Source: Isoetes taiwanensis
Lineage: Eukaryota > Streptophyta > Lycopodiopsida > Isoetales > Isoetaceae
Length of the DNA: 64,000 bases
Direction: 5' to 3'
Assembly (NCBI GenBank): GCA_021234155.1
Contig: JAJEKV010000008.1
Coordinates: 7,032,445 to 7,096,444 of the forward strand
Positions 1-64,000 of this stretch are shown here, one piece after another (positions within the stretch are counted from its first letter, which is position 1; the number at the start of each line of letters is the position of its first letter). A program made the translations under genes and the position numbers. Below the pieces are notes generated by a model. It did no database searches and was not told the DNA's origin. It saw only the letters and a list, made by a program, of their open reading frames with translations.

Positions 1-828
1 CTACGGCGTATTGTTCCAGTTTTAGCATGTTCTTACGATGTACGGCCCTGCTCTAGATAACCAACGATTCTACTAAGATTCTCTTAGATTCTCCTAGATT
101 CTCTTAGAATTTTCTATTTTGATTGAGGTGCTTACCCATGAGCATTTAAAACCTTCTAAAATGATCTATTTTGGATCTGTGCAACATTTTTAAAACATTT
201 TCTATTTTTAGACTAAGGCGCTTACCTTGAGCATCTAGAATATTTTTTTTTTCAAGATTTATATTGTACACCTTTATTATGAAACATTTTAGAACATTCT
301 ATTGTCTTTGCAAAATCTTAAAAACCTTCTAAAATAATCTATTTTGGATCTGTGCAACATTTTTAAAACATTTTCTATTTTTAGACTAAAGCGCTTGCCT
401 TGAGCATCTAGAATATTTTTTTTTTTCAAGATTTATATTGTACACCTTTATTATGAAACATTTTAGAACATTCTATTGTCGCGTTTTGCAAAATCTTAAA
501 AAAACTCTAAGATTTCATCAAGATTTTCTTATATTCCCTTAGATATTATGAAGCTTCCCTTAGATTCAATTAGATTTTAAGAGATTCCGTTAGACTTGTA
601 TATTTTCCTAGATTCTCTTACAACTTATGAGATTTCCTTATATTCCCTTTAATTCTTCTGGATTCCCTTACATTCTAGAAATTTCTAGAACATTTTAGAA
701 CTATCTGGAACATTTTGAAAGTTTCAAAACATCCTAGAACTAGAATATTATAGTCTATTTTATCTTAATTAGAACATTACCCTTAAGTATGTTTGAAATA
801 TAAATTTTTCATAGAATTAATGTTTGGT
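1..828. repeat. AT-rich degenerate interspersed repeat
   Basis: This stretch has no gene. It is built from imperfect iterations of short words such as TTAGATTC, CTTAGATT and TCTAGAAC. A longer block starting at about 148 recurs at about 321, a period of roughly 173 bases, and again near 1525. The same word family returns at 1510-2200, 2730-3480, 4800-4890 and 12840-14200, so it is a dispersed family rather than a local array. Function unknown. Confidence 0.8.
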
Positions 829-880
829 CTAGTGGTTAGAGTGGGGGTTTTGGGGGGTTAAGGAACGAGCATTCAATATG
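829..880 (+). repeat. tRNA-derived SINE-like head, copy 1 (box A only)
   Basis: A box A-like motif (TGGTCTAGTGG) is followed by a G-rich run, as in the other copies at 2228, 3534, 3690 and 14213. The conserved 5' flank (ATTACCCTTAAGTAT, then ATAAATT and AATTAATG) is present. The box B motif seen in the better copies is replaced by an unrelated run, so this copy is truncated or recombined. Confidence 0.5.
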
Positions 881-943
881 AGCCTTAGGATCTTAAACTC
901 GATCAACGATCAAGATCTCACCATATAAAAGCAATATGAGCCT

Positions 944-1447
944 TAGGATCTATTACATATAATTCCCAAAGCCACGTGGACCGTAGGATGTGTCCCCAAG
1001 CCACGTGAGCCGTCGGACCTCGGACCGACAGTCAGGATCAGATCAATCTGGACCGTAGGACCGCGGTACACATATTATATGTAAACTCCCAGGCCATCTG
1101 GGCCGTAGGATACGTCCCAAACCCACATGAGCCGTCGGATCTCGAACGGACGGTCGGATAAGCGCGAAACATAAGAACATATATAGATCAGATAGGATCT
1201 ATTACATGTAATTCCCAAAGCCACGTGGGCCCGTAGGGATGTGTCCCCAAGCTACGTGGCCGTCGGACCTCGGACCGACCGGCCGTCGATCGAATCAATC
1301 TGACCCGTAGGGACCGCGGTACACATATTATATGTAAACTCCCGGGGCCATCCGGGCGTGAGGATACGTCCCAAACCCACATGAGCCGTCGGATCTCGAA
1401 CGGACGGTCGGATAAGCGCGAAACATAAGAACATATATAGATCAGAT
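944..1447. repeat. Tandem duplication, about 250-base unit
   Basis: Two adjacent units, about 944-1193 and 1194-1447, match almost end to end. Differences are mainly small G or C indels. Each unit holds a chain of sub-units of the form CCACGTG, GAGCCGTCGGATCTCG, GGACGGTCGGAT, and ends in an AT-rich stretch (ACATATATAGATCAGAT). The short reading frames across it arise from the repeat and are not treated as genes. Confidence 0.85.
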
Positions 1448-1509
1448 ACAAGAAATTTAATGCGTCCTACGGCGCATTGTTCCAGTTTTAGCATGTTCTT
1501 ACGGTGCAA

Positions 1510-2200
1510 GGCCAATAATCTATTTTGGATCTGTGCAACATTTCTAAAACACTTTCTATTTTTAGACTGAGGCGCTTACCCATGAGCATCTAGAACTTTT
1601 TTTTTTCAAGATTCATATTGTACACCTTCATTATGAAACATTTTAGAACATTCTATTGTGGCTCTTTGCAAAATTTTGAAAAAACTCTAAGATTTCATCA
1701 AGATTTTCTTAGATTCCCTTAGATATTATGAAGATTCCCTTAGATTCAACTAAATTTTAAGAGATTCCCTTAGGCTTGTAAATATTTTCCTAGATTCTCT
1801 TACAATTTATGAGATTTCGTTAGATTCCCTTTAATTCTCCTGGATTCCCTTACATTCTAGAAATTCTAGAACATTCTAGAACTTTCTGGAACATTCTGAA
1901 ACTTTCAAAATATCCTAGAACTTTCTGGAAGTATTTCCCTATTCTCTTACATTCCCGAAGATTCCTCTACATTCTAGAACTTATTAGAACAACTTGGGAC
2001 TTTCTGGAAGGATTCTCTTAGATTCCCCCTAGATTCTCTTATATTCCAAAACATTTTAGAATTCTGAAACTTTCTAGAACATTCTAGAAGATTTTAGAAC
2101 TTTCTAGAGCCTCCAGAACATTCTAGAAGTTTCTTGAACTATCTAGAATGTTATATCCTATTTTATCTTAATTAGAATATTACCCTTAAGTATATTTGAA
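1510..2200. repeat. Second block of the AT-rich degenerate repeat
   Basis: It repeats the order seen at 350-800: TATTTTGGATCTGTGCAAC, TTTAGACTGAGGCGCTTACC, then many TTAGATTCCCTTAGATT and TCTAGAAC words. It leads into the ATTACCCTTAAGTAT flank that precedes the SINE-like head at 2228. No coding potential was seen. Confidence 0.75.
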
Positions 2201-2217
2201 ACATAAATTATTTATAA

Positions 2218-2340
2218 AATTAATGTTTGGTCTAATGGTTAGAATGGGGGGTTGGGGGGTTAATGGCCAGGGTTCGAATCCCCCCAATAACATAAAAAAT
2301 TTTAAAAGCCTTTCCTTAAAATTTGTTGAAAATACCAAGG
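2218..2340 (+). repeat. tRNA-derived SINE-like head, copy 2 (boxes A and B)
   Basis: Box A (TGGTCTAATGG, 2228-2238) and box B (GGTTCGAATCC, 2271-2281) match the internal RNA polymerase III promoter of tRNA genes. Their spacing, just over 30 bases, is also tRNA-like. The G-rich part between them cannot form a proper anticodon arm, so this is a tRNA-derived SINE head and not a tRNA gene. The tail is AT-rich and leads into the CACGTG-bearing repeat. Confidence 0.65.
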
Positions 2341-2603
2341 CCCGAGCATGCAATGTGAGCCGTAGGATCTTGGACCAAGGATTATGATCAATCTGGACCG
2401 TAGGATCATGTAAGATATATCTAAAGCAACGTGAGCCGTAAGATCTTGGACCGACGGTCAGGATCAGATCAACCTGATCGCGTCTATACGGATTATATAT
2501 AAACTCCCAAGCCATCTGGGCCGTAGGATACGTCCCAAAGCCACGTGAGCCGTCGGATCTCGAATGGACGGTCGGATAAGCGCGACAAACATAAGAACAA
2601 GAG

Positions 2604-2652
<49 letters not shown>
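2604..2652. repeat. (TAGA)n microsatellite
   Basis: About twelve TAGA units followed by TATATA. A much longer array of the same unit lies at 61327-61480. Confidence 0.95.
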
Positions 2653-2653
<1 letters not shown>

Positions 2654-2729
2654 TATACAAGAAATTTAATGCGTCCGACGGTGCATGTTCGAGTTTTAGC
2701 ATGTTCCTACGTGCAAGTTCTTGTCGTGC

Positions 2730-3480
2730 CCTATATTCTAAAAGAATCTCTTGAGAATACTCTATAGATTCTCTAAGATTCTATCAAGGCTCTCTTGGAG
2801 GTTTCGTGGAGATTCCTCTAAATTTTATAAGATTCCCTCTAGATTCCATCAGATTTCTATAGATTCTCCAAGATTCTATGAAGATCCCCTTAGATTCCCT
2901 TAAGTCCCTTTAGATTTTACGAGATTGCCCTAGGTTCCCTTACATTATATGACACTCAAAGAGATTCTATAAAGATTCCCTTAGTTACTCTAATATTTCA
3001 TCAACATTTTCTTACATTCCCTTAGATTTTATGAAGATTCCCTTAGATCCCCTAGATTTTAAGAAATTCCCTTAGGCTTGTAAATATTTTCCTAGATTCT
3101 CTTACATTTTATGAGATTTTCTTAGATTCCGTTAGATTCTCCTGAATTCCTTTACATTCTAGAACTTTTTAGAACATTCTAAGACTTTCTGGAACATTGT
3201 GAGACTTTCAAAATATCCTAGAACTTTCTGGAAGTATTTTCCTAGATTCTCCTACATTCCCATAGATTCCCCTACATTCTAGAACATTCTAGAACTTATT
3301 AGAACAATTTAGAACTTTCTGGAAGAATTTTCTTAGATTCCCTTCAGATTCTCTTATGTTCTAGAATTTTCTAGAATATCTTGGAACTTTCTAGAAGATT
3401 CTAGAACTTTCTAGAGCCTTCGAGAACATTCTAGAACTCTTTTGAACTAGCTAGAATGGTATACTCTTTTATCTTAATTA
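2730..3480. repeat. Third block of the AT-rich degenerate repeat
   Basis: Iterated TTAGATTC and CTAGAAC words as in the blocks at 1 and 1510, again ending in the TTACCCTTAA flank just before a SINE-like head. The recurring order (degenerate block, CCTTAA flank, pol III boxes, CACGTG repeat) suggests one composite repeat unit copied several times. Confidence 0.75.
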
Positions 3481-3529
3481 GAATGTTACCCTTAACTATA
3501 TTTGAAACGTAAATTATTTTTAGAATTAA

Positions 3530-3610
3530 TGCGTGATCTAGTGGTTAGAATTGTCGGATGGGGGGTCAATGATCAAGGTTCGAATCCCCCATACAACATA
3601 AAAATTTTAA
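3530..3610 (+). repeat. tRNA-derived SINE-like head, copy 3
   Basis: Box A-like TGATCTAGTGG at 3534-3544 and box B GGTTCGAATCC at 3577-3587, followed by CCCCATACAACATAAAAATTTTAAAAGCC as in copies 2 and 4 (quoted here only as a shared tail position). The flank before it (ATTACCCTTAA) is conserved. Confidence 0.65.
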
Positions 3611-3639
3611 AAGCCTTTCTTTAAGGGATGAATAAAAAT

Positions 3640-3775
3640 GTTACCCTTAAGTGTATTTGAAACATAAATTATTTATGGAATTAATGCTTCGTCTAGTGGT
3701 TAGAATGGGGAGTTGAGGGGTCAATGACCAGGGTTCGAATTCCCCATAGAACATAAAAAATTTAAAAGTCTTTTC
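3640..3775 (+). repeat. tRNA-derived SINE-like head, copy 4
   Basis: Box A (CGTCTAGTGG, 3690-3699) and box B (GGTTCGAATTC, 3732-3742), with the same upstream flank and AT-rich tail as copy 3, only about 155 bases away. The two form a tandem pair. Confidence 0.65.
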
Positions 3776-4074
3776 TTAAGGGATGAGCATTCAACGTGGG
3801 CCGTAGGATCTTGGACCCGATCAAGGGTCGAGATCTCATTATGTGACAATAATTAAAGCAACATGAGCCATAGGATCTATTACATATAATTCCCAAAGTC
3901 ATGTGCACCGTAGGATATGTGCTAAGCCACGTGAGCCGTAAGATCCTAGATCGACGATCAGGATCAAGAACAATCTGGACCGCAAGATCTATTACATATA
4001 ATTCCCAAAGCCATGTGCACCATAGGATGTGTCCCAAAGCAATGTGAGCCGTAGAATCTCGTATCGACGATCAT

Positions 4075-4560
4075 GATCAAATCAGCCTGGACCGTAGGAT
4101 CGCTTACATATAAACGACAAACAAACTCCCAAGCCATCTGGGTCGTACGATACGTCCCAAAGCCACATGAGCCGTAGGATCTCGGATCAACGGTCGGATC
4201 GACGATCAGGATCAAATCAGCCTGGACCGTAGGATCGCTTACATATAAACGACAAACAAACTCCCAAGCCATCTGGGTCGTACGATACGTCCCAAAGCCA
4301 CATGAGCCGTAGGATCTCGGATCAACGGTCGGATTGAGCGCTACAAACATAAGAACATATATATGTTAGATCCGTAGGATGTGTCCCAAAGCAACGTGAG
4401 CCATAGGATCTCGGATCGACGATCAGGATCAAATCAACCTGGACCGTAGGATCGCTTACATATAAGCGACAAACAAACTCCCAAGCCATCTGGGCCGTAC
4501 GATACGTCCCAAAGCCACGTGAGCCGTAGGATCTCGGATCAACGGTCGGATTGAGTGTTA
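4075..4560. repeat. Tandem repeat, 135-base unit, 2-3 copies
   Basis: The CCTGGACCGTAGGATCGC word occurs at about 4086 and 4221 (135-base period), and a third, shifted copy begins near 4438. Each unit contains CCATCTGGG, CGATACGTCCCAAAGCCAC and GATCTCGGATCAACGGTCGG. The first two units are nearly identical, so the duplication is recent. The repetitive reading frames here are not genes. Confidence 0.85.
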
Positions 4561-4582
4561 CAAACATAAGAACATATATATG

Positions 4583-4625
4583 TTATGATATGATATGATA
4601 TGATTATGATATGATATGATATACA
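4583..4625. repeat. (GATAT)n microsatellite
   Basis: Eight or so GATAT units with one interruption (GATTATGATAT). Confidence 0.9.
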
Positions 4626-4879
4626 AGGAAACTAATACGTCCTACGGTGCATGTTCGAGTTTTATTATGTTCCTACGTCGCAAGCTCCTATCGCGCATGC
4701 TTCAGAACATTATAGAGAATTACAGTTTAAACTTCTTATTTTGGTCCTGAGGTGCTTACTCATGTTGTTACTTTACACATGTGGTGCTTGCGCACCTGTC
4801 TCTACAACATTCTGGAAAATACTTTTGAAAACTTTCTACTTTGAGTTTGAGGTGCTTAGAATCTCTAGAACATTCTAGA

Positions 4880-4891
4880 ATTCTCTATAAT
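4880..4891. repeat. LINE-A target site duplication, left copy
   Basis: The 12 bases ATTCTCTATAAT lie directly before the T-run that is the poly(A) tail of a minus-strand LINE. The same 12 bases recur at 12803-12814, at the other end of the element. This matches target-primed reverse transcription. Confidence 0.8.
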
Positions 4892-5289
4892 TTTTTTTTT
4901 TTTTTTTTTTTTTTGAAGGTAAGAGGTGTTTTTTCCAATAATTAATAAAAGTCATACATAAATGTTATTAATGAGAGTGGTGTTCTCATTAGTTCCATCA
5001 TAACAGCATCAACAATTATATAAAAAAGTAGCAGTATAAAGTTATTCAACTGAGCCAGATAGAACCCTGCTAGAAGTAACAAGATATTGCATAAGGAAGG
5101 TAATAAATTCTGCCATGCCCCTATTGAAGGAGCTGATATATAGGCCTGAAAGCAGCATCAATCATGAACAGTCGATCCCAAAAAATCCTGCAAGGACAAA
5201 ATTCTTTCCAAGTGCTTGAGCAAAATGTTAGACAAGAGGAAGATTAATTACTGAGCAGTAGCAAATATGAAATGGAAGCACTTTTTAGA
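4892..5289 (-). other. LINE-A 3' untranslated region and poly(A) tail
   Basis: No reading frame. A T-run of about 24 bases at 4892-4914 (poly(A) on the coding strand) is followed by AT-rich sequence up to the end of the ORF2 remnants. Confidence 0.7.
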
Positions 5290-6923
5290 TCAGGCTACTA
5301 AAGAGTGGTAAAAGATATGGGGATTGCATGATTTGATCAAATATGGCATTGTAGACCCAATAGAAACCCGAGTCTGTCCCAAACCTGTAGCTGTTGAATC
5401 AGATCCATTTTCCATTAGCAGCTGGTGAATATCTTGCTTACCCATCAGAAGCAGTAGTGTACCATAAAGGTCTGCCAACATCTTGTGTGAGTAGTACAAT
5501 TCCCTGTACCTACTCAGCTGCCTATCTGTCAGTGAATAATGGTACATGAACAGAAAACTGTACATACAATACACCTGTACTACTTCCCTGCAGTAAATTC
5601 TGGTCCATGATGACTCATTGCTATTGCTTCTCACATTGTAAAGCTTAATCTCATCCAATGTTGCATTTGGCCCTTGTGGCACTAGATTTAATACCCCCGA
5701 ACTGTTGCAGTATAGAGTAGCTTCCTGATATGTGAGCATGGTATCAAACTTGTTCTTGCCTTCCCCTTTCAAGAACTCCAGATAATCTAGCAAGATCCAT
5801 CAGAAAAAGGAGCATTAGAATTGATGACATGGAGATAAGAAGTGAAGAAATTGAAAAAACTTGAGAAGTTACCAATAGAGTCCCATTTCCTGTCATAATT
5901 GTCTCCATTTTTATTTTTGTGAGCAGTCACATAACTCTCCAAATCTAGCTGGAAGTGCATTTTAATCCAGAAGACAGAGACGTTTTTCTTACCATGCACA
6001 ATCCTATTTCTTACCTTCCAGATGTTCCAAAGGGCAGTGAAGACAATGGTATTAAGGAAAGCATCATTGTTTTGAATTTGCTTAAGCAGGTCCCCATGGT
6101 TTCGAGCAGAAAAATGATGATTAAATTTACAATAAAACCAGGACCAAAAATCAGCAATTTTAGGACAGTCAAAGATATGCTGCAATGTTTCAACATGAGA
6201 GCAATTAGATTGGCAAGCTGGGAGCACAGTGGAAATTCTCTGAGAAAGGGAGACAAGGTTAGGCAGACTTTTCTGTGCAATCAACCAAATAAAGAAATTA
6301 ACCTTAGGGGGACAATAAGAGCACCAGATATTTCTATAGAGGATTTTACATTCATCATCAGAAATAGACCACCTGAGTTTAGCTTTGGCAGAGTTTTCTC
6401 TGTGATTGAGAATGGCATAAACAGAACTGACTTCATATTTGTTATGGCCATTAATTTTAAAGACAACCTTACAATCATTGCCAATCAGATTGTTAACTTG
6501 AGATAAGATACTTTTGAAGTGAAGGTACAAGGCTTTGTCACTGGAAGTACCATGAATAATCCTTCTAAGATTGGTCCAAGAAATAATGTGATCATTCCTA
6601 TATAAGTCCTTTATGTGGGAGATACCATGGGATAACCATTTCCTATAGATCTTAGGATGTCTCAGAGCAAGGATATTGTCAGCACAATCTTTAAATGAGG
6701 GAGACCAGAATAGAGAAGAGTGCATATGAAGATCATGAATGTCGGATGTATCAAAGCTACCTTGCACCATGTTCCAAGCCTTGATCATGTTTTGCATCAA
6801 AGGGGATGTATTTTTGCCAGGATGCAAGGTATTGAGGGCTGATTCAGGTAAACAATGCTGCACAGATGGGTGGCCATCAAGATATGACCTCTCAATCCAA
6901 TATCTAATGAAGATTGATGCCAT
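5290..6923 (-). pseudogene. LINE-A ORF2 C-terminal region (zf-RVT), decayed
   Basis: Frame 6923-5787 encodes the region downstream of the reverse transcriptase. It holds the zf-RVT signature of plant L1 elements: CPPKVNFFIW, then an H/C cluster ending in HIFDCP and FW. The frame is continuous with the reverse transcriptase frame ending at 7107 except for one in-frame stop; the 61 codons between (LGCKNLYLQA and similar) are family-typical. A frameshift near 5790 moves the last part to the frame 5793-5290, which I do not recognise and which may be C-terminal tail or read-through. Plus-strand frames here are antisense shadows. Confidence 0.8.
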
Positions 6924-7106
6924 AGAATTGCTGCCAGTCAGAGTTCTCCAGATGAATTTACCTGCCAGGGCACAAGCTTGCAGATATAGATTTTTGCAGC
7001 CTAAACCACCATTTGACTTGGACCTAGTGATAGTATCCCAGTTAACAGAATGAGAGCCTCCCCATATGAAATTTCGGCTAGATTTCTCCAGCTCATTGTA
7101 AATTGA

Positions 7107-8258
7107 TTATGGAGCAACAAGAGCTGATGAGAAATAGATGTGAGATGCACCAAGGACCGAGTTTGCAATAAGTGTTCTGCCTGCCATAGATAAAGAATTT
7201 CTGAAGGTATTTAACTTTCTCTTGATCTTTTGAAGAATTGGACCCCAAAGCCCCTTAATATTAGGATTCAGGGATAGGGGCATCCCAAGCAGCTTAGTTG
7301 CTTTTAAGGCATTTAGAACCTTGATGCCACAAAGGGAATTCTCAGTATAATCACCTACAATAACACTTTTGGCAATATTTAAATAAATTCCAGAGGCTGC
7401 AGAAAATAGATCAATGATGTTTAAGAACTTGGCAATATTATCTGGATTAGAGTCCAAGAAAGCAAAGGTATCATCTGCATACTGGGATAAGATAAGATAA
7501 CCTTTATTATCAGGTAAAATTAGACCTTGCAAATTACCACAATCCTGATGAAAATCCACTGCCTTAGTGAGCATCTCAGCAACAACCAGATAAAGGTAGG
7601 GGGCAAGAGGACACCCCTGTCTAACTCCCCTAGCCAATTGAAAGAATTTTGAAGGAGAACCATTAATTAAGACAGCTGAATTTGCCATGGAATTTAATCC
7701 AAGAATCAAGGATATTATCTTGGAATTGAAGCCAATTTTCTCCAATGCAAATTTTAGGAAATCCCAATTTACAGAATCAAAGGCTCTTTTAAAGTCAAGC
7801 TTTAAAAGCACACAATTTTGGCCAGAGAACCTATTCCAATGTAACCCCTCCATGGCCACAATATAGTTATCCAAGATAAATCTATTGGGCAAGAAAGCAG
7901 ACTGCTTAATATTAATTTTATCTTGAAGAAAAGGCTTGATCCCGTTGGCAATTATTTTGGCACAAATCTTGTAGGTGGAGTTGGTCAAAGAGATTGGCCT
8001 CCAATCAGGGAAAGATAAAGGCCTATCTACCTTAGGGACAAGGGTGATGAAACCAGCAGAAATAGAGGAGTGAAGATGCTCAGATCTCCAGAAGCCATGG
8101 ATCAATTTAATGATATCATCCTTAAGAATATCCCAGAATTGCAAGTAAAATTCTGGAGGGATCCCATCTGGTCCTGGAGATTTCCCTTTGCTAAAACTCA
8201 AGATTACCTTGTAAATTTCTTGTTCAGAGGGGACAGAGGCAATCGATTCATCCATCAA
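7107..8258 (-). pseudogene. LINE-A reverse transcriptase domain
   Basis: A 383-codon frame carrying the RT core of plant L1 elements. Visible motifs are GKSPGPDGIPPEF at the N-terminus, WRPISL, LKLDFKRAFDSVNW, GVRQGCPLAPYL and the catalytic QYADD box. In the intact protein it would copy the element RNA at the nicked target. It is out of frame with the endonuclease segment upstream (frameshift near 8260-8290), and a stop at 7107-7109 cuts it from the zf-RVT part. The catalytic aspartates are present, so the decay is not very old. Confidence 0.9.
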
Positions 8259-8287
8259 GCTAACAGAGTTTGGAATGATTTGGTCAA

Positions 8288-9598
8288 TCAGGGAGATGAA
8301 TTTGAGGTCAAGTTAACCATGGTATTTGCACAGTTACTGAGCAGGGAAGCATATTTCTCCTGGAAAAAAAGCTTGATATCTTTGGGAGCATCAATATTTG
8401 AACCATTATCAGATGAAACTTGAATGATGGAATTATTGAGAAGCTTGTTTCTAGCTGTTCTGTAAAAGAATTTTGAACTTCCCAAATCCATTTCCTTGTT
8501 GAATTTAATTTTGCATTTGATTGCATAACTCTTGGCCTCCATTTCCTCAATTGATTTTATTTTCTTTTCCAGAACTTCTTCCCCAATTTGAAGATTAATG
8601 TCATAGGGTTGGGAATGGAGCAAAGCTCTAATTTTCCTCATTTGTTCAAGATAGCAATCTTTCTGTCTGGTTTTCTCTTTAAAGATAGTTTGAGACCAGT
8701 TCTTGATCCAAATTTTAACTTGCTTGATCTTGGAATAGAATGCTTTCATAGAATGATGACCACTGGAGCACAGATTAGCATCAAGCCTGTTTTGCATAGA
8801 GAGATAGAAAGTTTTGAACTCTTGACAGAATTTATCATTTTGAAGGAGGGAGCAATTAAATTTGAAAGGAATATTACCCTCTCTTTGAAGATTCAGAAGA
8901 TGCTTAGTGTGGAGGAATTGAGGCTGGTGATCAGAGATAGAGATGGATTCATCACTGACCACATAACAGTTATCCCAAAAAGAATTGGAAGAATTTGAGA
9001 CATAAAACCTGTCGAGAGCACAAAATACTCTATTAGAGTTTTTTTGCTTGTTTGACCAAGTGTAGATGGCAGTTGAAGAGGGAACATGAATTAGATTAGA
9101 GTCAGAGATCAGGGAATCCCAGTTAACTCTCTCTGTGGTAGACATATTTATTCTGTTCTCTAATTTCATCGTGTTTTTAAAATCCCCAGATACAATCCAA
9201 TCAATAGCAGGTTGGGAAGAAATCCAATGATTAATTTCTGGCCATAATAATTCTCTACCTTTAGGACAAGTTGGAGCATAGATGTTGAGAACACCAAAAC
9301 TAGAATTGTTGATAGAGAAAACTACAGCCTGCCAACATTTACTGGGACTATTATAAAAGGAGGCATGAGTCAAAGATTTCCAAATCATAATGAGCCCCCC
9401 ACGTGTGCCAGAGGATTCTATCCAAATAGAAGAAGCACCTGGGAAAATCCAATCAGCCAGATTAGAGCTCTCAAATTTAGGGAGCTTGGTTTCTTAAAGC
9501 AAAATGAGGTCAGCCTTGTAGTGTCTAAGTTGAGAAATTACTCTTCTTCTCTTGATGGGACCTTTTATCCCCCTAACATTCCATGTCATTATCTTCAT
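8288..9598 (-). pseudogene. LINE-A ORF2 endonuclease domain
   Basis: I place the ORF2 start at the ATG at 9598-9596, which opens with MTWNVRG, the usual first strand of the exonuclease-endonuclease-phosphatase fold. The family's LQETK glutamate motif is broken: a TAA at 9494-9496 stands where glutamine is expected. After it, SGDFKNT-type and SISDHQP motifs mark the catalytic Asp/Asn and the DH pair. The C-terminal part is a charged linker towards the RT. In an active element this domain nicks target DNA. The frame ends at 8288 because of a frameshift before the RT. Confidence 0.85.
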
Positions 9599-10070
9599 TA
9601 GAAAGATAAGAGGTGACAAATGAAGAGGACCAGATAGTTATCTATTTCTCTTATTCTTTTTACTCCTAGTGTTGCCAGCAGGTGTTTTATGAAGATAAGA
9701 GGAGATATCAGGCTTGGGAAGACCTTTTTTCATTTTTGACTTGGACTTATTCTTGGCATTATTAGTCAAAGGATTATCTGCTAAAAAAGATTCCTTCCCC
9801 CAGTTTTCTTTATCACTATCAAACTCAGTATCAGAACAACCACCAGGTATGAATTCAAATAGGTTTGAAGGATTATCTTTAATAACATCTAGATTAGAAC
9901 TATCAGAGAGAGATAATGCCTTTTACATATGCCATCATTGTTGCAACTTAGTGGAGTGCTCAAGTCATGAGAAAGTATCCATCCAAATCTGACATCTGCA
10001 GTAACATGCTCAACTGCCAACAGCTCCTGCTCTGGAGTCTCTACCACCACTTGTTCCTCATTGTCTTTGT

Positions 10071-12020
10071 CTATTGGGGATTGTCTTTGTCTATAGATGT
10101 TGCCTCACCAGCTGCCAAGTGCTCAATATATATGGGATCAGTTAACAGACCAGCTTGCAGAGAGGCAAGTTGTTCTGCAATTTCCTTGGAGACTGGGGAG
10201 GTGACTATAGGGGAATGACATGACAAGGTATTCAAGTCGATTAAGGGATAAGGATGGTTTGGATGGAGAGGGGAGCAATATTCTGAAGGAGTGGAGGGCA
10301 TGATGTGGAGGCTAGAATTGTTGCTCAGTAATAAATCAGACTCTTGATCTACATTTAAACTGGCAAGTACCTGAAATTGATTGGAGCAATCAATTTTTTC
10401 CACCATGTTGTCAAAAGGATCTTCTTGAATAGGCTCCTGGACTTTGGGAGGAGCTAATGAAACAGAGTCATTAGCATCCTTTTCTTGATTTGCTGCTGTA
10501 GAAGAAACTGGATTAATGGATTTGGAGATGCCCTTTGAGTTGCTTGTAGGAGCTTTATCCATGGCAGTAGTCATTATTTTAGAAACTCAGTCAGAGTTTT
10601 TTGTTGAAGTAGGTATCTTTGGCTCAAAATGTTTGCCATTTCCAAAATTCCATGCCAGAATTTTGTCACATATTTTCAAGCCTTTGAGGATGGCTGGATG
10701 GTGAGAGGTATGACTTTTAATAATTAGTGGAACACTCTTGTCTTTTGGAAGACCAAAGTGATCAGCCGACTTTTGAGGCTGGAGCATGCAATTTTCTTTG
10801 GTTCCATCCATGACCTGATTTAACAAGTCATGGAGTTTCTCTGTCTGCAATTCATTATGTTGAATTGGTGCTTTGCCCTTATCTTTGACATTTTCATGAT
10901 TCTGCAGGACTTTTACCCCTGAATATTGAAATCCTTTGGAATATTGGAAACCTTTACTATTGTTGAACATTTTTTGGGGAGACTTTTCCATTCTTTTCTT
11001 TTGTTGATTTCTGATTCTCCTGGTACTGCCATCTACTCTATTCCATTGGAACTTTTGACTTTGATCCTTATCTTGATAAGTTAAACACGAGTTGACTGAC
11101 TTGTTGACTGACTTCTCTGGAATCTGCATTTCATTGACCCTTTCTACATGGCCATTATTAAAATTTGGAGCACAAATCTGTTGGTCTGGTACAACTCTGC
11201 CCAAATCTGCTTCCTTTTGTGGACAATCAGTGTACCAGTAATGTTTCTTCAAACAATTCTGACAATGTGGAGGTAATCCTAACCATCTCAGAGATAGACA
11301 GGTGGATTGGCCAAAGGCATCAGAGAAGGGAATGGATGTAGGGATAGTTTTAGAGAGATCTAACTGGATGAAAGCTCTTGGGGATCTCGAGGGAGAAAAT
11401 TCAGTGCAAATATAATGTCCAATTGAGTTGAATAGAAGTTTGAGGCAATCTTCAGTCCAATAAATAGGATTTAAGCCTTGCAGAGTAGTGGAGGCCATAC
11501 ACAAATTATCTATACCCTCAGAGTTGAGTTTGGGGTCCCATTTTAGGAAGGAGAGTTGATAAGACTCATAACTCTGGGAGCCAAGCTTAAGGAGATAATT
11601 TGCAGTCCTCTGGTTACCACATTCTACCATGATGTAGGGATAGGTTAGCCAGTATATAGCATTTATAAGAACTCCCTTCTGGAGATTTAGGCAGAATGAC
11701 CAGAGCTTGTCTAACTGAATGCCAGACCTAGAGACCTTAATGAGAACAGCTGTATCCTTGAGGGAAGCAATTTTAGAATGAACAGAAGGAAGATCAAGAT
11801 AAATACCATGGTAGATTTTTTGCTTGCTCCCTTCAATTGGACAGAGTTCCTTCAAGGCAGCATCATAGTGATCATCTGGCAAGATCTCAGTAGTTGGTTT
11901 CGGGACCCCATAAGGTAAAGGGACTTCGGTAGCTGGATCAAGAACAGGAACTCGGCCCCACATATCAGGATCTTTCGAGAAATTATCCCAAACAGGATTT
12001 TTGAATGTTTTAGGATCCAT
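10071..12020 (-). pseudogene. LINE-A ORF1 (DUF4283-like, CCHC zinc knuckle), one in-frame stop
   Basis: The frame from 12020 encodes 477 residues, stops at 10587-10589 (TGA), then continues in the same frame to 10071. This looks like one ORF1 of about 650 residues broken by a single nonsense mutation. The middle resembles the DUF4283 RNA-binding region of plant LINE and retroelement proteins. A knuckle CQNCLKKHYWYTDCP follows (Cys-x2-Cys-x4-His-x4-Cys). The C-terminal half is polar and low in complexity, with two copies of KGFQYS. The NQFQVLASLN-like motif after the stop is also common in these proteins. Predicted role: binding the element RNA. Confidence 0.8.
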
Positions 12021-12802
12021 GACTTTTTGAGGACCACAGATCGATCTCCAGGCGACAAAGCAGAGAAAGAATGAAGAAAAGGCAAAAATTTAGGGCTAAT
12101 ATAATTTTTATTTTCTATATAAGAAAGAGCAGGAGAAAACAACAGAGGACAATTTGAAAAGAGAGGAGCTCAGGAAAAGAAAAAAGGAAGAAGAATAGAA
12201 AATTTTGGACAATGGTAAGACAGGAACCTATCTATCAGCAAGAAAGACAAGATAACTCTACAAAGCCAGAATTGTCGAAGTTAAGTTTCCCTTTAAATTT
12301 CAGAGAAATCGCCCAATTCAACTTCTGAGTACAGCTTGATGGTAATTTTGGACTTGAATTGATCACTGTAAGCTCTAATGGTAGTTGTTGCTTCAATATT
12401 CTTGGAACCAAGAAACTCCTCAAGCCAGGAATCAATTATCTGTATTTCAAAGTCTTCACATCCTGGGACAAAGGAGCTTTCGGGTTGGAAAGAATTGTGA
12501 GGAAAAAACCCTCTGACATAAATGACCAACAAGAAAACCACAAGTAAGTCCGTGCTCCTGTTTAAGAATTGCAAAGATTCGGGTATCCATGGATAGATCT
12601 TTGCATTCTAATTTCAAAGAGATGCTAGCCCCTACAAGGCTAGCTCACGATCCAGAGGAAATTGAGGTTCAATCCGGGTAGATCAAGCAATTTATCACAG
12701 AGAATTGCCAAGAAACCAGTTCAAATCGAATTTGGAGGTAAAAGACAAAATGGCCAAGATTTTAGGCGCTCCCATTTTTTTCTCAAAGAACACAATTTAT
12801 CC
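12021..12802 (-). other. LINE-A 5' leader
   Basis: The stretch between ORF1 and the right target duplication has no long supported frame. It contains purine-rich and short ORF segments. In L1 elements this part carries an internal pol II promoter; nothing specific was identified. Confidence 0.5.
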
Positions 12803-12814
12803 ATTCTCTATAAT
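12803..12814. repeat. LINE-A target site duplication, right copy
   Basis: ATTCTCTATAAT, identical to 4880-4891, ends the element on its 5' side. The flank (CAAAGCATTCTATTTGGACG) recurs about 120 bases further on, at 12936 onwards, so the insertion site lay in a small duplication. Confidence 0.8.
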
Positions 12815-14240
12815 ATTCAAAGCATTCTATTTGGACGGTTTGCACTACAACATTCTGGAAAATACTTTTGAAAACTTTCTACTTTGAGCTTGAGGTGTTT
12901 AGGATCTCTAGAACATTCTAGAATCCTCTATAATATCAAAGCATTCTATTTGGACGGTTACACTTTCTAGTAGGATATTCTACGACTATCTAGAACATGA
13001 GTGCAAATTTTTGGAGGGTTTTTTCAGAGATGATTTAGAGGGTTTTCTATGGGTTGACGCAAAGTAGGGAGGTATAAAAACTCAATTCTAGTCCATTCAA
13101 GTTATAATCCTAGGCACCAAAGATCTTATCTATATGTTAGTGCCACCAAAAAATTCACAATTTCGTCTACCAGAAATAAAAAAACCCTCTTAACCAGTAA
13201 AGAAAAAACCCTCCAAGAAAATTTCCCCCTAGAACATCATGAAACTTTCTAGAACATCCTATAGCACCTTAATGAAAAAGCTTTCTATTTATAGATTGAG
13301 ATGCAAAAGCATGTAAAACATTTTAAAACATTCTATTTTGGCTCTTTGCACATACTACAGCACTCCAAAACATTTTATTTTGGCTCTCATGCACATCTAG
13401 AACATTAGAGAATTTTCTCAAACTATCTAAACCATTATAGAACATTCTATTTTGACTTTCACAAATTAAAAAAAAAAAAAGAACTTTTTATTTTTAGATG
13501 CTTACCCACGACTATCTACAATATTCTAGAACAATCAAGAACAACCTAGAATATTTTAGAACTTCCTATAACTAAGATTCCCCTGGGTTCTGTAAGAATT
13601 TATGAAGATTCATTTAGATTCCTTTAGATTCCCTTAGATTTTATGAGATTGCCCTTGGTTCCCTTACATTATATGAGATTCAAATAGATTCTATGAAGAT
13701 TCCCCTAGATACTCTAAGACTTTATCAAGATTCCCTTAGATTTTATGAAGATACCCTTCGATTCCCCTAGATTTTAAGAGATCCCCTTAGACTTATGAAT
13801 GTTTTCTTATATTCACTTGCATTTTATGAGGTTTTCTTAGATTCCCTTAGATTCTCCTAGATTCCTTTAAATTCTAGAACTTTTTAGAACATTCTAGAAC
13901 TACATTCTAAAACTTTCAAAACATCCTAGAACTTTCTAGAATTTTCTACAACATTCTGGAATTTTCAAGAAGGATTCTCTTAAACTCACTCAAGATTCTC
14001 CTATATTCTAAAAGTTTTTTGAACTTCTAGAATATTCTGGAACTTTCTAGAGCATTCTAGAACTATCTAGAAGATTCTAGAGCTTTCTAGAGCCTTCTGG
14101 AACATTCTAGAGCCCTTCTAAAACTATCTAGAACATTATATTCTCTTTTATCTTGATTGGGTCATCACCCTTAAGTATATTTAAAACATAATTATTTTAA
14201 TGAATTAATGCTTGGTCTAATGGTTAGAATAGGGGGCTTG
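12815..14240. repeat. AT-rich degenerate repeat, block 4, with SINE-like box A
   Basis: No gene. The block at 12846-12934 nearly matches 4805-4891. After it the TTAGATTC/TCTAGAAC words dominate up to about 14150. The CCTTAAGTATATTTAAAACATA flank and a box A-like TGGTCTAATGG (14213-14223) follow, as in the first 4 kb. The box B part is missing. Confidence 0.75.
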
Positions 14241-17200
14241 GGGAGCAATGACCAAGGCATTTGCTTCTATATCCATGACAATGGGATAAGTAACCATTTT
14301 CCAAAGGTCATGCACGTGAGAAGACATGGTTTTGTATCCATTTGCAACTTATCTTGAAAGCTCAACCACTTGCCATGATCTGTATATCTCGTGGGTTATG
14401 TTGACAAACATAACCTAGAGAAAAGTTTGCATCTGTCGCAAGCACATTTTCGTGATGCAATGGACTGTTAAATTGTACGATGCATTAGTAAATTCACCTA
14501 ACGCAATTGTCGGAATAGGTGAAAATAATGCAACACATCTTTCCTTATGCTTCATACTCTTTATTGACAAAGTCCAAGAAGCTCAAAACTTGCATCTTCG
14601 TCAATATTCTCGAAAGTATAATCACTTACAGTTTCATCTAAGTCATATGGAGTTGAATCCATAGAAAGCACTTCTTCCTCATCCTCTTTCAAGTTGAACT
14701 CTAGATCCATCAGGCGATTGGTAATAAACAACAACTTGCAAGAACAAAGGATGCACAAGGAGCTATGAAGATGGAGAAAACAAACAAAGGTCAAGTATTT
14801 ATAAGAGAGTGCGTACTCACGAAGGTTCCCATCTGAATATCATATTGAACGGAAACCTATTATACTTTAAAGAGTTTTCATATTCAAATTCAAAAGTTAT
14901 CCATTTGAATTCAAAATTTAATAAATATAGCATCCACATCCTGGATACCTTATAGATCATTTTCAGATTCAAAATGTTGGCCTGTTTCTTATACTAAAAA
15001 GACACCATTTAATGCATTTTGTCATACAATCTTATACATGTCCACAAGATCTTACACATCGTTATAGAATCCTTTATTTTATTTTACAAAACGAAAACGT
15101 TATAGAGTTTTTTGGGTTCCGGATTAAAATTATATATTATACAAGATAGTAATGCGGCAGCATTGATGCCATTATAGCTCAAGAGGTTTTTAAGATAATA
15201 GTGTAGATGACATAGACATTGCATGAAACTCAAATTGTACTATTGTAATATACATTTTAATTGAAACTCAAGTGAATGAGAGTGCATCTGGAAGTCAAGT
15301 TGAGAAATGGTAAGATAGACGTTGAATGAAACTTGGAAGTAAAATGTGATCGTAGACCAGAAAAACAAAATTATGTACTTTCTCGCCTTATCTCTTTTTC
15401 CAAGTGTTTTTACTTGACAATGGTTTTAGCAGTTCTTAAAATAAAACTTGCAACCCAAATTATCCTTAGTTTTAAGGGCCATGAACCTCATAAAATATAA
15501 AATCTTATTATTCTTTCACCATATGCCCTTTTTTAGGTATGTGATCAAAAAATTCCCAGCTAAAGTTCCCTTATTTTTAACGGCCACAGGCCTATGACTT
15601 GTTTTTTCTCAAATTGACAATTGATTCGTCAATTCGCGCCCGAAAAGTTCATTCCCTGAAAATCTATATGTGCCATAAAAGTTCAAAACTCGAAATTCCA
15701 ATCTGCGGCCATTTGTTCGACGACCTGTGTTAATAGTTAAACTTGGCTTTTTGATCATGTACATTTTTCTGTTGGACTGTATCTATAACATAGTTAAACA
15801 TGGCTTTTTGATCATGTACATTTTTCTGTCGAACCGGACCTATAGTTAGATCCATCACCTGATTTTCTCCTTTGATTTTTTTTATGTTTTTTATCTCGCC
15901 CATATCCTATTTGTAAACGGAACACAGATCCATTTGAGATTTCCCCTCTTTTTCTCGTGTAAATCACTATTTTTTTTTTTTTTTTAATTTTCTTAGCTTC
16001 TCCATGACTATGGTCTATAGTTTTTTTTTCTCTCTTGAAGCCTATCAATCTCGAGCCCCTTTGGACTAGCATAGTTGTCTATGTGAGTATGGTGCACTGC
16101 GGCATATAATTCTAGGCTTTTACTGGAAAATCAAATGCTTTAAACATACACATGCATTTGCATAGTACTCTTAAAAATACTATTCTATTCTATTCTATTC
16201 TATTCTATTCTATTCTATTCTATTCTATCTCATATCCATTTGCAATTTAAATATGCATATGCATCTGCATAGTACTCTTGCCTATCTGAGATGAAAACAT
16301 TGCTTTGCTCCTCTGTAAAGGCACATGACCAGAACTGTAAAAGTAACGAATTACTAAATAGATCCTGGATTAGAAATCAAAAGCTTCAAATTCAAGTTCT
16401 CATTGCTACTGTTATTACCTTCAAACCAATCTCTCACAAGATTTGATGATACTCTGTGAGTTTAAATGATCTAAATGCCGATAGCACAAGTTCATATTGG
16501 CATATTAAATCTTTATGACAATATGTGACAATTGTCACAAGACGATGTGTTTGATTTTCTTTGTTATTGACATTTAGGGTCTGGTTATCGATCCTATTGT
16601 TTCGGATCTGTTCCCTTTGTTTCTCAGAGCGGTGCACTCATTCTAACCTGGGCAGCACCTTCATTGTATAAGTTCAGCTTCTTTATCAATGAAAGACAAT
16701 TCGTTTGGTGCCATTTGGATTGATGATCATTATGTGTTATTAGAGATTGGAGATAAAGGGACCAGAAGCTTCTTTTGTCGACAAAGCAACCCTTCAAAGC
16801 AATATCCTTCAGCAAATATGAGAAGCAAGTTACGACAGTAATAGCAGCCTTAGATGTCAAGTATTATCATTCAATTCAATAAAGTCAGATGAGCAATGAA
16901 CTCAAAACCAAGAATATTGTAGAGGACCTTGTGTGTCTTCTTGTGGAAAAGTCAAAAGCATCTGTAGGTTGTATGGCCAGAGCACGACATTGGTTGAAAT
17001 TGATAGATAATAGTGGAGGATAAAAAAGACGAGAGAAAATAGAAAAATGAAACCCTAACCTCCACAAGTATGGTCTTCAACCGTTTTGAAATTCGAACGA
17101 GCTACGATGGCTGATCAAAGTCAGAATGTTTGAAAACAGCCAGGAGCAACACTCGTATTTGACAGTTGCTAAACTAAGGGTGATTTTCCACTATAGTCTT

Positions 17201-17740
17201 GCTATGTCACTATGAAGAATTGTTAATGGAAGACTAGCATTACTGCAGGATTGGACAAAGGTGGCGTAAAGAAAAGAAGGAAAGGACTACGTTTATAGTT
17301 GGGCAGCAAACTCTGATAGACAATTCAGAATATCAGTTATACATAAAGATCAATTAGGGAAACCTTTTGCTATAGACCGCACCATATCAAAATAAACATG
17401 AGCATATAACCTGTAGCGCATATGGAGGTTTGCTGCTAAATCCATTTTCAACATAAGGCTTAGCATTTATTATCAACAAATGACCATTCTGCAATGTTGC
17501 AGCCATTCCAGCTTCAACAAAGGCCTTTAAGAGGACTTTGTTTGCCATAAAACCTTGTCTCTGTATCTGATCAAAGTGCTTAACATACATGTTGATATAA
17601 AATTCCTTTAATATAGACATATTTGAGGAGGCCCGATAGTCATACCATGATGACATGATCAAGCAAACTACATCGTGACCATTTTGTATATTAATGCTGA
17701 TGCAATTCATTCTCTATTATTGGAATTTACGTTCTAGCAA
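14241..17740. other. Unassigned stretch
   Basis: No gene was recognised. Frames are short. On the minus strand 14794-14561 encodes an acidic segment (NRLMDLEFNLKEDEEEVL) faintly like the end of hAT transposases, too weak to call. On the minus strand 17710-17387 encodes 107 residues, of a composition that could be an exon, with no family I recognise. A duplicated word (GGCTTTTTGATCATGTACA) occurs at about 15747 and 15802. A (TTCTA)n microsatellite lies at 16181-16229. Confidence 0.5.
16181..16229. repeat. (TTCTA)n microsatellite
   Basis: About ten pentanucleotide units in a row. Confidence 0.95.
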
Positions 17741-17763
17741 AGCTAATTTCTTCGAAGTTTAGG

Positions 17764-18711
17764 TTGGCCGAAACTGCAGAAACAGGGAATTTGGGGCCTT
17801 CTACTGAAACAGGGGATTTCGAAAATGACAACACAGTAGGGCTAGGGCAAACAAAAACCCATATGAAAACTTCTGCTGTGATTGGCAAAACAGGGAGTAT
17901 TTCGACTGTAAACTCTGTAATCAGGGCTAACAAAAATAAAACTGAAACTCTAGGAGATGCTGGGGTTACCAAACATGACTTATTGGATGCAGTTGGGCAA
18001 ATGCGGGCAGCAATGGAAGTCTCGACCTTGGCCATGAAAATATTTATGGAAACTTCTGTTCAAAACATGGTCAGTGACCTCAAATCATTCTTGCTTGCCC
18101 ATGTACAATCTGAAATAGATAAATGTCAAAGCAGGCTGATGACAGAGCTGGAGCAATTTAAACAGGGTATTCGAATAGAACTGGAAGTTTTTAAGCAGGA
18201 GGTTATGAAAGGAGATAAAGATGTTCTGAGAGGAGATAATGATAGTGATACAGAATCAGAAAACCATAATAATAAAAATGTATCAGACATTCAAAACCAG
18301 CTAGCATCTTTTATGGAAGAGCAAGAAAGAAAAGAAAAAGCTTTGAATATTCGCGTAGTTGGAATACCGGAGCAAACTAAAGAAAGAACCAAAGAAATTG
18401 TACAAGCTTTCTGTGAGAATGATCTTGAGCTAATGGATACAGGCATTACAGATGCATTTCGTATTGGTAAGCAGAATGGCAGGGACAGACACATTATTGT
18501 TAAGTTTCGCTCACGAGAGGATAAATTTAATGTATTGAAACGGAAATCCATGCTCAAAGGGAAGAAAATTTGGATCAATGACGACCTTACAAAAACCCAG
18601 CTAGAAGAATACAAAGTTCAATTACAGGTACTCAAGGACGCAAGACAAATGGGGAAGAAAGCATTCTGGAAGCGCGGCAAAGTTGTGGTAGAAAACCAAG
18701 AGGACGCATAG
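17764..18711 (+). pseudogene. LINE-B ORF1: coiled coil, RRM-like and C-terminal domain
   Basis: An open frame of about 315 residues. The region around residues 80-170 is heptad-like and charged (coiled coil). It is followed by RVVGIPEQ, DAFRIGK, RHIIVKF and WINDDLT, the order seen in L1 ORF1p (RRM then C-terminal domain), which forms trimers and binds RNA. The frame opens with TTG; the first ATG is far inside, at about 18002, and an upstream in-frame stop shows the true start is lost or the element is 5'-truncated. Such ORF1 proteins are best known from animal L1s but also occur in some algae and seedless plants. Confidence 0.75.
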
Positions 18712-18729
18712 GTATTTGAGACCACCAGA

Positions 18730-20477
18730 ATAACATGTTGGAACATCAATAGTCTTAGCCAGTATAAAGCAGTGTAATGGGTGAATTGTTTGAAAATGTA
18801 GATGTTCTATTCTTTTTATAAACTTGTGAGAATGAGGAAAAAAGTTTACCGGATATTCATGGCTTTGTTTTGCTGCACTCTGTTTGGTATAATAAAGGAT
18901 GGCGTTTAAAGGGTCACGGTGGAATAGCATGTTATGTCAGGACAAATATAAGACATTTGATAAAACTAGTGACAGGTATGGGTTCAATGCAACACATTTG
19001 GATTGAAATGCTTGGCCAGAAAGGGAAGATCTTTGTCGCAGGTTGTTATTTTCCGCCGAGAGAATCTCCAGTTTATAATACAGAGCATCTAGACAGGGAT
19101 GATCCCTTTTTTAATTTGGAGCAGGATGTGCTTTCTTTAATGCTAGCAGGTGATGTTCTCCTATTGGGAGATTTTAATGGGCGAATCGCCAATAAGCAGG
19201 CAGCTATAGCTAGTATGGAGGGAGACCCTATATGGGTTGAAATGCTTGATGACACGGAATTGGGCCAAAGTGGTTGGAATAGGGCTACTGCAGACAGAAT
19301 AAGGTGGCCTACACCTCAAGGTAATCATGTCCTCAATATGTGTAGTGGTCTGGATTTAGTGATATATAATGGTACACAGATGTTTCCTAACACGGATAGG
19401 TGTACATGTAGAAATGCTAGTGTGGTGGATCTTGTTCTCGCTAAACCACAATTTGTAGACCAGATGCTACATATGTATGTAGGGGAAGAGATGGAGAAAA
19501 TTTCTGATCACGCTCCGATAACAGTTGTGTTACATACACGTAAATATAAGCCGATCCAGGAAACTAGCATCATGAAGTCAAGGATACATATGGACTTTCG
19601 CAAGGCAGATAAATACATGAAAAAGTGTGAAGAAAAGGCATCTGAAAAAAAATTTTGGCCCAGTGATACTGAAAATTTGAGTAAAGAATTAGCAAACCTG
19701 GTATTAGATGCTGCTGTTGACTGTTTTGTCTCACGCAGGAAATTGAAAGGATTGCCATGTAATGGCTGGTTTGATGAATCATGTAAAGCAAAGCGGGTAG
19801 AATATAAAAAAGCAAAAGGGGAAAATAGACGGAGGCTTAAAAAAGAGTATGTGGCATTAACAAAGTCAAAAAAGAAAAGCCATGACTTCCAAAGACAGAA
19901 AGACTTGGTTGCGGACCTTATTGTAAACCCCAAGCGGTTCTGGAATAAGTTGAAAACTAGAATGCCACAGGATACTCATCTGGATCCAGCAGCCCTGCTC
20001 TGCCAAGTACATGAACTTTATCATATGCCAGATATTAATGAAACCAGCGGTGTGGAATATTTGCAGGATGATCGTTTGTGTTTCACTTTGGAGAATTTGG
20101 AGGAAGGCTTAAGCAACCTTGCAAATGGGAAAGCTGCTGATGCAATAGGTCTGGTGGCGGAGATGTTCAAGTGGGCAGGTAAATCAGTACATATATCCTT
20201 GTTATCTTTACTTAATACTGTATTGCATAAGGGATTTCCACACACTTGGCAATTGAACAGAGTGGTTCCACTCCATAAGTCGGGAGATGAAAGTGATCCA
20301 AGGAATTATAGAATGATTTTGGTCAGTAGCTTGTATGCTAAGCTGTTTGCTACTATGCTGAACTGCAAATTGAGTGCTTGGTCAGAGGAGCATAATATCA
20401 GGGCCATTGGGCAAGCAGGTTTTAGACCTAAAAATCCACGCGATGGATCATTTAGTTGCCTTACGTGCTATGATTGA
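18730..20477 (+). pseudogene. LINE-B ORF2 endonuclease and linker, frameshifted
   Basis: The endonuclease begins near 18735 with TCWNINSL, then loses frame twice before 18870, where a long frame opens (GHGGIACYVR, LLGDFNGRI, VDLVLAKP, ISDHAPI). The Asp/Asn and DH catalytic motifs of the EEP fold are kept. After about residue 230 comes the lysine-rich linker, then the start of the RT (NGKAADAIGLVAEMFKW, RNYRMILVSSLYAKLF). The frame breaks near 20430, where the next segment starts in another frame. Confidence 0.8.
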
Positions 20478-20937
20478 TTGTGTCAAAGGGAAGAAAAAAC
20501 CACTTTATGCATGCTTTGTTGACTATGCTAAGGCATTTGACACAGTATCTCGCCATTATTTATGGGAGAGAATGGAAACCCTAGAGGTGCCAATTGAGCT
20601 TAGACGAGCAGTAAGAATACTTTATGAGAAAGTTTTAGTTCAACTATCATTCCCCTACATACAGGAGTGCAAAGAGTTAGTGGAAAGCAATATTGGAGTT
20701 AAGCAAGGGTGTCCTTTGTCACCCACCCTGTTTGGTTTGTTCATAGACCAACTAGAAGTCTGGATGGCAGAATATGGTGGGGATGGAACCCCTTTATTTG
20801 GTTATGTGGTTTTATTGCTCCTTTATGCTGATGATGTGGTTCTTTTATCGCTCCATTGCAGGGCATCTGCGAAGCACTTAGATGCTTTGACCTACTACGT
20901 GATCGAAGGTATCTGCGGTGAATATGACAAAGACTAA
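20374..20937 (+). pseudogene. LINE-B reverse transcriptase core
   Basis: Carries FVDYAKAFDTV, GVKQGCPLSP and the catalytic LLYADDVVLL box, so the palm domain is recognisable with all aspartates. It is out of frame with the upstream segment, and another frameshift follows near 20930, where the downstream frame reads TKMMVFG, the strand expected after the YADD box. Confidence 0.85.
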
Positions 20938-22067
20938 GATGATGGTTTTCGGAGCCAATAAAGTGGAACATCTTAAATTTTATTTTAAAGAGGAGCCTGT
21001 GGAGATTGTAACCTCGTATAAATATTTGGGGATACATGTGGACAAAGGGCCTAGTTGGAATCTTGCTGTTGAACACAGAGTAAATGGGGGGCTCAAAGCA
21101 CTATACAAAGATCTTGGGAAAAAGTGGAAAAAGCAGAGATATGGGATTTCAGTTTGAAGAGGACTTTGTTCCGTGTCTTGGTACAATCAGTTCTATTATA
21201 CGGATGTGAGGTGTGGGGTCCAGGTCTGTCTGCAGATTCTTGGAAAAAGATTGAGAAAGTACAAAAAAAATTCTTGAGAACTGAAATGGGAGCTAAGGCA
21301 CAAACCCCGTATGACATGTTGCTTGTGGAATGTGGTATGATGCCTATGGAGGTCAAGCTTTATGCGGGATGCTCACATATCTCAAAAGGTGCAATTTGAT
21401 ATGGCGTAAGAAAGCTTACCGAGGCGTGCATTGGAGGAGACAAGGGATAAGGGTTGGTATCACGCACATTGTAGAATGGACGAGGAAATGGAGTTTAGAT
21501 ATTCATTGCCTGCAAGAGAATAGATCGAATATTTGGGAATGGGTACATCAGCATCTCATTAGAAGAAACTGGAAGGTTCCAGAAACAAAAAAGGAATTCT
21601 ACAGAAAATATATGAATCCCGCACTTCCGGAGGCCAAGTATCTTAAAGAAGGTGTATCTTTAAGAACGAGGCATATGATAAGCAGGATGCGGCTTAGCTC
21701 GCATAGATTGGGGGTTGAGGTAGGGCGCTGGAGTGATATTCCACATGAGTTGAGGTTGTGCAAGTTATGTGATATGCAGGAAGTTGAAGATGAAGCGCAT
21801 GTGATCATAAGATGTCCGTCATACAATGAGGCTCGCCACAAGCACGACATTCGTTCAAACTCATTGCTGGAATTTTTTAACTTACCCGGGACACAAGTTG
21901 GGAAGTATCTGAAAGAGGTATTAGCGCAGAGAGAACAATTATTACGTGATAAAGAAGATAATGTTGTAATTGATGAGGGATGGGGAGAGTCTAATGCATT
22001 TATGTCAGAGGATGCATTAGAAGACATGTTTTATAATGTTGAGTGTACATATTTGAACGTCTCATAG
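20918..22067 (+). pseudogene. LINE-B ORF2 C-terminal part, multiply frameshifted
   Basis: Segments in three frames (20918-21157, 21124-21399, 21330-22067) continue the RT thumb (KYLGIHVD, LYGCEVWGPG, FLRTEMGAK) and end with a Cys/His motif (CKLCDMQEVEDEAHVIIRCP), which resembles the zinc-binding tail of L1-like elements. The last segment ends in TAG at 22065-22067. The lesions are single-base indels, and the protein similarity resumes cleanly after each one. Confidence 0.75.
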
Positions 22068-22097
22068 ACCTGGTGGTCTGCAGGCGTATTAAATACA

Positions 22098-22143
22098 ACA
22101 TTTCATTTCATTTCATTTCATTTCATTTCTCTCTCTCTCTCTC
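22098..22143 (+). repeat. (ATTTC)n(CT)n tail of LINE-B
   Basis: About six ATTTC units followed by about eight CT pairs, placed just after the end of ORF2. Some non-LTR clades end in a short tandem repeat rather than poly(A). Confidence 0.8.
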
Positions 22144-23560
22144 TGATACAAAATGCGTCCACGATAACATCATTTCTTCAATGTCTTCATAAAAGCTTAC
22201 TGCACTATAATGATGCAGGACAAAGGACATAACCAGAATGATCAATTGGGTAGAGAATCAACTAGTGGGGTGTGAAACCTATCAAATCCACGCAAAAATT
22301 TACTGTTTTCGCCCAAAAAATTTAACCAAATATATGCATATCATATGTCATTGGAAAGATCTTGGAGAGAGCTTTCCAATGCAATAAAAAACACTCAAAA
22401 CAGAGTTCGAATTCAAAAATTATGATAAAAACCATGCAAAAAGGTATCCAGATTGAAAAGTGTGAAAAGCAGGTATTTATCTTGATAGATCTGGATCAAA
22501 TCATATGCCAATGAAGAACTCTCTATATAAGCTTTCCAGATGAGCGTAGAAACAATTGGCATTCTCTCTCTAATGCTTCTCTTCTTTATCTATTTTTAGT
22601 GACATAGATATTACATACAATGGATTGGTAAAAAAGAACCTCTCATAAAAATCTTATTTTTGATTAAAACTTTTTTTTTCAAACCAAAAATTTGTTTGTA
22701 AAAAAGCATTTGCAAACGTAATTCATATGGCGAGCTTGTTGTGCTTTTGTTACATTATTGTCATGTCAATTTGCTAATAACTAAAAAAGAAGGGCCATGA
22801 CTCTAGCTCATGCAGTAGACGCAGTACCTAGCAAATTAGTTGCAGACGGTCTGGGTGGAATCGTTCAAAGTGGAGATACATGGGTTGGATAAGTAAATTC
22901 ACTAAGGGATAATTATTGATGAAAGATCTATGATACTTTAGCGACTCCGAAGATGCGGTAATAGTTGTATCAATTTAATCACGAGGTAAGAAAAGTGGGG
23001 TTTTACTATTGATCAATTGACGTGCTAGAGCTGATGTGATTAGTATATACATGATTTTTGCATCTGAATATTGGTCTATTGGATGTTAACTTTATCTAAT
23101 TATATTGAATTCGTAAGCATTGGTCCACTGAGTTTGGAGTATGTAATTTCAATTGAAAGAGGAAGATTAAAATTTTCACCAATACTACCAACCTAAAATT
23201 AGTGCAAGTTTGACAAGATCCCGAGTTGCCAGGAGGGTCAACTTGGCAAGCTTGTCACATCAATCTACTATCAAAACAATTGGCTCTGCAAAAAGACCTG
23301 CATTATTTTGGAAATGTAGAATGAATAAATTAACGTGGATATACTAGAATTCCACAAAGAGTTTACTTACAACAGATTGGAATCGAAAGGATATAAGATA
23401 AGATGAAAGGATATAAGATAAGATGAGATGAATTTTTACGTCTACGGAAAAAAGAGGTATCTATCAAGTAAAGCCTTTTGACAGCATTAGGTTCCGCTGA
23501 AACTACACTAAGTTTTAATGCGAAACCTTATAAAGTTTCCGGCAAAGTCCAACCTGAAAC
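22144..23560. other. Intergenic stretch without recognised feature
   Basis: AT-rich, with only short frames. A small direct duplication (GAAAGGATATAAGATAAGATGA) occurs at about 23386 and 23405. The last 60 bases lead into the PNPase promoter. Confidence 0.6.
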
Positions 23561-23595
23561 CATCGCTCTAAAACCCTGAACCCTATTAAACCCTT

Positions 23596-23603
23596 AAACC
23601 CTA
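23596..23603 (+). promoter_or_regulatory. Telo-box (AAACCCTA) upstream of PNPase
   Basis: AAACCCTA lies about 43 bases before the proposed start codon, with further CCCTAT and AACCCT words at 23569-23595. Telo-boxes are common near the start of plant genes for translation and organelle biogenesis; that link is general knowledge, not shown here. Confidence 0.6.
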
Positions 23604-23611
23604 CCAAAAGA

Positions 23612-23641
23612 ATGGAGCATAAGAGCATTGCCTCAAGCTAG
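23612..23641 (+). promoter_or_regulatory. Upstream ORF (9 codons) before PNPase start
   Basis: An ATG at 23612 opens a nine-codon frame ending in TAG at 23639-23641, four bases before the proposed PNPase ATG at 23646. If the transcript starts upstream of it, this uORF could lower translation of the main frame. Whether it is in the mRNA is unknown. Confidence 0.4.
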
Positions 23642-23645
23642 GTAT

Positions 23646-26600
23646 ATGTCTATGGCATTGCTGCACCACTTGCACTGCACGAGGCGTATAACACTCGCAT
23701 TTCGATCATCCTCTACATGCTTATATTCTAGTTATTCGCTGGGGTCAGGTTCAAATGTCAGACGTTTCGATTACAAATTTCTGCCGTCTCAGGTAGTAAC
23801 ATTCAATTCTTCACCGTGTATCAGAAAACTAATTGACTGAGAATTGGTATGCCAGAGAAAACGACGAGCATGTAACTTACACCCTTTCAGGCAGCAGATG
23901 GCTGCCGCAGCCTTCGAGGTTCCACCTGCTCGTCAATCAGCTGGTTTGTAGTTTGTTTCCTATCTGCAATGGCGACAAAATCTGAATTAGTGGTATTGCT
24001 TTATCTGGATTTACAGCAAGATCGAAAGTCTTCCAAGAGACGGCCCAGGTTGGTGACCACACATTCACATTCGAGACGGGAAAGTTAGCACAATTTGCTG
24101 GAGGGGCTGTTGTTGTGGGCATAGGTGACACAAAGGTGCTTGTCACCGTCGTTTCAGCTGATAAACTTGATAGTTCTCGAGACTTCATGCCTCTTCAGGT
24201 ATCAAATGAGTTTATTCTGACTCCTAATGACAATCTTTTGAGATCCTTGAGACATTTCTTGAATATGCACAAAGTAAATGCTTTTGGGAACTGGACTATT
24301 AGTAGCGTATTGTGGATTAAAATATCCTTTGTTTGGCCTTTTGTGGATTTCACAAAGAGACAATTTTCCTGAACTTCATTAACAAGAAACATTATAAATG
24401 GTCCTGAGGTAATGGGAATTTATGGTTCATGAAATTGGTCCATAGAGTTTCATGAATTTTAACATTGCCCTTCAAAGCTAATTTAGAAGGGTACAAAGGT
24501 TAGATTTTCATGCTGCCTAATAAAAGTTTCATGTGTGATGCAGGTAGAGTATAGAGAGAAATCTTATGTACAAGGCAAAATTCCCAATACATTTATGCGA
24601 AGAGAGGGTGCTCCAAAAGAAAGAGAATTATTGTGTGCTCGCATCATTGACAGATCAGTTCGACCCCTCTTTCCGAAGGGGTATTACTATGATACTCAGG
24701 TATGGATGGGAATGCTAAAAAGGCTATAAGTTCGATGTTCTTATGCAGAAGACAGTACCATGCTTGCAGATAATGTCTGACATTTACCTTCTGGCACAGA
24801 TTATTGCAAATGTCTTATGCTCAGATGGGGAACAAGATCCTGATGTATTGGCTGCCAATGCTGCTTCTGCTGCTTTGGCTATCTCCAATGTACCCTGGAA
24901 TGGTCCTATTGGGGTAGTGAGAATAGGAAGAATTGATGGAAAGCTTGTTGTAAATCCAGAAATGGACCTGGTAAGCTTGCTACGTTGAAAAAATTGTTTT
25001 TGTATAGCTGACACTGTGATTTAATTAGATGATTTTTTCCCTTCCATCAGTTAATCAAAAGCGACTTGAACCTAGTTTATTCTTGCACAGCTGAAAGAAC
25101 TGTAATGATAGAGACACAAGCCCGTGAAATATCTAATGAAGATCTTGCAGCAGCATTACAGCTAGCTCATTCTGAGGTATTTCAATGATACCCTGAACAT
25201 CTTATCAGATAGATCTTGTGTGTATGCTCATTGCTATTAGATCTTCTCAAATAGGCGATGAAACTAGTTGCACCACAGTTGAGATTGGCCGAGAAGGTTG
25301 AAAATGGGAAAAGGCCAGTTGAAGTAATTAAGGTTGATGATGCCACACTGGATAAAGTTCGCAATTTAGCATCTGAAGCAATTGAAGCAGTCATTAATGA
25401 CCCATCATACGGGAAGGTTGGTGCACAATATGTACTTGAATGACTTGTTGATAAGTTCTCTCAATCAAAAGTGTTTTTATACAAATATCTACTACTTTAG
25501 ACATGTATAAAAATGGACACGTTCCCTTGGCATGTTGATAGAAATGATGATTGGCAACCATGTCTATTCTTCCTGATTATGTTTTTATAATGACAAGCAG
25601 TTTGAAAGGGGGAAAGCCTTAGGTAAAGCTCAAGATGACGTAAAAGATCAACTTCAAAACGAGGGAGATGAAGGATCTTGTAGGTTGTTGCCTCTTGCTT
25701 TTGACACAATAAAGAAACAGGTTTGTTCGTATCTGTTGTCTCTTTTTCAGGGTGGCTGTTTGACTTAGGTGACTGTGTAAATTGCTTTGCTAGTTGGTGC
25801 GTAAGAACATTTTTGAGCGTGGAATGCGAGTAGATGGGCGAGCTCTAGATGAAGTGAGAGAACTATATTGCGAGTCTGGGATTTTCCGTACTTTACATGG
25901 CTCCTCTTTGTTTTCAAGAGGGAACACACAAGTAAGTCTGTGATTTTGTTTTTCTGATGTTTATACTGTGAAATCTTTTAGTTACTAAAAGGTTTTTAAA
26001 ATGCGATTTCGACTTTGTATGTGTTACCAACCATGTGATTTCAAAGTTCAATTATTTAATCATTCAGCCTAAAGTCATACTCTTAGCATGGAAGTCGGCA
26101 GCCATTTCTTGATTCTGGACCAAATTAATGTTTAATTGGTTCTGGCCCAGCAGCAGCATCTTTAATCATTTGTCATACCCTGGAGAATGCATCTCTATTG
26201 GTTAGCATTTAGTTCATGTAAAACTGATTGAGGCTCATGTTCGCTGGAGAATGCATCTCCATTGGTTTGGATCTTAGTCCATGTAAATTTCATTGGCCCA
26301 GATTACCTAATCGTGGTGCCTCATTTATGTAGTTGGTCTATCGTCAGAGCTAATAGTGACCTGTTTTATGGTTAATATCTTACTGTGATTCTTGTTTGTG
26401 TACCATTTAGTAAAAGTTTAGAAAATTCTGCAGGTCCTCTGTACCGTGACTTTAGGAGCACCTGAGGATGCTCAGAATTTAGATTCGGTTGTGGGTCCTC
26501 CACGAAAGCGTTTCATGGTACACTACAGTTTCCCTCCTTTTTCTATTAATGAAACTGGCAAGATGGGAGGTCTAAACCGACGAGAAGTTGGCCATGGTAA

Positions 26601-29600
26601 GATGTGTCTAGGGTGCCAAGTCCATGTTATGCTCTTTGCCTTAAAAATGTGAAGATCTAAAAATCAGATACTGTTTGCCCTCTCTTTCTAATGATCTGAT
26701 TGTCATCTGCGTTGTAGGAAACCTTGCAGAAAAGGCTTTAGTAGCATTGCTTCCACCGGAGGATGATGACTTCCCTTACAGTGTTCGCATCACATCGGAG
26801 GTTCTTGCATCTGATGGGTCTTCTTCCATGGCAACAGTGTGTGGAGGTATTATATGTTTGGTGAAGCCAAAGGGCCAGAGTCTGAGGATTTTTCCTTTTT
26901 GATCTGAATAATTGGTGATTTAAAAGCTTACGGCCATTTTGCTTAACATATTCCATTAACCTCTTTAGTAGGTTTAGGTTTATGCTTTCTGTTTTGCTTG
27001 AATATTTTCTTCTGCTGCTTGAATGCACCTGTGTTTTTCCAGATCAAGTTTGGAAAGTAATAAGGTAGGATCTCTTTGATAACAATGTGTTGTACAAAAT
27101 GCATCAAGTAAATTAGTAGCCTTCAGTATGGGTCAGGTTTCGCTGTCCAGGTTTCGCTATTATCAAACTTGTTTTCTTATTGTCATGCTTCAAGCTTTTC
27201 TGAGTCTCTTTGCTTTAGGAAGTTTGGCTCTCATGGATGCGGGAATCCCATTGAAAGAACACGTCGCAGGAATATCTGTTGGTCTTATGACTGATGTTGA
27301 TCCCATGACTGGAGAAATTCAAGATTATAAAATTCTCACTGATATTCTTGTGAGTCCTGTCATAGCTATCTCCATTTTTATGTTCATATTCGCATATAAT
27401 ATGTGCCATTTCCAAATCAAAGGGTTTGGAAGACCACCTTGGAGACATGGACTTCAAAATAGCTGGGACTCGAAATGGAATCACTGCCATCCAACTCGAC
27501 ATCAAGCTCCCAGGTATTCCACTTCATATTCTTTGTGAGGCTTTGGAACCTGCAAAAGTTGCACGGACAAGAATTTTGGAATTTATGGAGAATGAAATCA
27601 ACAAGCCGCGTGAAATAAAAAGGGATGATACTCCTCGCAGAGGTACCATATCATTTGGTCTGCTTGTTTTGAAATTTTATAAAATATACTGTGCTTTATC
27701 CTGCTTTTATCATTTGTAATATGTTCCAGGAACAATGGCCATTCAAAGAGAAAGTATTGGAAAGCTGATTGGTCCACAGGGTGCAAATGTAAAAAACATT
27801 CAACGTGTCACAGGTGCAGTTTTTAATTAAGGAAGTTGTTGGCACTATATATCTTTTTTTCTTGCATCAATGTAGGCTTTATTTATGCTATTTTCATGCA
27901 GTAATATTTGAACTCGTATTTAAATAACTTTGTTGCATAACTATCTTCGTTGTTTCTGTAAAAGTAGGGCTGTACATTCCACATTGTAATGCATCTGTAA
28001 GTACTAGACTGTTTAACTGTCTCAGCATCTTAAGGAAGAGGCCTATTTAGTTTTGTAATTACTTAACACTTCAAGTCTTTTCAAAGTTTGTGTCGTTCAT
28101 TTTCCCTCTCTCTTTATTACGTTTCACACATGCAGTTTAAGCATTTCTTAGGGATGGAATCTAAACATCAGCCATTCTAATGATCTAATCTCATATGACA
28201 GTGGGCTTTGTAATTCCTGACATTGACTTTTGAATTGCTTCCCTGTCAGTTTTGTATCTTGTTGAGGTTGTTGAATTCTGAGAAGGGCACATTAGAATTG
28301 TTATTGTTACTTGGATTGTTTCAGGTGTGAGGTTGTCTATTGCTGAAGATGGCACTGTTCATATTATTGCAAGGGACCAGTCAAGCTTTTCGGAGGCAAA
28401 AGAGATGGTAGGTGGTAGCCTACATCCTTTCAAATAATTATTCTGTTTTCAATGACTTGTAGGCCTTCCTTCATGCAGGTTGAAGCCTTGGTGGGAAGGG
28501 AGATCCAAGTTGGTTGCTCATATACTGGAACTGTCGTAGCAATTAAAGATTTTGGAGCATTTGTTGAGTTCGAAGGAGGTCATCAAGGTCTCGTTCACAT
28601 ATCAGAGCTTTCAGATGCGAAGGTACAATTATTGTGACTGTATTAGGCTGGATATAATATTCATGCTTCTCAATGGGAGTGTCAAGGGTAGACTAGCAAA
28701 GTAAAAATTCCAAATGCAGTTTCTTTCAATATTTCCATCATGATTATCAGAAGAAACTGGAATGTTGCCGCAGGGAAGAATTTTATTTTCGTATCAAAAA
28801 TGGATGCATTATCCTAAAGAGAAGCTCTACTGGAGCCGGTTGTTGTTTAGAAGTATAACAATTAGGGGACGTAATCTATAGAAATACCACATTATAATTA
28901 CAGACCCACTTATTCACGGTATTCAATCCAATCTGAAAATAAAATGCAATCAAAAGGTGCATCAAACTTCTTGTGCACAGATGCTTTGGCTAAGACGATG
29001 AATTTCAAATCTTATTATACAAGAGAAATTTGATTGTGTTATAGGGCAAACTATCTACTCATTAATTTTGGTCGGTTAAATTTCTTTCTTTCTGTTTTTT
29101 ACTTTCACGTTGTCCACTTAACAAGGTCCAATTTTCATGCAGGTTACGTCTGTTGCAGATATTCTGACCATTGGGCAACAATTATCAGTACTTTGTATTG
29201 GTCGTGATTTACGTGGTAATCTGAAATTCTCTCATAAGGCAACAATCGTCAATGCTGGTGTGAAGTTGGACCCAGTCGAGGGTAGTGCTGCAAAGGAGGG
29301 TTCTTCACTACAAGACACTGCTGTGCCAGAAGGAAGCCAGTCCCTGGCTATGAATGTGGTTGAGTTGAACTCAGTAACAACTGAGGAAAAATGTCCCGAT
29401 GCAGCAGTACATGAGAACAGATGTCCTCCTGATGCAGCAGTATGTGATCAACAAGAACTGACTGGGCCAACTAGTTCAACTTCTGTACAGCAGAAAAGTG
29501 ATTTGCAGGTTGGATGTAGCTACACTGTCACTGTCAAGCAAATACGGAAGTATGGTTTTGTGGTAGAAACTGATGCAGGTGTCCTTGGTGCAGTCCGACT

Positions 29601-29790
29601 TAGCCAGGTTTGCTGTCCTTTCTGTCATTTTTTCGAGTTTCATACCTCTTCTAGTTAAAAATATTGATAATCCTAACTGTCCTTTGTTCAGGGCATGACT
29701 TCTGACACTCCCATAAAGGTTGAAGACAAAATTATTGTGGAATACATGAGAATAGGGCCTAAAAAAAGGCCAGAGTTTAAAATGAGATGA
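23646..29790 (+). CDS. Polynucleotide phosphorylase, mitochondrial PNP2 type, about 18 exons
   Basis: 3'-to-5' phosphorolytic exoribonuclease and RNA polymerase, expected in mitochondria for RNA processing and decay. Exons read by eye: 23646-23792, 23891-about 23950 (3' limit unsure), about 24016-24198, 24544-24699, 24800-24970, 25051-25176, 25255-25416, 25601-25720, 25794-25931, 26434-26596, 26718-26846, 27219-27349, 27423-27642, 27730-27813, 28325-28407, 28479-28622, 29143-29607, 29692-29790 (TGA). From exon 4 on, all junctions are GT..AG and phase-consistent; total near 920 residues. An Arg/Ser-rich, acid-poor N-terminus (about 49 residues) suits a mitochondrial presequence. Two RNase PH domains follow; the second keeps the EDHLGDMDF aspartates. 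Then come a KH domain (GPQG loop), an S1 domain (FGAFVEF) and a long tail with a second S1-like unit, as in plant PNP2. No lesion was seen. Alternative: a chloroplast PNPase, less likely given the tail. Confidence 0.93.
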
Positions 29791-30671
29791 TATTTAGATG
29801 AGAGTACCATAATTCATGATCCTCTCAAAATTAAAGGTCAAGGACATAAGGCTGGACCTGAATGTGCTTAGGCCATCTAAAGATGCAGATCACTAGAGAA
29901 ACAAAGGTCAGGTTGGAGGCGACCATCTAAAAATTCAGGGCACTGGAGAGTCAAGGAACACATGAGATCTTAATGTAAGTAACTGCAACTCAGAATAGGA
30001 ACCAACAGAACACAGGAATCCAATTTTGACACCGAGATTATTTAATGATATGACACAAGCATTGTACCAATATAAATAATGTGATAAATTAACTTTTTTA
30101 TTGCATTCACTATTGATTTGTGTCAAGCAAATGTGGCTGAAGTTTCTTGCATCAAGAATGGTTTTGCCTCCATAATGTTCTCTCACTGCAACTAGCTAGA
30201 GAGGTCTTTGCTGATGTATAAAAGCTTGAAAAGTAAATCTCACACTTTGTCCACGAAGTTTCAGCTTGCACTACTCTACTAAGTAAAAAAGTATACGTTT
30301 CAGTTGATAAATTTTCTGAAATTTATTGTGTCTATTTTGCATGGTTAGCCTTACTATTGACGAATTACCTATTTTATGACTCTTAGGGCCCATCTATATT
30401 TGGGGAGTTTTGGGGACGTTATAAACTGAAAAAAAATCATCTCAATTAAGGAGTTTTGGGGATGTTATTGTGCCATGTGGCACCTCAAACCAACTCTCAG
30501 GGCTTATCTCCATTACGGCTGCTTCTCAATTTTGATGATATGGCACAGATGACCACAATTTCTTCAGATGCTTTTGTACCTCACCTGAATTTCTGAATTC
30601 GCATCTGGGTTTGTCTTCTACTAAAATTATTTTGTCTCCTCCGTCGCACCTCTCATTTCTCCCGCACATAC
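29791..30671 (+). other. PNPase 3' flank, no gene recognised
   Basis: AT-rich sequence after the stop, probably including the 3' untranslated region. No canonical strong terminator can be assigned. A short direct repeat (GGAGTTTTGGGGA, at about 30399 and 30450) is present. No supported frame. Confidence 0.5.
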
Positions 30672-30960
30672 ATGCCCGGCTTATGCAAATTTTGTTTGTC
30701 TGAATTGTTGAAGTAGCTTGGATCGAGCTTGGACGCCATTGAGTTCTAGCATAGTAATAGCCATGCCGAAGCGCCTATACTACGTGGCTGAAATCTTCTT
30801 GATTTGTCTTCTTGTAATATTTCCAGGTAGAAGCAGCAACGTTCAATGGAAATGGCCGTGGTTTGAAGCCTTCTTCCTCACTGACATGCACAACGCCCAA
30901 ACTCAAGCTCCGCCCTAATAAACGCCCTCAAGCTCCGCCCTAATAAACGCCCTTAGACTC
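30672..30960 (+). repeat. Dispersed repeat family R, copy 1, left part
   Basis: About 220 bases from CATGCCCGGCTTATGC onward match 33084-33300 closely (same order of GTTGAAGTA, TTGGATCGAGCT, GACGCCAT, GAGTTCTAGCA, TCTTCTTGATTTGTCTTC, GGAATGGCCGTGGTTTGAAG). Together with the parts at 31085-31320 and 32149-32620 it forms a long repeat family whose second copy is split by the 17.3 kb element. The 66-residue frame here is part of the repeat and not a supported gene. Confidence 0.8.
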
Positions 30961-30984
30961 ATGGGCAAGTTGAATGCCAAAAAT

Positions 30985-31095
30985 TAGTCTTACCCTGGAT
31001 TGGGGGATCCCGGGAGGATAGTCTTACCCTGGATTGGGATGCCTCCGGGATCGGGGATCCCATCCTCCGGGATCCCCCAATCCAGGGTAAGACTA
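30985..31095. repeat. Inverted repeat (32-base arms)
   Basis: Arms at about 30985-31016 and 31064-31095 are reverse complements (TAGTCTTACCCTGGATTG against its complement, then GGGATCC..GGAGG). A second partial copy of the left arm lies in the loop. It would fold into a strong hairpin and may be a foldback MITE or a rearranged end. Confidence 0.75.
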
Positions 31096-31300
31096 TCCTA
31101 CGCCAAATTGGTATGGGCAAGTCAAATACAAAAATAGAATAGAATCTAAAATTGGGAGCCAATAAATCGAGAGCCAATAAATCGAGAGCCAATAAGGGTA
31201 AGACTATCCTACGCCAAATTGGTATGGGCAAGTCAAATACAAAAATAGAATAGAATCTAAAATTGGGAGCCAATAAATCGAGAGCCAATAAAAGTACTGG
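31085..31300. repeat. Tandem duplication, 111-base unit, in repeat R
   Basis: The unit starting GGGTAAGACTATCC at 31085 repeats at 31196. Each copy includes AAATTGGTATGGGCAAGTC, AATAGAATCTAAAATTGG and GAGCCAATAAA. This copy also gives the uninterrupted sequence across the place where the 17.3 kb element sits in another copy. Confidence 0.85.
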
Positions 31301-31316
31301 ACTGGAACAACTTGGT

Positions 31317-31325
31317 TTATTCTAC
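31317..31325. repeat. Target site duplication of the 823-base element, left
   Basis: TTATTCTAC, identical to 32149-32157. A perfect 9-base duplication is typical of Mutator-like elements. Confidence 0.9.
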
Positions 31326-32148
31326 CGGGGTCTTTTTTGGCTCCCGAAATCGGGGTCTTCGGCGCCCGAAAATTGCTTAAGCGATTTTGGGGATGAAAAT
31401 CGCTTAAGCGATTTTCCCTTGAAAAAGGCCCCACGAAACCACAAGTCATATTTACAATGCGAAGAATGAATTATACTGGTATTCAAAGATCAATTTAGGA
31501 TCAAAGAGATAATCTGAAGGATAAAAAGCTTGGATTCAAGTAGAAATGGGCCGAAACGGCTTTGGAAGAGTCGATTTTGAGGCGAAAGTGCCAGATTAAG
31601 AATGATTGATTGTTCTGTAGTGTGTACTGGATTCGCTGAAAATCTGGAAAAACATGGGAAAACAGGGATGATGTGAGCAAAACCGGACTCGGTATGCAAA
31701 GAAAGAGCCGATTTGTATTGCTAAAGGGCCGATTAAGGACTGAGGAGGATCGATTTGCCTAGGAATCATAGAATCAGAGACTTTTACACCGATTTTGGAG
31801 CTATCAGAACTGGGCTCGGATTCAAAGGAAAATAGGCCGAAATTGCTTAAGAAGAGCCGAAATTGGATTGGGCATGGTCGATTTGGCTTGGAAACGCTCC
31901 AATTTGGAAAATCGATGCTAGAAACATGTTGTGCCGTTGCTATTCTAGAGCCACCCTTTCTGTGTCGTTGCTGTTCTTTGTGGTTTAATTGTCGCCTGAT
32001 GATCGCATTTTCCGGCGACGGAAAAGCGAAAATCGCTTAAGCGATTTTCACTTTCCCCTTTGAAAATCGCTTAAGCGATTTTCCCAAATTCGCTTAAGCG
32101 ATTTTGGTCCGCGCGAGACCCCGATTTCGGGAGCCAAAAAAGGCACCG
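31326..32148. mobile_element. Non-autonomous Mutator-like element (823 bases) with internal palindromes
   Basis: The ends are inverted repeats of about 33 bases with two mismatches (left CGGGGTCTTTTTTGGCTCCC; right is the complement of CGGTGCCTTTTTTGGCTCCC), flanked by an exact 9-base target duplication. Near each end lie copies of a 20-base palindrome with core AATCGCTTAAGCGATT: about 31369-31388 and 31395-31416 on the left, 32028-32049, 32062-32083 and 32087-32105 on the right. No transposase is encoded. The middle holds only short frames (for example 31795-32040) and a set of GGGCCGA words. The element interrupts copy 1 of repeat R and is probably mobilised in trans. Confidence 0.9.
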
Positions 32149-32620
32149 TTATTCTACTCCCTAAGTCTTGCGCATCAATTGCACAAGAGTAAGTGTGATA
32201 TTAATTTTTCAAAAATTGAGTGACAAGATCATCGTCATTTGCAATGTCAATACCCACAATTTGAGGTGTCAACAGAGGCTAGAGGCTGAATTTCTTCCAA
32301 GAGCTGAAATTATTCCAACACTTGTTGCTTTGGCAGATACTTCTTTGTTGCCTAATTTGCCTTTTCATGAATTTTTCGGCAAGTATGCTTATCATGCTTG
32401 ATTAAATCACAAACTTTGCAATATAAATGAACATTACATGGTTACTATCCCTATTTTGGCTGCACCATCTGTATGGAGGCCACTTGTTGTATAGTAGGAG
32501 TTTGTGAGATTATTGGAGTTTGCGTTGGTTTAATGAGGCCACTTGTTGTATAGTAGGAGTTTGTGAGATTATTGGAGTTTGCGTTGGTTTAATTAGGACT
32601 AACGATGGTTTTGTATGACA
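32149..32620 (+). repeat. Dispersed repeat family R, copy 1, right part, with a 62-base tandem duplication
   Basis: Resumes repeat R after the 823-base element. The segment 32157-32386 matches 50828-51032 (CATCAATTG, GTGACAAGATCATC, AATTTCTTCCAAGAGCTGAA, TTGCTTTGGCAGATACTTCTTT). A 62-base unit (GAGGCCACTTGTTGTATAG) is repeated at about 32475 and 32537. A short frame (32168-32401) is open in this copy and broken in the other, so I do not call a gene. Confidence 0.8.
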
Positions 32621-33083
32621 ACAAATACATGATAAGCTCTCTCAAAGAACTTATTCTCTTTTTTATTTTTGATCATTATGGTCTTTTAATTGACATCTTG
32701 AACAAAATTTTGGCAATATACATGCAGGTTCAGAATGTCCAATGGACCCACTATACTCATAACAAACTAACAATTCCTTGATTTTTCAGCTATTGAAAAC
32801 TTCAAAACTTTAGCATTTTCTATGCCTATTTAATTTTTGGAGTAACAACAGGAAAATGAAATTACATCATATTGTAAATCAGTAAATAGAATCCAACCTG
32901 GATCTGCTCCCAAATCTAAAAATAAATTGTATCTTCTTGAAATTGTAAGTCAAAATGCTTTGCCACATAACCTCTTCTTGTCACGATTGTTCTTGTTGGT
33001 ACTTGCTTCTTTATTTTTTAGGCATATATTTATGATCCCTGTTTTAAATGTAATCCAGAAACAATATTAGAGCAACTCCACAT
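32621..33083. other. Short unassigned stretch between repeat R copies
   Basis: AT-rich, no supported frame. One word (GTCAAAATGCTTTGCCACATAA) recurs at about 54807, so this part also belongs to a dispersed repeat. Confidence 0.5.
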
Positions 33084-33415
33084 ACATGCCCGGCTTATAC
33101 AAGCTTTGTTTGTCCGAACTGTTGAAGTAACTTGGATCGAGCTCAGACGCCATAGAGTTCTAGCAAAGTAATAGCCAAGTCGAAGTGCCTATATATGAGA
33201 GTCATATCTTCTTGATTTGTCTTCTTCTATTATTTCTATGTTAGGAGCAGCAAGGTTTAGTGGGAATGGCCGTGGTTTGAAGTTTCCATCCTTGCTAATG
33301 TGCACAATGCCCAAACTCAGGCTACGCCCTAATGGAGATCCACCCTTAGATTCATGGGCAAGTTGAATACCAAAAATAGGTTTTGGCAAGTCAAATACAA
33401 AATTAGAATAGAAAA
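33084..33415 (+). repeat. Dispersed repeat family R, copy 2, left part (interrupted)
   Basis: Matches 30672-30900 and then the CAAGTCAAATACAAAA..AGAATAG run found at 31107 and 31222. The match stops at 33415, exactly where the terminal inverted repeat begins. It resumes at 50741. Confidence 0.85.
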
Positions 33416-33438
33416 GTCGTATTTAATTAAAGTGGGAC
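33416..33438 (+). repeat. Terminal inverted repeat of the 17.3 kb element, left
   Basis: A 23-base sequence starting GTCGTATTTAATTAAAG. It is the exact reverse complement of 50718-50740. The next bases inward differ between the two ends apart from GGGACTCA-like words. Confidence 0.85.
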
Positions 33439-34035
33439 AAATCTTGAATTTTGGGACTCGGACTGAAAATGGGACTCACACACCAAAAAGGAAATTTCTG
33501 AATTGATTGCTTGAATAGAATTACACATGACACACAAAGAATTGGGTTACTTGTTTTCCTCATAAATTTTACAAACCACTAGTTGAGAAAGTTTTCAGAC
33601 TTCTCAATATTATCTACCCTCATACAATGATAAAGCATGGAGGTTGCTCATGGCCTTGTCCATCTCCCTTCTTGGGATCTTGTGTGTGTTGTCCTTCGCA
33701 ATGTGAGAACTTGGATATGACCACACCACACACTCCACCAATTCCCTCCTTTGAGGGTCAGCATAATTTGCCCTCCACTTTCTTCTCCCCCCGGTCGTAT
33801 TGCTCCTTCAAGTTGCCCTTCTTGTGTCTCCCAATGGGCTCCCAATATTGAATTTGGAATCCCTGGACGCAACTCCTCTCCATCGAGGCATAGTGGTGGT
33901 TACATCGAGAGAGTGCCACCCCTAACCATATTGGGCCGAGTCCTCATCATCGCCTTACTAGCACAAAGTATCCTTCCTTGATGTCCTCAAAGGGATCCCA
34001 CTCTCAGAAGATCAAACCACTTTGGCTTTGAGGCC
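33439..34035. other. Left sub-terminal region of the 17.3 kb element
   Basis: No gene recognised. The minus strand may include the 3' part or 3' untranslated region of the DUF7869 gene. Several GGGACTC words follow the left terminal repeat. Confidence 0.4.
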
Positions 34036-34632
34036 TTACTTCCCACAAACCACTTGGAACCCTTGTTGGGACCCGGTGTGAGCATTCTTAGACGTGCTTG
34101 CACCTTGAGAACCCTCCCATCTTGACTCGGCAAGAACCCGCCTCTTAGCTCCCTCCCACATGGTCGTTCGGTTTCTAAGCATGTCACAACTTTCTCCCAA
34201 GACTTGATTAGGGGAGTCCATTTGATTTTTCTTAAGAGTGGAGGTGTGCTTTCCATTTCTAACATCATCCCAGTGCGTTATGTAATCCTTGATGCCCTTC
34301 ACTAGTTGGCTAGAGTCTTTGACTGTCTTGAAGGGAGGTAGTGGTTTTGGCTGCCCTTTAGGAATGAGAACTTCACCAGCAGCACCCCTTTGCCACAACT
34401 CGATACCTTGTACAGGCATCCACAACTTGTCACCTGGTCTCCACTTATATTGCATGATTGGTATTCCATCCCTAACCCAAAACTTGAACTGAAGTGGCTT
34501 TGTGTGTCCTGTCAACTGGTCCTTACCATCTAGCAAGTATCCCTCTACAAATGATTTCCAATCTGCAACCTCATCCATCAAGAAAGCCATTGGGTTGGGG
34601 TCAATGCACACAAGGCCCCCAAAAATTAACAT
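34036..34632 (-). pseudogene. C-terminal part of DUF7869-family protein
   Basis: The frame runs VADWKSFVEGYL, TKPLQFKFW, then a KWRPGDKLW stretch. In DUF7869 proteins a DWKSW-like motif, a KPHHFRF-like strand and a short W-rich end follow the histidine/aspartate motif of the core domain. Here the core lies upstream on the same strand at 39704-40276, about 5 kb away. I read this as the last exon of the same gene. The end after about residue 100 (polar, Ser/Gln-rich) is not conserved in my memory of the family. The start of the segment is not fixed; a splice acceptor could lie in GATGAG just before VADWK. Confidence 0.55.
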
Positions 34633-34639
34633 GCATTCA

Positions 34640-37600
34640 TAATCATGATGGAAACCGGTATAAGAGTGGTTTTTACTACATGTAATTCAAAATGTCAGGA
34701 ATAACTACATCGCTTTCATAACCACTACTAGTACGATCCTAATTCTTATACTAATTTTATATCTAACACTAGTTTCTTCAAAGCATTACTAGTTTAGAAG
34801 ATGGTTCTTAACTGTACATTGTGAATATTGCAATTTAAGATGATTTTACATATTAGTTATCATTATCATATATAATCTTTTTAACTAGTTTTAATCCTTC
34901 CAAGTTTTTGAAAAACCATGTTTGATTTTACAAGTGTGCCATAGTTTTTGGCACATGCTTATTTAGAAGGCTTGCAAGTAGTCTATTATGTTGGTTTATG
35001 TGGTGGTTTTTTTAATATACTTGTTTCAATCTTTAATGTCACTGATTTTGAGCATAGTTTTTTACGTTAACTAGTAATTTCGGCTGTTATGTCTAATTTT
35101 GCCCTGCTTTGAGAGCATGATCCTGAATTGTAATTATATTATGTACATTGATTTTATTTATTGGTTCCATGGTGTCTATACTTTGTTTCTTGTTTCCTAC
35201 CATTATATGTAGCGTAGCAGCCTTAAGCAGCTCTATATCAGTGTCAAGCAGCCTTCTGGAGAAACTATATCAAATCCTTTCGCTATCAACATGTACCATT
35301 CTAGCGAATGTTGATTATATGTATCCATTACGATAAGAGGCATGTAATGTCCTAATGTGAAACTCTAAATGATGTTGAGCATAAGACTTTGATATTCTCG
35401 AGCAATGTTAAAAGCTTAAATGTTTCATTCAATTTAGATGATACATTCTGATTAACATGTTGATTAACATCTCGAGGCAATAAGCCATAATGATCTTAAC
35501 TTTTTAGTTAAAAGATCTTAGAAAACAAGATACGATTCTCTACAGGAGCATAACTCAACTCCATCTTTTTATTATTTGTATGTCTTTGAATTAATTTAGC
35601 AAATGCACTCTCAAAATAGTAACAACAGGTAGCATCACATGGACCTATCACTTCTATGTCGTCCAAGACATGGTCTTCTCCGAATGTGCTCAAGGGGTGC
35701 AGTGTTATGGCCATATGGCCAGAGAGCTCCATCCACTGAAGACGCCAAGCTTGTTATAACTTTCTAGTGGTATTCATGGTCTGCTCGGACCATCCATTTG
35801 CCCTTGCAAAATTGTAGAATATTCTGGTAAGGTCAGTAACAATTTGAGAAATGCTAAAAGTGAAGTAAACACTAAACTACTAAATAATTTGCATACCACT
35901 GGTGAGTTCAAGAAGTTCATCCAAAGATGATGTTTGCAATCGCAAGTTTCAGAGACCCCGATATTTTAAACCTCAACTAAATAGTTATCTTATTAAACAT
36001 TATATGTTGCTCCATGCTAGCTAACTATAGTCGTGTATTAAAGGTAAATTCATCCTTGTTATTGGAAAATATTCAAGTAACATTTAAGATGTCGAGTTCT
36101 AAAAGTTCGTCCAAGGACTCAAATATGGCAAGTGAATTTACAATCTATGTTAGCAAACACAAGTTTCAACCCAATTAGATATCTATACAAAAAATGCAAA
36201 TGAAAAATCTAAGTAGTTAAATACACATGCACTTTAAGAAAAATACATCCATGCAATCTTAGGAAATCTAACATAATCTAGCATAATCTTTGAGTTGAAT
36301 TCATTCAATTTAGATATTTGGCTAATAATTCCATGGGGTGAAGGGTTCAAGGCATTCTATTGTTCTAATGTTCTCCTAATATGCATCAAGTCATGTTCTA
36401 GAGTGGCCAGTTTTTTCCTTAGAAAAACATAAACCTTCAATATCGATTTCTAGCATTCCATAGTTTGCCTTAGAAACACTATGTTCAGCCACTTTAGCAA
36501 GCTTAAAATGGGATTTTGATGCACGAGTCAAAAGCATCCAATTTACTTTAGGGACCAACTATTATGACCAACAAAGCCAAGCTCGATACCACAGGCAACT
36601 AGTCGACCTTTCGCTCAATGCGCTCCTAACCTAGTGCTATAGTACGAAGATAGCATGTAACTTGGCAATTTGGGTGTTTGATCAATCGTATACTCCTAAA
36701 ACATATGTCCTAGGGTAACTCTAACATTTTGGATGCAACCGCACAATCGAACTGTCATTCCATGCCTTCTGACATGCCCGATCGCACGATGTCCAGGTTG
36801 TTCAAGCCGTTGCAATGAGGCAAGTTTGGAACCGATGCTTGAAATTTTGTTTCCTTCTCCCTCTTGAAGTCTCTATTTGAACAGAGCCCTATAGGCAACT
36901 AGTCGACCTTTTGCTATACAAGCACCCCGCATGTATGTTTGACAACTTATGCTCTATCAGTCTCGATTTCCTATTATCCTAGAGGTAGCATAGTACTTGA
37001 ACATGTAGATGCTGGAAGTGGGGCATGCTACATAATTGCTTTCCGAAGAGGGAGTATCAGAAGGCAACTAGAACAACTCTAGAACTCAAATCTAACTTTG
37101 TCAATAGGTCTGAAACATCGGGGTTATTATATGGATTTGTCATCCAGTTCATGCTACACTTGCAGATCATAGTGGAGGATTCAACCATTTGAATAAACAA
37201 ATGATGCCAATAGAGGTTCTTGGCAAAATGTAGGCGTTATATTGAATAAGTAAACAACAGGTGACCTCTATAAGCAGTTCGGCTCCTTATCGAGTTTAGA
37301 TGTTTGCATGCAGCGCCTTATTTATCAACCACAATCATGTTTGAACCAAAAACAAAATACTTGGTATTTTCTCGGATTTAGCGAATTTTTTGTGTCGTGA
37401 CACGTTAAAGCAATATTGAAGGAAAAAATACATGGGGTTTTTGTGATTTCGGGGTAGTTCAAACCAGGCATCGAAAAATTAGGAGTTAAGTCTCCTAAAT
37501 TTTCGATCACAATTCTTATTTTTTGGTTCGAATTTTTATTTTCCGACAAGAAAATTGTGGGGTTTCCTTCAAAATCCAGTGGAGCATGACACTTACCGGC

Positions 37601-39690
37601 AAATTATCTGGTTAGAGCTATGGGGGATTTCGAAGCCTGACCAAACATCACCGTGGTTCTTAAATAAAGGCATCGTATTTGCGTGATCAAAAAATATAGT
37701 AGAGGTACTTAAAAAGAATTTATATAGGATGAGAAAAAAGTATGTGTGGCCGATCACTCCTCCCGTGATCGGCCAATTAGCCCTAACCCTAACTTGCATC
37801 CAGCGGCACCAGAAATGTTCCTCTTCCTGATTTTTCTTCAGCACAGAAGCGAGACTGCAAGTCCTCCGCCTTCTGTTCTTGCTTCCCAGTTTCCTTTTCA
37901 AGCCATGGCCGCCCAGAAACCGGATCTACGAGCATGTCGTAGAGCGCCTTACTTTCCAACATTGTCCATTGTATTGTGCTGCTGGATTTCTTCTATGAGT
38001 AAAAGGTGGTTTTCTTGGCGATGGAGGTGATTTCAACATTTTACTTGCAGTCTTGGTGGCATGCAGTGATTATAATGTATTTAATTTGAGTTTCGAATTT
38101 GCATTCCACAGCTTCAAGTTTTGGCTTTGCTGTTTTCATGCAAGTCTGTATCTGATGCTATTCTGCGTTAATTTGTCTCTGCGTTATTCTGCGTTATTTT
38201 TTCTGGAGCACATTGTTCATCAGGTTGCATTTTGCTGCCTTCGATCTTTGTCTTCGGATCTGATAAAATGGATAATTGCTTCTGGGTTGCAGGTTCTCGA
38301 TATGACAAAATGATTTAGTCAAAGACCATTTCCGCATCTCGTTTTAGAAAATGGTGTGCACTAGACAAATGCGCGGTTCTTGGACACGAAACTGGACGAA
38401 AGAAGACTCAAATGACATGATTTAAACAGATATTCACAAAACTGTAGAGTTCTTGTCGATGGCAACGCTCTTCGTGGTGTAGTGGCACTGGGATGCTCTA
38501 GTCCATAATCCAAAACCATTGGTGTTGATCCAAAAGGCGGGGCAGCAATAGCTGCTTCTCTGAAGTCACATTAGTTGTAAGGGAGCAGGTAATGGACGCA
38601 ATGCTTTTCGATTTTGAATCTTATCCTATTTCTTTATATCATTTTGTGCATCTATTCTAACTATGCATCTTGTAGAGAGTATTCAGACTAGAGGAAGGCA
38701 AAGGACGACTCATGTTTTCCAGGAGCAAATTAAGAATTACACTTGAAGTAACACATGCATAGAGAATGTTTTGTGTTCTTATTCTTTGTGTATCCTCTGC
38801 TCGTCTTTTATGCTTGCATTTGGTGGATCCAGTGGAACAAATCTGGGAGGCAAATGGTGAATGCCTTCGTCTTGCTTGATCAAAGTGGATATGACATGCC
38901 TGTGATAGTTTTAGGATGGATTATGTACTTCAGGCATCTATTACTGCTTGGGTAGAAACTAATATTGATCAAATTTAAATGAACAGATGAATTAGGTGGC
39001 AGAGACTGGCAAGGTTTTAGAATGATTTCAATGAAATGTATTCCATTATCGGAATTGGATTGGTCTTGCATAGTGTAGAAAAATTGAAGTCTTGTTGGGT
39101 GTCATTTAAGGGATTTGGATTTCCCAAGGTTCGACTCCTTGGTCCCATAGAAATCTGTAAATAAATTAAATGCCCCAAATCATACATATTCATATATTTA
39201 CCACCATTCTATATCGTGTGTCAAAATGCCTATAAAACACTACATTGTATACTATACAAACCATATCTAAATACAAACCATATTTATGGACGCTATATTA
39301 TACAATAACATGTAGTATTATCACCATGTAAAGCAAAGAATAAATAACATGCTACATTACTTCTATTGTAAAGCAAATAAGATATATGGGGTAAAATATC
39401 TTGCCACAAAACTTGTCGTACTAAGCAATATTATATGTCATGTACTTTAAGTAGGAATAAGGATCAATTACACTTACCATGTCGGAATGCTATGTTCATT
39501 TATCATACTATCAAATTGTATAAATGAACCATGTTGCGTAACTATATACTTAACCATGCAAAAAAATCATGTATGTTTATCACACTATTAGATCATGTAA
39601 ATGAACTACGTTGTATAACCATATATGGTTTGTAAACTTTTTGGCCCACAAACCAGTACCGGTTTAAATGCTTGGCTTTCATTAACAAAC
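34640..39690. other. Five-kb gap within the DUF7869 gene: long intron or nested insertion
   Basis: AT-rich with few frames. It separates the core of the DUF7869 gene from its C-terminal part. AAACCGGTA occurs at 34652-34660, and its inverse at about 39655-39664, close to both borders, which hints at a nested element, though the matching stretch is short. Around 37747-37775 lies an 11-base-arm hairpin (TGGCCGATCAC), followed by CCCTAACCCTAAC and possible 5' leader sequence of an unknown plus-strand transcript (first ATGs at about 37815 and 37904). No protein was recognised there. Confidence 0.4.
37747..37775. repeat. Perfect hairpin beside a CCCTAA run
   Basis: Arms TGGCCGATCAC (37747-37757) and its complement (37765-37775) with a 7-base loop, followed by AATTAGCCCTAACCCTAAC. 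It could be a promoter-proximal structure or a footprint of another element. Confidence 0.6.
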
Positions 39691-39703
39691 CATGGTTAAG
39701 AAG

Positions 39704-41146
39704 TCATATTGATTCGATTTTGGGCGCCTTGTGGCAGCTCTCAAACACATCCATTAGTTCAGGGAGAGTGGTCACGTTTTCTCTCTTGAGCTTGGTGGAG
39801 AAAGTTCCAAAGAATCCATCTATATCATCATGCGTATGCCCAACCATCATGAATCCCACTTTGACAACTTTGAATACTCCCACTGCTGTCAAGTATGACA
39901 TTGCCCCAAACATCCATCTATTCTTGTTTTCTTTCCAACAGTTGTCCAACTGAACACATAGCTCCTCAGGCAGTGATTTCTCAAGTAAGGGGAAATCATC
40001 CCAAGTCCTCCTTGATTCACTAGACACCTTGGATGTGAGGTTTTTTATCTGCCTTTGGTAACAAAGCGGTTGATCATCCATCAAAGCCTCAAAAATGGGT
40101 GCTGAAGGGGAATACCTCCTCCCTTCTATCGATCCTTTCTCTAGTGTTCTCAGGCACTTGAAAATAGAGCTCACATGGAAGTTTGGATCATCTCTCCATA
40201 GATCAAGCACAAAATGACCATATGTTCCAGTTCCATGACCATGTGTTAATACACCCCCGGACTTACTTACTTTCATCCGAAAAAGCGTTTTGACAACGCT
40301 TGGGTAAAGGATCTAGCTTTGGCAAGAAAGTCTTGTGTTGGTCCATCTTATCATGAATTATACACAAAAATTTGTCCGGTTTGCATCTCGAGAAAATGTT
40401 CTCCACTTTGCCAATACAACTGTCTACATGATATTTGGTCCCTTTGGTGATCTGCAAATTGCTCCCTAATTGCCATTCTTTCTTTCTCTATTGCGCTTGA
40501 TGCAAGTGTATCCTTGAGTTGAATGCAAGTGTTGCACTTTGAGAATGGCATGTGTTGTAGGACACTCACGCCCGAGAAGTGAGTGCTCCATAACTTGCTG
40601 AAATGTGATTGAGAAAGAGGCCTACCTCCAAGGTTTCCGGGATGGAGTTGACCTCCTTAAGGCACTCCTTTTGGATATAGTGTTGTGGCAACACTCTTTG
40701 CACCACTCGCACAGCCGTGCTTTCGTTCACCTTCGACTTGTGGGGCATAGATTGAGACATGTATCTCACAAAGCTCTCAAGACCGCAATGGCCTTGAGAG
40801 TATTTGCTCTAGGTTTCAAAGTGAGTGCATTACCATGTTGGAACAAACTGCGTGCCCTTTTCTAACCTGCTCCCAATGTCGTAAAATGAAGACTTGCTCA
40901 CCCCAAGAATCCATCTCAATGCTCTCATACATACCTTCATGCCCCTCAATTGATATAGTAGCCTTCACGTTTTTCATCATAGCTGGAATTCCTACACAAG
41001 GAGTAAATGAAATTAATCCTATCTTTTTGAAGTCTGTCCAATGTATTGGGACCTTATCTCAAGACGAGGTCATCCACATTGTAATCGCCTTTGTGCAATC
41101 TAGGTTGCAACACTCTTGACCCCTAATTGCCTCTAGGTTTTCTTTG
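39704..41146 (-). pseudogene. DUF7869-family protein, N-terminal and core domain, frameshifted
   Basis: In translation order: MAPTKENLEAIRGQECC with CCNLDC (41146 down), then SKVNESTAVRVV, HFSKLWSTHF, PFSKCNTCIQLKDTL (two Cys as in the family's CDTCVEL motif), CIIHDKMDQHKTFLP, GHGTGTYGHFVLDLW, LCVQLDNCWKENKNRW and VGHTHDDIDGFFGTFS. This order is what I know from DUF7869. The three acidic motifs (IHDKMDQ, QLDN, HTHDDID) are spaced like the Asp/Asp/Asp-Glu triad of RNase H-fold transposases. The pieces lie in different frames with several stops (near 41030, 40810, 40565, 40380, 40263), so this copy is broken. Function in the family is unknown; the transposase idea is inference. Confidence 0.65.
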
Positions 41147-41188
41147 GTTGGTGCCATACTTTCCACCCTTTCTAAATATTTGTCACTT

Positions 41189-41662
41189 CTAGGCCTCTTG
41201 GGCACCCTTGGGCTGCCTTTTTATGAAAAACATAAAGCGTCTCTTCCTTGTGATCAAAGGATGCTCATCGACCACCAAATCTTCCACATGGTCTTGGGTG
41301 GGCCTTGGGGTGTGTAGTTCAGTAGGGCATTCTAGAGTATCACCATTCTTGTGTGTAATATATCTAATTGGCCATCTCAACTGAGCTTGGGACTCCAGCA
41401 GCCCTGAGCACACAATGCAATCACTGGAGCTTCCCTGGGACATGATTGTATCAAGTTCGATAAGAAGCTTCACAATACCAACTCCAAGATGGTCATCTCC
41501 CAGCCTTTCATCATTCACACTATCAAATGGATCAACTGCAGTTATTATGCCCTCTGCAAATACCGTCTGGTTGCAAGGGTGCAACAAAAGGCAACCCATC
41601 TTCCTCCATTGGAGCCTAGGGCAATGGCCTCCTTTGGACTTCCCTGGCTCCATTTTACTCAT
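41189..41662 (-). pseudogene. DUF8039-like segment upstream of the DUF7869 gene
   Basis: From the ATG at 41662: KMGCLLLHPCNQTVFAEGII, TAVDPFDSVNDERLGDDHLG, VGIVKLLIEL. This is close to the DUF8039 pattern (C.LL, VAEG.V, DP.D.VNG..LG...VKV.V), found in plant proteins annotated as Ptta/En-Spm transposon products. The rest of the frame is polar and not recognised. It ends at 41189, only 43 bases before the MAPTKEN start of the DUF7869 body on the same strand, so the two may be exons of one gene. Confidence 0.55.
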
Positions 41663-41689
41663 CTCACATGCTCCCTGAATGAAAAAGCT

Positions 41690-41910
41690 CACATTAAAAC
41701 CATATAGCCCCAAACACCACAAATATGACCATATGAACCATATAAAACCATACAAACATATTAAATATAACCATATTAAATCATACAACCATATTAACTA
41801 AAATCATATAACCATACTTAAGCATACAACCACACTCATTCTAAACCATATGTAAACATTGTATCCATATATAACCATTGTAACTATTCAACCATTGAAA
41901 CCTTATTAAA
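41690..41910. repeat. Degenerate (ACCATAT)n region
   Basis: About 220 bases with many AACCATAT, CATACAACC and ATATAACCAT words. No reading frame of interest. Confidence 0.7.
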
Positions 41911-41929
41911 CCCTTTCATATCTTGTCAT

Positions 41930-42110
41930 GGCCACGTGGCACCTCTTCAGAGGCTGAAACCGTGGCCACGTCGAAGAATCCGCCTTTGCCATCGCCACGG
42001 GGCATGGCCCACACGTGATGAGTTTATTATTGCACTTTTTACGAGGTTCGAGGGTGCGGCCAATTAATTAATCCCACCCTCTTCCTCTCCCCCCGACCAT
42101 TCTTCCTCCC
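41930..42110 (+). promoter_or_regulatory. G-box cluster and CT-rich leader
   Basis: GGCCACGTGGCAC at about 41933 and GGCCACGTCG at about 41962 are G-box-type motifs. CACACGTGATG follows at 42011, then a C/T-rich stretch (42070-42130) typical of plant 5' leaders. A short spliced frame may begin at 42400 (MIQFYPDKSLL) and would end soon after the next acceptor near 42684, so the downstream gene is unclear. Confidence 0.4.
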
Positions 42111-42880
42111 CTGTTTTCTCTGATCACTCTTCGAGCTCCCTGTTTTCCTTAAGCGCCCGCCTTTCCGATCAGGCGATCGATCGAACCGAGCGATTCGAAG
42201 GCCATCTTATGACAGCAGCTTGGTCGACGGATCAGGACGCTTCCAGCCAAATGAAGTTCTCGCCTTGATTCTTTGTTCGGCCGGGCGTTCTGCTTGCGAG
42301 AAGAAAAGTGAGGCCCTTTTAGTCTTTGCTTTTTAGTTTTACGTAAGTCCTTTAGTGCATTTTTACTTATATTACGTTGTTGGAGGCTCTTATTAATCCA
42401 TGATACAATTCTACCCCGACAAATCCTTACTCACGCTTTGCCAACGACTATACCCACATGGAAGCGAACTTCGGAAGCCTCCTCCTCATCCAAAGAAATC
42501 TTCCGGTATGTTTTGTAATATCATACCCTTTTTAATCTCATTTTTTCTCAGATTGTTCTCCCTTTGTTCTCATCTTTGTTCTCCACGTTCTCTGTTTTCT
42601 CATTAATCTCATTAATCTTTGTATTGTTTTACGTTTATTGTTATCTTTTTCTTGCTTGTGGTTGAATTGAATACATTGTGCAGGGCACAAGTGAGAATAG
42701 TGGTTAGAGTAGTAGCAAGCAACCGAGATAGAAATCATCGAGACCGGTGTTAGGAAGTAAGATATTGCGAGCATTAACAGAACATAACTAGGAATGTCTT
42801 TCTCCCAAAGAAGAACTAAGAATAGGAATTGCTTCACGAGAATCTCCATTTCTAACTCACGGCAAAATCCACTGCGGAGA
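42111..42880 (+). other. Possible 5' end of an unknown transcript
   Basis: Small frames (ATG at 42210, ATG at 42400) with plausible GT..AG junctions (donor at about 42504, acceptor at about 42684) give only short products. I do not recognise a protein. A long minus-strand frame (43002-42538) has no supporting motif. Confidence 0.3.
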
Positions 42881-43156
42881 CATGCGGAAGGGAGGCGAAG
42901 TTGAGAATACTTCAGCTTGCCAACAATCCGGAAGTACAGGGCCTTTTCTCGACTCGCGAAGTCGAACTTCTCGACTTCGAGGCGAGAAGAGGGAGTGTAC
43001 ACTCGACCGCTTGGCAGGTTGAGGGATTCTCGACTTCATGATTCGGATTGCACAAAGAACCCAATGTCTTCACATTCTTTAGAACCTGCTGCGGCCTTCT
43101 CGACTCGTGAGTCGAGAATGTGATACCCCGCCAATGGCCCTTTGTGCGATCGCGGT

Positions 43157-43236
43157 GCCTCCACCCGATCGAGCCACTCTCCTTGAACCATGCTCATCGA
43201 ATATTGCAAAGAGGACCGGCTCGACCGGGTGGAGGC
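43157..43236. repeat. Hairpin repeat H, copy 1
   Basis: Left arm GCCTCCACCCGATCGAGCC, right arm GGCTCGACCGGGTGGAGGC, with a central stretch that includes TCGAATATTGC. About 80 bases. Arms match each other with few mismatches. Other copies lie at 43434, 43914 and 44069. Confidence 0.8.
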
Positions 43237-43433
43237 CTCTACGACTAACCAGGAGGTGGCGCTTTCTCGACTGTGAGTCGAGAAAACGCCAGAGCTATAG
43301 TGCACTCTAGAGCTGGCTGCAGGGCAGTCTAAACCACTCTCCTTCTATCTTCCTGGACATTGCGAAGGGAAGTGGTTTTCCTTTGTCGCGAGCCAACTCT
43401 AGCAACCCAATTCTCCTGTGTGTGGTCGCAATG

Positions 43434-43516
43434 GCCTCTACCCAATCAAAGACCGTCTCCTTCGAACCATCTTCGTCGAATATTGCGAAGGGGATGGGCT
43501 CTGATTGGGTGGAGGC
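43434..43516. repeat. Hairpin repeat H, copy 2
   Basis: Arms GCCTCTACCCAATCAAAG and GGGCTCTGATTGGGTGGAGG. The inner parts CTCCTTCG and CGAAGGGGA also pair. The loop has AACCATCTTCGTCGAATATTG, shared with copies 3 and 4. The AATC variant is present in both arms. Confidence 0.8.
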
Positions 43517-43913
43517 CTCGGCGACTAACCACAGAGGTGCTGGCCGCTTTCTCGACTCGTGAGTCGAGAAAACGGCCAGCTCTAGTGCACTCTAGAGCTG
43601 GCCTGCAGACAGTCTTAACAACTCTCCTTCTATCTTCCTCGGACATTGCGAAGGGAAGTTGTTTTTGTTTGTCTGCGCAGGCCAACTCTTAACAACCCGA
43701 GGAAACCTCAGAGCTTGCTGTATGCATTCTCGGATCGCGAGTCGGGAATGCCTTACCCAACCGGCACTCCATGTGTACCATCCGGAGTTCTCGATGGCTA
43801 AGGCATTCTCGACTTGCGAGTCGAGAATATAGACACGAAGCCAACCGTTGCATTCTCGACTCGCTAGTCGAGAATCCTCTAGCCAGCCAATTCTCCTGTG
43901 TGTGGTAGCAGTG

Positions 43914-43996
43914 GCCTCGACCCAGTCAGAGTCACTCTCCTTCGAACCATCTTCGTCGAGTATTGCGAAGGGGAGGGGCTCGGACTGGGTGGAGGC
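43914..43996. repeat. Hairpin repeat H, copy 3
   Basis: Arms GCCTCGACCCAGTCAGAG and CTCGGACTGGGTGGAGGC; inner CTCTCCTTCG pairs with CGAAGGGGAG. The AGTC variant is in both arms. It is preceded, as copy 2 is, by CAATTCTCCTGTGTGTGGT and followed by CTCTACAACTAACCACAG. Confidence 0.8.
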
Positions 43997-44068
43997 CTCT
44001 ACAACTAACCACAGGGAAACCACAGAGAGGAAGCCAAGGCTTGCATTCTCCTGTTTTTAGTCCCAAGT

Positions 44069-44151
44069 GCCTCTAGCCTGTCTGAGCCACTCTCCTTCGA
44101 ACCATCTTCCTCGAATATTGCGAAGAGGAGTGGTTCGGACTGGGTGGAGGC
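44069..44151. repeat. Hairpin repeat H, copy 4
   Basis: Arms GCCTCTAGCCTGTCTGAG and TTCGGACTGGGTGGAGGC; inner ACTCTCCTTCG pairs with CGAAGAGGAGT. It is preceded by a shorter form of the shared flank (GCATTCTCCTGTTTTTAGTC). Confidence 0.75.
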
Positions 44152-44169
44152 CCCTCCGACTAACTACAA

Positions 44170-45060
44170 GAGGATGCATAAGAACCGCATCTCCTGGGCC
44201 TTAGACCTAGCCTGATCTATGTGATACATTCCAAGTAAACAGTCCATGAAAAAACACACCTAAAACGGAACTGTTCTTTACCCCCGATCCATTGTTTCCT
44301 TGCCGAGCATCTCTCAACCCAGAGAGTAAATCATCTCGAAGCTGAAAAAATCTTTGGACAAGGAAACGATGAATCCGTCGAGCTTATCGGCGGTTCCATT
44401 ATTTAAACACGACGGCATGTTCTACAAGCGAAATAACATAGGCATCTCTCAAACTCACCTCTTCACGCGCCAGTAATTCCACGGGCCCTTTGTATCACGG
44501 GATCCCGCAGCCTCACCTAGAGTCTTTGCTTCTTCTGTCGGTCTCTTCAAGACTGTATTCGCATGTAATACTTGTATCACTGCGATTCTCGCGTATCCCC
44601 GTTCCATGGCGCCGATGTAGAGTTCCGTGTCGGCGGCTCCTCTCCGCTTCCTACCTTAGCTCCGTGCTCATCGATCAAATCAACTGCTTTTTAATAGGGC
44701 GCGCGCGGTCAGGAAAAACACATATGCAAGGCGCTGTTAGCAGCTTACCACGTCGCGGCGCCATTCCGGAAGTCGCCAACAGTCGATGCTCCCCTCCGAA
44801 CTCGAGGTCCCCAATGCCGCAGGGAAGATAAACTACGCTCCGCTCACTTAGTCCCTTGATGTGATTAAATTTCGAAATAGTGTTTGGGCGGGCTAAAGCC
44901 GACCGTGCTGTACCCTTAGCCCGCTTTTTTTTCATAAATGATTGCATGTCCTTAACTTCAAATTAAAGAACACGCCGGATCTTTTTTACATGCAGTCCTA
45001 AAACTCACAACGCGCGGAGGAAACTTAATTTACAGAGGGGCCCGAAGAGGATGAGAGGGC
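44170..45060. other. Spacer between hairpin array and cargo coding region
   Basis: No recognised gene. The plus frame at 44490-44831 has no family motifs. An inverted pair GGGCGGGCTAA / TTAGCCCGC at about 44886 and 44917, followed by a T-run, resembles a hairpin with a T tail. Confidence 0.4.
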
Positions 45061-45069
45061 ATACAGACA

Positions 45070-45481
45070 TGGCGACTCCGACTCCGTCCAAGAAGCGAGG
45101 CGCCGGAGGGGATGCTTCTACCAGCGGCATGAAGAAGAAGAAGACAAACGCCCCAGGTGAGCTCTGAGGTTTTTCTTTTGTCGGAATACCTTAACTGATC
45201 CATCCTTTCTTCTTGCAGCATTCACCTCGGACTCACTGGTGATCACTGGCCGAACTCCATTCTTCGTCATCGAGGGACTGGAGACAGAGCTTCTTGAAAC
45301 AGCAGCAGATTCTTGGTGGTATGTCGAGGTATCGACAAGTGGGAAGGAGAAAGATCTGTTTCTACACCAAAGGGACAAGAAGAGCTCCGGAGACAAGTAC
45401 AAGAAAATCGGTGTTGTGCTCTCCGTCTCTGCGCCAGATTCGAAGCATTTAACACTACATGTCGAGGGATCCGCCGGAAGA
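45070..45481 (+). CDS. Two-exon start of an unknown nuclear-type protein
   Basis: ATG at 45070 opens MATPTPSKKRGAGG and a GMKKKKTNAP basic tail that looks like a nuclear localisation signal. A donor at about 45157 (G|GTGAGC) and an acceptor at 45218 (TTGCAG) keep frame into exon 2 (45219-45481), which encodes FTSDSLVITGRTPFFVIEGL, SWWYVEVSTS and VVLSVSAPDSKHLTLHVEGS. Exon 2 ends at a good donor (AGA|GTAAGT). About 116 residues in all. I do not know the family. The following sequence (45500-46110) has acidic coding-like segments with frame breaks, so the gene seems to decay further on. It lies inside the 17.3 kb element as possible cargo. Confidence 0.5.
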
Positions 45482-45549
45482 GTAAGTTCTATCGCACCAA
45501 AAATTAGCGGTTTCAAATTATTCTCACTCTTCCATGAGCAAGGCTAAGG

Positions 45550-46330
45550 GCACCGAAAAAGGCCGCGCCTTTAAATTGTCAAAACCTTGGGTGGAAGGAT
45601 CCGGAAGGGATGAAGGAGGCCTAACCCTAACATCCGGGAGCTTGGTATGGAGATTTCCGTGAGTCGGGGAAAAGCTGCTTCAATACGGGGAGCTTCACTT
45701 CTCTCTTGTCTTTGAAGGCTCTACAACACTCTACGATGGGGGGAATGAAGTTGTGGTTCATACACAAAAAGTCCACCAAAAACAAAAATGGGGAAGATGA
45801 CACCACACGGGAGGAATCGATGACGAAGATGACGAAGATATGGTCGACTCTCCAATAATGGATCCGGATGATCGGATCAGGATTTCCACGAGAGAGGGGC
45901 ACGAAAAATGGGCGGCTAGCTCAAGTATTATCCGTTGGGAATATCACACAAGCTCTTCTTTGGACATTAGACTACCAAGGTTTGCACCACGGGAGATGCC
46001 GTCTTGTTCAACCATTGGGAATTTAATCCAAAGACACATCTTTGGAGATTCAAACCCGATGGTGCGACATCCCGCTGCGCATCCAATGCCCGCCAGATGT
46101 CATACCTTTTAGCGATCGGCCGGTGAGTTGTTCACCGGAAGTCCGAGGAAGATCTGAAGGAAAAAGACGTCCGGTTACGGGTTGTAGACGGTCGGCATTC
46201 GATGAGGGCGCCCAAGTATTGCGAGACGGAGAGGGAGGTGCCCCAAAGGATCAAGGATAGATATGCCAAGCGAGAGTGCAGAGTTCTTTCTACGGAGACG
46301 CCAAAGAACCGAACCGCCAAAGATTAGCCA
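45550..46330 (+). pseudogene. Broken coding-like sequence
   Basis: Segments in different frames look like protein: KLLQYGELHFSLVFEGSTTL near 45670, then DDEDDEDMVDSPIMDPDDRI near 45820, then RIQCPPDVIPF near 46080. They need at least three frame changes. No family was recognised. They continue in the direction of the gene at 45070. Confidence 0.35.
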
Positions 46331-46379
46331 ATGCCGAACACAATAGCAGCCGAAAAGCCGCCACGTAAGGTAAATAACT

Positions 46380-46810
46380 CTCCGAATCTTTTCCATTCTC
46401 ATCGCGAGTCGAAAAGCCTACCATCCTAGCATTTGCCGAGTATCATCGGGTTTCGACTCCGCGAAGTCGAAAGCCCATTTGCCGATTATCATCGGGTTTC
46501 TCGACTCGCGAGAAAGCCGTGGTAACACGTAAAAAATGAAAGGATGCAGAGCTTTCCTCGACCGAAGTCGAAAAAATCCTTTGAACGCCTAATTTTCTTT
46601 AACTTATCGGGTTTTCTGAAGTCGAAAAGCCCTACCATCCTAATATTTTCCGACATCAGGGGGTTTCTCACCGCAAGCCGAGAAAGCCGTGGCTTCTGAA
46701 AAATGAAAGGATGTAGCTTTCGACTTCGGAAGTCGAAAACCCGGATAAGTCAAAGAAAATTAGACGCTTCATGAAACTTTCGACTTCATGAAGTCGAAAA
46801 AACCCGGGCT
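46380..46810. repeat. Palindromes, cluster 2 (arms TTTCGACTT / AAGTCGAAA)
   Basis: A variant of the palindrome at 42940-43880: the arms read TTTCGACTT and AAGTCGAAA instead of TCTCGACTC and GAGTCGAGA. Clear copies lie at 46717-46739 and 46777-46800. Degraded copies lie at about 46395, 46449, 46497, 46556, 46612 and 46664. The words GGGTTT and AAAGCC flank many copies. Confidence 0.75.
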
Positions 46811-46849
46811 ACTATTTACCGTTTATTCCGGGTTTTGTAGATGCTTTCA

Positions 46850-47660
46850 TGCTCGACATTGGTGCATTGACCAATGCAGCCCTTATCCCTGACCAGATCA
46901 TACACGCCAGGGCAACAAAGGGAAAGCATTGGGTTGTCCTCGGCGTCCTAAAGGAAACAGGGCTCCCTCGGATAAGTGGAAGACCTTTGAGAAACTATGC
47001 GATATGTTCTGGCTGGAGGGACGAAGATGATGAGGGAGAGGAAGAAGAGGAGAAGAAGAAGAGAACACCAAGGAAAGGCGGGGGAGTCTCTCTCGGACCA
47101 ATATGACCTCATTCTTAGCAATCGAGGCGGTCTCAGGAGAAATGGACCGAGATATGGGCTCAATGGACACGAGGCAAGCTCAAGGACAAAGAATGGAGAA
47201 TTTCCAACCGTGCCGGACCCCAAGTTGTTTGACAAGCAGTTCATGAAGAGGATCTGAGGCCTCACGGACAAAGAAACGCTTGACCTACAAGGCGTAATCT
47301 TGGATGGAACAATCCTGCTAAGGAAGACTAGGAGTTCTAAAATGCGGGGCGCGAAAGGATTATGCCACAATCACGAGCGGCAGTCGCGTTAGAAGAAGGC
47401 ATCACGGAGTTACGCAACGTTGCATCTAATGAATACCATGATTTTGATTATTACAAGGAAAAGGCTGCTCTTGATGAGGAAGACATGAAGGAATTGAACC
47501 GCCTATGTCAACCCTACATCAACACCAAGCTGAAACGCATAACGTCAAAACCCTTCCTTTCCCCTGAACGTGCTATGGCAATTACGAAAAGGAAGCTTGG
47601 ATTCGGGTGGTCCCATTTAAAGGCGACGATATAGCTCCCCATTTCTGGTAACTTTGGGGC
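46850..47660 (+). pseudogene. Broken coding sequence, unknown family
   Basis: Coding-like parts in shifting frames: MLDIGALTNAALIPDQIIHA (46849), an E/K-rich run near 47040, FPTVPDPKLFDKQFMKRI (47200), LTDKETLDLQGVILDGTILL (47259), then a frame 47362-47634 with ITELRNVASNEYHDFDYYKE and LDEEDMKELNRLCQPYINT. The order and spacing suggest one gene with about four frameshifts. I do not recognise it. Confidence 0.4.
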
Positions 47661-48478
47661 ACAAGGGATTTGGTGGTCCGAACCGCACTGGACCCGTGGC
47701 ACTATTTGCCATCAATATGATCGAAGACCCCACCCTTTTTATGACAAAGCTGACATAGAGCGTGGTACAAGGCGTGTGCGGACATGACCGACACGGATAC
47801 TTTCGGTTTCCTTGTCTTTTGCATGCCGGGCAATCGGACAACCGCTTTGTCTCCCAATGGGCAGTGATATTAACTTCACCAACAAGATCATGCACTCCAT
47901 ATCTGAACTTGATCATGAGTGCAGGACTTGGCTTGCCGAAGGCACCAAGCTTTGCCAACATAGTTCGGTTTTGATTTCAAGATCGGCGATCGACCGGATA
48001 AGTGGTGGTCTAGCGAGCATCATTATCTCGACAAGTTCATGATCTCTCAAGAGCGGATGGAACCCCGGAAGGGGGCAGGTTTATGGAGGATGTTCCATCG
48101 ATGGACAAGGTCAACCAAAGATGGTGCGACCGGTCCTATACATAGAATTCCTATCCGGCCAAGAGTTATCAAGTACTTCATAACCAGCTTGGTCGAGGAA
48201 GATCAAATTGTATGCGAGTGGTACATGAATGGCCTGTTCTCTCAGGGGGCTATGCTGTTTGGAATGAAACCTATATCCGTGGTTGGAAATAAGGACATGG
48301 TTGAAACCATTCAGTCATACCTGGATCTGCTTCATGAGCATTTCAAGGGGAGGAAGACAAATGGAAGCGATAAAAGACGGCGAGGACGAGGGAGACAAAG
48401 GCGACGGAGACGAGGATGTCGAAGGTTTGGACCCGAATGCTGCCGAACACATTCTTGAAAACCTGAGATTGAGGTGAG
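47660..48478 (+). pseudogene. Broken coding sequence with a possible methyltransferase-like segment
   Basis: The frame 48039-48370 reads RVIKYFITSLVEEDQIVCEW, then MNGLFSQGAMLFGMKPISVV, then DMVETIQSYLDLL. The layout (acidic residue after a hydrophobic strand, small-residue loop, helix, second strand, helix) recalls the SAM-binding region of N4/N6 DNA methyltransferases, but the glycine-rich loop is not canonical. This is a weak structural guess. A frameshift near 48350 leads to an acidic repeat EDEGDKGDGDEDVEGLDPN, ending near 48477. Earlier segments (47660-48030) are also frameshifted. Confidence 0.3.
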
Positions 48479-48498
48479 TTTACTTTGCTCTATCGGTG

Positions 48499-48576
48499 TT
48501 TCTCGACTCGCGAGTCGAGAAAACTCGTTTCCTTTCAATAGCTTTTCTTTTCATTCTCGACTCGCGAAATCGAAAA
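48499..48576. repeat. Two palindromes, cluster 3
   Basis: A perfect 24-base palindrome at 48499-48522 (core CTCGACTCGCGAGTCGAG) and a damaged one at 48553-48576. They sit between two coding-like regions, in what could be an intron. Confidence 0.85.
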
Positions 48577-48789
48577 ACTCATTTCCTTTACGGCAGATGT
48601 CATCATTTCGAGGAATTCCAGTCAAACGACTCCGGATCATTGTCATTGAGCAGCGGTTCACGTCGCGAGGAGGAGAAATGAAAAGGACAAAGACAATCGA
48701 GCAAGACAACGCTCCACGGCCGAAAAAGGACACGAAAAGATATTGATCCCGCATTTGGATCCCGATGAACCGGATATATGGTCGAGCCA

Positions 48790-49451
48790 AACTCAAGCGG
48801 GATCCACTGGTCCCCGCCAAGCTTGTAATATTTGACGTCAATGGAGTATTAGCTGCAGTATACCACGATAAAGATGTCCCCGAGATTAACACCTCGCAGA
48901 TCCCACCAAAGCGGGCATAAAATAGTGTATCCGGGCCTAGAGCTAAGGAAATTGTTGAATGGTGCACAGGCGGGGATTCAAGTGGGCATATGGTCTTGTA
49001 TGGCAAAGAAAAATATTGTCAATGTTCTTGGTGTTCTCGGCATTTCAATTTTGAAGTTCAAGTTCGTTTGGGGAAACGAAAGGGTCGAGCATGTGTCGGA
49101 CCTCGATCCAAAATCACAAAGGGGAAGCATATAATGGTGAAAAGATCGGCCGGGGTTTATGAGCAATTCGGGACTATGGCAAACACAACACTGATCATAG
49201 ACGACTCCGCCTACAAGTGCTATCATAACGCAGCGCAAAAAATACAATCATTGCTAAGCCATATCGACCTGAAGAATATGAGGCGGATAGGTGGTTGTCC
49301 TTGGTTGTGTCTGTCTTGGCGCGAATCCCGCTTTGCCATTCTTGTCGCCGATGTGCTTCGAAACTATCCGAGCCTCACGGAACCCGATCCAGAGAGCAAG
49401 GCGATCATGAAAGCTATGGACGACAAATATTTTGGTGAACAAGAAGAGTGA
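48790..49451 (+). pseudogene. FCP1/NIF-like (HAD-type) phosphatase, frameshifted
   Basis: Three overlapping frames together give the order of the FCP1 homology domain. Motif I is LVIFDVNGVLA (the plant NIF-like DLNGVL form of DxDGT); next come IVYPGLELRKLL, VGIWSCMAKKNIVNVLG, FKFVWGNERVEH and motif III TLIIDDSAYKCYHNA. The C-terminus (YPSLTEPDPESKAIMKAMDD, stop at 49449-49451) is not conserved in the family as I know it. Frame changes lie near 48915, 49100 and 49240-49340. The HAD nucleophile Asp and the late DD pair are kept, but the gene as given cannot make the full protein. It could be a pseudogene or contain assembly errors. Host-derived cargo of the 17.3 kb element is the likely reading. 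Confidence 0.6.
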
Positions 49452-49499
49452 CCTCTGCTTTCAGATAGTCAAATTGTGTGAATATTGTAAACAAACGTG

Positions 49500-49870
49500 A
49501 ACACATGTATTGAACATTTTGTAATGAATATACTTGTATATTGAGTTTTCGCTGCCTTTCTCAACTCACGAGTCGAGAAAGGCATGCTTGTCCTGTTGAT
49601 GAGACCATTTGTATGTTTGATTGTGTGACTGGATGCAGCCACACCCTTATATGATAATGCTTGTACATTGCGTTTCCTGGGCCTTTCTCGACTCGCGAGT
49701 CGAGAAAGGCACTGGTTGTCTCGTTGACGAAACCATTTGTATGCTTCCGTGTGTGATTGGATGCAACCATATTCTAATGAGAATGGTTGTACTTTCACTT
49801 TTATGGGCCTTTCTCGACTCGCGAGTCGAGAAAGACACTACTTCCCACGTCATCGGATGCAGTTGTATGG
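49500..49870. repeat. Tandem repeat, about 122-128 base unit, each with a palindrome
   Basis: Three palindromes at 49554-49583, 49681-49710 (perfect, 30 bases) and 49807-49836 are spaced by 127 and 126 bases. Between them the spacer repeats (ACCATTTGTATG, GTGTGATTGGATGCA, ATGCTTGTACATTG-like words). So palindrome and spacer were copied together. All ends carry GCCTTTCTCGACTC or its complement. Confidence 0.85.
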
Positions 49871-50717
49871 AATGACTGTTCTCCATTGTAATTTGATTTC
49901 AACATTCTTTTCTTCGTTTTGACTAATGGCACCGTAATTGTTAATCATACTCTCCTTGCTCCGTGGTTCGAGCACGAATCCGACCGCGAGCACGCATCCC
50001 GCTTCGGGCATCACGAGACCGCCGAGGGCGCACGAGATCCCCGCTCAAGGCGAAAGAAATACCGTTACAGCACGGACCCGGCCACGCTACACTCTTGCCC
50101 GGCCTCAGGGATAAGGTTGCTCGCGAATTCGAGGTTGCTCGCTACACCACAGGGATAAAGAACGGTGAAGAACAAAGAGAAAGTCCAGGAAGCTCAAAGC
50201 ATCTTGCAAGCATTGCATAACATCCACGGAGGTTGGGGAAGGAGCATATTCGATGAAAAGCTGCGGGAGGCGAGTGGAGAAGTCGGGTGGACAGGTCGGC
50301 CGGTAGCTCCAGAGGCACCTCCACGTGAGGCATTCCACACTCTTCAGGTTGCCCCCAAGGCTTACAGTCGGCGTGAAGAAGCTAGTTAATCCCCAAGGTG
50401 GACCACCTACCAAGATGATGTAATCAGAGTGACAACAAAGACCGCCATGGTCTCTGCGTCCGATGTAAAATACATTGTACCTATTCAATTTATTAATAAA
50501 AATTCTTTTTCAACTAGTTCTTTGGTTTCAATCTTTAATGAATTTCCTTTGTTTCAGTTGCATTGTTCTTGTTCTCGACTCGCTAACCAGGGAAAACTGC
50601 AGCAAAGCTGGAATGCAGAGTTTTATTCAAAAATTCGAATTAAGGATAGTTTTCGGGTCGAGGTGCTCCTTTTTATGTAAATTAACAGGGTTCCGAAAAA
50701 AAATGGGAATGGAATGA
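49871..50717. other. Right sub-terminal region of the 17.3 kb element
   Basis: No recognised gene. The frames at 49919-50158 and 50165-50389 are GC-rich and without known motifs. A half palindrome (TTCTCGACTCGCTAACC) remains at about 50574. AT-rich sequence leads into the right terminal repeat. Confidence 0.4.
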
Positions 50718-50740
50718 GTCCCACTTTAATTAAATACGAC
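50718..50740 (-). repeat. Terminal inverted repeat of the 17.3 kb element, right
   Basis: A 23-base sequence ending TTTAATTAAATACGAC, exact reverse complement of 33416-33438. The host repeat resumes at 50741 (ATAGAACCTTAAAATTGGGA). Confidence 0.85.
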
Positions 50741-51190
50741 ATAGAACCTTAAAATTGGGACCCAATAAAAGTATTAGAAGTATCAAACTGGAATTGATGG
50801 GTTTATTTTCGCAACAATTGGGGCGAATAGTGCATCAATTGCTCAAGAGTAATTGTGATATTAATGCTCAAAACTTGAGTGACAAGATCATCTTCATTCA
50901 AAATTTCAATACCCATGATTTGAAATGTCAACATAGACTGAATTTCTTCCAAGAGCTGAAACTATTCCAACACTTATTGCTTTGGCAGATACTTCTTTAT
51001 TGCTCAATTTGCCTTTCCATGAATTTTTTGTCAAGACAAAATTTGCAATATAAATACTATCCATGTTTTGGCTGCATCATCTGTATGGAGACCAATTGTT
51101 GTATAGTAGGAGTTTGCGATATTATTGGAGTTTGCAATTTAAGAGTTGCCTCTGTGTTGCTTTAATTGGGACTGATGATGGTTATTGTTA
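50741..51190 (+). repeat. Dispersed repeat family R, copy 2, right part
   Basis: Continues the family after the element: 50741-50800 matches 31250-31310, and 50828-51032 matches 32163-32386. A later part (TTGTTGTATAGTAGGAGTTTG) matches 32483. The degraded frame at 50755-51165 differs from its counterpart by indels, so it is not under clear coding constraint. Confidence 0.8.
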
Positions 51191-51386
51191 AGAATCTATG
51201 CGAAAACAAGGAAAATATGCGAAGAATATGCAAGAAATACGGAAGAAATATGCCAAGGTCGACAAAAAATTGGATATATGATGAATACCCATATGGTCAT
51301 CATAGTTGTTGTATAACAAGAAGTATGGGATAAGCTCTCTCAAAGAACCTATTCTCTCTATATTTTTTATTATTACAAGAAATTTA

Positions 51387-51412
51387 TCGCGGCGGCCTTG
51401 CGGCCGCCGCGA
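51387..51412. repeat. GC-rich hairpin in AT-rich sequence
   Basis: Arms TCGCGGCGGCC and GGCCGCCGCGA with a 4-base loop. The flanks AGAAATTTA and AACATTTCT extend the pairing. The left flank TATTACAAGAAATTTA resembles the CACTACAAGAAA end of plant CACTA elements with a changed first triplet, so this may be a leftover end of such an element. No partner end was found. Confidence 0.6.
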
Positions 51413-54400
51413 ACATTTCTCTTCTCCAACCCACTGCAAAAGAAGTTTTGTGCTAAGTCGAATAGATCTCAATTCTGGACATCCTTGAACTGCGACGATA
51501 GATATGTATGTTGATTGCAGTTCACATATTGTGAGGCAAGTCAAGACATGCCTGTTCGACCCCATATTCTTTGCAGGAATGGTCTAGAGTGCCCAACATA
51601 GAATATTCCCCATAAACTACTGCAATCTAATGGCCTCGAAAAAATTTAGAACATGTGAAATGATAATATACCCTACAAATAATGGAATATTACAAACTGC
51701 CTATATGTAGACATGAGACAAAAAGTAAGTAGTTTTCAAAGTTAGTATGTCCCATAGGCCAATTGGCCATCATGGACAATAAAAATCGTTCAATAACCAT
51801 AACAAACCATCCATATTTTATCTCGAAATTTGCCCAACGTTCCATGACGAACAACCACAAATAGAAAGGGAATTTCCAATAATATAGAAATTGGGTCTCT
51901 TTTTTTGCTGGGGTGTAATTTTATGCTGCCACATGGCACTCTTCTACAATGTGGAATGGAAGTTGGGTAGCCACATTCTGCATGACAGCCTCTCCCGGTT
52001 ACCATTTATCGTGGCTCGTTCTAGACTCAAAGCACCAGGTTTTTGGAGTGACCACAGTTTGAATCCTTATTCGCAGTTTTGAATGCTTAATTCATAGTTT
52101 TGAATGCGTAAGCGAAATTGGTTAGAAGACTCTGTTGTATTTGTCTTGCTATACGCCACAATGGTCTTTCAAAAGGTTTGTTAACCCTAGAAGTAGTACG
52201 ATTAACCTATAATTTGTTAACATCAAGAGTTCATATTGATATGGTTATTCTTGCTAGTTGAAATTGGTTGTTTCACGAACACAAAATTCTAACATTTGCA
52301 TAGCATAGGCACCATATGCAACCATCTAACGGCATGTGAAGCAATGACAGTCTACAAAATTACATATGCAATGTGACACATCTGAAAGTGCATCAATTGG
52401 AATCCGGTGACATTAAGTTCCAAAATGCACAAACTTCACAAATAACCAGTAATATAGACATGGCATTGCAGACTAATACTGAGCTGCAAAATGTGACTCT
52501 CCTACACGGATTCATGTTATTTCTAATTGAATACTTTGGCATAAACACGAAGTTTAATATCCTATGATAAATGTTTAGATATTCTTGGAGCTATGATCTC
52601 CGTGTAACATGAACTATGAATCATGAACCATGAATATTCTGTATATCTGGCAGAACTTCAGTGCAAACTCTGCGTGAAATCAATCATGTCTCCATTGCAA
52701 ATTATGTTATTCAGAAGTGAGGAACCTCTCATCGAGACAAAGCTGCATTCCGAAACACAAATGAGATGTTTATTGGTGTCTGGACCAATAGAGTCATAGA
52801 AATGAATAAGCAAATTGTTTGCAAAAATGATTATCGTGGTGAATTCGAAGTTTTCTTGGATGGTACTGGCAAATATCATAGCCATGCATGTTTAACACTA
52901 GCAGAAGATTGACCAGCTCCATGCTGACCAATGTAATACAGATTGTATTCCAAGGTTGGAAGCTTGCAAATAGTTCATTAAAATATGAGCTATGTGGCAC
53001 GCTCCCCTGTATCATTGTTACACTTCATGCCTCATGAGATTCCAGGGGTTACATCTCCCATGATATGCATTGGCATGCTCTTCGGCTGCTTTGCATGGCG
53101 TGTGGAAGATCATGACCTGCACAGCTTAGATTATTTACACTTGTGAGTACACCTAAGACCTGGTACGCTGTACCTCCAGATGCATCCCTTGCACTTCAGA
53201 AGTAGCGAGAATGTATGGGGGAAATATTGATCCCGAAGCTCCTTTTGCACTTCTTGGAGAAAAAACAACAATTATGTCACCTGAAGTTCTTGTAGGCGCA
53301 GGTGTCTGGATACTGTAACATATGTTACAGAAAAGAAGGAGAAGCTCCTTGCAGGGGATATGTTACGACAATCCCTTTTTCGGTGAAGCTACTCCAGCAA
53401 ATCTCCATAGCTGCAATCTCTGAAGCGGCTCTGAAGCTCCATAGCTCGCAATCTTTGAAGCTCTGAATTGAAAAATCTCTGAATCTCTACAGGAAAACCT
53501 TGTCCGCAGATTCACAAATTCACGTGAATCGAATAGCTCGCAATCTCTAATCTCTGCAGAAAAATTCCAACTCGATTTTCCTTCTAGATGTTGAAGGAAA
53601 ATTATGCAGAATGGATGCCAGCCATAGCTTAGCACGCACGCTCGCTGCTTGGATCACAAGAAACTACAGCCTAGTAATTTTTGAACACATCGTCCGTCAA
53701 TTGCATGCAAAGGCTGTCAAATTTAGATGGGAGCTTCTGGCGGAGGGCTTGGAAGCTAAGATCCGGCCCAATTGATGAGAATGCCCTCTTTGTTGCTGGT
53801 GGTTGCCCCTCGTTTCCAAATGCCCCCTTTGCGCCCAATTACGCCGGAGGCTTCTGCTCCGCCATGATTTTTCTTCGGATGGGAATAAGCTCTTCTTCGG
53901 CGCCCCAGAAATAAGCTCAAACTCTTTATTTTTGTTAATAACGCCATCGTCCAAACGCCAGGCCACCAGAGTAAGCCGACTAGCCGCCATAGCCAATGCT
54001 CAGAACAGCAGAACGGCCCTTCATTTTTCATCTTTTTTTAAGAGCCTCTATTTTTTCCTTCCGGAAATACGTGTCGAATCTAGGAAGAGGCATCAATGCC
54101 GAATATGCCTAAAGAATCTTTCCCATAATAATTATACATGTATTGATAGTCTTTTGGTTGACATCTTAACTTTTGCCCGAACCAAGCACCAAGACGAATA
54201 AATAATTGCCTACTTAAAGTAGTTTAGTTGTTAGTTAAGTATGTAGCTCTGTGAAGGAGGTAGGTGAATTTCTAGGAATAATTTTGTTTGCCGTGAGTTT
54301 AAGACAACATTTATGTCTGCAGCATAATTGTTGATCGCGTTGACCATTATTATCATATATATATAGAAAAAAAAATTAGGCTAAACGGCTGGACATGATT

Positions 54401-55957
54401 ACTTTTAGTTGTGGACTCAACTAGGGTTGCAACCATGGACTTGGTTGTGTCAAATTTGCCATACAATTTCTTGATCGAGGACGATCAGTCCCCGGAAGGG
54501 GAGAAACTGATATGGTGGTGCTCGAGGGAGTGGCTGTGGGGAGCAAGAGAAAGAGAAAGAAAGACAAAAATATCTATCCCGATCCTTTAACCAAGCATCT
54601 ATAATAGTTAGTACGAATAATCTATAATAGTTAATGCAGATAATAAAAGTCATACGTTCAATAAAAAGCAAAGGATTTAGCTTAATATAAGGTTTTTTAA
54701 CCTTTAGGAAAAAAGGGAAAGTTTATTTGCTACAGTAATTCAGCGACCACGAGCAAACAACAAGGCTTCCTAGTATGAAAATAAAATTGTATCCCCTTGG
54801 AATCTTGAGTCAAAATGCTTTGCCACATAAATTCTCGATACTTGCTTCTCTATTTTTTGACATATACTTATTATGACCCCCTCTTTCATTCATATATAAA
54901 GCAGTGTCATTTTTTCCTATTTTCCTATTTATTTGATGGAATTTGTTTGAGAAGCCCTCACATCGACACGTGGTAAGGTTTGACTTTTTGACCCTTATCT
55001 GTTTTAGTTCAGCTCCGATGCTCCCACCCAAGGGTAATGCAAAAATGATCCTCCGGCAGAGCTCAGGCAATGCAAAAATGGATTTATTGGCGGTCTCAGA
55101 TCCACAAATTTTTTCAGAAGAAGAAGATCGCCGACCCACAAATGGATTCAGAAGGATTTGTTGTTTTTTGGGCAAAAAGTGGCGATCGATCGGTCCAAGA
55201 CCCTGTTTTTGAACCCTGTTCCTCTTTTAGGCCGTCCACGGCATTTGGGGCATCACGGCTATGAGCATTTGCCGAAATGTGGTTATTGGAAACAGAGGCT
55301 GGAACTTAGTGCCTAAACTCTCTCTAGCCTTGCGGAAATGGGCTTCCATGCCATCGCCAAGCTTGCAAACATAGGGCCAGATCTGTCAAGCTCAGTAGCT
55401 CAATTACTATGTTTGTTAACCCTGCACACAAGATTCAGAGAATATTAAAACAAGAATAGCAACGGCTCCGTTGAAGCCCACAAAGGGCTGGAAATCTTAT
55501 CCGAAGTTCGCAAGATTGTCTTTGGAAGTTCGTCTAATTCTCAAGCACAGGAACACGAAAATCGCAAGCACGGATCGATGTAAAGCGTAAGAAATTATTA
55601 AATCGATGAGCCTTTACCTTGAAAAAAAGATAGAAGGGCTTGAAGCTCGGGCACTCTTGTCGAGAGTAATAGGAAGCGAGCCGTTTGTAGTGGTTTGAGA
55701 GCATAGCTACTCCCCGCATCTTGCATTTCAGTCTCTCTTCTTCTTTTGATTCTGGCTGAACAAGGTACCTCCTAGCCCATGTCTTCCCGTTGATTTTAGA
55801 AAAGTTAGTCCACAGTCTTGAGACAAATATTTCGAATGAGTCTGTTTTGATACATTTTCATGTCAAGAACCCATTTCATGAGCACACTGTGCATGAGGCA
55901 ATTGCTTCTTTGAAAGTATTGTTTAGAATAAATTTGTAATTCATGCCCCTTTTCCAG
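51413..55957. other. Long stretch without recognised gene
   Basis: Mostly AT-rich. Frames at 52373-52567, 53681-53914, 53803-54201 and 54943-55212 are short and match nothing I recognise. Words shared with 32940 (GTCAAAATGCTTTGCCACATAA at about 54807) show dispersed repeat content. An intronic-looking lead-in to the kinesin exon begins near 55750, but no upstream kinesin exon (P-loop, switch I) is found. Confidence 0.5.
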
Positions 55958-56562
55958 AACTTTGTGGATTTGGCTGGCAGTGAACGAGCATCTCAATCTC
56001 TAGCAGAAGGTGCAAGGTTGAAGGAGGGCTGTCACATTAATCGAAGCTTGCTTACGTTAAGCACTGTCATTCGTAAACTCAGGTATTTTACTTGAAAATA
56101 CAAAATACCAGCACACATTGCAACGTCTTTTTGTAATGTGTACCTAGTCCGCTAAACTAGCCATTAGCTTTATGTAATGCTACTGCCCCTAGATAATTTT
56201 GTTCTTATATTTTAGTCTGGCCCCTATGCTAAGCATGTTCCGGAGGTTATATATATGTTCTGTTCAGGTAGAAAGCCAGGTCCTGTGCAGTTATATAGTA
56301 ATCATTTACAAGTTCAAGATCCTTTTCTGATTTTAATCCATGTGTACATGGTTCGTGCAGCGGAGGCAACAAGTTTAAAGGACATGTCCCTTACAGAGAT
56401 TCCAAGCTGACACGCATTCTGCAACATTCACTCGGGGGCAATGCTCGGACTGCTATAATCTGCACCATGAGTCCAGCCCATTCTCATGTGGATCAGTCCA
56501 GAAATACACTTTCTTTTGCAACTAGAGCAAAGGAAGTTACTAATAATGCCCATGTTAATGTG
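55958..56562 (+). pseudogene. Kinesin-7 NACK-type motor fragment, two exons
   Basis: Exon 55958-56082 encodes [13 protein letters not shown] and [18 protein letters not shown]; after a 278-base intron, exon 56361-56562 encodes [20 protein letters not shown] and [16 protein letters not shown] up to [16 protein letters not shown]. This is the C-terminal third of a kinesin motor (switch II DLAGSE through the last helix). The wording ([33 protein letters not shown]) is that of the plant NACK/HINKEL group, which drives phragmoplast expansion in cytokinesis. The P-loop and switch I exons and the stalk are absent. Splice sites are intact (GT..AG) and the frame is open, but there is no start. About 109 residues. 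It joins directly, in phase, to TAF12 exons. Confidence 0.85.
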
Positions 56563-56714
56563 GTAAGTTCTGCTAAGGGATTGCTCTTGTGTGCTTGCTT
56601 ATAAGTCTGCGCCATAAATAGGTCCATATTTTCGCAAATTTGTCACTGTTTCGCGAAATCTTTGATCCCTGAGTTGGTTGTGTGTCTAATACGCTTCTTT
56701 CATTGTTATTATAG

Positions 56715-57460
56715 GTTGATCCACATGAGAAGCTGGATCCGGAAGTTGAAGACGTCTTGCTGGAAATTGCTGATGACTTTGTTGAAACAGTAATGATCTT
56801 GCATGCCTCAAGTTATGATAATTTCCCATGTTCTCTTCATAGCTATGCAATAAGTATTAGGTGATGCACAAAGACTGCTTTGGTGAGTCTGGATTTTGGA
56901 TGTTTTGGGTTTTGGTGGATGGTTTTGTTGGCTTTTTCTAAGTCATCTTTGGCAGGTGACAACGTTTGCTTGTGCGTTGGCTAAGCATCGGAAATCTTCT
57001 GTTTTGGAAGCAAAAGATGTTCTGCTACATTTGGGTGAGATGGCGGTATAAATTTCTGAATTAGCGTGATTATGTTTCTTGCTAACTTCATTTTTATGAA
57101 TTTGCTATAGAAAGGAATTGGAACATGACAATTCCTGGATTTGGAGAAGATGAATACCGATCATATAAGAGGCCGGTGAGTAAAACTTAAAGTACATAAC
57201 ATTGATCTTATCTTATTTCAATTAAAAACATTATAATGTTTTTAACTTTTCTGCTTTGGTTTGCCGGTCGATGAAGTGAGCTGCATAGGCAACGGCTTGC
57301 CTCGGTATGGTTTACATCATTATATGCTTATGTTCTTGGTGTCTTGCTAAGTCAGTTCTAATGTTCTTTCATGACTTCTCAGGTCCGACAGTCACTAGCA
57401 GCAGGATCGGAGGGCATCACAAAGAATGCCTCTCAAAACAACCCACAATATGGAAGCTGA
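56715..57460 (+). pseudogene. TAF12 histone-fold and C-terminus, five exons, fused after the kinesin fragment
   Basis: Exons 56715-56789, 56956-57034, 57111-57175, 57281-57304 and 57383-57460 encode [62 protein letters not shown] and VRQSLAAGSEG, ending in TGA. This is the histone fold of TFIID subunit TAF12 with its plant C-terminus, about 106 residues. The N-terminal half of TAF12 is missing. All junctions are GT..AG and phases agree. The first exon is phase 0, as is the end of the kinesin exon before it, so a 152-base intron would join the two fragments into one open frame. No promoter or start codon of its own is visible. A functional full TAF12 gene is expected elsewhere in the genome. 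Confidence 0.85.
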
Positions 57461-60170
57461 ACATCGTCACATGTACATGTCCACTTTCCCTGTATATTTT
57501 CCATGAGATGAGATGAAATCAAGATGGGGTGAGATCAGATCAGATGAAAAGTTTATTATAAGGTCTTTGAAGATATTTAAATGATCATTCATAGCCATCA
57601 ACATGCAGCCACATTTTTGTCCTCCTTTCAAGTGACTCAATTAGAGGTGCATCTGCTCTTCTGTCGAACAACAATTTTCATGCCCACAAGAAGAAATATA
57701 TTTTGATAAGCAAGGTCTATATCTCACTTTATATGGTGCGTCTGTTCTGTGCATAATGGCCTATTTGTGGTGTTTGAAAGAGTGGAAATTTAAGATTGAG
57801 GTTGTTAATATTGTTTGTTGGTTTTCAAATATGTCCAAATGATCGGACATGGCCCAAATAAGCAATGGTGTTCTGAGCATTTCAGAGGCACTCTTTTTCT
57901 TGGTTAGTGGCCCATAGAAAATTTAGACGTTAGATGGCTTCAGTCTTGCAGAGAGGGAATCCTTTCTTGCAGAGAGGGACGAGATGAGAAATATAAATAT
58001 AAATTGGTTGCAATCTATTCTGTTGGTGCATTTCCATTCTGGTAGTACGTTTTTGTGAGGCCATATTTCCGGGCTAGATAACGGCCTCCCACGAGGCGTT
58101 ATGGGCCAGCTAAGTGGCCATGTGGCCAGGAAATTCCGAGGCCGTACGGCAGTGTGCAAAGTTTTTTGTTACCGCGGCGCCGCTGTATTGGATTGAAGGG
58201 CGGCGCTGGGCACCATAGCTGGGAGCAGGAAACGACAAGGCATGTAAATAAGAGAAAATCCTTAATGTCGAAGGGATGGGATTTGATGAACTGCAAAGAT
58301 ATGCCGCATGAGCTTATTAAGATTAGGGAATTAGAAAGAGGCAGATTGAGAGATCGTGTTCAGGTGTTAATAGCTCGGGAAGGGAATGTGCAAAAGTATT
58401 TCCAATTTTCTAATAAATATGCTTCCAATAGCCTAATAAGCATGCAGCAGAAATGGGCAACACCAAAGGATAATGTGCTTACTCATGATCTGGGTCTTGA
58501 CACTACATAACAAGAGAGGCTGTATATTTCCACCTTCATAAAACAAGGAAGAATGGTGTGAAAAGCCTGCAGAAATGTTTTGAGTGTGTGATCTGTCATA
58601 TTTTAAGGCAACAATGTATGACAATGTATATGGTCAGTAGACAACAATGTATTCACCTTCAGATAGACTCTGAAACACCATGTCAAGAGAATGCCATTTC
58701 TGCCAATTCGTGCATGCCTTCTAGAAACAAGAATCAAGTGATGACTGTTGGGTAACAAACTTTGACTGCATTTTCCTTATTGTTGACATTTAAGTGCTTC
58801 TTCCCCACCATAATGACCAGCACTGAGGCCATGGACAACAAAGTTATGTTTTTGAGAACTTGAGATTGCATCCACATGTTTCCATTAGAAAACTATGCAT
58901 GCATAATTTTGACTAAATATAAATAGAATACGGCAGTATATCAGATCTAAAAGTGAAGAAGCAATCTTCAATATGACGGTCATCCATAGGCCACAGGCTT
59001 GTTAATATCAAACAGCTGTATATCACAGGCATGTAACTAAGAGAAAATCCTTAATGTCGATGTGTCTGACCCTACTCTCTTCTGATTGATAATTATAAGT
59101 GGGAGTTAAGTTTGAATATGGTAGAGCTTTTGTATATCAACATCCTTTAATGCCTTTTTGAGCCAACAAAGTTTTTAGACTAGCCAGGAGCCTTCTGGTT
59201 GTTGCTTGATGTACCCTGTATACAAGGGCTATCAGTGTGATTGTATGTGTGAAGCTGAAGTGGGGAGACTGAAAGGTCCAAATTGCATCTAATGCATGTG
59301 CCTTAGTACACCAAATTGGCATACATTTGCAGACTGATATTCAAACTGTGTCAAGCATGCACATTTTTCCAAACATCGTTCTCATTTAGATTATTGTTCT
59401 CATCGTTAACATTTTGTTTCAGCAAAGGTCAAATTTGATCTACCACGTTTGAAACATTTCCATACATTGAGCAGAGCAAATAATCATGTTGGACAATATT
59501 GCATGACGGACCATCTCCATGATGCATATCATAAATTTGTTCTTACCATATGGAAAGCTATTGGGTTAATGGGTTCATGTTTTATTCGTATGCATTTTGA
59601 ATAACCATTTTGCATAGATATATTGGCAACTACAGAGGTTAGAATTTTCCATGCTCAAACACAGTTCAATTTTTGTATGTTTGGAACTTAGATTCTTTTG
59701 ATCTAATGCAGAACATCTTTCGTAACAAGTCGTTATGATCAATATTCTTCTATCGTGCAGGCACTGAACACAAGGCAACAAAATGCAGGTTCAAATTCTG
59801 CATGTTCTAGCATGTATAGACAAGTTGGGGAAGAGAATGTTCGCGGCCTTGGCGCGCGATAAGTTTCTTGTAAATGTAATCCATAAATCAATATATCCCC
59901 CCATTGCCCTTCCTAAACTAAGGAAATGACCCACTCCTTTGATAGTGTCATTCTTCCTTTGACGCTCACGAATCCATATTAATGTCCACTCCACTCTTCT
60001 TAAGAAACAATGGGAATTATGGCATATAGGTTTGTCTTATCTTTGTCGATCAATGGGTCATCAAATTACTATCGGCAAGATCATAACCTTCATAGAAATA
60101 TAAGATCCGGTAATGCAAGCCTCACCCTTCTAGTGCAAAACTTACCAATATAAACTTGCAAAATACAAGA
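57461..60170. other. Unassigned stretch
   Basis: The 3' flank of the TAF12 fragment, then AT-rich sequence. The plus frame 58154-58510 (118 codons, with a charged IRELERGRLRDRV segment) has no known match and is only weakly coding-like. A word (AGAGAAAATCCTTAATGTCGA) recurs at about 58251 and 59041. Nothing else was recognised. Confidence 0.5.
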
Positions 60171-60255
60171 TTCCATTCCCTTCCTCCCTCCCTCCCTCTC
60201 GCCCCTCTCCCCTCTCCCTCTCCCTCTCCCTCTCCCTCTCCCTCTCCCTCTCTCT
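60171..60255. repeat. Pyrimidine-rich (CCCTCT)n microsatellite
   Basis: Runs of CCTCC, then about ten CCCTCT units. Frames through it encode only Glu/Arg repeats on the other strand. Confidence 0.9.
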
Positions 60256-61326
60256 TTCTATAAATCTTTTTCTACCCCCACTCATGGGTATGTGTTTTAT
60301 ACCCGTTCTGCATATCATTCTCCTATACGTTATCCTGCATATGATATACACATTCCATGGATGTTAAAAAATTTATTCTATTCTATCCTATCCTATTCTA
60401 TTCTATTCTAAGATATGTTTTCTAGAAGATTCATTATAGGATTATTTTTTTTGAATGCCCCTCTTATTTGCAAGATTTTGAACAACATTCTTGTTGATCA
60501 AAATCCCAGAAATCCTCCATTTCCATTTGCTATTTTTTTACCACTATTACAGAGTTGACTGCCAGTGAGGGATCACAAGGTGATGCATTACCTCAACCTT
60601 GATCACAAAAGGTGTCAAAAAACTGCCTTGAATGTCCATGAGGTCTCTGAGTTTTGCAAAATCCGGGTTTGTCTTCTTATTAATTCGATTCTCAGAACAA
60701 GAAAGATCAAATTGGTCAAAATTTTGTAATCATGTCGATAATAGTTTGTACTTCATAATCTGAGTACCACTCCAGAAAAGCCAATTTTCTGTTTGCTCTT
60801 AGCATGAACCCTAAGAGTTTTCTTTGAAGCACAAAATATCCCATAGTCCTATAGCAAAAGAAAAGAAAAAACAAAGGGTCGCATATAGAAGGCTTAAAAT
60901 TTCAATTTCTGATAACTACTTCAATACCAAAAGAGGGACAACAACCAAACCTATGGTAAATGTGGGGGGGAAATTGGTGGAAGGAATGGGGGGTAGAATA
61001 GACCTATTGTTTTGTAAGGGAAGATGGATGTGTAAGGGTGAATGGATGTGTATATATTGTTTCCCCTCATGATAGATGTCTGTATAGTTTGACAGCACTC
61101 TTATTCTTGCTACAATTTTTCCCCTGAAAACCCTTATGGGCAGGGGTTTTTTTAAATCGAACAATAATACGTTTGCTGCGCTTGTAAGAAAGTGTTTAGG
61201 GTCTTGGAATTTTTAGATCAAACTCGGTGAGGTTTTAATGACTTTACAAAGGATGTGGTAAGTCTTTCTGTCCATCCTAAGAATAGGAATATTGAGGGAC
61301 TTGTTCAACCCATTTTTTACTTCTAT
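60256..61326. other. Unassigned stretch with a (TTCTA)n-like patch
   Basis: TATTCTATCC-type units lie at about 60376-60410. The rest is AT-rich with short frames and no recognised gene. Confidence 0.5.
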
Positions 61327-62835
<1,509 letters not shown>

Positions 62836-63198
62836 TTATAGACCACATGTACCTGGTGACGTGTCACAGTAGTTATACATATAGCATATAAATACGTGGA
62901 ATGTCACATGCACGCGCACCCACAGGTACCTGTTATGTTTGTATGTCTTGCACAGGGAAACTGACTGTGCCAGAGTTGTTGAGTAATAGCAGGCGACCCC
63001 TTCGTGCCCCCGCTTTCCTGTGCATTCATTGAAGATGGAGTAGTGATGGTATCCTAGCAAGTCGGGTAGTCTATGTCCAGCATGCTCCCATGTTTCCATA
63101 AGGAAGATGAGGTCCATATCGATGGCAACCGAGTTGAGACTATCTCCCTTCTGCCATGGGAAGCCCCGACAATTCCAAGAGACTATGCATAGGCACAA
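62836..63198 (-). pseudogene. LINE endonuclease N-terminal fragment (third LINE family)
   Basis: The frame from 63198 reads CIVSWNCRGFP, then DLIFLMETWEHAG and GHEGVACYY, the first strands of the exonuclease-endonuclease-phosphatase domain of LINE ORF2. It differs from LINE-A (MTWNVRG) and LINE-B (TCWNINSL). It ends at about 120 residues, before the SDH motif, so the element is truncated or frameshifted. The sequence upstream on the same strand (63374-63183) is proline-rich and may be the end of an ORF1. Confidence 0.65.
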
Positions 63199-64000
63199 TC
63201 CCTATTCGCTAGCAGGAGCTGCAGCAGTAGGTTTGGTGGTTGCAGCACAAGGGGTGGTGGAGGTGGAGGAGACATGTGGCATCTGGCAGTGGTAGGTGAG
63301 GCCATTATAGCAGGATGTGCAACTGGGGGTCGCAGCAGAAGGGCTTCAAGGGTTTGAGGTGCCTGCATCAGCATTTGGTGGCCTGAAAATCTGCATCCTT
63401 ACCCGAACCAGCCCTGCTACCCCTTTCTGTTTGTGGACACTCTTGACTTTCTCCAACTCATGCCTGTGGTCCTCTTGCTGTGCCAAGAGAAATGTAGCAA
63501 TGCATGGATCTGCTTGCATATATGCAATTTCTCCTATTCAGCGGTCAATAAATTTTGTGTTTTGTTTTCCTACAATCAATTATGTCTTATCAAGAACGAC
63601 CCATGTGGCTGAACATGACATGTAGTCTCACCAATACCATGTCAAAAATGATCTAATAACTAAAGCAGGGATCAATAGGTGGATGATAAAAAAAAATAAC
63701 TGCTCAAACCCCTCTATATACTGCTCACTTACGTGCTAAGCGAGCTACTTTAGTTAGCTCAGAAGTTATTGGGCTAATTGTTGTAATGACAATTGTTCCT
63801 GAACTGAGTAAGGTAATCCACGTAAATTACAATATTTCTGCAAGATATGAAGATGGCTAGCCATGTAAGAAAATTGGAGAAAGACAGGGCGTGTTTTGTT
63901 CTTCTGTATCCTGCCTACTCGATAGGTTGCAACAACTCCACCCTTCTGTACATGCATAGTAGAAATATAAAACTCTTTAGCCTCCTCTTTGAATATCACT
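63199..64000. other. Right edge, no clear gene
   Basis: Includes a proline-rich minus-strand frame just upstream of the endonuclease fragment, and two short plus-strand frames without recognised motifs. A truncated frame runs off towards the edge. Confidence 0.4.

Follow-up and report, generated by a model that had tools for sequence, protein, structure and literature searches.

A probable DUF7869 transposon family carrying a phosphatase gene in the quillwort Isoetes taiwanensis

Sola elements possess a DDD transposase, generate a 4-bp target duplication and measure 2–9 kb, with some exceeding 15 kb; their inverted repeats are variable, from 11 bp, and they occur in the moss Physcomitrella and are seemingly uncommon in flowering plants (PMC10741241). 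According to the same source, Tc1/mariner elements duplicate TA, and Mutator elements (MULEs) produce duplications of 7–12 bp and have long inverted repeats (PMC10741241). EnSpm elements are recognized by CAC..GTG ends and 3-bp duplications, and fungal DNA transposons with a TET/JBP dioxygenase gene have been described (PMC12730594).

In this study, we analysed a stretch of 64,000 nucleotides (the window; positions 7,032,445–7,096,444 of contig JAJEKV010000008.1, listed as C1089 in our genome search) from Isoetes taiwanensis. The available part of the genome paper gives an assembly of 1658.30 Mb in 204 scaffolds and 909 unplaced contigs, a draft obtained from Nanopore reads and polished with both Nanopore and Illumina reads (PMC8566536). 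We estimate a probability of roughly 0.88 that positions 33414–50742 represent a single member of a DNA transposon family that encodes a DUF7869 transposase and carries a phosphatase gene, the transposase gene being split in this copy. No such element is named in the available parts of PMC10541799, PMC4455052, PMC10294476 and PMC6431247, and the names DUF7869 and DUF8039 are absent from the literature searched.

The closest known kind is Sola, and the element would work like a Sola element, the two being compared by description only. A 4-bp target duplication is found in the window family and in a second DUF7869 family, and the putative DDD triad corresponds to three D columns that are invariant in all 31 aligned members; a phosphatase passenger, however, is not mentioned for Sola in the available text of PMC10741241. 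Since this likeness is one of description and kinship of the transposases is the deciding sign, the family is not filed as Sola. A likeness to CACTA/EnSpm elements lies in a weak Transposase_23 match in a few DUF7869 members and in the termini and duplication of an element nested in the window copy, whereas the host element ends in AA..TT, duplicates 4 bp of its target and belongs to another catalytic family. The fungal TET/JBP transposons likewise combine a transposase with a travelling enzyme of host type, but the enzyme, the superfamilies and the kingdom are different. The predicted catalytic fold is similar to those of the Tc1/mariner element Mos1 and retroviral integrases, although sequence identity in structural alignments is 5–17%. 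Mutator was considered for the main element and rejected, the duplication of that element being 4 bp and its repeats 25 bp long.

Borders, target duplication and empty site

The first-pass annotation had described a 17.3-kb insertion bounded by exact 23-base inverted repeats, with ATAGAA at both junctions (33408–33413 and 50741–50746). Repeats and hexamers were found exactly there (Table 1), and the 23-mer gave a mean of 0.00 matches in 100 shuffles of the window. The ends were defined by comparison of 17 copies, comprising the window and 16 facing pairs chosen for their exact termini (13 whole and three as two overlapping stretches); one additional partial copy, C35, was also fetched. Because the 23-mer is preceded by AA at the left end and followed by TT at the right end in 15 of the 17 copies, the terminal inverted repeat is 25 bp long (AAGTCGTATTTAATTAAAGTGGGAC). 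A target duplication of exactly 4 bp surrounds 13 of the 17 copies (12 of the 16 besides the window), a constant length of the kind that marks terminal-inverted-repeat (TIR) DNA transposons; the other four comprise one duplication of 5 bp, one ambiguous run of A (six at most) and two copies, L011 and L019, with none. At the right end of the window element the last two bases are AT instead of the usual TT, and with the adjacent bases of the flanking repeat they cause ATAGAA to mimic a 6-bp duplication. Such a duplication was rejected, since in the other copies AA and TT belong to the ends and 4 bp lie outside them. On this comparison, 33414 and 50742 are the best borders, with AGAA as the duplication.

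Self-comparison of the window confirmed that the flanks are consecutive parts of one dispersed repeat, R. Copy A of R lies within 30665–32678, and copy B is split between 33079–33413 and about 50741–51375. In the left flank, 33079–33377 is 78.5% identical to 30665–30984, and 33374–33413 matches both 31105–31144 and 31216–31255 at 90%; in the right flank, 50832–51135 and 32172–32523 share 78% identity. A copy of R had also been proposed to run uninterrupted through the junction near 31241–31280, and it does so twice, since copy A contains a 98-bp stretch in duplicate (31084–31181 and 31195–31292). The empty site is thus genuine as seen in a repeat copy, namely R copy A.

Several other features were observed in the window. 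R copy A itself contains an 823-bp insertion (31326–32148) with a 9-bp duplication (TTATTCTAC), imperfect inverted repeats (arms 31323–31391 and 32083–32151; 84%) and palindromes (GAAAATCGCTTAAGCGATTTTC); by these signs it is Mutator-like. A non-LTR retrotransposon-like stretch is situated at 5787–12089 on the minus strand (RVT_1, E = 1.7e-28, and zf-RVT above cut-offs, DUF4283 below) and another at 18822–20477 on the plus strand, with endonuclease-like matches below cut-offs. Exon-like open reading frames at 27083–29658 (plus strand) presumably resemble plant polyribonucleotide nucleotidyltransferase; two of them gave no Pfam match at E 0.001. Scans of the window for tRNAs and, at the gathering threshold, for Rfam families returned nothing.

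Table 1. Features of the insertion and its surroundings (window coordinates)
Feature	Position	Strand	Basis
Whole insertion, TIR DNA transposon (12.2 kb own and 5.1 kb nested)	33414..50742		Empty site in R copy A; 16 other copies
Left terminal inverted repeat, 25 bp (exact 23-mer 33416–33438)	33414..33438	+	Copy comparison
Right terminal inverted repeat, 25 bp (exact 23-mer 50718–50740; ends AT, usual TT)	50718..50742	-	Copy comparison
Target duplication AGAA, left copy	33410..33413		Copy comparison
Target duplication AGAA, right copy	50743..50746		Copy comparison
Empty site, R copy A across the junction (also 31105–31169)	31216..31280	+	Self-comparison
R copy B, left part	33079..33413	+	78–90% to 30665–30984 and 31105–31144
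R copy B, right part	50747..51375	+	Stretches 78–92% to stretches of 32172–32678
Putative DUF7869 transposase gene, 3' part, with its end about 200 bp inside the left terminus	33619..34608	-	tblastn; joined directly to 5' part in L021, L022, L024, L027
CACTA-like element of 5,125 bp, nested, with termini CACAAGGC..GCCTTGTG and GCA at 34606–34608 and 39734–39736	34609..39733		Empty site, four other copies
Putative DUF7869 transposase gene, 5' part with catalytic core, several frame breaks	39734..41683	-	PF25273, E 5e-37; tblastn with 34 homologues
Palindrome family TTCTCGACTCGCGAGTCGAGAA	43097..43118; others start 43549, 43727, 43806, 43853, 48500, 49558, 49685, 49811		At most 3 mismatches
Conserved block, probable exon of second gene	45150..45600	+	Divergence about 9%, against 11–19% around
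Second gene, conserved block without Pfam match; GTGAGT donor-like site directly after it	46800..48473	+	Conservation
Putative intron with palindrome at 48500	48474..48596	+	GTGAGT after similar exon end in L048, L049, L050, L028
FCP1/NIF-like HAD phosphatase domain, frame-broken here, open in other copies	48801..49451	+	tblastn of L021 ORF; PF03031 in L021

Coding content and the nested element

The 17.3 kb of the insertion are a composite of a 12.2-kb element and a 5,125-bp element nested inside its transposase gene. The earlier description of a 17.3-kb TIR insertion thus holds for the empty site, the paired ends and the coding content of its own, but not for 17.3 kb as the element length of the family, the three other full-length copies that were measured being 11.7–12.1 kb long. 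At the place of the nested element the transposase gene is uninterrupted in all four other copies examined (L021, L022, L024 and L027). The ends of the nested element are CACAAGGCCCCC and GGGCGCCTTGTG, flanked by a 3-bp duplication, GCA; CAC..GTG termini with a duplication of this length are those of CACTA/EnSpm, and the element is CACTA-like by these two signs. An intron at 34.6–39.7 kb was rejected, since no splice sites were seen at its borders and the empty site is exact in four copies. As its transposase gene is split by the nested element, the window copy probably cannot produce a transposase itself.

The minus-strand gene carries the match to PF25273 (DUF7869). Predicted models of DUF7869 relatives adopt an RNase H/DDE fold, and a D-D-D triad was assigned from these models to the invariant columns; by homology, fold and the triad of its relatives, the gene would encode a DDE/D transposase. 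None of the 31 members scanned with Pfam (30 homologues and the window ORF) matched a known transposase catalytic family, and the weak Transposase_23 (TNP1/En/Spm) match was present in four of the 31, with a best E value of 6.6e-4; in P0001 it is N-terminal. A search of the PDB by sequence gave no useful match. Over the transposase the window diverges from other copies by 2–8%, and for its C-terminal half all 10 pairs compared have a dN/dS below 1, one pair having 0.998. A viral or Polinton-like identity was considered and rejected, a viral-contig scan with the homologue alignment having returned 175 pattern matches and no relative; a Pfam scan of the longer or read-through ORFs detected no polymerase.

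The plus-strand gene in the right half is predicted to encode a protein that ends in an FCP1/NIF-like phosphatase. In L021, an open frame of 222 residues matches NIF (PF03031) with an E value of 1.2e-10, above the cut-off, and the read-through of the frame-broken window counterpart gives E = 0.18, below it. Since the draft is Nanopore-based, some of the frame breaks in repeats may be errors. Divergence between the window and other copies is 6–12% over 45.15–45.6, 46.8–48.4 and 48.75–49.5 kb and mostly 11–40% between these blocks. The GTGAGT that follows a conserved exon end suggests that the 46.8–48.5-kb block is spliced to the phosphatase part; an acceptor for the putative intron is seen in the window, and identical letters were not found in L048.

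The phosphatase is present in all six coding copies (the window, C16, C22, C15, C35 and L021). A genome search with it yielded 6,850 candidates, and the 150 that were scored all showed 73–100% identity; in many of them the frame is open for about 320 residues. In each of the four loci fetched by the phosphatase, one of which is the place of L021, an exact terminus lies 1.24–1.30 kb away. The dN/dS ratio is below 1 in 13 of 15 phosphatase pairs, frame-broken alignments included, and in all six pairs among four open copies, which differ by 2–11 changes per 639 bases and were taken as best-scoring matches, a selection that favours conserved ones; the 3' non-coding DNA of the same four differs by 4–7%. 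A codon-phase scan gave a weak signal, blurred by indels. Among 138 candidates for the broken window reading and 301 for the L021 frame from a large protein database, none was a close phosphatase homologue at E ≤ 0.001.

Near-perfect palindromes of 22–30 bp with the core TTCTCGACTCGCGAGTCGAGAA recur in the fast-changing parts of the element family. All nine matches in the window (three mismatches at most) fall inside the element, between 43097 and 49832. The palindrome occurs in 11 of 13 short copies (L009–L019, excluding L020 and L021), is listed also for L025, L026 and L028, is present in C22, C15 and C35 and absent from C16, and has no match in 14 loci of other DUF7869 genes (L029–L042, two of them overlapping).

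Copies and relatives across the genome

When 1,658,258,908 bases in 1,110 contigs were searched with up to three mismatches, the 23-base terminus gave 1,920 forward and 1,958 reverse matches, and the same pattern read backwards gave 0. The first-pass annotation had regarded an element of this kind as uncommon in plants; with so many matches its terminus is common in the I. taiwanensis genome. Pair counts rest on the 100 matches listed, all exact and in contig order, among which neighbours within 30 kb comprise 31 facing, two outward and one same-direction pair. The facing pairs listed include 12 of 3.4–5.8 kb, 14 of 10.9–14.8 kb, four above 20 kb and one of 0.7 kb. Terminal inverted repeats that are shared and dispersed in this manner are typical of TIR DNA transposons.

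Between and including their terminal 23-mers, the long copies C16, C22 and C15 span 12,059, 12,058 and 11,703 bp; the window element, 12,197 bp without its nested part, is 86–90% identical to them. The right half of the element is collinear among the window, C16, C15 and the 9.7 kb seen of C35, and C22 is without about 0.85 kb of it. Twelve short copies (L009–L020; 0.7–5.8 kb) have mainly the termini in common with the window (41–107 bases on the left and 167–238 on the right), some also the palindrome, and none of them matches DUF7869 at E 1e-5. L021, a deletion derivative of 5,105 bp, retains parts of both genes. Judged by its sequence, the insertion can be classified as a cut-and-paste (class II) TIR DNA transposon of a large family.

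A genome search with PF25273 returned 9,903 first-look candidates; all 150 scored were above the cut-off, with open frames of up to 987 residues, and 14 control genomes gave no match. The ends of a second DUF7869 family were found by copy comparison, the far end in two of four elements. One of these, on C1063, is 8,636 bp long with a GCAA duplication and an inverted repeat of about 30 bp; the other, on C1033, is 8,277 bp long with an ACTA duplication and an inverted repeat of about 14 bp, and both run from AACAA.. to ..TTGTT. For the C1103 and C960 elements the fetched stretches did not reveal the far end, and an automatic TIR search in other DUF7869 loci returned chance-like pairs only. Two further families, F2 (L037, L038, L039 and L041) and F4 (L040 with L029 at the same place, and L030), show one border each, ending in TTGTT, that of L037 being unclear. 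DUF7869 genes, AA..TT ends and 4-bp duplications co-occur in two families, the second represented by two elements. Long open DUF7869 frames of a further family were observed in L037 (2649–5609, minus strand; 987 residues) and L038 (2299–4869, plus strand; 857 residues), a possible sign of recent activity.

Alternative readings and proposed function

That the CACTA-like element entered first elsewhere, and that the 17.3-kb composite then jumped into R as one unit, is rather unlikely. The window provides no order for the two insertions, both of which have clean duplications, but the nested element is absent at that place from all four other copies examined, none of the 31 facing pairs listed is 15–23 kb in size, and a transposase gene already broken before the jump would have required help in trans. 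A second proposal concerns the right half (about 42–50.5 kb, with the phosphatase), which might be foreign to the family, either as a second nested element or as unrelated host DNA that was captured. Its GC content is higher than that of the left half, the short class is without it, and 30 of 34 DUF7869 homologues come from contigs of 1.9–9.4 kb, which say little about flanks; yet the collinearity of this half among the long copies, its phosphatase in every coding copy and the exact terminus at a near-constant distance in the four fetched loci make the proposal very improbable. An ancient capture of the right half is possible. Single termini do occur among the exact matches listed, as would be expected if two separate short elements faced each other by chance around ordinary sequence, the option raised in the first-pass annotation as a refutation; against 31 facing and two outward pairs among those listed, a 4-bp duplication flanking 12 of the 16 copies besides the window and a 12-kb interior common to the copies, it is scarcely credible.

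The preferred reading is one transposon copy with a nested insertion. The DUF7869 protein, as a putative DDD transposase, would bind and pair the 25-bp ends, cut the element out and join the ends to target DNA with a 4-bp stagger, and coding copies may act in trans on the shorter ones. The phosphatase might most plausibly be a helper for the element's own expression or for its tolerance in the host, a role that we hold only weakly. Tentative, too, is the broader proposal that DUF7869, which extends from plants to metagenomes, forms the catalytic core of a superfamily of its own, with 5'-AA..TT-3' ends, 4-bp duplications and an expansion to thousands of copies in the quillwort, and that one of its families has carried, over a long time, an FCP1-like phosphatase of benefit to the element, for example through an effect on the host transcription machinery.

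These observations point to transposase as the likely role of DUF7869, a Pfam family without an assigned function. They also indicate an abundant DUF7869 transposon group in a plant in which, by the available part of its genome paper, LTR elements outnumber all other repeats (PMC8566536). With a host-type phosphatase amplified and kept open inside a transposon, the question of why transposons keep passengers becomes testable.
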